This document shows, one piece after another, positions 1 to 25,043 of a stretch of DNA of 25,043 bases (positions are counted from its first letter, which is position 1; each line of letters starts with the position of its first letter). This DNA is from a virus. The notes beneath the pieces are model-generated. The model saw only the letters and a program-made list of their open reading frames with translations, had not been told where the DNA came from and made no database searches. Position numbers and translations under genes: made by a program. The stretch covers positions 1-25,043 of IMG/VR virus record IMGVR_UViG_3300048586_000902; one strand, written 5' to 3'.

Positions 1-1050
1 ATGATGAAAATCAAGGGGCTCTACGAAAAGCGGGGATGGTGGTATTACCAACCGCCGACCGTGGATGGTGTGAGGCCGGCCGCGATCGCTCTGAAGACTA
101 AAGACCAGGGAGAGGCGGTAGACAAGGCATACACTCTGCACTCGAAAAAGGCGCTGCATGCCCAAAGCAGTGATTGTATGGAGGAGTTGCTGGCAGTCTA
201 CCTGAAGGCTCAGACGGCTGCGGCGATCCACACGGCTCGTACTACGTCGATCGCTGAGATCACGTTGGGCAAGCTGGCGAAGGATTGGGGAAACCCGAAG
301 GTGTCCACAATTACCCGAAAGAAGATCGAGGAGTGGCGTGCCGAGCTGCAGGGCCGTGACGGCTACGGCGGGGAAAAAATGTCTGAGGCTTCGATCGGTT
401 CTTACCTGCGACGGCTCAGCGGGTTCCTGAGCTGGCTGGTGAAGGAAAAGCATTTGCGGGAGCATCCGATGGCGGAGATCCGGCTGGGCCGGGTGAAGAA
501 GACACGGCGGGAGAAGTTCTGCACGTTCGAGCAGCGGGAATTGTTGTTGAAGGATCCGCCGACGCTGGAGATCGAGCAGATACTTTACATGGGGTTTTTT
601 GCCGGGCTGCGATTCGGTGAGATGCTGGCGATGCCGCCGGGCTGGCTGACTCCCAAAGCGAAAGGATTGATCCTGACGGTCCAGGAAACGTCCTATTGGA
701 AGCCAAAGGACAAGGAATGCCGGTCGATCGAGGTGCATCCGCGCCTGGCTGCCTGTTTCGCCCGCCATGATCTGACAGGGCCGTTCGTGCTGGCACCGAA
801 GAAGAAGATTTGGAGGGATGCGCCGAAGTATCGCTACAACCCAAAGAAGGCTTTCAAGGCTTACGTGGCGAGCTTGGGAATGCCTTGGGTGACCTATCAC
901 ACGCTCCGGCATTCTTTCGCCACTCACCTGGCGATGAAGGGAGCCGAGATGATCGAAATCGCCCATGCATTGGGGGATTCGCTGCGGGTGGTAGAGGAGA
1001 CCTACATCGGGCTGTCGCCGTTGAGCAGGGGTAAGATCAGATCGATCTAA
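1..1050 (+). CDS. Tyrosine recombinase (phage integrase)
   Basis: A 349-aa site-specific recombinase that would integrate and excise the element at an att site by the tyrosine-recombinase strand-exchange reaction. The N-terminal part (about 60-155) looks like the SAM-like core-binding domain. The catalytic domain shows the family residues: R204 in GLRFGEM, H300 and R303 in HTLRH, H322 in HALGD, and nucleophile Y335 in ETYIGL. It opens with two ATGs; either may be used, and an upstream extension outside the window cannot be excluded. Its stop overlaps that of the convergent excisionase-like gene by 4 nt. An integrase at the edge of the window next to an Xis-like gene is the usual arrangement at one end of a prophage. 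The att site itself is not recognisable here. Confidence 0.95.
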   Translation: MMKIKGLYEKRGWWYYQPPTVDGVRPAAIALKTKDQGEAVDKAYTLHSKKALHAQSSDCMEELLAVYLKAQTAAAIHTARTTSIAEITLGKLAKDWGNPKVSTITRKKIEEWRAELQGRDGYGGEKMSEASIGSYLRRLSGFLSWLVKEKHLREHPMAEIRLGRVKKTRREKFCTFEQRELLLKDPPTLEIEQILYMGFFAGLRFGEMLAMPPGWLTPKAKGLILTVQETSYWKPKDKECRSIEVHPRLAACFARHDLTGPFVLAPKKKIWRDAPKYRYNPKKAFKAYVASLGMPWVTYHTLRHSFATHLAMKGAEMIEIAHALGDSLRVVEETYIGLSPLSRGKIRSI

Positions 1051-1295
1051 GGCTTGTTCACAAATTGCTGGGATAGCTTGGCCGCCTTCAGGGCTGTGTC
1101 GATATCGGCCTTGAGATACTCGGTTTTTCCTTTGGTGGCTTGGCCTTTGGAGTTCTTGCCCGTGGGTTTGCATATGCGGATGGGTGAGAGGATTTTGGGA
1201 AATGCTTCGAGTAGCTGGTTGAAGAACTGTTTGCTGCCGACGTATTTGATGGCCTGATTGGTGGAGTAAACGGCTCGTTCAACCTGCTGGTTCAT
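1047..1295 (-). CDS. Small helix-turn-helix protein, excisionase (Xis/AlpA)-like
   Basis: An 82-aa protein starting MNQQVERAV. The start is chosen because a strong Shine-Dalgarno (GAGGAGGTGCC) precedes this ATG, one of the few clear ones in the window. The pattern STNQAIKYVGSK, then a loop, SPIRICK and EYLKADIDTAL resembles the winged helix-turn-helix of excisionases and AlpA/MerR-like proteins, but the match is by eye. It overlaps the end of the upstream RHH gene by 17 nt on the same strand, suggesting translational coupling, and converges on the integrase with a 4-nt overlap. The position next to the integrase supports a role in excision or control; the function is inferred. Confidence 0.7.
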   Translation of the reverse strand: MNQQVERAVYSTNQAIKYVGSKQFFNQLLEAFPKILSPIRICKPTGKNSKGQATKGKTEYLKADIDTALKAAKLSQQFVNKP

Positions 1296-1503
1296 TGGCA
1301 CCTCCTCGTTTTCCTTTCTTGAGCTTGGGGACTGGCAGTTTGCCGGTTCTCTCGACATGGTCCGCGAAAGCACTGACCGCGAGGTTGATCAAGGCGCTCT
1401 GGGTGATGTTGCAGATTTTACAGATTCGTGAAATGGCCTCGGCTTGCGCTTCTCCGAGACGAACTGTTGTCGGCTTTTCAGGTGGTTTTTCAGTGGTTGC
1501 CAT
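1279..1503 (-). CDS. Ribbon-helix-helix (CopG/Arc-type) transcriptional regulator
   Basis: A small DNA-binding protein (74 aa from MATTEKPP). The segment PTTVRLGEAQ is the expected beta strand, followed by helix AEAISRICKICNIT and helix QSALINLAVSAFADHVER, the fold of Arc/CopG repressors, which bind palindromes as dimers. Another ATG lies 12 nt upstream at 1515, but it falls inside the predicted -10 box, so the start at 1503 is preferred. No Shine-Dalgarno is visible and the predicted transcript would be nearly leaderless. The promoter overlaps the operator-like sequence 1507-1524, so autorepression is likely. It shares its layout, including the GKL-x-P tail after helix 2, with the divergent gene at 1651, so the two may be paralogues. 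Confidence 0.8.
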   Translation of the reverse strand: MATTEKPPEKPTTVRLGEAQAEAISRICKICNITQSALINLAVSAFADHVERTGKLPVPKLKKGKRGGANEPAG

Positions 1504-1506
1504 TGG

Positions 1507-1524
1507 TGTATGCATTTGTATGCA
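1507..1524. promoter_or_regulatory. Operator-like double TGTATGCA site
   Basis: TGTATGCA is present twice in direct orientation with two bases between (TGTATGCATTTGTATGCA). It overlaps the predicted -10 box and start region of the minus-strand RHH gene. The first 17 bases recur exactly at 12358-12374 upstream of the MoxR gene, and a related GTATGCATAC palindrome lies at 1633-1642. It is a likely binding site of one or both RHH proteins. Confidence 0.6.
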
Positions 1525-1543
1525 GCGTGGTTCTATCAGTCAA
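1515..1543 (-). promoter_or_regulatory. Sigma70-like promoter of the RHH/excisionase-like operon
   Basis: Reading the minus strand, a -35 box TTGACT (1538-1543) is followed after exactly 17 bp by TACAAA (1515-1520). Transcription would begin near 1508, giving a very short leader to the ATG at 1503. The -10 box lies within the operator-like sequence. Confidence 0.5.
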
Positions 1544-1561
1544 TAAAAGCATTTCATGTTT

Positions 1562-1590
1562 TTGAAAAAGCTTCGCCGGCCTCATAAAAT
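1562..1590 (+). promoter_or_regulatory. Sigma70-like promoter of the rightward RHH gene
   Basis: TTGAAA (1562-1567), a 17-bp spacer, then TAAAAT (1585-1590). The leader of about 55 nt carries a GCCTCAT/ATGAGGC inverted repeat (1579-1605) and the GTATGCATAC palindrome just before the start codon. Confidence 0.5.
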
Positions 1591-1632
1591 ATAGAAGAAT
1601 GAGGCAATTTTGTATTCGCGCTGGTTGCGTTT

Positions 1633-1642
1633 GTATGCATAC
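1633..1642. promoter_or_regulatory. GTATGCATAC palindromic operator-like site
   Basis: A perfect 10-bp palindrome ending 8 nt before the GTG of the rightward RHH gene. It shares TGTATGCAT with the sites at 1507-1524 and 12358-12374. Confidence 0.5.
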
Positions 1643-1650
1643 TTACCGTC

Positions 1651-1956
1651 GTGAGCGAAAAAAAAGCCGCCAAAACTGAAAAGACTGAGCCCGCACCTGA
1701 GAGGTCGCAGGTGATTCGTCTTAAAAAGGGTCAAGCACATCGCTTGGGACAAATCGGCGAGAAGTTCGGCACCACTCAAGGACAGCTCGTAAGTTGGGCG
1801 ATTGACGCTCTCATAGCGGAGGTTGAGGCGAAGGGAGGAAAGCTGGTCTTGCCGTTCGTGTTTCCGGCCAGAACGCCTGAGCCTTTCGCTCAGCGATCCT
1901 CCATGCTCAATGACGCTTCCTACGACGCAGAGGAGCCCGATATGCGTAGATCGTAG
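1651..1956 (+). CDS. Second ribbon-helix-helix type regulator
   Basis: A 101-aa protein starting at GTG. After a charged N-terminus (about 1-20) comes the strand SQVIRLKKGQ, helix AHRLGQIGEKFGTT and helix QGQLVSWAIDALIAEVEAKG, then KLVLP. This is the same strand-helix-helix plan as the divergent gene, with the same GKL-type ending. The last 30 residues are unlike any domain I know. It would bind DNA as a dimer; the palindrome 8 nt before its start suggests autoregulation. The opposed arrangement with the minus-strand RHH gene resembles a genetic switch region of a temperate phage, but which protein is repressor or activator cannot be told from sequence. Confidence 0.7.
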   Translation: MSEKKAAKTEKTEPAPERSQVIRLKKGQAHRLGQIGEKFGTTQGQLVSWAIDALIAEVEAKGGKLVLPFVFPARTPEPFAQRSSMLNDASYDAEEPDMRRS

Positions 1957-2033
1957 GCGTTATGCGTAGCTGACCTGCGCACCCATGCTGATCCCTTAGC
2001 CCCTGTAAGTTTCTGAAGAGGAGCTATTTGTAA

Positions 2034-2047
2034 CCCTTGTGTAAGGG
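2034..2047 (+). repeat. Family-1 near-palindrome, copy 1 (CCCTTGTGTAAGGG)
   Basis: Arms CCCTT/AAGGG with a variant centre GTGT. The flanks extend the arms to ACCCTT/AAGGGT. It lies in the noncoding region between the RHH gene and terS. Confidence 0.7.
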
Positions 2048-2217
2048 TAAGCAGGGGTTGTACTGGGTTTTCTGAGTCTAAGCGGAAAGAGACAAAAGCC
2101 TGAAATCTTTGTCCCAAAGTGACGAATGTCCCGAAAACCTGCGCCGACCCCTGAAAACCTCCACCATGGTCAAAGGAATCTATTGATTTCCAGAGACTTC
2201 TGGGGGTCTCCCGGAGG

Positions 2218-2249
2218 CCCGACCTAGCGATGCTCGGGGTGTTTTTTTT
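2218..2249 (+). terminator. Probable rho-independent terminator
   Basis: CCCGA (2218-2222) and TCGGG (2234-2238) form a 5-bp stem with an 11-nt loop, then a run of T at 2242-2249. It would end rightward transcription from the RHH gene before terS. Confidence 0.5.
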
Positions 2250-2328
2250 CATGTCCCACCATTGGGAACAACTTGCGCCGGGTGTGGCATAGGGCGTGAC
2301 AATGTCTCGTTGACAGACTCCGGGGGGA

Positions 2329-2901
2329 GTGGAGGAGTTGCTACTCGGCGAGGAAGTCGTTTTTCTTGGCACCCAAGAGGCGCTAGCATCGCACCTCGGG
2401 GTGGAGCGGAAGAGCATTGCCCGGTGGCAAAAGCACAAAGACTGCCCGGGCCGCGCGAAGGAGGGCTACAACGTCAAGGATTGGAAGGCGTTCGTGGAGC
2501 GCAACAACCTGGGCCGGAAGCCTCACAAGGGAAAAGCCGAGCTCGACAACGAGAAGATCGCCCTTGGAAACGAAAAACTGCGCATTCTGAACGCCCGGCT
2601 CCGGGGAGAGCTGGCCAGCCAGGACGAGGTGATCCGGGTGCTCGGGGAAGTGTTTCAGGCATTCGTGATCCAGCTCGGGCAGGCAAAACACACCTTGGCT
2701 CAGGAGGTCGTAGGCATTTCCGAAGGGGAGGCGATCAAGCGGATCGACAAGATCCACAAGGAGCTGCTCGGCGAAATCGCCTTGGGTAACTGGGCTCAAA
2801 AAAAAACTTTCTGGTCGAAGGTCTCTGCCGCTCTATCCGACCTGCACAGGATTCACGGCCTTGGGCGTGGTGCGAGGACAACGATGTCATCGACCTCGTA
2901 A
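2329..2901 (+). CDS. Terminase small subunit-like protein
   Basis: A 190-aa protein starting at GTG behind a G-rich ribosome-binding stretch (GGGGGGA). An N-terminal helix-turn-helix (TQEALASHLGVERKSIARWQ, about residues 16-35) resembles the Nu1-type DNA-binding domain that recognises the packaging site. A long charged helical region (about 65-150) is suited to oligomerisation. It sits directly before the large subunit. The last 31 residues, after an A9 run at 2798-2806, look unlike the rest. Reading -1 from that point gives a sequence that continues into the large subunit, so this ORF may be only one of two products (see the slippery-site entry). Assignment to terS rests on domain order and position. 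Confidence 0.75.
   Translation: MEELLLGEEVVFLGTQEALASHLGVERKSIARWQKHKDCPGRAKEGYNVKDWKAFVERNNLGRKPHKGKAELDNEKIALGNEKLRILNARLRGELASQDEVIRVLGEVFQAFVIQLGQAKHTLAQEVVGISEGEAIKRIDKIHKELLGEIALGNWAQKKTFWSKVSAALSDLHRIHGLGRGARTTMSSTS
2798..2806 (+). other. A9 slippery run, putative -1 frameshift/slippage site terS-terL
   Basis: In the terS frame the run reads CAA AAA AAA ACT, an exact A-AAA-AAA heptamer at codons 157-159. A -1 shift leads into the frame of terL (NFLVEGLCRS and on). GGTCG (2813-2817) can pair with CGACC (2838-2842), a weak stem 6 nt downstream. Nine A's are also enough for transcriptional slippage, and a one-base homopolymer error in the assembly would look the same. Confidence 0.5.
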
Positions 2902-2948
2902 AGAACACGCGCTGGTCATCGGAAGACGCGCGGTTCCTGCGGGAAATC

Positions 2949-4646
2949 ATGGATGGCATGGCGGATCCGACCGTCAACGAGATCATCATCATGTGCTCCG
3001 CTCAGAGTGCCAAGACGTTGACGATGCTGGCGATGCTCGCCTGGATCATCATCGAGGATCCCGGGCCGACTCTGTGGGTTGCGAAATCGAAAGAAGAGGC
3101 GAAAAAGCTCTCCAACATGCGGCTTTATCCGCTGTTGGAGCGGTGCGGGCCGGTAGCTGAGAGACTGCCGGCGAAGGGGCCTCAGCGGAAGACGCTGGAG
3201 CTCTATCTGCCGGGAATGCCGTTGGTGTTAGCCGGGTCTGACACCCTCGCCGCCCTCCAGTCCACCCCCTACCGGTGGGTGTTCTGTGATGAGGCCCGAT
3301 CCTATAAAAAGGGCGTTCTCGGCATGATTTCCAAGCGGTTCCGTTCCTTCGGCGGATCCTACAAGAAAATCGTCATCTCCACCCCGGCCAACGAGGACGA
3401 CGAATTCCACAACGCCTATCTCGCCGGCGACCAGCGCGTGTGGATGGTCCCTTGTCCGGCCTGCGGGAACGAGCATGACATGGACTGGGGAGACCATGAA
3501 ACAGTGGGCGGATTGAAGTGGGACACCAACGAAACCACCTACGACAAGGAGCGTGGCGACTACCGCTGGGACGAGTTGGGGAAAACCATCCGCTACAAGT
3601 GTTGGAATCCGGAATGCAACCATGTCTGGAGGGACAAACCGAGCGAGCGCAAGCCTATCAGCCGGGACGGAAAGTGGGTGAAAACCAACGAAAACGCACC
3701 GTCTAACGTCCGTTCCTATAACTGGAACGCGCTTCTCCCCTACTGGGCGAATTTCGAGCCGCAGGTCCGCGAGTATCTCCAGTCGCTGCGCATGCTGAGC
3801 ACCGGCAACATCGCCCCCTATCGGGACCACATCAACGAGACCCGCGGCCAGGTGTGGAGCGACCACTACGCCTACGCCAAGCACGACAAATACATCGAGG
3901 CCCGCCGGACGAAATACAACCCGCGCGAGATCTGGGAGGAGGAAAAGGAGCGTTTCCTCACCGTCGACGTGCAGGAAAAAGGCGGCCGCCACTACGTGTA
4001 TGTCGTCCGTGCCTGGGCGCTCGGCGGCTGGTCGAGGAAGCTTACCCACGGCATTGCGTGGTCTATCAAGGAGCTTCGCGAAATCGCCGCCGAGTGGAAG
4101 GTCAAGGCGGAGAACGTCGCGATCGACTCCGGTGCCTTCACCTCCGAGGTCTACGGCTACGTCGTCGAGAGCGGCTACAAGTGGAAGGCGCTCAAGGGTG
4201 ATGATAGATGGTCCTTCGTCGTCGAGGGCGAGCATTGGCTTTACCAGGTCACCAAGGCGGATCCCGCCATCGGCACCAAGGAGCAGGGGCGTGTCCGGCC
4301 CATCTCGCTGCGCGTGTGGGCGAACTACGGCACGCTCGACCGCCTGCTCGCCATGATGCACGGTTACGTCGGCAAGTGGGAGCTCGACGACCAGTCCGAT
4401 GACGACGAATACGCCCGCCAGGTCACCGCCAAGGGCCGCCGCAAGAAAACCAACAAAAAGGGCGAAAGCGTCTCCGAGTTCTATAACAAGCGGAAGGATG
4501 ACCACTACTGCGACTGCGAGCAGATGCAGATCATCTGCGCCAGCGGCACCAACCTGTTATCCGCGCCGCTGCCCTTGGAGAAAGCCGCCGAAGAGCGCGG
4601 GGATCACACACCCGACGAGTCGGAAGACCACTCCGAAGACAAGTGA
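2949..4646 (+). CDS. Terminase large subunit, lambda gpA (GpA) family
   Basis: The packaging motor: ATPase plus nuclease that cuts concatemeric DNA and pumps it into the prohead. From the ATG at 2949 (565 aa) the Walker A variant SAQSAKT is at 17-23, Walker B VFCDE ends in D114-E115, and an STPANEDD coupling motif follows. Two Cys pairs (CPAC and CWNPEC) match the cysteine-rich insert of GpA. The nuclease acidic residues are D340 (TVDVQ), D393 (IDSG) and D near DDHYCD. The family N-terminus is missing from this start: the same frame is open from 2790 and encodes FLVEGLCRSIRP, which resembles lambda gpA FVRAGLRSLFRP. No usual start codon lies between the stop at 2787 and 2949. Full length would be about 613 aa if entered from the A9 run. 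Confidence 0.93.
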   Translation: MDGMADPTVNEIIIMCSAQSAKTLTMLAMLAWIIIEDPGPTLWVAKSKEEAKKLSNMRLYPLLERCGPVAERLPAKGPQRKTLELYLPGMPLVLAGSDTLAALQSTPYRWVFCDEARSYKKGVLGMISKRFRSFGGSYKKIVISTPANEDDEFHNAYLAGDQRVWMVPCPACGNEHDMDWGDHETVGGLKWDTNETTYDKERGDYRWDELGKTIRYKCWNPECNHVWRDKPSERKPISRDGKWVKTNENAPSNVRSYNWNALLPYWANFEPQVREYLQSLRMLSTGNIAPYRDHINETRGQVWSDHYAYAKHDKYIEARRTKYNPREIWEEEKERFLTVDVQEKGGRHYVYVVRAWALGGWSRKLTHGIAWSIKELREIAAEWKVKAENVAIDSGAFTSEVYGYVVESGYKWKALKGDDRWSFVVEGEHWLYQVTKADPAIGTKEQGRVRPISLRVWANYGTLDRLLAMMHGYVGKWELDDQSDDDEYARQVTAKGRRKKTNKKGESVSEFYNKRKDDHYCDCEQMQIICASGTNLLSAPLPLEKAAEERGDHTPDESEDHSEDK

Positions 4647-4650
4647 GACC

Positions 4651-4664
4651 CCCTTACGCAAGGG
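4651..4664 (-). repeat. Family-1 near-palindrome, copy 2 (CCCTTACGCAAGGG)
   Basis: An exact family member in complementary orientation, 4 nt after the TerL stop codon. Confidence 0.85.
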
Positions 4665-4684
4665 TGACATCCTCTCGAAGGGCT

Positions 4685-4760
4685 GGAGGGTTGACCGGCC
4701 GATGTCTTGCGCTTGAGCGTGGGACGCTTGAGGCTTCGTACGTCAACCCTCCGCTTTTTT
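4685..4760 (+). terminator. Large terminator-like stem-loop after terL
   Basis: GGAGGGTTGAC (4685-4695) pairs perfectly with GTCAACCCTCC (4742-4752), followed by CGC and T6. The 46-nt loop itself contains AGCGT-GGG-ACGCT and a doubled CGCTTGAG. It lies between convergent genes, so it should end rightward terminase transcription. The long structured loop is unusual for a simple terminator. Confidence 0.7.
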
Positions 4761-4766
4761 GCCGGA

Positions 4767-5111
4767 TCACTCCTTGTCCAGATAGAAATAATCCACCGTG
4801 ATTTTCCCGTTCTTCGTGCCGCGCATCGAGGTGATGAAAAAAGGCGGTTTCACCTGATAGGCCGTCTCCATCGCCTGCTCCATCAGATCGCACGTCTGGC
4901 CCGTCAGGTCGTCGCCTGACTCCAGATAGAGCTTCACTCCTGGTATCGGCATCACCTTGCTGCCGCGCAGCTCATCGAAGGTGGCTGGATCCACGGCGGC
5001 CAGGTTGATCTCCTCGTCTTCGCCTGGCCCGGCGCCGAACTCGGCACGCAGGGCTTCCAGCGAGTGGGCACCCTGCAGCAGGGTTTGGGCAAATAGTTGT
5101 TCTGGGTTCAC
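4767..5111 (-). CDS. Hypothetical protein (114 aa), last gene of the leftward block
   Basis: Not recognised. It starts at GTG (MNPEQLFAQTLLQ) without a visible Shine-Dalgarno. The protein is acidic in the first half (GAGPGEDEEIN) with a compact C-terminal half ending in TKNGKITVDYFYLDKE, which looks like beta strands. It is the most distal gene of the minus-strand block and converges on terL across the hairpin at 4685-4760. A family-2 repeat copy (5172-5194) precedes it by about 60 bp. Confidence 0.7.
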   Translation of the reverse strand: MNPEQLFAQTLLQGAHSLEALRAEFGAGPGEDEEINLAAVDPATFDELRGSKVMPIPGVKLYLESGDDLTGQTCDLMEQAMETAYQVKPPFFITSMRGTKNGKITVDYFYLDKE

Positions 5112-5171
5112 GGGCAGTGGGTCGTTGGGGAGAGAGTTGGTCGGAAATTCAGCAATTCAAGATGGAATGCA

Positions 5172-5194
5172 CACTGAAGGGTTACGGATTGGCC
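5172..5194 (-). repeat. Family-2 oriented repeat, copy 1 (diverged)
   Basis: CACTGAAGGG followed by TTACGGATT. It matches the copy at 12451-12480 in 19 of 21 compared positions and lies in the gap upstream of the minus-strand gene at 4767-5111. Confidence 0.6.
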
Positions 5195-5208
5195 GGAATC
5201 GGGCAAGT

Positions 5209-5442
5209 TCAGCCCGCCGGCCGCACGGAAAAAACCGCTTTTAGCCCCGGTTCACAGCAGTCCAGCGCCAGTTGGATGGCCTCTTCCTTGCTTTTTCGGT
5301 GGCCTTGGAAGTCAGCGCGCGCGCCGTCCACCCGCTTCACCGTCCAGCCCTTGGTGGAGCGTTTGCCATACACCTGCACCTTGCTGGAGGCGGAGGTGAT
5401 TTCCAGCGTCAGGCGGGGGACTTTTGTAGCGGTTCGAGACAT
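5209..5442 (-). CDS. Hypothetical small basic protein (77 aa)
   Basis: Not recognised. MSRTATKVPRLTLEI, then VQVYGKRSTKGWTVKRVDG and a helix SKEEAIQLALDCCEPG suggest a small alpha/beta fold with a basic surface. The start ATG lies 34 nt inside the end of the upstream gene, so the two are probably cotranscribed. No downstream partner is identifiable. Confidence 0.65.
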   Translation of the reverse strand: MSRTATKVPRLTLEITSASSKVQVYGKRSTKGWTVKRVDGARADFQGHRKSKEEAIQLALDCCEPGLKAVFSVRPAG

Positions 5443-5918
5443 TGGGAAGGGATCGCAAGACGCCGCAGCGCCTCACGGAGGTTGTATTCAGCGCGGTCCT
5501 TGATGCTGGGGTCGCACGTTTCGAGGGAAATCGAGCAGGGGCGGCCGTGGAGGAAGTCCTCGCGGAGGATGTCCATCCAGCGCGTGATTTGCGCTTCGTC
5601 CCGGGCCTCGCTCTCGTCGAGAATGGCTTCCCATTCCTCCCATGCCTCTTGGAACGAGCGCCGCCAGACTTTCAGGCGGGCCATGCGATCGCGCTCGCGC
5701 TGGTGGAGGTCCATCCAGTTCTTCTGCTTGTAGCGCGGCTGACGGTTCCACCAGGCCATGTCGGAATCATCCGGCTGCGTTCCCTGCATCCAGGCCAGCG
5801 TCTGCCGCTCCGGCGTCCAGAACTCGCGCTCGCGGCGGCGGTTTTCCGCCCACCGCATGCGCATCGCCAGCTCCGGATCCTCGCCGTTGAAATCGAGGGG
5901 CTGTTGGATGTAGCTCAT
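5409..5918 (-). CDS. Hypothetical protein (169 aa), Trp- and Arg-rich helical
   Basis: Not recognised. Starts MSYIQQPLDFNGEDPE; this ATG is chosen because it overlaps the stop of the upstream gene as ATGA, the coupling seen repeatedly in this block, although another in-frame ATG lies at 5933. The body is strongly helical and charged (QRERDRMARLKVWRRSFQEA), rich in Trp and Arg. The N-terminal QQPLDF fits the loose QxxLxF clamp-binding pattern, which may matter because a sliding clamp is encoded in the same block; this is weak evidence. Confidence 0.75.
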   Translation of the reverse strand: MSYIQQPLDFNGEDPELAMRMRWAENRRREREFWTPERQTLAWMQGTQPDDSDMAWWNRQPRYKQKNWMDLHQRERDRMARLKVWRRSFQEAWEEWEAILDESEARDEAQITRWMDILREDFLHGRPCSISLETCDPSIKDRAEYNLREALRRLAIPSQCLEPLQKSPA

Positions 5919-6118
5919 GCCGGGATTTGCCATTGGTAACCGAGTGAAAAAGCGTGCCGACAAGGCATGTAGCAACTCCATCCCGGAGCGCGAAACCATA
6001 GCTCGCTTTTAAGCGTGATGACCTCGCACAGATAGCCGTGGGCGGGGTGTTTCTCCCCGTCGTGGAGTCCGGAAATCCACCAATTCCCGGGAGATGGCGG
6101 TTGAACCAACTTGCTCAT
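5915..6118 (-). CDS. Hypothetical protein (67 aa)
   Basis: Starts MSKLVQPPSPGNWWISG. The start is fixed by an ATGA overlap with the upstream gene, and its own stop makes another ATGA with the downstream gene, so it is part of a translationally coupled string. It contains several Trp and Cys (WSCYMPC) and His, possibly a metal site, but no recognisable family. Confidence 0.7.
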   Translation of the reverse strand: MSKLVQPPSPGNWWISGLHDGEKHPAHGYLCEVITLKSELWFRAPGWSCYMPCRHAFSLGYQWQIPA

Positions 6119-6336
6119 GCCACCTTGGCGGTCTTTTTCGCGACTTTCTTGGCGGCCTTCTTCGCCGGAGCCGCGGCTTTCACCGCTTTTTCCAGCTTTT
6201 TCACCGAGGAAACCGGCTTCAGCGTCATGGCATCGATGCCCGGGCCCCACGACTTCGGCACCGGCAGCAGCTCGGTGCAGATCTTCGTCCACTCCGCCTC
6301 GTAGCGTGTGAGTTGATTGGCCGAGCCCTTACGCAA
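6115..6336 (-). CDS. Small protein with histone H1-like Lys/Ala tail
   Basis: About 73 aa if started at the TTG at 6336, which lies inside a family-1 repeat (TTG CGT AAG GG reads as the first codons) and overlaps the TAA stop of the preceding gene. The first half (RYEAEWTKICTELLPVPKSW) is unrecognised. From about residue 45 there is a Lys/Ala-rich tail (KKLEKAVKAAAPAKKAAKKV) like the tails of bacterial histone H1-like and other nucleoid proteins, suggesting nonspecific DNA or RNA binding. No ATG occurs before residue 36, so the start is unsure. It ends in an ATGA overlap with the next gene. Confidence 0.65.
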   Translation of the reverse strand: MRKGSANQLTRYEAEWTKICTELLPVPKSWGPGIDAMTLKPVSSVKKLEKAVKAAAPAKKAAKKVAKKTAKVA

Positions 6337-6339
6337 GGG
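6326..6339 (-). repeat. Family-1 near-palindrome, copy 3, at a gene junction
   Basis: In gene direction it reads CCCTTGCGTAAGGG. It supplies the last codons and TAA stop (CTT GCG TAA) of the upstream 189-aa gene and the probable TTG start of the next gene. Confidence 0.85.
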
Positions 6340-6898
6340 TGCTGAGGATCCTCGATTGTTCTTCCGGCGTGGCGGCTTCCAGTTCGTCCCAGCGGGCCAC
6401 GATCGCGGGCCAGCGGGTTGTGGGATAGGCCTCCGCCACCTGTTGGAGCTGGGCTTTCCACTCGGGAAAGAGTTGGATCAGCCGGCTGCAGCGTCCGAAG
6501 TCGGCGGCATCGCTTGGCACAGATTGCCGGGACATGCGGGTCGCGGGCGCGGTGAATCTCAAATCCCCAAGCACCGCGAAGATCGCCGCCGAGCTGCATC
6601 CCACGTCCAGGCCTTTCCACCAGCGGTCTTGCGGCGGAAGTCCGGCGATCGCCTTGAGGATGTGCTCCCGCCATTTCTTCGCGTTCGCCGGCGTGGCGAT
6701 GCAGATCACCGCCTCGGGAGTGGAAGTTTCCCGCAGGTGATGACAGATGCCGGTTTCAATGACCGAGTTCTTGGGAAAAAGTTTCAGACACTCGTTGAGC
6801 GCGTCCATCGGGATTCCGCGGATGTCGATCGACGGAGGGCAAAGCACCCAGCCTAACGGCCAGCGTTGAATGATGTAGTGCGGTTTCATGGTGTTCAT
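6329..6898 (-). CDS. Hypothetical protein (189 aa)
   Basis: Not recognised. MNTMKPHYIIQRWPLGW at the start; the ATG at 6898 overlaps the methylase-like gene stop as ATGA, so this start is preferred over the second ATG at 6889. A segment ICIATPANAKKWREHILKAI could be a Rossmann-like turn, and WWKGLDVGCSSAAIFAVLGD has a methyltransferase-like glycine loop, but no further motifs support that. It ends in -STLA with its TAA within the family-1 repeat. Its coupling to the methylase-like gene suggests a related task. Confidence 0.75.
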   Translation of the reverse strand: MNTMKPHYIIQRWPLGWVLCPPSIDIRGIPMDALNECLKLFPKNSVIETGICHHLRETSTPEAVICIATPANAKKWREHILKAIAGLPPQDRWWKGLDVGCSSAAIFAVLGDLRFTAPATRMSRQSVPSDAADFGRCSRLIQLFPEWKAQLQQVAEAYPTTRWPAIVARWDELEAATPEEQSRILSTLA

Positions 6899-7671
6899 GC
6901 TGCGAAGAGGTCGTCCTGGATCCAGCCGTCCTTGCTGGATTTCGGCGGTGGTACCACAGGCGGGATTTCCACGACCGGCACGGGCTCCGGACGCGGGGCG
7001 AAAAGCTGTTGGATGGCGCGGCGTTGTTCCTCGCCCACTCGCAGCCAGTGGAGATTGACATATCTTCTATCCGTTTCTTTCGGAAAGAGACCGTTGCCGC
7101 AGATCACCTCGCATGGCACGGACCAGAGCGTGGTGTTGATGAAGGTCATGTCGCAGGCCACCGGATTGATGTCGATGGCGGTGAAGCGAGGCAGGTGCCA
7201 GTGGTCCGGCGCGAACTGCTCCGCGTAGGCGAGGATCATGCCACCGGCACCGCACGCCGGCTCCTGCACGGTGAAAGGCCGGCCGCGCTCGATGAAGCCG
7301 GCGGCGTCTCCGCTGATCATCGCCATCAGGCGGCAGATTTCCGGCGGCGTGTAGAATTCGCCACGCGCCTGCTGACTGGACTTGGAGGAGAACTCCAGCC
7401 ACGAGGTGCCCAGAATGTCCCGGTGCGGATGCTTGTCCGCTTCCAGGATGAACTCGCCGAAGGCCTGCGTGAGCAGCTCCACCTCCCGCTTGTCGTAGCG
7501 GCGGATGACGTCCATGTATTCGTCCTCGCGCAGCGAGAGCGAGACGCCGTCCACGTCGCGGCGCGGTGCCAGGCAGCACGCGGTGAGTCGCACGAAGTCG
7601 GCGAAGATCGTGGTGATCGAGCCTTTCCGCGCGGAAATTGTTTCGATGGGCTTGAGGAAATTCATGGCCAT
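6895..7671 (-). CDS. N6-adenine DNA methylase-like protein lacking motif IV
   Basis: A 258-aa protein of the HsdM/N6_Mtase type. ARGEFYTPPEICRLM (102-116) is the usual lead-in, EPACGAGGM (137-145) is SAM-binding motif I and FTAIDINP (163-170) motif II. The catalytic NPPY/DPPF motif expected about 20-30 residues later is absent (the sequence runs CGNGLFPKETDRRYVNLHW). It is therefore probably not a normal methylase: a decoy, a SAM-binding regulator or a divergent enzyme. The C-terminus is a proline-rich linker ending IQDDLFAA, which fits the QxxLF clamp-binding pentapeptide. The start at 7671 lies in a family-1 repeat that exactly fills the 10-bp gap to the previous stop; a second ATG follows at 7665. 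Confidence 0.85.
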   Translation of the reverse strand: MAMNFLKPIETISARKGSITTIFADFVRLTACCLAPRRDVDGVSLSLREDEYMDVIRRYDKREVELLTQAFGEFILEADKHPHRDILGTSWLEFSSKSSQQARGEFYTPPEICRLMAMISGDAAGFIERGRPFTVQEPACGAGGMILAYAEQFAPDHWHLPRFTAIDINPVACDMTFINTTLWSVPCEVICGNGLFPKETDRRYVNLHWLRVGEEQRRAIQQLFAPRPEPVPVVEIPPVVPPPKSSKDGWIQDDLFAA

Positions 7672-7681
7672 TACGCAAGGG
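7668..7681 (-). repeat. Family-1 near-palindrome, copy 4, carrying a start codon
   Basis: In gene direction CCCTTGCGTAATGG. One base of the right arm is changed so that it contains the ATG of the methylase-like gene, immediately after the TGA of the upstream gene. Confidence 0.8.
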
Positions 7682-8434
7682 TCAGGTGGTGAAGATTTTG
7701 CCGAAAATGCCAAGGGATTGGCCTGCTTTCCGTGCGTTCCACCGGATTTCTTTATTTGTTTCCGCCCAGCCCACAATCGGGTTGGATGTGCCATGCATCC
7801 GGTCCTGCGAGACCTTCCGCAGGTGCTCTAGCAGCGCGTCGGTTTGGTCCGCGTGGTCGGTGACTGTCGCATGGCTGCCGAGTGCCAGGCAGTGGCAGAA
7901 AAATGGCTGGCCGCAGTATTTTTTCTCGTCGCTCAGATGACGCGTGATCGCGTGGATCCGCCATGTCGCATCCGCCGGGGCGAGCGGCTCGATGGGTTCC
8001 GCGCCGAGCACCAGCATGCGGAGCGGTGCCTTGTTTACCGCCGTTTCCCACCCTTGCGCCGGGAAGTTTTCCGACCAGTGCGCGCTGATGCACGCTTCGA
8101 CGTCGACGTCGGTGAGGGTGACGATGTTCCGGTCCTGGGGGCTTTTGTCTTTGCCGAGGATTTGCAACGGGGTGGGAGGTCCGTGTTTTTCCTGGGTGGT
8201 CTGGGTGGCTCGGTAGAACCACTCCCGAGGATCAGCGGAAACCCGGATATTCCACTTCGTATTGCCGGAAGCGGTGCCGAAAAGCGTCCGGTGTGAGTTT
8301 TGGAACGAGTCACGGGCTTCATTGGCCTTCCGGATTGGAACTGCTCGATAGCTTTCCGGAGATGGCGTATCGATTTCTCGGTGTGATGAAGGAACTTCAT
8401 CCAGCGGGTGGTGGTGTTCGGGATCATGAGACAT
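7682..8434 (-). CDS. Hypothetical protein (250 aa)
   Basis: Not recognised. Starts MSHDPEHHHPLDEVPSSH; the first 60 residues look disordered and His-rich. The centre has RNIVTLTDVDVEACISAHW and PLRMLVLGAEPIEPLA, probably an alpha/beta fold; the C-terminus has basic RWNARKAGQSLGIFGKIF. No catalytic motif is clear. It is immediately upstream of the methylase-like gene with only the family-1 repeat between them, so they are likely cotranscribed. Confidence 0.7.
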   Translation of the reverse strand: MSHDPEHHHPLDEVPSSHREIDTPSPESYRAVPIRKANEARDSFQNSHRTLFGTASGNTKWNIRVSADPREWFYRATQTTQEKHGPPTPLQILGKDKSPQDRNIVTLTDVDVEACISAHWSENFPAQGWETAVNKAPLRMLVLGAEPIEPLAPADATWRIHAITRHLSDEKKYCGQPFFCHCLALGSHATVTDHADQTDALLEHLRKVSQDRMHGTSNPIVGWAETNKEIRWNARKAGQSLGIFGKIFTT

Positions 8435-8446
8435 GGGGACATAGAG

Positions 8447-8767
8447 TTAGAGCGGACCTGCGGCGAGGTCCTTGCCGCAAGGCGCGAGGGGTAAATCGAA
8501 ATGGAAGGCGGCCCGGGCGGTGATGTCCGGATGGATGCGGAAAGAGCGGTTCTCCGCCCGGTTCAGGTATTGCGCGGCCCACAGGATGCGTACGTCGGCG
8601 GTCGGATCGTAGCTGGCACCGGCGGCCGCCCGCGCGTCGAACTCGGCCAGCGCCGTCTGCCAGAGCTGCTTGCGCAGCGCGTGCACTTCCTTGAGCCGTG
8701 GCCAGTCACGCGCTTTCCACCACTGGAAAACGAGTTGATGCACGGGCGATGACTCCGGGGCGAGCAC
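8447..8767 (-). CDS. Hypothetical protein (106 aa)
   Basis: Not recognised. It starts at a GTG (MLAPESSPVHQLVFQWW) 10 nt after the preceding stop; a later GTG would also be possible. It is mainly helical with Trp and Arg (WKARDWPRLKEVHALRKQLW) and has a conserved-looking YDPTADVRILWAAQYLNRAE. It lies between a small membrane protein and the 250-aa gene in the leftward run. Confidence 0.65.
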   Translation of the reverse strand: MLAPESSPVHQLVFQWWKARDWPRLKEVHALRKQLWQTALAEFDARAAAGASYDPTADVRILWAAQYLNRAENRSFRIHPDITARAAFHFDLPLAPCGKDLAAGPL

Positions 8768-8777
8768 GGGCGGTGGG

Positions 8778-8960
8778 TTAGAACTGAATCAGCTTCCAGA
8801 AGGCGCGGCAGAGGAAATAGCCGCCGGTTCCGCAGATGACGGCGGCGATGGCGCAGGCCGGCACCAGGGGCAGCGTGGCCCCGGCGAACTGTGCGCCCAG
8901 GATGAACACCGGCGAGCCGGCGGTGAGGGTGAGAATGATGAATAACTGGCGTCGTTTCAT
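8778..8960 (-). CDS. Small two-helix membrane protein (60 aa)
   Basis: MKRRQLFIILTLTAGSPVFI opens with a basic N-terminus and a hydrophobic helix (about 6-22). A second helix follows (LPLVPACAIAAVICGTGGYF, about 30-49), then a short basic tail (CRAFWKLIQF). Size and topology are holin-like, but no lysin is next to it, so the role is open. The ATG lies within a family-1 repeat variant (TTACGTAATG). Confidence 0.75.
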   Translation of the reverse strand: MKRRQLFIILTLTAGSPVFILGAQFAGATLPLVPACAIAAVICGTGGYFLCRAFWKLIQF

Positions 8961-8971
8961 TACGTAAGGGG
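8958..8971 (-). repeat. Family-1 repeat variant, copy 5, carrying a start codon
   Basis: In gene direction CCCCTTACGTAATG. The centre is the symmetric TACGTA and the right arm contains the ATG of the small membrane protein. Confidence 0.65.
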
Positions 8972-8990
8972 CGGTTGTTAGTGGGGTGGT

Positions 8991-9254
8991 TCAGCCGGCC
9001 GCATGGGCCAGCATTTCAAAAACCCGCTCCTTGTCAGCGTCCGTGGACCAGGGGCCGGAGGTGAGCTGGCAGAGCAGGTGGAACCCGGTGATGGCCTCGT
9101 CATCGAGCAGCGCCATGTCGTCACCGATGGCGTGCAGGGCTTTGGCGAGTTTGTTGGCCACCCGTTCGCCGGAGGAGGCGGCAGGGTGGCGTCCGGCGCG
9201 GGCGAGTTCGCCGAAGCGGGCGAGGGCAGAGTATTTTTCAGAGGGAGTGCTCAT
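8991..9254 (-). CDS. Hypothetical protein (87 aa)
   Basis: Not recognised. Starts MSTPSEKYSALARFGELARA; the start is fixed by an ATGA overlap with the stop of the upstream metallopeptidase/VWA gene. It is predicted all-helical, with ERVANKLAKALHAIGDDMAL and TDADKERVFEMLAHAAG. Translational coupling suggests that it works with the VWA protein, perhaps as an accessory subunit. Confidence 0.7.
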   Translation of the reverse strand: MSTPSEKYSALARFGELARAGRHPAASSGERVANKLAKALHAIGDDMALLDDEAITGFHLLCQLTSGPWSTDADKERVFEMLAHAAG

Positions 9255-10408
9255 GCTTTCGGGATGTGGATGGTTTCGCCAAAGGGCGCTTTGTAACGGG
9301 GGCTGCCGTAGTTGAGCCAGAGGGTCGGATAGGCGGGCTCGCGCTTGGGGAAGGAGCCTTCCATGTCGGTGAAGTAAATCAGGCAGTCCGGCGTGATGTC
9401 GTTTTCCTCCAGCCACTCGAAGACGGGCTCGAAGCGGGTGCCGCCGCCGCCGTGGAAGACGGTGCCGCGCAGGTCGTCGCCGCCGGTGAACTTGGTGGCG
9501 GTGTGCACGCGGCTGTCGCAATCCAGCAGGTGCAGCGCCTCGGGGCTGGTGGTGTCCAGGATGCCTTGCAGCTCGGACAGGAAGGTTTTGAGCAGCGCCT
9601 CGTTGCACTTGATAGAGCCGGAGGTGTCCACCGCCACGGCGATGGTGCCCATGCCCTCGCTGCGGAGCGTGGGGAGCATCACGCCCATGTGGGCGAAGCG
9701 GCGGTTAGGGCGGCGGAAGGTATAGTCGTCCCGCACGATGCGGCTCACGAACTGGCGGAGAATGTCCTGCCACGGCACGGCCGGCTCGAAGAGCTCGCGG
9801 AGCAGCTCGGCGATCGCGCCCGGCAGCTCGCCGCGGTTGCGGGAGCGGGCCATGGTCGCGGCCTCCGCGGCGGCGGCTTTCCATTCCTGTTCGAGAGACT
9901 CGGATGGCTCCGGCGGAGCGGACGGATCCGACTGATCGGGTGCGCCGGGCTTGGTGAAGGTGCCGATGGCGCCGCCCGGTGGTGGGTCCGGCAGCAGGCT
10001 GTAAATCTCTTCCATCGAGAGGCCGTCATACTTGCGGTCGCGCAGCGCGCCGGGGCAGGCTTGCAGCCGGTTGGCCGCGCCTTTCTGGCCATTGATGATG
10101 GATTCCAGCATCTCGTTGACCACGTAGTCGGCGGCCATGTTGACCTTCTGCATGTCCCGAGTTCCGATCCGCCAGAGGTGGCCCAGCGCCGGGTGTGAAA
10201 CCTCATGCGCATAAAGCCAGGCGAGCTGCTTGTCATTGAGCTTCTCACAGAAATCCGGGTTGAAACGGATCTCGCGGCCGTTCGTCTCCGCCGTGGGCAC
10301 GGACGGATCGATCACCGGTGCCAGGCGTAGGGCGAGCTGGCCGAAGAAGGGGAAGTCCAACAGCAGCGTGAGGCGGGCTTGTTGGAGGCGTTGGTCGAGA
10401 GGTTTCAT
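9251..10408 (-). CDS. Putative metallopeptidase with VWA-like domain (DUF2201 type), MoxR partner
   Basis: A 385-aa two-domain protein. The N-terminal domain has a zinc-protease signature HEVSHPALGH (68-77), the HExxHxxxxH pattern of the DUF2201 N-terminal family. A linker (about 142-180) carries DQSDPSAPPEPSE, in part encoded by a GATC-rich repeat. The C-terminal VWA-like domain has the MIDAS-like D261-T-S-G-S265 after a hydrophobic strand, with GGGGTRFEP and IYFTDMEG further on. Such proteins are typically encoded with MoxR AAA+ ATPases and are thought to form ATPase-powered assemblies; here the MoxR gene is about 0.9 kb upstream in the same direction. The substrate is unknown. Confidence 0.88.
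   Translation of the reverse strand: MKPLDQRLQQARLTLLLDFPFFGQLALRLAPVIDPSVPTAETNGREIRFNPDFCEKLNDKQLAWLYAHEVSHPALGHLWRIGTRDMQKVNMAADYVVNEMLESIINGQKGAANRLQACPGALRDRKYDGLSMEEIYSLLPDPPPGGAIGTFTKPGAPDQSDPSAPPEPSESLEQEWKAAAAEAATMARSRNRGELPGAIAELLRELFEPAVPWQDILRQFVSRIVRDDYTFRRPNRRFAHMGVMLPTLRSEGMGTIAVAVDTSGSIKCNEALLKTFLSELQGILDTTSPEALHLLDCDSRVHTATKFTGGDDLRGTVFHGGGGTRFEPVFEWLEENDITPDCLIYFTDMEGSFPKREPAYPTLWLNYGSPRYKAPFGETIHIPKA
9920..9940. repeat. GATC-rich interspersed repeat, in frame in the VWA gene
   Basis: A short copy of the GATCCGACTGATCGG-type repeat, also present at 13450-13489 and 21871-21916. It encodes the DQSDPS part of a linker. Confidence 0.5.
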
Positions 10409-10442
10409 GGGAAGTTAGGAGTGATCATTGATCGAAGAAGGG

Positions 10443-10658
10443 TTACCTCGACTGGAGAAAGGCCAGCAGGGCATCGCCAATCGGCGTGCCATAGCCCCAG
10501 TCTCCCGGAGCGCCCATCGCTCGCTCAACGGGAACGCCCTCGATGATCGAACCGAGCGCGCGGATCAACGATTCGGTGTGAGTGTCCATCTCGGGATTGT
10601 TTTTCGCGGCGTGTTTTACGATTGCGTTGCGGAGGTCTCGTTGTTCTTGAGTTATCAT
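10443..10658 (-). CDS. Hypothetical protein (71 aa)
   Basis: Not recognised. MITQEQRDLRNAIVKHAAKN and ESLIRALGSIIEGVPVERAM form two or three probable helices, ending GDALLAFLQSR. It lies between the 137-aa gene and the VWA gene in the MoxR run. A family-2 repeat copy sits 10 bp upstream of its start. No Shine-Dalgarno is seen. Confidence 0.65.
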   Translation of the reverse strand: MITQEQRDLRNAIVKHAAKNNPEMDTHTESLIRALGSIIEGVPVERAMGAPGDWGYGTPIGDALLAFLQSR

Positions 10659-10667
10659 GGTATTGGT

Positions 10668-10695
10668 TAGTCACGGTGGGGCCTTACGGATTCGC
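10668..10695 (-). repeat. Family-2 oriented repeat, copy 2
   Basis: TAGTCACGGTGGGG plus CCTTACGGATTCGC; 2 mismatches in 28 to the copies at 17361 and 17447. In gene direction its CCGTAA provides the TAA stop of the 137-aa gene. Confidence 0.8.
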
Positions 10696-11097
10696 CGGAT
10701 CGTAGGAAAAAGCCGCTAGCAGCAGATTGAAGTGCCGGAAGGTGAGAAAGCCGCCGTCCTTTATCTGCTGCCAGTGGATGAGCTTCCGGCGATAGGCATC
10801 CAGACGGCGGGCACCTCCTCGATGGGTTTCAGGTTTGATCTCCGCCGCCTCCCAATGGTGGCCCAGAAAGCTTTCCAAGCGAAAACCTGTCACCCGCGAG
10901 AACACGACTTCGATGGTCCCTCCCGCTTCCAGTTCAAGATCGACGGAAAAGCGGATGGGGTCACCTTGCCGGTTGTGATGCGCTTTTTCGTTGCGCCTGC
11001 GTTTTTTCACCAGCGGCTTGAAAACCTGATAGGCATGATCGAACGCGGCCTTGTGCTCCACCGCGTTCCGCTCGGCTTTGCGGGTCCGGCGTTTCAT
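10684..11097 (-). CDS. Hypothetical basic protein (137 aa)
   Basis: Not recognised. The N-terminus is highly basic (MKRRTRKAERNAVEHKAAF, then LVKKRRRNEKAHHN), followed by a probable beta-rich core (IRFSVDLELEAGGTIEVVFS) and a helical C-terminus ending YDPANP. A nucleic-acid-binding role is plausible from charge alone. The start overlaps the stop of the upstream gene as ATGA, placing it in the MoxR operon. Confidence 0.7.
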   Translation of the reverse strand: MKRRTRKAERNAVEHKAAFDHAYQVFKPLVKKRRRNEKAHHNRQGDPIRFSVDLELEAGGTIEVVFSRVTGFRLESFLGHHWEAAEIKPETHRGGARRLDAYRRKLIHWQQIKDGGFLTFRHFNLLLAAFSYDPANP

Positions 11098-11336
11098 AAC
11101 AGCGGCTTCTTGCGGTCCAGCCGGAGGGATACCGGCCCGATGATGAGGACGGACTGGTGTTTCATCCGATAGAATCCGAGGTGGATCAGCACGGAGCTGT
11201 GCTGGCCGTCAAGCAAGCGCCAGCCGGCTCCATCAGTGGCGATCGCGCAGTGGATGGGAAACCATTCCGCGACGAGGTGGAACGCGCCGTGGTGGGTGGT
11301 GGCGTGAATGCCGAGGAAGTGGAAATGATGTTTCAT
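11094..11336 (-). CDS. Hypothetical His-rich protein (80 aa)
   Basis: Not recognised. MKHHFHFLGIHATTHHGAFH is strikingly His-rich; the remainder (WRLLDGQHSSVLIHLGFY) looks like a small beta fold. The start is fixed by a TGATG overlap with the MoxR stop and the end by an ATGA overlap with the next gene, so it is tightly coupled to MoxR. Metal binding is possible; nothing further can be said. Confidence 0.7.
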   Translation of the reverse strand: MKHHFHFLGIHATTHHGAFHLVAEWFPIHCAIATDGAGWRLLDGQHSSVLIHLGFYRMKHQSVLIIGPVSLRLDRKKPLL

Positions 11337-12337
11337 CACGCGAAAATCTGGTGGTTTTTCACGACCCATTGCGTGTAGGCGGCGCTGGCGGAGAGGCTCG
11401 GATCGCGGCCGGTGGCGTCGCGGGCGGCGAGCACCTCGTATTCCTTGGGCAGGCGTTCCAGGTAGGTGATGATGTTGCCGAAGTTGGCGACAGTCGCCTT
11501 GTGGGCGAGCGCGCAGGCCACGGCTACCGTTAGGGACGGGTCGCCGGTCGGGACGTGGGCGGTGTGCGGATTGGCGATGATGGCTTCCAGATCCGGGATG
11601 GAGCGCCAGATTTTGAGAAACGCGGTGAACTCGGTGGCAAAGCCCTCGCCGGCGGCTCCGGCGATGATTTGATAGTCCTCGATGCCGCTCGCCACCCACT
11701 TCCCCACGGCCTCGACGGTGCGCGGGCAGGGTGAGTTCTTTAGCTCGCGGGTGGCCTTGAAGTCGTTGAGCAGGTTCGGCCGGAAGCGGATGAAGGCGAC
11801 GAGCTGCGGCGGGATCTTGGACTGGAGTGCCCAGGCCACCCAGTCGTCCACGTCGCATTCGAGCGTGAGGATGGTGTCCCAGCGGCTTTTCACCGGCTCC
11901 AGGATGGAGGAGACGCCGGCCATGTGGCTGGAATCGTTGGTGGCACCGGCGAAGACGACGTGCGGGGAAATCTTCTGCCCGTCCACCTCGCGGGCGTGGA
12001 TGAGCTGCATGAGCGCGGCCTGCACGGCGTGCGGTGCCTGGCCGATGTCGTCGATGAAGCAGACGGTGAGCGCGGTGGCCTCCACGAGCTTGCGCAGGTT
12101 GCCGAAGGGCAGGAACTCGGCGAGCGACTTGGTCCCTTGCTTGACCACGGCGGGCATGCCCTTGAAGTCGGTGGGATCGGACACGGCGGGGTGCATCACG
12201 ACCAGGTCCGCCTCCGCCATCTTGGCGGCGAGCTCGACCAAGGCGGATTTCCCGACTCCCGGACTGGAAACGAGCAGGACCTTGAGGTTGTTGCGGAAGG
12301 CGTGGCTGAGGATGCGGATGATGGCGGTTGGTTTCAT
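11336..12337 (-). CDS. MoxR-type AAA+ ATPase
   Basis: A 333-aa AAA+ ATPase starting MKPTAIIRILSHAFRNNLKV. Walker A is SSPGVGKS (24-31), Walker B TVCFIDD ends in D96-D97, and sensor 1 is GATNDSS. Length and motif spacing fit the MoxR branch, whose members act as chaperone or remodelling ATPases together with VWA-domain partners such as the one encoded at 9251-10408. The open frame runs upstream to 12433, but that part crosses the operator, parS and repeat sequences, so the start at 12337 is chosen. No clear Shine-Dalgarno is seen. It heads a coupled run of genes going left. The operator-like sequence shared with the RHH region lies 21 bp upstream. Confidence 0.9.
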   Translation of the reverse strand: MKPTAIIRILSHAFRNNLKVLLVSSPGVGKSALVELAAKMAEADLVVMHPAVSDPTDFKGMPAVVKQGTKSLAEFLPFGNLRKLVEATALTVCFIDDIGQAPHAVQAALMQLIHAREVDGQKISPHVVFAGATNDSSHMAGVSSILEPVKSRWDTILTLECDVDDWVAWALQSKIPPQLVAFIRFRPNLLNDFKATRELKNSPCPRTVEAVGKWVASGIEDYQIIAGAAGEGFATEFTAFLKIWRSIPDLEAIIANPHTAHVPTGDPSLTVAVACALAHKATVANFGNIITYLERLPKEYEVLAARDATGRDPSLSASAAYTQWVVKNHQIFA

Positions 12338-12357
12338 GGTGCGGATGTGGTGGCGAT

Positions 12358-12374
12358 TGTATGCATTTGTATGC
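12358..12374. promoter_or_regulatory. Operator-like sequence identical to the RHH-region operator
   Basis: TGTATGCATTTGTATGC, 17 of 17 identical to 1507-1523. On the minus strand it contains TACAAA and TACAAT, possible -10 boxes for the MoxR operon, though no good -35 box is evident. Confidence 0.6.
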
Positions 12375-12397
12375 GAAGGCAAGAAAAAAGGCGCGCT

Positions 12398-12413
12398 TGT
12401 TCCACGTGGAACA
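12398..12413. other. parS-type ParB-binding palindrome
   Basis: TGTTCCACGTGGAACA, a perfect 16-bp palindrome (18 bp with flanking T/A), identical to the classical chromosomal parS form TGTTNCACGTGNAACA. It lies between the clamp/DUF3150-like genes and MoxR, about 60 bp upstream of the MoxR start. No parA or parB gene is in the window, so if functional it would bind host ParB or one encoded elsewhere on the element. Confidence 0.7.
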
Positions 12414-12432
12414 ATTTGTAACGCGGCGGGCA

Positions 12433-12446
12433 CCCTTGCGTAAGGG
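12433..12446 (+). repeat. Family-1 near-palindrome, copy 6 (CCCTTGCGTAAGGG)
   Basis: An exact copy in the intergenic region upstream of MoxR, between parS and a family-2 element. Confidence 0.85.
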
Positions 12447-12450
12447 CATC

Positions 12451-12480
12451 AGATAGTCACGCTGAGGGGTTACGGATTCA
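12451..12480 (-). repeat. Family-2 oriented repeat, copy 3
   Basis: AGATAGTCACGCTGAGG, then GGTTACGGATTCA. It is 4 bp from the family-1 copy 6 and upstream of the MoxR operon. Confidence 0.8.
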
Positions 12481-12513
12481 GGCGGCGGGCGGAATAAATT
12501 CCGCGCTCCAATT

Positions 12514-13380
12514 TCACGCCGCCGCTTCCAGCGGCTCCATCCACGGCGCGAGGCTGGCGAGGATCTGGTTGGCCTCGGCGGCGGCGCGGGTGCGGTCGGA
12601 GCGGGATTCGCGGAGGGTGTCGGGATCGAGCTGGGCGAGGCCGCGGTGGATGCGCAGGCGCACGTCCTCGAGCGCGGGATCGTCGGTGACGTTGAAGGCG
12701 GGGATGGCGCCGGCGATGGTGCGGATGTTGTCGATGAGCGAGTCCTTGAACTTGCAGTCCGGATCCGACAGGCGCTCGACGATGCGGACCAGCGGCTCGG
12801 AAATGCGGGCGACCAGGTCGTTGCGGGCGACCTTGCCGGCCTCGACCAGCCTGTCGTCCAGGATGGCCTGCATTTCCCGCATGTCGCCGGCGGAGAGGGA
12901 CACGCGGAAGTCGTCGCGGTGGGGGACCGGCTGGGCTTCCACGCGGAAGGTGAAACGGGCGGCGGCGGTGGCCACGTCCGGATACTCGGCCGGGCGGTAG
13001 AGTCCCTGCCGCATGTTCGCGGCCTCCTGCAGCCAGTGGGCGTAGCGGCCGATGAAGTGATCCCGGATGATGGCTTCCCGCTCCGGGCGGCGATCGCGCA
13101 TCACCTGCATGTACTCGTCGAAACGGGCGGTCGGCAGAATGCGCAGCGAGTTGTCCAGCCAGGAGAGCGTCATTTCCCGGTGCAAGCTGCCGGTCTTGGC
13201 GTCGTGGCGGGCGATCGGGTCGATGGCCTCCTTGGTCCAGAGGCGGGACACCCAGCGGCCGGCGTCGTCCTTGGCGGCATTCGCGCGGAGGACGGAGGCG
13301 GTGACGCCCTGGTCGGTGCGGGAGGTGGTGAGGCTGGTGAGCGTCAGGTCGATGAGGATGGCGCGGTCGTGGAGGGACAT
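12514..13380 (-). CDS. DUF3150-like protein, possible MoxR/VWA system component
   Basis: A 288-aa protein starting MSLHDRAILIDLTLTSLTTS. Features such as LRILPTARFDEYMQ, a helical middle, YRPAEYPDVATAAARFTFRV and PVPHRDDFRVSLSAGDM recall the phage and plasmid DUF3150-type proteins found next to MoxR and metallopeptidase/VWA genes. The assignment is from memory of the pattern and not a scored match. It is largely helical in the C-terminal half. It lies directly upstream of the MoxR gene and downstream of the clamp, all on the same strand. The frame is open further upstream, but that part is a GATC-type repeat and not protein-like. Role unknown. Confidence 0.7.
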   Translation of the reverse strand: MSLHDRAILIDLTLTSLTTSRTDQGVTASVLRANAAKDDAGRWVSRLWTKEAIDPIARHDAKTGSLHREMTLSWLDNSLRILPTARFDEYMQVMRDRRPEREAIIRDHFIGRYAHWLQEAANMRQGLYRPAEYPDVATAAARFTFRVEAQPVPHRDDFRVSLSAGDMREMQAILDDRLVEAGKVARNDLVARISEPLVRIVERLSDPDCKFKDSLIDNIRTIAGAIPAFNVTDDPALEDVRLRIHRGLAQLDPDTLRESRSDRTRAAAEANQILASLAPWMEPLEAAA

Positions 13381-13426
13381 GGTGGGAAGAGGTGAGAGTC
13401 CAGAGTCAAGAATCCAGTGGGAGAGG

Positions 13427-14599
13427 TCAGACGGCAGCGGGCTCTTCGAGATCCGCCGGATCTGACTGATCGGCCGGATCTGACTGATTTTCTGTCTCAG
13501 GTTCTGCGGCGGCGGCGGCCTCGGTGACCCGCATGGGCATGAGGACGTAGCGGGTGATGCCATCGGTGAGGACGCCAGGCTCGCGCTCGGAGTTCATGTC
13601 GATGGTCTGGAGTCCCATGGCGAGGGCATCGGCGAGGAACTGCGGATTGAAGGCGATGAAGTCCGGCACGGGGCCGGAGAGCAGCGCGGGCACGCTGGTG
13701 GAGGTGGCGTCGTCCGTCGTTTTCACGGTGAGGGTGACGGTCTGCGGGCCGAAACTCAGGTTCACGGAGGTCCTCTTGTGGCGGCGCAGCCAGGTGATGA
13801 GGGACGGCACGACGGCGGTGGGGAAGGTGCAGGAGCTGGTGAAACTTTGCGGGATCACCTGCCGGTAGTTCGGGAAATTCCCCTCGATGAGCTTGAAGGT
13901 GATGCGGACGGTGGGGAAAACGAGAAGGGCGAGGCTTTCCGTCCGTTTCCAGATGGCGGCAGCCTGGCAGAGTGGATCCACCAGCAGGTCCGCCACCGCA
14001 TTCGGCAGGATGGAGTCCGGGGCGGGCACGCGGACGCGGGCGGTGGCGAGGCGGCGGCCGTCCGTGGCCACCACGTTTCCACCATCCGCCGCGGTGAGGA
14101 ACACGCCCTGGAGGACGTAGCGGGTATCATCGGCGGAGGTGGCCGGCCGCACCTTGCGGATGGCATTGAGCGAGGCGACGGGGAAGATCACCGGCTTGCC
14201 GTCGATCTCGGGGCAGGGCGGGAATTCTCCCGGTGCCAGACCGGTGACGGTGCGCTCGGTGCGCAGACCCTTGGTGACGGAGGCCAGCGTGACGGCGTAG
14301 GCATCCTCGCACGCCATCGGCGCGTCCAGCCGGACCACGCTGCCCTTGTCGGCGGCGCTGGCGAGCTTGAAGAACTCCGGGCGGGGCAGGGTGAAACTGC
14401 CGGGCGTGGTGGGGCCCCCGATGGGCAGCGTGACGGCGAGGTGCACGTCGAGATCGGAGGTTTCCAGCAGCACCTCCGGCTTGCCTTCGGTGACGGTCAG
14501 GCGGACGTGGTCCAGGATCGGCAGCGTGGAGCGGAACTTGAGGCGGCGGAAGAGCCCCGCCACGGGGCGGATGGCATCGGCGGATAGAGTGAGAGTCAT
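13427..14599 (-). CDS. dnaN-like: DNA polymerase III beta-like sliding clamp
   Basis: A 390-aa processivity clamp that would encircle DNA and tether polymerase and other partners. VVATDGRRLATARV (177-190), EGNFPNYRQVIP (239-250) and the C-terminal YVLMPMR (352-358) are DnaN hallmarks, and the length to that point fits the family (E. coli 366 aa). About 32 extra residues follow MPMR, including QSDPADQSDPADLEEPAAV, encoded by a GATC-rich repeat. In DnaN the C-terminus borders the partner-binding cleft, so the tail may modulate binding. No polymerase gene is in the window, so the clamp probably serves a host or distant phage polymerase. Start ATG at 14599; no clear Shine-Dalgarno. Confidence 0.93.
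   Translation of the reverse strand: MTLTLSADAIRPVAGLFRRLKFRSTLPILDHVRLTVTEGKPEVLLETSDLDVHLAVTLPIGGPTTPGSFTLPRPEFFKLASAADKGSVVRLDAPMACEDAYAVTLASVTKGLRTERTVTGLAPGEFPPCPEIDGKPVIFPVASLNAIRKVRPATSADDTRYVLQGVFLTAADGGNVVATDGRRLATARVRVPAPDSILPNAVADLLVDPLCQAAAIWKRTESLALLVFPTVRITFKLIEGNFPNYRQVIPQSFTSSCTFPTAVVPSLITWLRRHKRTSVNLSFGPQTVTLTVKTTDDATSTSVPALLSGPVPDFIAFNPQFLADALAMGLQTIDMNSEREPGVLTDGITRYVLMPMRVTEAAAAAEPETENQSDPADQSDPADLEEPAAV
13450..13489. repeat. GATC-rich interspersed repeat at the 3' end of the clamp gene
   Basis: Two units of CCGGATCTGACTGAT-type sequence, in frame, encoding the SDPADQSDPADL tail. The copy at 21871-21916 is in opposite orientation. Confidence 0.6.
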
Positions 14600-14631
14600 G
14601 GGAATGTGGATGGTTGGGAGTTGATAGGAAT

Positions 14632-14943
14632 TCAGGCGATGGGAATGATGGAGATGTGGCCGGTGTCGAACTCCACGCGGACGTGGGTGGCGGGCTGGGG
14701 GAAAAGGCGCGGGACGATGGCCCCGGTGATGTCGATGATTGGCTTGTCGGCCTTGCCGGAGACCTTGAACTGGCCCGCGCTGCCGGTGGCGCGCAGGAGG
14801 ATGAGTCCGCCGAGTTTGGATTCCACGCGGTCGTAGCGATCGCCGACGTTGAATCCGGCGGCCTTGAGGTGTCGGCCCTCGATCCAGATGCGTTGATGCG
14901 GCACCTTGCGGGCCGGTCCGATTTTCGTTTGTTGCGTGTGCAT
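14632..14943 (-). CDS. SymE/AbrB-like small protein
   Basis: A 103-aa protein starting MHTQQTKIGPARKVPHQRIW. The core IWIEGRHLKAAGFNVGDRYD followed by short strands resembles the SymE toxin pattern (a hydrophobic strand, then W/HL-xxAGF-xxGD), which has the SpoVT-AbrB swapped-hairpin fold. SymE proteins act on RNA; the AbrB relatives bind DNA. It may be a regulator of the following clamp operon or a toxin-like protein; no antitoxin is obvious. The start at 14943 is chosen because sequence upstream runs into the hairpins and the family-1 repeat. The repeat ends 24 bp upstream. Confidence 0.65.
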   Translation of the reverse strand: MHTQQTKIGPARKVPHQRIWIEGRHLKAAGFNVGDRYDRVESKLGGLILLRATGSAGQFKVSGKADKPIIDITGAIVPRLFPQPATHVRVEFDTGHISIIPIA

Positions 14944-14966
14944 GAGCGTTAGGAAGATGTTGGAAA

Positions 14967-14980
14967 CCCTTGCGTAAGGG
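14967..14980 (+). repeat. Family-1 near-palindrome, copy 7, with extended arms
   Basis: CCCTTGCGTAAGGG flanked by AAA and TTT, so the inverted repeat covers 14964-14983 with 8-bp arms. It is upstream of the SymE-like gene. Confidence 0.85.
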
Positions 14981-14983
14981 TTT

Positions 14984-15071
14984 GCCCTTGCCCCGCCGCA
15001 GGCCTCAGAAACCGGGCGGCGGGACAAGGGCGGCTATGAGCACCCTTACATGCCGGGAGGCGTGACCTCCC
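14984..15071. other. Consecutive strong hairpins, possible structured RNA
   Basis: GCCCTTGCCCCGCCG (14984-14998) pairs with CGGCGGGACAAGGGC (15017-15031) with one mismatch in 15. GGGAGG (15055-15060) pairs with CCTCCC (15066-15071). No T-run follows the first stem on either strand. Together with the terminator at 15082 this makes about 130 nt of stacked structure upstream of the SymE-like gene. Confidence 0.45.
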
Positions 15072-15077
15072 ACCGCC

Positions 15078-15111
15078 GAAAGGCCCGCCTCCCCGGGACG
15101 GGAGACGGGCC
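15078..15111 (-). terminator. Probable terminator after the 58-aa gene
   Basis: GGCCCG-C-CTCCC (15082-15093) pairs with GGGAG-A-CGGGCC (15100-15111), loop of 6 nt, one mismatch. On the minus strand only TTTC follows, so it is a weak intrinsic terminator. Confidence 0.5.
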
Positions 15112-15149
15112 GGCGGCCGGTTGTTATCGTGTGTGCGGCGGGGGAAAGG

Positions 15150-15326
15150 TTAGGGCTTGATGTAGGCGTTCAGGCCGATGACGACCGGCTTGCCGTCGAC
15201 CATGGCGGAGGTGGTGACGTTGCCGCTGGAGCTGGCGACGACGAGCGTCTTGCCGGACGCGGACGGACGGGGCTTTTCCAGTGGGATTTCAATGCAGAGT
15301 TTGTTGTCTTTGATAGTGACGATCAT
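15150..15326 (-). CDS. Small conserved-looking protein (58 aa)
   Basis: Starts MIVTIKDNKLCIEIPLEKPR. The pattern of an IEIPLEKPRPS strand, SGKTLVVASSSGNV and a short C-terminal VVIGLNAYIKP resembles a small beta protein family common in phages and plasmids, without known function. It stands alone between two terminators (15380-15411 upstream and 15078-15111 downstream), so it likely has its own promoter or is read through. Confidence 0.75.
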   Translation of the reverse strand: MIVTIKDNKLCIEIPLEKPRPSASGKTLVVASSSGNVTTSAMVDGKPVVIGLNAYIKP

Positions 15327-15379
15327 GACGGTGGTGGTTTGATTTTCTGGTGGAAGACGCGGATGGCGGGCCTTCACAC

Positions 15380-15411
15380 AAAAAAAGCCCGCTCCGGTTA
15401 GGGAGCGGGCT
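15380..15411 (-). terminator. Rho-independent terminator after the 304-aa gene
   Basis: AGCCCGCTCC (15386-15395) pairs perfectly with GGAGCGGGCT (15402-15411), loop of 6 nt, followed on the minus strand by T7 and GTGTGAAGG. The same flank follows the terminator at 16469. Confidence 0.9.
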
Positions 15412-15501
15412 GGAGTCATGAGTTGAATGGTTACTTGATTTTCATGGGTGGTGGTTTCGGGTTGAAGCCGTTTCCGGCGGAGATCCATCGACGGGTGTCA
15501 A

Positions 15502-16416
15502 TTAGGCGGCGACCGCCTCACTGGACTTTTTTGCGTTGTCGATGCTGGAGTCCAGCAGGTCCACCCACTCGGCGAGCTTGGCGCGGACGGCGGCGAGGCC
15601 ATCCGGATCCAGATCGTAGGATTGCAGCTCGAGCTCGTCGATTTTCGCCAGCACTTCCGCCGCGTTGTTCGGGCGGGATTCGTGGCTGGACGGCGGCGAG
15701 GTGGTAGAACCGGCAGCGGGGACCACGGTGAGCGGCGCCGGGGTGGTGGTGGCAGGCGCGACCGGTGCGGTGGCGGTCACTTCCGGAGTTTCCTTCGTGC
15801 CGTCGACCACGACGGTTTCAGGTTCCGTCGTGGCGGCCGGAGTGGATTCGGTGGCGGGCGGAGTCACCACGGCGGCCGCGGCGGCGGCGGCATCGGCCAC
15901 GCGCTTTTGTTCCGCTTTGTCCGCGGCGTCCTTTTCCGCTTTTCCGGCGATGGACAAGCCGTGCTCGTCCAGCGAGTCCAGCTCGTCGCCGATGGCGGCT
16001 TTCTGGCCGTCATTCAGGAGCGGGGCCAGCGTCTCCGGCGAGAGCTTCACGGCGGACTTGCCGGAAATCAGGCGGGCGCACTGGTTCACAATCCGATAGG
16101 TGATGATCTCGTCGGCGCGGGCCTCCGTGACCAGCCCGGGCGTGACAAAGGCGGTGATGAATTTTTCGACCAGGCGGGCGTTGTTCACGGAGGATTCCGG
16201 CACACCGCGCTTGGCGAGCAGGCCGTAGACGGTCTGGCCCTTGGGGATCCCGGAGCGGTTTTCGACGTGCCAGACGAGCTTGCCCATTTCCACGAAGGAA
16301 CGGGCGCGGGATTGATAGCGGTCGGCGACACCGTCGACGGCTTGAGTAGTGGAAAGCCCGGCGATTTCCTCAAGGGACAGCACGGGGACGGCGGGGGCGG
16401 CTTTTTTCTTGGACAT
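15502..16416 (-). CDS. Hypothetical protein (304 aa) with Ala/Thr/Pro-rich linker
   Basis: Not recognised. Starts MSKKKAAPAVPVLSLEEIAG. The N-terminal half (about 15-160) is helical and folded-looking, with GIPKGQTVYGLLAKRGVPES and YRIVNQCARLISGKSAVKL suggestive of a helix-turn-helix or DNA-related domain. Residues about 185-260 are a low-complexity Ala/Thr/Pro linker (VTPPATESTPAATTEPET). The C-terminus (about 262-304) is a probable coiled coil (EVLAKIDELELQSYDLD). It is a single-gene unit between two strong terminators (16469-16503 upstream and 15380-15411 downstream), with promoter probably in 16417-16468. The architecture would suit a DNA-binding scaffold; this is speculative. Confidence 0.75.
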   Translation of the reverse strand: MSKKKAAPAVPVLSLEEIAGLSTTQAVDGVADRYQSRARSFVEMGKLVWHVENRSGIPKGQTVYGLLAKRGVPESSVNNARLVEKFITAFVTPGLVTEARADEIITYRIVNQCARLISGKSAVKLSPETLAPLLNDGQKAAIGDELDSLDEHGLSIAGKAEKDAADKAEQKRVADAAAAAAAVVTPPATESTPAATTEPETVVVDGTKETPEVTATAPVAPATTTPAPLTVVPAAGSTTSPPSSHESRPNNAAEVLAKIDELELQSYDLDPDGLAAVRAKLAEWVDLLDSSIDNAKKSSEAVAA

Positions 16417-16468
16417 GGTGGTAGTGATTTTGCAGTTAGGAGTTGGCGGGCGGGAGTGCCCTTCACAC

Positions 16469-16503
16469 AAAAAAAGCGGCGGGTGAGTGAATCACCCGCC
16501 GCT
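16469..16503 (-). terminator. Rho-independent terminator after the 254-aa gene
   Basis: AGCGGCGGGTGA (16475-16486) pairs perfectly with TCACCCGCCGCT (16492-16503), loop of 5 nt, then T7 and GTGTGAAGG on the minus strand. Confidence 0.92.
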
Positions 16504-16526
16504 TGGCGTTTCCTGCTAGGCTTGCA

Positions 16527-16540
16527 CCCTTACGCAAGGG
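16527..16540 (-). repeat. Family-1 near-palindrome, copy 8, containing a stop codon
   Basis: In gene direction CCCTTGCGTAAGGG; CTT GCG TAA gives the -LA ending and stop of the 254-aa gene, as in copy 3. TTTCCTGCTAG (16509-16519) lies beside it and recurs at 17527-17537 beside copy 9. Confidence 0.85.
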
Positions 16541-17294
16541 CTCTATCGGAAAGAGCTTGCATGATTTCCGCCGCAAGGCTTGGCGGTGCTTGGCGATTCG
16601 CCCGCAAGGCCTGCGCACCCTTGGCGAGATAGTCCATAAAGCGGCTTTTCCGGGTGTCAAACGTGCCGGAAGTCATGGCGCGGCCGGTGCGTTCCGTGAG
16701 GTGGCCAAGCACGATCAGGAAAAAATCCCGCTGCGAACGGAACGCGGAAACGGCCTTGCGGGATTCATCGCAGGAAAACGCGGCGCGAAGCGTGCGCATG
16801 ATTTCCTTGGCCATGTCCCGCTGCGAAGCGGAAAGCCGTTTCTCGAATTCTTCAAACTCCGTGCAAAAACCCACCTTGGCGGCGACTCCGGCGGCGTCGT
16901 CCGTGCCATACTCCCAAGTACAGCGGAGACGGAGACAAGCGCGGGAATTGATCGCGTTCCGGATGGCTTTGAAAATCGCGGGAGTGGCGAATCCGTGCTC
17001 GAAAAATCCGCTTTCCACGCATGCCGCAAACCCGGCGGCCTCAGCGTCCATCTTGTCAGTCGGCGAGAGGGGAAACGGATCGCCATACTTGGGAAACTCC
17101 ACCCGGCGAATCACGGATTTGATTAGACGCTCCGCGACTTTCACCCGTTCCTTGGGATCCGTCCAGCCATCGGCGCGCTGGTGGAATTTTTCGCGCGTCG
17201 CCTTGGCTTTCGCCTTGGCGCGGTTGCGGAGTGCAATTTGACGATCGCGACAGACTAGCGGCGCGGTGGGGGTAGTGCTTGGGGTGGTGCTCAT
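16530..17294 (-). CDS. Hypothetical protein (254 aa)
   Basis: Not recognised. Starts MSTTPSTTPTAPLVCRDRQI. The N-terminus is basic (RNRAKAKAKATREKFHQRAD). The middle has several Cys (AACVESGFFEHG, RACLRLRCTWEYG), and the C-terminal third is helical (SRFMDYLAKGAQALRANRQA), ending SDRALA with its stop in the family-1 repeat. A candidate promoter (TTGCAA, 17 bp, TAAATT) lies directly upstream and would give a nearly leaderless mRNA. A strong terminator follows. Confidence 0.75.
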   Translation of the reverse strand: MSTTPSTTPTAPLVCRDRQIALRNRAKAKAKATREKFHQRADGWTDPKERVKVAERLIKSVIRRVEFPKYGDPFPLSPTDKMDAEAAGFAACVESGFFEHGFATPAIFKAIRNAINSRACLRLRCTWEYGTDDAAGVAAKVGFCTEFEEFEKRLSASQRDMAKEIMRTLRAAFSCDESRKAVSAFRSQRDFFLIVLGHLTERTGRAMTSGTFDTRKSRFMDYLAKGAQALRANRQAPPSLAAEIMQALSDRALA

Positions 17295-17303
17295 GGCGGG
17301 GTG

Positions 17304-17332
17304 AATTTACGATTTCTGAGGGAGACTTGCAA
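17304..17332 (-). promoter_or_regulatory. Candidate promoter of the 254-aa gene
   Basis: On the minus strand, TTGCAA (17327-17332) and TAAATT (17304-17309) are separated by 17 bp, each matching 4 of 6 consensus bases. The predicted start of transcription is only a few nt before the ATG at 17294. Confidence 0.35.
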
Positions 17333-17360
17333 GTTTCGTTTTCACGCTTTCGCGTTATTT

Positions 17361-17402
17361 CCGCTTGCATGAGATAGTCACGCTGAGGCCTTACGGATTC
17401 GC
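17361..17402 (-). repeat. Family-2 oriented repeat, copy 4 (42-bp direct repeat)
   Basis: Identical over 42 bp to 17447-17488, from CCGCTTGCATGAGATAG through TCACGCTGAGG to CCTTACGGATTCGC. Confidence 0.92.
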
Positions 17403-17433
17403 GCGTCTCCCTGATTTTTTTCCCGACTTGGAA

Positions 17434-17510
17434 GCGGATTTTTCACCCGCTTGCATGAGATAGTCACGCTGAGGCCTTACGGATTCGCCCCTTTCGGGAG
17501 AAAAATCCGC
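17434..17510. other. Inverted repeat enclosing family-2 copy 5
   Basis: GCGGATTTTT (17434-17443) and AAAAATCCGC (17501-17510) are perfect inverted repeats flanking the second 42-bp copy. The family-1 copy 9 begins at the next base. Confidence 0.7.
17447..17488 (-). repeat. Family-2 oriented repeat, copy 5 (42-bp direct repeat)
   Basis: Second copy of the exact 42-bp repeat, 86 bp from the first. Confidence 0.92.
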
Positions 17511-17524
17511 CCCTTGCGCAAGGG
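17511..17524. repeat. Family-1 palindrome, copy 9 (CCCTTGCGCAAGGG)
   Basis: The only fully symmetric member (centre GCGC), in the 288-bp intergenic region 17295-17582. Confidence 0.85.
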
Positions 17525-17557
17525 AATTTCCTGCTAGTTTCTCACAGAAAGTTAGGT

Positions 17558-17575
17558 TTACTTATTCATAAGTAA
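17558..17575. promoter_or_regulatory. AT-rich operator-like inverted repeat
   Basis: TTACTTAT-TC-ATAAGTAA, 8-bp arms with a 2-bp centre, 7 bp downstream of the stop of the HTH gene at 17583. It could be that protein's operator or a weak hairpin. Confidence 0.4.
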
Positions 17576-17582
17576 CCATCCG

Positions 17583-17825
17583 TCATTCCGTCCGCGATTC
17601 CATCCATGCGGTGATGGCCAGGACATCCTCCGCGTTCATCACCTCGTTCTCCCGGAGCATGCGGGTGATGCGTACGCGCCAGTTGTGGGCGGGCATACCC
17701 CGCTCACCGGCCATGAAGCGGGCGAGTTCGGTCTTCGCGCCGCGCGGCTCCAGGGCCAGCCGCAGATCATCGCGCCAGGCATCGAGTCGGGGCGTGCTGA
17801 CCAGGCGTTGGCGGGTGGCGGGCAT
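17583..17825 (-). CDS. Small helix-turn-helix-like protein (80 aa)
   Basis: Starts MPATRQRLVSTPRLDAWRDD. The segment GAKTELARFMAGERGMPAHN, followed by a helix WRVRITRMLRENEV, fits a Cro/XRE-like helix-turn-helix, matched by eye. It is the second gene of the leftward block, starting 3 nt after the stop of the membrane protein gene, and is followed by a region dense in repeats and an operator-like inverted repeat. A regulator of the leftward genes is plausible. Confidence 0.65.
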   Translation of the reverse strand: MPATRQRLVSTPRLDAWRDDLRLALEPRGAKTELARFMAGERGMPAHNWRVRITRMLRENEVMNAEDVLAITAWMESRTE

Positions 17826-17828
17826 GGG

Positions 17829-18137
17829 TTACTGGCGCTGGCGGATGCGTTCAAGTGCTTCCTGGATTCCGCGCTGTTTGGCCTCCTCCTCTTTTTCGAG
17901 ATCCAGCCGGACCTTGCGCTGGAGCGGGGTTTCAGCGGGTAGCGAGCTCTTTTCCAAGTGGGAACTGAGGATGTAGCCCGGGAGGGCGATGACCAGGAAC
18001 AGACAGAAAAAACCAACGATGATCCCGCAGCAGCCGGGAGGCTTTTTTTCAGGTGGATCCGCCAAGGGATTCTCCTGGATGTCGCGGAGCTTGCGCGGCG
18101 GTGGCAGGATCGATACTGGAGAATGGTCGGGTTTCAT
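17829..18137 (-). CDS. Single-pass membrane protein (102 aa)
   Basis: Starts MKPDHSPVSILPPPRKLRDI. A proline-rich cytoplasmic-type N-terminus (1-34, ending PPEKKPPG) leads to one transmembrane helix (CCGIIVGFFCLFLVIALPGY, about 35-54), then a charged coiled-coil tail (DLEKEEEAKQRGIQEALERI). It is the first gene of the leftward block and divergent from the gpW-position gene 64 bp away. Function unknown; superinfection exclusion or lysis control are possible for a small phage membrane protein but not shown. Confidence 0.75.
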   Translation of the reverse strand: MKPDHSPVSILPPPRKLRDIQENPLADPPEKKPPGCCGIIVGFFCLFLVIALPGYILSSHLEKSSLPAETPLQRKVRLDLEKEEEAKQRGIQEALERIRQRQ

Positions 18138-18191
18138 GGCGCGAGTCTTATAAGTCTTCCGCTGTCAGCCGGGCAAGAAGCATCCTCCGAA

Positions 18192-18205
18192 CCCTTACGC
18201 AATGG
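18192..18205 (+). repeat. Family-1 near-palindrome, copy 10, carrying a start codon
   Basis: CCCTTACGCAATGG. As in copy 4 the right arm is altered to contain ATG (18202-18204), the first possible start of the gpW-position gene. Confidence 0.8.
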
Positions 18206-18486
18206 TTGACGCCCGCCCGGTGGGTATGTCCGCAGCTGATTGGAAAGTCATTTACCGGGGTTACTCCGGCGAGGAGCTCGATGCGGAAATGGCGAGCTTG
18301 CGGAAGAGCCTCGCCGGCGGCTTCGTCTCCCAGGGCAGCGGCAGCGTGTCCCACACCCGCGACACCACGGAGCTCCGCGACCGCCTCAAGGCGGCGACCG
18401 AGGTGAAAAACGAGCGGTCCGCCAGTTCCGGTGTGCCACGCTCCGCGCAGGCGGATTTCTCCGGGACGACGACCAGCGACTTTTAA
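18202..18486 (+). CDS. Head-completion (gpW-position) small protein
   Basis: A 94-aa protein (MVDARPVGMSAADWKVIYRG) located directly before the portal gene, the place of lambda gpW. YSGEELDAEMASLRKSLAGG, a short loop and DTTELRDRLKAATEVKNE give the helix-loop-helix plan expected of gpW-like connectors, which fit between portal and tail. The similarity is in plan and position, not a strong sequence match. Two starts are possible: ATG 18202 inside the family-1 repeat, or ATG 18226, which has GGTGGGT just upstream. The gene order terminase-gpW-portal is interrupted here by the minus-strand block. Confidence 0.65.
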   Translation: MVDARPVGMSAADWKVIYRGYSGEELDAEMASLRKSLAGGFVSQGSGSVSHTRDTTELRDRLKAATEVKNERSASSGVPRSAQADFSGTTTSDF

Positions 18487-18495
18487 AGACGCTTC

Positions 18496-18616
18496 GCGGT
18501 CTGAAAGTCTAAAAGTCGAAAGGTCTTAAAGTCACAGAGAAGAGATAGAGGCGTTGCGGCATCTCTTGCTCTTCGACTTTCGACTTTAAGACCTTGAGAC
18601 CTTCAGACGCCGCAGG
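18496..18616. repeat. Long inverted repeat built of GTCT-AAAGTC units
   Basis: The left side (GGTCTGAAAGTCTAAAAGTC and GAAAGGTCTTAAAGTC) is complementary to the right side (GACTTTCGACTTTAAG and ACCTTGAGACCTTCAGAC) with small offsets. An inner AAGAGAT/ATCTCTT stem closes the tip. It fills the gap between the gpW-position gene and portal and resembles intergenic repeats of environmental PVC-group genomes as I recall them. Confidence 0.6.
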
Positions 18617-18645
18617 CTCTTCCCCGGTGACAACCGGCCAGAGGC

Positions 18646-20412
18646 ATGAGCGAAAGCGAAAGCCTGCAAGATATGAGAGAGCGCCGGCAGTTGTCGACGG
18701 TGGATAAGGCGATTTCCTTCGTATCCCCCAAGTGGGCGCTGCAGCGGGTGGTGGCGCGCGAGCATCTGCATGAGTTCGCCGCGGTGAAGCACAGCAAGGC
18801 CCGCGGCCGCCCGGCCACGCTCAACGACCAGGGCTCCTCGGAAAGCTGGCGGAAACAGCGCGAGCGGATCGACGCGATGATGGAAGGCCGCGAGATGGAG
18901 GAGAATTTCTGTGTCATCGCCGGACTGCTCCAGAAGCTCGGCCTGCACATCGCCGGCCAGCTCGAATACCAGCCGGAAACGGGCGACGACAAGATCAACG
19001 CGGAGTATGCCGAGTATTTCCACGACTGGTGCGGCCGCGCCGACTACGCCGGTCGCCACCGGTTCCGGACCATGGTCCAGCTCGGGGTGCAAAGCGCCAT
19101 CCGGGATGGCCAGCACGGCTGGGTTGAAAAGATCGTCGACGGCGAGCTGCGGCTCCAGATGATCGAGGGCGATCGCATCGGCAATCCGCAGAATCCCTCC
19201 CAGGCGGATGAGAAGAACATCAACGGCATCGTCATCGACGACAAGGGCGCGATCCGTCACTACGAGATCTACAAGCGCACGCGGACCACGCAGTATGAGA
19301 AGGAAAACGACGTCACGCCGGACGACTTCATCCACCTGTTTTTCCCGAACCGCACGGACCAGTATCACGGCGTCTCCAAGCTCGCCCCGGCGCTGCCGCA
19401 CGCGCGGGACCTTTACGAGCTGCTAGGGTATGAGAAGATCGGCGCCAAGTTCGCCGCGCAGTTCGCCGGGTTTGTTAGGACCAAGGACGTGGGCGCGCCG
19501 GGCTCCACCGACTGGAACGAGTCCACGCCCGGCAGCGGCCTGCCTGCCAGCATGAAGGCGCAGGCCGGCACCGTGCTCAAGCTGGAGAACGGCGTGGAGG
19601 ACATCGAGTTCGCGCCCGGCGTGCAGCGGCCTAGCGGGGCGTTCATGGCGCTGCTGGAGGCGCTCATCCGGGAAATCGCGCTGGCCATGAACCTGCCGTA
19701 CGGCTTCGTTTACAACCTGGCCGCGCTAGGCGGGGTCACCGCCCGGCTGGAAACCCAACAGGCACAACGCACCTTCCGCTGGTATCAGGAAATCCTCGAG
19801 CACATCCTGCTCAACCGGGTGAAGCGCAAGGTCTTGTTATTTGCGATTGCCTCCGGCCGCCTGCGCGCCTGCAAGAACTGGAACAAGGGCAGCTGGCGCT
19901 ACGGTCAGACGCTCACCGGCGACATCGGCTTCCAGGTGCAGGCGGACCTCGACCTCGTCAAGGGCGGCTACAAAACCCGCAGCCAGCTCGCGGCGGACTA
20001 TAACAACGACTTCGCCCAGGTGATGGACCAGAAGGGATCGGAAATCCAGATCGCCATGAAGGTGTCCAAGCGCACCGGCGTGCCCATCGAGCTGCTTCTA
20101 TCCGACCTCGACAACCCGACCGCGCTCATCGCCGCGCTGGAGCGTGCCAAGTCCGGCGATCCGGATCCGGCAGCCGGCCCGCCGCCGCCGCCCGGCCTCA
20201 TCGGCACGGTGGGGGACAAGGGTGTGAAGTCCCTGCTCGACATGGTCATGGCCGTGAACCGCGGCGAGATGGACCGGGATAGCGGCATCAACACCGCCAT
20301 GATTTCCTACGGCATGCCGTTCCAGGACGCGGACGCGCTGTTCCCCAAGAACATCGTCGTGCCGCCGGTGGCGGATGCGCCGAACAAACCCGATAGAAAG
20401 AAAAAGCCATGA
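18646..20412 (+). CDS. Phage portal protein, lambda gpB family
   Basis: A 588-aa portal protein that would form the dodecameric DNA-entry ring at one head vertex. ENFCVIAGLLQKLGLHI, VQLGVQSAIRDGQHGWVEKI, MIEGDRIGNP, PDDFIHLFFPNRTDQYHGVS and REIALAMNLPYGFVYN follow the order of lambda-type portals. The C-terminal 60 residues are Pro- and Lys-rich (PAAGPPPPPGLIG, then DRKKKP). The ATG at 18646 is preceded by AGAGGC. The stop overlaps the start of a 54-aa membrane protein gene as ATGA. Confidence 0.94.
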   Translation: MSESESLQDMRERRQLSTVDKAISFVSPKWALQRVVAREHLHEFAAVKHSKARGRPATLNDQGSSESWRKQRERIDAMMEGREMEENFCVIAGLLQKLGLHIAGQLEYQPETGDDKINAEYAEYFHDWCGRADYAGRHRFRTMVQLGVQSAIRDGQHGWVEKIVDGELRLQMIEGDRIGNPQNPSQADEKNINGIVIDDKGAIRHYEIYKRTRTTQYEKENDVTPDDFIHLFFPNRTDQYHGVSKLAPALPHARDLYELLGYEKIGAKFAAQFAGFVRTKDVGAPGSTDWNESTPGSGLPASMKAQAGTVLKLENGVEDIEFAPGVQRPSGAFMALLEALIREIALAMNLPYGFVYNLAALGGVTARLETQQAQRTFRWYQEILEHILLNRVKRKVLLFAIASGRLRACKNWNKGSWRYGQTLTGDIGFQVQADLDLVKGGYKTRSQLAADYNNDFAQVMDQKGSEIQIAMKVSKRTGVPIELLLSDLDNPTALIAALERAKSGDPDPAAGPPPPPGLIGTVGDKGVKSLLDMVMAVNRGEMDRDSGINTAMISYGMPFQDADALFPKNIVVPPVADAPNKPDRKKKP

Positions 20413-20573
20413 CGACTCATCTTTTCCGATGCGTGGAGTTTCTCGGGACAGTATTCCACGCGTCCATCCCCGGAGTAGCGGCGTGCGGCACCTGGCTGGT
20501 TGGCCGCACGCCCGCGCTCTTCGTCATCCTCGCGGTGTTTCTGTTATTCCTGCTCCGCCGCCATCGCTGCTAG
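20409..20573 (+). CDS. Small membrane protein (54 aa) coupled to portal
   Basis: MTTHLFRCVEFLGTVFHASI begins at the ATG overlapping the portal stop (ATGA). A strong hydrophobic helix (PALFVILAVFLLFLLRR, about 35-51) ends in a basic RRHRC tail. A weaker hydrophobic stretch lies at 9-32. The stop TAG at 20571 is 13 nt before the next start. Stop-start overlap and the typical membrane helix support a real gene; the function is unknown. Confidence 0.65.
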   Translation: MTTHLFRCVEFLGTVFHASIPGVAACGTWLVGRTPALFVILAVFLLFLLRRHRC

Positions 20574-20586
20574 AACTTCCTTCTTC

Positions 20587-23500
20587 ATGAAAACCACCCT
20601 CACCAAAGGCAAAAAGCTGCTCAAGAAACTCACCGACAAGGCCGCCGGCACGCGGGTGGGCAGGCAGGTGATGAAGATCCCCGCGCCCATCCGCAAGGGC
20701 TACGCCGCCGGGCTGCTGGTCCCCGTGCCTGGCGCGGGCGAGGTCGGCGCGCTGGTGGGCACCGGCGTCTGGGCCAAGGGCAGGCTGGAGCGCGCCGTCA
20801 CCGCCCGCACCGGCCAGCCCTATCGGATGTTCGACACGCCCGGCCGCCTGCTCGTCGAGCTGATGGCCACTTGGGACGGCAAGAGCGGAGGCACCGCCAG
20901 CCCCAAGCTGGACGGAGTCTATGCCCGGGCGACCAAGGACGGCGTCTTCTCCAGGAGCGGCAAGCCGCTGGACCTGCCGCACGTCTCCTCCCGGCTCAAG
21001 CGCCACTTCCGGAAAAATCCGGATGCCGTGCTCGAGGGCGAGGTTTTCAAAAAGGGCGAGGGCATCGAGAAAATCGCCGGTGCCGTGAAGTCGGGTGGCG
21101 TGGCGACCAAGCACCTCAAGCTGCACCTTTTTCCCAAGGACGGCGAGAAACGGCCGTGGTCCATCGGTGCGGTGCGCCGCGTGCCTGGCAAAAAAGTGAC
21201 GGATGCCGCGGGCGTCCAACAGGTTTTCCAGAAGGCGCTCAAGCGCGGCCATGAAGGCGTGGTCGTGCGCGGCGCGGACGGCACGCCCGCCAAGCTCAAG
21301 CCGGTGCAGGACGCCGAGTGGGAGGTGGCGCAGGTCCACGGCGGCCCGCGCGGCGTGCTCGCGCTCAAGCACGGCGACCGCACCTTCAAGGTCCAGTCCA
21401 AGCCCGGTCTCACCGCCAAGGCCGGCGACAAGGTCCAGGTGACTTACAGCGGAACCACCAAAAAGGGCGTACCCAAGGCCGCCGTCGCACAACGCGTTAG
21501 AAACGACCACGATTTTGAAACCATGAAACCACCGACTCCATTCCAGACTCCCGCCATGTTGCTGCTAGGCGACGCGTTTCCCACTCCCGACCCTTGCGTA
21601 AGGGCCTTCCGGCTTCGCGCTGCTACGCCGGGACAAGTCGACCTCGCCCGCGGCGAGACCACCGAGGAGGAAATCGCCCGCGACCGCCGGACGCTCAAGC
21701 GCATCGCCGCCGGTGCCGCCGTGGCCGGTGGCGTCGCGGCCACCGTGATTCACAAGGGCCGCACGCCCAAAGTGGTGCCAGTCGCGAAACCGCCCGTGAA
21801 ACTGAAAAAGCCGGTGAAAACCTACTGGGGCATGAAGCCGCCACCCCGGGTGAAGGTGAAGCTGGAGGCCGGAAAAATCGGACAGATCCGTCAGATCGGC
21901 CGGATCCGACCGATCTCTTTGGAAGAAAAGCGCGACCCCCTATCAAAAGCCCGGGATGCCACCATCATCGCCGGCACCGGTGCCGTGGGTGCCGGTGCCC
22001 TGGTCACCGCCCACCAGGCGCGCAAGCTGCGGAAAAAGGCAGACGCCGCACTCGGCCATGCCAGCAGCGCCGTGGCGCGCACCGCCAGGCAGGTCCGCGA
22101 GACCGTCACCCCCAAGGCGGTGGCGCATGAAGGCCTCAAGCTGGTGAAGGACAAGGCCAAGTCCAAGGCGGTCGAGTATTTCCCGACTTTTACCAAGGGC
22201 ATCCGCGCGCTCAAAAAAACCGTTTTCCAGACGCCTGCCCAGCGGCTCATGGACTTCAGCGCGCTTTCCGGCAGCAAAGCCATCACCCGTGAGGCGCTTG
22301 GACTGGCTCCGCGCAAGGTGGTGCCGGTGTTGAAGACGGTGAAGAAACCGCCTTTGTTCGAGGTGATCAACCGGAAGACGAAGGAAGTGGTGGGTCACGG
22401 GACGTCGAAGCACTCCGCCAGGCGCGTGAGAGACCGCCGGGACAACGAGTATGGCGGATACGCACACTCGGTCCGGGAAATCGCGACGGGTAGGTCTTTC
22501 CAGACTCCGGCCCAACAGATGGGGCTCTTCAACTTCGCCACCGCCACCGCAGACCCCAAGATCCGCGACAGCCAGCGGCGTTTCGTGGACCATTGGGACG
22601 TGGCGGCCGGTCTGAAAAAAGGCTACGACGCCACCGGCGCGGAAGCCAAGGTCGGCATGGGTGACGCCGCGGTCATCAAGTCGCTCTATCGGAAGGCGAA
22701 CACCGTGAACAAATGGGGCGGCCGCGCCGGTCGCCTCACCAAGGACGCCGCAGACGTCGTGCGCGGCGTGCCCCGGGCCCGCGACACCAGCGGGCGGAAG
22801 AAATCCCGCGAGTGGGAGAAGGGCTGGGCCAAGGACGCGGCGAAGAAGGCGCTGCTCGTCGGCGGCGGCATCGCTTACGGCATCGGTTTGAAAAAAAGCC
22901 CGCGCCTGGCGGCTACCCATCACCGGGTGGTCGGCGCGGCGAAAAAAGCGGGCCGCGAGGTGAAGGACGCCATCAGCAATTTCGAGACTCCCGCCGCGCG
23001 GATGGGGATTTCATTCGGAATATCGAACATCGAACATCCAACATTGAACTTCGAACGGAAGAGGAAAGAAGACAACTCCGCCGCCATCAAGGCCGGTCTC
23101 GGCGGTGCCGTGGCGGGTGGGGCGAACGGCGCGCTCATCGGCAGTCTCAGCGCGGCCGGATCCAAGCAGGCGGACGACTACTTCGGCATCCTCAAAAAGC
23201 GCGAGGCCCGCGGCCATGGCGGCGGCGTGATGGTGGCCCCCAAGAAGCCCTCCGCCCCTTTCAAGGCCAAGGGGAAATTCAACAACGCCGAGAAGATCGC
23301 CCGGGCCGAGCACAACTCGCTGCAAAACATGAAGAAAGTCATCCGCCGCCGGTCGATCGGCGGCGGCCTGGCCGGTGCCGCGCTGCTCGGAGGTGCAAGC
23401 TACGCCGTGACCAAGACGGCGGAGAAAAAGCGCTTCTCCACTCCGGCGAGTGGGATTCTGCGCCAGATGGAAACCAGCGACGGTCACAGACCGCCGCTAC

Positions 23501-23769
23501 AGTTCGACGAAGTCGCTGCGGACGCCGGCTGGGACATCCGGGATCCGCGCGGCAAGTCCGCCCGGGTCTTCGCCCCCGGCTCCCGCAAGCGCGTGCGCCG
23601 GGAAAAATCCTGGAGCGAGGAAGTCGGCAACGAGCGCAAGCTCTGGAAAGCCGGCGTCGTCGGCGCGGCCTTGCTTGCCGGTGCCGGGGGAGTCGCCATC
23701 GGCCGCCGGCTGCCGAAAAAGGGCTTCAAGAAAGTCGAGTCCATCGACAGCATCCGGAAGCGGGCCTAA
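20587..23769 (+). CDS. Giant multi-segment protein with embedded ATP-dependent DNA ligase and FxTPA repeats
   Basis: 1060 aa from the ATG at 20587 (MKTTLTKGKKLLKK). Residues about 95-310 are an ATP-dependent DNA ligase: motif I SPKLDG with nucleotidylated K107, SRSGKPL, motif III LEGEVF (E150-E152), motif IV EGVVVR (223-228), motif V AKLKP (K236/K238), then an OB-type domain (about 242-310). The rest is not enzyme-like: seven Gly/Ala-rich hydrophobic segments (about 40-63, 373-389, 458-475, 755-767, 836-858, 925-941, 1024-1039) alternate with basic stretches. A motif F-x-T-P-[AG] occurs at F82, F319, F547, F638, F799 and F950. It occupies the place of protease/scaffold genes of lambda order. 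A virion-internal or ejected protein is the best guess. A family-1 repeat and two other repeats lie in frame within it. Confidence 0.85.
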   Translation: MKTTLTKGKKLLKKLTDKAAGTRVGRQVMKIPAPIRKGYAAGLLVPVPGAGEVGALVGTGVWAKGRLERAVTARTGQPYRMFDTPGRLLVELMATWDGKSGGTASPKLDGVYARATKDGVFSRSGKPLDLPHVSSRLKRHFRKNPDAVLEGEVFKKGEGIEKIAGAVKSGGVATKHLKLHLFPKDGEKRPWSIGAVRRVPGKKVTDAAGVQQVFQKALKRGHEGVVVRGADGTPAKLKPVQDAEWEVAQVHGGPRGVLALKHGDRTFKVQSKPGLTAKAGDKVQVTYSGTTKKGVPKAAVAQRVRNDHDFETMKPPTPFQTPAMLLLGDAFPTPDPCVRAFRLRAATPGQVDLARGETTEEEIARDRRTLKRIAAGAAVAGGVAATVIHKGRTPKVVPVAKPPVKLKKPVKTYWGMKPPPRVKVKLEAGKIGQIRQIGRIRPISLEEKRDPLSKARDATIIAGTGAVGAGALVTAHQARKLRKKADAALGHASSAVARTARQVRETVTPKAVAHEGLKLVKDKAKSKAVEYFPTFTKGIRALKKTVFQTPAQRLMDFSALSGSKAITREALGLAPRKVVPVLKTVKKPPLFEVINRKTKEVVGHGTSKHSARRVRDRRDNEYGGYAHSVREIATGRSFQTPAQQMGLFNFATATADPKIRDSQRRFVDHWDVAAGLKKGYDATGAEAKVGMGDAAVIKSLYRKANTVNKWGGRAGRLTKDAADVVRGVPRARDTSGRKKSREWEKGWAKDAAKKALLVGGGIAYGIGLKKSPRLAATHHRVVGAAKKAGREVKDAISNFETPAARMGISFGISNIEHPTLNFERKRKEDNSAAIKAGLGGAVAGGANGALIGSLSAAGSKQADDYFGILKKREARGHGGGVMVAPKKPSAPFKAKGKFNNAEKIARAEHNSLQNMKKVIRRRSIGGGLAGAALLGGASYAVTKTAEKKRFSTPASGILRQMETSDGHRPPLQFDEVAADAGWDIRDPRGKSARVFAPGSRKRVRREKSWSEEVGNERKLWKAGVVGAALLAGAGGVAIGRRLPKKGFKKVESIDSIRKRA
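21591..21604 (+). repeat. Family-1 near-palindrome, copy 11, inside a coding region
   Basis: CCCTTGCGTAAGGG read through in frame as part of DPCVRAF (gac cct tgc gta agg gcc ttc), about 40 bp after the second FxTPA motif. It is the only copy clearly within a gene and may mark an old gene boundary. Confidence 0.85.
21871..21916. repeat. GATC-rich interspersed repeat, in frame
   Basis: Encodes GKIGQIRQIGRIRPIS in the giant protein. On the opposite strand it resembles the clamp-gene copy at 13450-13489. Confidence 0.6.
23016..23057. repeat. GAACATCGAACATCCAACAT-type interspersed repeat, in frame
   Basis: Encodes SNIEHPTLNFE right after the fifth FxTPA motif. Such GAACATC/CAACATT arrays are, as I recall, common intergenic repeats in Verrucomicrobia and relatives; here one is captured in a coding region. 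Confidence 0.55.
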
Positions 23770-23813
23770 CTGCACACTCCATTCACCCGCCGTGTTGACA
23801 AGCGCGGTGGGGG

Positions 23814-24692
23814 ATGAATCTCACCAAGTCCAGCGCCAGCATCGGGTTGTTTGCCACCGCCACTCCTACCGCTCCGGGAGCGACCGGAAAAGTGAACCTT
23901 GGCGCTCCGGCAGAGACCGTCAATCTTCCGGACGGTCAAATCCAATACGATGTGGTGGCTGTGTTCGCGGCGGCTGCGGCAAATCTGGTGCTGGATCTGA
24001 GCATCAACAGCACCACCGGATCCACCGCCTGGGTGGCCGGAGTGGCACAGGTGAAGACCGCCACGGCGGCGGGCAGTGTGACTGCTAACGGAAATTGTTC
24101 CGTCATCATCACGGCGGCCGGGATGATCGGATCTCCCAAGACATTCAATGTGCCCGTGCTCGCGGGAGACACGCCCTCCGTCTGGGCGGGCAAGGTGCGC
24201 ACCGCCCTGGCAGCGGATTTTTACGTCAGCGAGATGTTCACCGTCTCCGGCGCGGGAACCTCCATCGTACTTACCCGCAAGCCGCTTGCCACCTACAAGG
24301 TTCCCGGCGGCACTCTCAATCTCTACGCCGCGAACGATGCCACGCTCAACATCGCCCTCGCCACCGGCACCGCTACCGGCATCACCGCCGCGCCGACTGC
24401 CGCCAGCACCACTGCGGGCGTGGCGAGTGCCGGGGTCAAAATCTATGGCGGCGCGGGCAAGGACTTCGAGGGGAACGCCCTCGACAGCATCAACGGAATC
24501 TACGGCTTGCTGCTGCGCTCGGAAGAGGTGGCGATTACTGCCGATGGTTCGGGCACCGACCTTTTCCGCGTCAACTCCGGAGAATCTTTCCTCAAGGTTT
24601 CCGCAAGCGAGCTGCTGCTGGACACCTCCTACACCTTCACCTCGGGATCGCGGGGCAAGCTCTCCATCACGGTTCTGGCAGGCGGCTTTTAA
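23814..24692 (+). CDS. Phage structural-type protein (292 aa), beta-rich
   Basis: Starts MNLTKSSASIGLFATATPTA behind a good ribosome-binding stretch (GGTGGGGG). Composition (Ala, Thr, Gly, Ser, few charged residues) and repeated strand patterns point to a virion surface or tail protein. The segment SVIITAAGMIGSPKTFNVPV, LAGDTPSVWAGKVRTALAAD and MFTVSGAGTSIVLTRK looks like a domain seen in phage tail tube and decoration proteins, from memory. The position two genes after the portal suits a decoration or major tail protein; no HK97 capsid motif is evident, so the capsid gene is probably downstream. Confidence 0.75.
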   Translation: MNLTKSSASIGLFATATPTAPGATGKVNLGAPAETVNLPDGQIQYDVVAVFAAAAANLVLDLSINSTTGSTAWVAGVAQVKTATAAGSVTANGNCSVIITAAGMIGSPKTFNVPVLAGDTPSVWAGKVRTALAADFYVSEMFTVSGAGTSIVLTRKPLATYKVPGGTLNLYAANDATLNIALATGTATGITAAPTAASTTAGVASAGVKIYGGAGKDFEGNALDSINGIYGLLLRSEEVAITADGSGTDLFRVNSGESFLKVSASELLLDTSYTFTSGSRGKLSITVLAGGF

Positions 24693-24707
24693 CCCGTCGA
24701 ATTGACA

Positions 24708-24721
24708 CCCTTGCGTAAGGG
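24708..24721 (+). repeat. Family-1 near-palindrome, copy 12, one base before a start codon
   Basis: CCCTTGCGTAAGGG, then T, then the ATG of the last gene. The TTG within the repeat is in frame with that ATG. Confidence 0.88.
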
Positions 24722-24722
24722 T

Positions 24723-25043
24723 ATGGCCGACGAAAAACTACCGATCAACTCCGAGCTGCTCCAGCGCATTTTCAAACGCTCCAGCCGCCGGCTGCTCACG
24801 CTCGCCGTGGAAGGGGAGGCCGAGCTGTTGGAAATGATCCACCGCAAGGCGGAGCTCATGCAGGATGCGGAGAAGGACAACCTGGAAGTCACCTTCACCC
24901 ACACCATCAAGGTGAACTTCACCAAGGACACCCAGGAAGACCGCCTCGGCGGCAACATCAAGGTGGTGCTTTCGCGGAAAGGGAACCTGCAGGAAGACGA
25001 CCAGGAGGAGCTGGATTTTTATGGCGGGGAGGAAGTTGAATAG
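24723..25043 (+). CDS. Hypothetical protein (106 aa), phage morphogenesis region
   Basis: Not recognised. MADEKLPINSELLQRIFKRS starts with a helix; the middle has AEDKDN-like acidic residues leading into VTFTHTIKVNFTKDTQEDRL and NIKVVLSRKGNLQ, probable beta strands, and an acidic C-terminus (DDQEELDFYGGEEVE). It ends exactly at the window edge. The ATG at 24723 is chosen; an in-frame TTG at 24711 within the family-1 repeat could extend it by 4 residues (MRKG). Its order suggests a head or tail accessory protein. Confidence 0.7.
   Translation: MADEKLPINSELLQRIFKRSSRRLLTLAVEGEAELLEMIHRKAELMQDAEKDNLEVTFTHTIKVNFTKDTQEDRLGGNIKVVLSRKGNLQEDDQEELDFYGGEEVE

Follow-up and report, generated by a model that had tools for sequence, protein, structure and literature searches.

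A minimal DNA ligase as an exchangeable cassette of a modular, putative internal virion protein in a lambda-like phage

Why should a DNA ligase core lie inside a large protein rich in hydrophobic segments and encoded next to the portal gene of a phage? This question is raised by a window of 25,043 nucleotides, the whole stretch of viral DNA analysed here, whose source is probably a temperate lambda-like tailed phage with a host among the Verrucomicrobiota. An earlier note had proposed that the capsid contains the ligase and brings it into the host together with the genome, for instance to seal ends or nicks on entry, and had likened the architecture to that of ejected virion proteins which cross the envelope with the DNA. 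The genes that bear on this proposal are the following:

2329..2901, + strand: terminase small subunit (phrog_57, E=9.6e-9)
2949..4646, + strand: large terminase of the lambda GpA type (PF05876, E=1.4e-34; phrog_15)
18646..20412, + strand: lambda-family portal protein (PF05136, E=6e-40; phrog_21)
20587..23769, + strand: putative internal virion (cargo) protein, modular, basic and rich in Gly/Ala, with a ligase cassette (1060 aa, pI 10.8; homologues in other loci)
23814..24692, + strand: downstream gene of 292 aa, with no family match and no detectable homologue in the compared loci

The GpA-type terminase suggests packaging of the cos type. The cargo gene follows directly downstream of the portal gene, whose product shares 73-77% identity with the portals of the related loci L002 and L005, and the order portal, cargo, protease/scaffold and major capsid protein is conserved in the relatives, among which the loci that extend far enough encode a putative prohead protease-scaffold downstream of the cargo gene. 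The capsid genes of the window phage lie past the end of the contig. The earlier placement of the gene between portal and structural genes is thus borne out upstream; neither of the two genes downstream of it matches a family in Pfam or PHROG, and a structural role for them follows from synteny in relatives alone.

The cargo reading frame is open from 20500 (TTG), and a start at the ATG at 20587 gives 1060 aa and agrees with the start of the L005 homologue. Within the protein the following parts were delimited:

20587..20829, + strand: conserved N-terminal module, residues 1-81 (KIPAPIRKGY..VPVPGAG..GTGVWAK..RTGQPYRM), which stops at the first boundary motif
20881..21513, + strand: ligase cassette, residues ~99-309, nucleotidyltransferase (NTase) and OB core with motifs I-VI and no DNA-binding domain (phrog_114, Lig E profile matches, L022 cassette)
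20905..20916, + strand: ligase motif I KLDG with the candidate adenylated Lys107 (KxDGxY instead of KxDGxR; motif scan and alignment)
23503..23652, + strand: conserved C-terminal block, the family signature, residues ~973-1022 (FDEVAADAGWDIRDPRGKSARVFAPGSR..NERKLWK)

The N-terminal module shares 62-65% identity with the L002 and L005 homologues, and the C-terminal block 63-92% over 13 viral loci and one bacterial prophage. Exactly seven Gly/Ala-rich hydrophobic segments were found, as had been claimed before, with first residues 41, 373, 459, 752, 838, 924 and 1022. The ligase is the only enzyme domain recognised in the protein by Pfam and PHROG, and the window proteins searched include no second recognisable ligase.

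The presence of a ligase core at about residues 95-310 was confirmed by several lines of evidence. The motifs occur in order (KLDG 107-110, SRSGK 122-126, EGE 150-152, EGVVVR 223-228, KLKP 236-239, RVRND 303-307), and the PHROG family of ATP-dependent DNA ligases, phrog_114, matches residues 99-309 with E=2.1e-17, while the Pfam ligase models match the window protein weakly and under their cut-offs (E 0.004-0.009). A PDB search with the whole 1060-aa protein gave no match; a profile of the two known cassettes, those of the window and of locus L022 (55% identical over 209 aa), retrieved Lig E-type ligases (8u6x, E=3.6e-8), and Foldseek returned nine ligases as its first nine matches for a low-confidence model of the cassette (AlphaFold pLDDT 51). 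When both cassettes are aligned with four phage ligases or ligase-like proteins, invariant columns of Lys, Asp, Gly, Glu, Arg and Lys are seen. The same alignment shows the window ligase to be shorter than the phage ligases by about 30-40 residues in the stretch from motif IIIa to motif IV, and in both cassettes the Arg of motif I is absent (KLDGVY), so the ligase activity could be changed. A motif I with no Arg (KLDGFC) is seen as well in the ligase-like protein of Caulobacter phage C1, and the missing Arg is therefore not decisive. Judged by its sequence, the stretch at residues ~99-310 is a minimal ATP-dependent DNA ligase of predicted activity, whose nearest solved structures are those of Lig E (8u6x, 6gdr, 4d05; PMC6144786). 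Both share an NTase and OB core devoid of a DNA-binding domain; unlike Lig E, which stands alone and bears a periplasmic export signal, the cassette has a shorter core and is embedded in the cargo protein behind the 81-residue conserved module.

Comparison with homologues showed the ligase to be an exchangeable cassette: the other members of the family bear unrelated modules or none. An independent contig, L022, has the same ligase fusion behind a homologous portal (phrog_114, E=3.5e-16) and shares the C-terminal block, so that the fusion is genuine and no assembly error. The cassette is missing from about a dozen other homologues, among them the 891-aa protein of a prophage in Verrucomicrobium sp. 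BvORR034, and in the L002 and L005 proteins the sequence PYRMF runs straight on, skipping window residues 83-306. Other modules include an LRAT-like one in the Verrucomicrobium prophage homologue (PF04970, E=1.6e-5, above the cut-off), a DUF6321 module (1.4e-14) and, in neighbouring cargo genes, a GNAT-like module (E 0.001, below the cut-off) and the HExxH stretches of L013 and L021. A ParB-like module (VVDGHH) is found in L015 and L037 in an order that differs between the two (44%, 3e-32), and a module marked by LLWRG lies within the L005 protein and forms a gene of its own in L016 (37%, 4e-32). The latter gave no meaningful match in Pfam or PDB, its predicted model has a pLDDT of 35, and its assignment as an ADP-ribosyltransferase is a guess.

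The earlier note had noticed neither the absence of the ligase from most homologues nor a short peptide, F-x-T-P-[AG], whose six copies bound the modules of the window protein; two of these copies enclose the ligase cassette:

20830..20862, + strand: copy 1, FDTPGRLLVEL, residue 82
21541..21573, + strand: copy 2, FQTPAMLLLGD, residue 319
22225..22257, + strand: copy 3, FQTPAQRLMDF, residue 547
22498..22530, + strand: copy 4, FQTPAQQMGLF, residue 638
22981..23013, + strand: copy 5, FETPAARMGIS, residue 799
23434..23466, + strand: copy 6, FSTPASGILRQ, residue 950

The peptide is constant inside one phage group and varies among groups, where it reads F-x-T-P-A, [FL]SAKLR or FSxxGRII. All 19 matches of F.TPA in group A fall in cargo genes (0.34 expected), as do the 33 matches of [FL][SA][AS][KR][LIF][RK] in group B (0.61 expected; none in group A), whose contigs are close relatives, so that the counts are not independent. 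None of 100,000 random placements brought the module edges equally close to the motifs. When the site that is empty in L017 is compared with its filled counterparts in L020 and L021, the insert is found to have a motif copy on each side, and a module that has moved to another phage carries the local tag of that phage: the peptide follows the phage and not the cassette. No clear copy directly follows the ligase of L022, and in the homologue from L011 no repeated motif can be made out clearly. A DNA-level repeat was ruled out for the window, since synonymous codons vary among the copies, which indicates that the motif is kept at the protein level. In the downstream gene of L020 both copies flanking the insert are identical in DNA, and there the DNA itself may have a role in recombination.

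The capsid targeting tag of phage T4 is single and N-terminal, and its motif is unlike the boundary peptide described here. Sending cargo into the prohead by such a short tag is tied in T4 to proteolytic processing, as cited in PMC9024508. In phage P1 the Dar proteins (DarB, DdrB, DarA) are internal head proteins co-ejected with the DNA, and DarB (ORF 10) is numbered beside the portal (ORF 11) and the prohead protease (ORF 12) (PMC9024508, PMC12810830). The N-terminal 30 residues of DarB are enough for capsid targeting (PMC9024508); compared with this one targeting region, the motif here is short and repeated at module boundaries, and the likeness is one of description. With regard to tagging in the manner of T4 and P1, the motif here is phage-specific and confined to cargo genes, and its targeting or cleavage roles, for which the relatives that cover the region offer a putative protease-scaffold, are conjectural. 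A broader parallel is provided by the phage polyvalent proteins, described (Iyer, Burroughs, Anand, de Souza, Aravind 2017, PMC5512222) as large, multidomain, encoded beside virion genes and predicted to be packaged and injected; the same paper mentions Verrucomicrobia prophages and recombining cassettes. Their repertoire overlaps with that of the cargo family (ART, GNAT, ParB-like domains, HExxH peptidases), and the window gene, directly after the portal, likewise lies near virion late genes. Of the several disparate domains that mark a polyvalent protein, the ligase alone is recognised in the window protein, and other modules are spread across the family and the neighbour genes. The main text of PMC5512222 names RNA ligases only and no DNA ligase, a repeated phage-specific boundary peptide common to several cargo genes was not found in its sections considered, and processing is credited there to an internal zincin peptidase, whereas the window protein sequence has no HExxH, a signature typical of polyvalent proteins through their zincin-like metallopeptidases though not obligatory.

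Phage proteins that are predicted to enter the capsid and be injected are typically encoded in such a virion-gene context (PMC5512222), so that a ligase carried in the capsid and delivered together with the genome is the likeliest interpretation. Recurrence of the fusion and the conserved context agree with this earlier proposal; the ligase is a removable cassette and no integral part of a machine that crosses the envelope. The explanation favoured here, with a probability of roughly 0.6, is that of a modular, polyvalent-type internal virion protein in which a repeated phage-specific peptide links basic modules rich in Gly/Ala and exchangeable enzyme cassettes, and which is packaged and ejected so that the ligase seals incoming DNA. 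The head-assembly machinery would recognise the peptide in trans, either as a tag that targets the capsid or as a site at which the conserved prohead protease-scaffold protein cuts, or as both, and the modules would thereby be loaded into the procapsid and leave with the DNA at ejection. The minimal ligase would thus be at hand to seal nicks in the entering genome immediately and independently of the host ligase, be they the two cos nicks of annealed lambda-type ends or nicks made by host defence. A more specific version is possible but tentative: the peptide would be a packaging and cleavage code that turns the protein into a polyprotein of separately delivered enzymes, cassettes would be gained by insertion at this code, and the ligase would seal the cos ends of the incoming genome, or nicks made in it by defence, before any phage gene is expressed.

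The protein might instead be mainly a structural or pilot protein, an ejection conduit that spans the envelope by its glycine-rich hydrophobic segments, with the ligase as a passenger. These segments are conserved family features, numbering 5-14 in every main cargo protein including those that lack an enzyme cassette, and one of them weakly matches a glycine-zipper 2TM model (E=0.017). Cassette turnover and the boundary motif are, however, also seen in neighbouring genes, some of them free of hydrophobic segments, which indicates that the motif system concerns the cargo and not the channel; a conduit as the main role is unlikely, though worth keeping in mind. It is compatible with the modular-cargo explanation. 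Also unlikely is a ligase that acts in the producing cell, mending nicks at the portal or prohead in the DNA that enters the head, with no delivery to the next host: such a role would suit a gene adjoining the portal in the packaging-head block of a phage where no other ligase was recognised, but close relatives without the ligase and with unrelated modules in the same protein system fit poorly with a packaging-specific role.

Could the fold be a degenerate or repurposed nucleotidyltransferase, modifying for instance proteins or RNA instead of sealing DNA? The shortened core and the change of the motif I Arg to Tyr in both cassettes would be in line with this, yet Lys107, Glu152, Glu223, Lys236, Lys238 and the OB-domain end RVRND are retained, the best matches are DNA ligases throughout and the C1 protein lacks the Arg too, all of which makes repurposing distinctly improbable. 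MuF polymorphic toxins of temperate phages are encoded immediately downstream of the portal and have variable enzymatic domains (Jamet et al. 2017, PMC5576092), and a possible ADP-ribosyltransferase-like module in L021 (PF18760, E=0.11, not significant) might recall antibacterial cassettes that are delivered by virions or freed at lysis and come with immunity genes. The shared position notwithstanding, neither the window protein nor the homologues tested match a MuF domain in Pfam (PF04233 or PF06152), cassettes occupy internal sites as well as the C-terminus, and a DNA ligase is no obvious toxin, so that a toxin system is very improbable. An assembly artefact or the fusion of two genes by chance could be suspected in a single metagenomic record such as the window, but the second contig, L022, with its own fusion, homologous ligase, portal and C-terminal block, rules this out and leaves it a negligible chance.

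If the explanation holds, genome circularisation or repair, for lambda-type ends usually credited to the host ligase, could be pre-loaded in the particle, and enzymes would be directed into a phage head by the boundary peptide as a short portable address. Because the motif marks cargo genes in the loci examined, it may help to discover injected enzymes, the stretches between its copies being candidate delivered modules, mostly of unknown function. The family was recovered from viral contigs with the C-terminal block as query, the full-length protein or the portal having found one or two relatives only and the ligase cassette L022 alone. Scanning genomes with the portal block gave no match, and two weaker genome matches, L038 (G138) and L039 (G704), contain no recognisable homologous reading frame. 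The family is rare in the sampled genomes, with matches in 2 of 388 at the phylum level and 4 of 387 at the order level; the Verrucomicrobium genome, counted in both, belongs to a sequenced strain whose prophage, if inducible, makes the family testable.

The virus record comprises 25,043 bases, in which family searches identify an integrase, a small terminase and a lambda GpA-type large terminase, and a replication-type gene block with a sliding clamp among its genes lies on the minus strand. This block (window 5409-17370) separates terminase from portal, so that the packaging module is split in an unusual way. The genes of most concern here are:

9251-10408, minus strand, DUF2201 / phrog_1314 protein
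13427-14599, minus strand, sliding clamp
18646-20412, lambda-family portal, from family matches
20587-23769, putative cargo gene, next after the portal, 1060 aa

The earlier note had described a ligase within a membrane-segment-rich protein encoded between portal and structural genes, and this observation was confirmed: residues 107 to 307 contain the ligase motifs in the right order, and the hydrophobic Gly/Ala-rich segments number exactly seven. The protein has a pI of 10.8, with 20% Lys+Arg and 25% Gly+Ala. Residues 99-309 match the PHROG family of ATP-dependent DNA ligases (phrog_114, E=2e-17), and a two-sequence profile matched three Lig E-type minimal ligases in the PDB. In an alignment with four phage proteins that are ligases or ligase-like, the window ligase keeps the catalytic Lys, Asp and Gly, both Glu, the Arg of motif IV and the Lys residues of motif V. 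It has no DNA-binding domain, its core is about 30-40 residues shorter in the stretch from motif IIIa to motif IV, and its motif I has Tyr in the position of Arg.

The invariant block at the C-terminus (AGWDVRDPRGKSARVFAPGSR), used as a query, retrieved 11 further viral contigs and a prophage of Verrucomicrobium sp. BvORR034; cargo homologues also occur in two genomes of the same order. The homologues in contigs L002 (892 aa) and L005 (1032 aa), whose portals are 73-77% identical to that of the window, have no ligase, and in both PYRMF continues straight past the place of window residues 83 to ~306. That the fusion might stem from an assembly error is ruled out, since L022, an independent contig, carries its own ligase fusion (55% identity over 209 aa) downstream of a homologous portal. 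The ligase is present in 2 of about 14 distinct homologues, and the relatives without it mark it as accessory.

Other homologues carry other cassettes. The Verrucomicrobium prophage protein has an LRAT domain (PF04970, E=1.6e-5, above the cut-off), and L037 shows a DUF6321 match (1.4e-14). An LLWRG module lies inside the L005 cargo protein and is carried by a separate gene in L016 (37%, 4e-32). Conversely placed, a module within the L016 protein has its counterpart, at 72-82% identity, in part of a gene that stands apart downstream in L017, L020 and L021. The labels GNAT, ParB and zincin are based on motifs and weak matches: a ParB-like VVDGHH-type module is N-terminal in L037, where it precedes a block that it follows in L015, where it is mid-protein; the L013 gene upstream of the cargo gene combines a GNAT-like module (E ~0.001, below the cut-off) with a HELIH stretch; and L021 genes contain HEGGH and HEAGH stretches. 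Additional cargo genes, located after the portal and before the main cargo gene (L021:3251-5485, L013:2732-3730, L016:3567-4541), may encode ADP-ribosyltransferase-like (YHGT), HExxH, GNAT-like and DUF5872-like modules; those of L021 repeat one module both inside a gene and across genes. The BvORR034 homologue with its LRAT-type (NNCQHW) domain (loci L011 and L023, 7637-10309) could be a model for virion proteomics.

Between the modules of the window protein lie six copies of F-x-T-P-[AG] (residues 82, 319, 547, 638, 799 and 950), followed by hydrophobic residues and in many cases by F. Synonymous codons vary among these copies, which argues for selection on the peptide. The strict F-x-T-P-A form occurs 19 times in group A (window, L002, L005, L018, L022, L036), in cargo proteins only, against 0.34 expected from shuffled genes, and a counterpart, [FL][SA][AS][KR][LIF][RK], occurs 33 times in group B (L013, L015-L017, L020, L021), confined to cargo genes, among them the upstream and downstream neighbours, against 0.61 expected; the contigs within each group are related, so that these counts are non-independent. 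The group B peptide was not found in group A contigs, and L037 has, by eye, a different form, FSxxGRII. After the LLWRG module comes NFSTPAQRMG in L005 and NFSAKLR in L016, so the tag goes with the phage and not with the cassette. Comparison of L017, L020 and L021 reveals a site that is empty in one case and holds two different inserts in the others, either insert having two flanking copies of the motif. Of 100,000 random placements, none put the edges of relocated or inserted modules as near to motifs as they actually lie; this figure is overstated, since the motif was in view when the limits of two of the six segments were set.

Where a locus extends far enough, the conserved order is portal, cargo, in some a second cargo gene, a putative prohead protease-scaffold fusion and the major capsid protein; the protease label comes from a WNH...GLSA pattern that is conserved and from weak similarity to a PHROG family (E=0.044). 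Since the boundary peptide is uniform within a phage, different between phages and common to several cargo genes, a trans-acting reader is the simplest explanation. The two candidates would be the scaffold or capsid, for targeting, and the protease, for cleavage. Basic cargo, once packaged, would then exit together with the genome. A terminase of lambda type suggests that the ends are cohesive, in which case a ligase carried in the particle could close both nicks on entry; alternatively, it may repair nicks made by defence. Judged from sequence, the proposal of the earlier note that the putative ligase is packaged and delivered with the genome is likely but not complete, as within a modular cargo system the ligase is an item that can be exchanged for others.

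The general idea has already been described for 'polyvalent proteins', multidomain proteins of phages for which packaging and injection were predicted (PMC5512222), and in P1 DarB a short N-terminal region directs capsid targeting (PMC9024508). The main text of PMC5512222 makes no mention of DNA ligase among such modules, and none of the titles and abstracts listed from an open-access library describes a phage ligase that is ejected as cargo. No MuF domain was found in the window protein or the homologues examined. What appears to be new here is a DNA ligase as one of these modules, predicted to be cargo, together with a repeated, phage-specific boundary peptide common to several cargo genes.

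Several further features were also observed. The putative prohead protease-scaffold fusions have a common C-terminal [VL]xFSA[GE] segment, similar to the FSA with which the group B peptide begins:

L002:8041-9237
L005:6927-8135
L015:14736-16037
L018:12245-13357

Short, dispersed, repeat-like insertions (GKIGQIRQIGRIR, SNIEHPTLNFE, SDGHRPPLQ; SGKREAESGKR; HRGHRGHGG) lie in frame at module linkers, sometimes interrupting the boundary motif:

window cargo protein (P0001), residues 429-441, 813-823 and 964-972
cargo genes of L005 and L015-L021

Downstream of the cargo gene lies a gene (L005:5160-6818, L002:6617-7855) that contains a second repeated peptide, possibly another boundary tag, with the copies LEAILARYDF, DLGAILERYDF and GFEAVLGRYDF, and LSAILDSYDF and FSAIVDSYDF.
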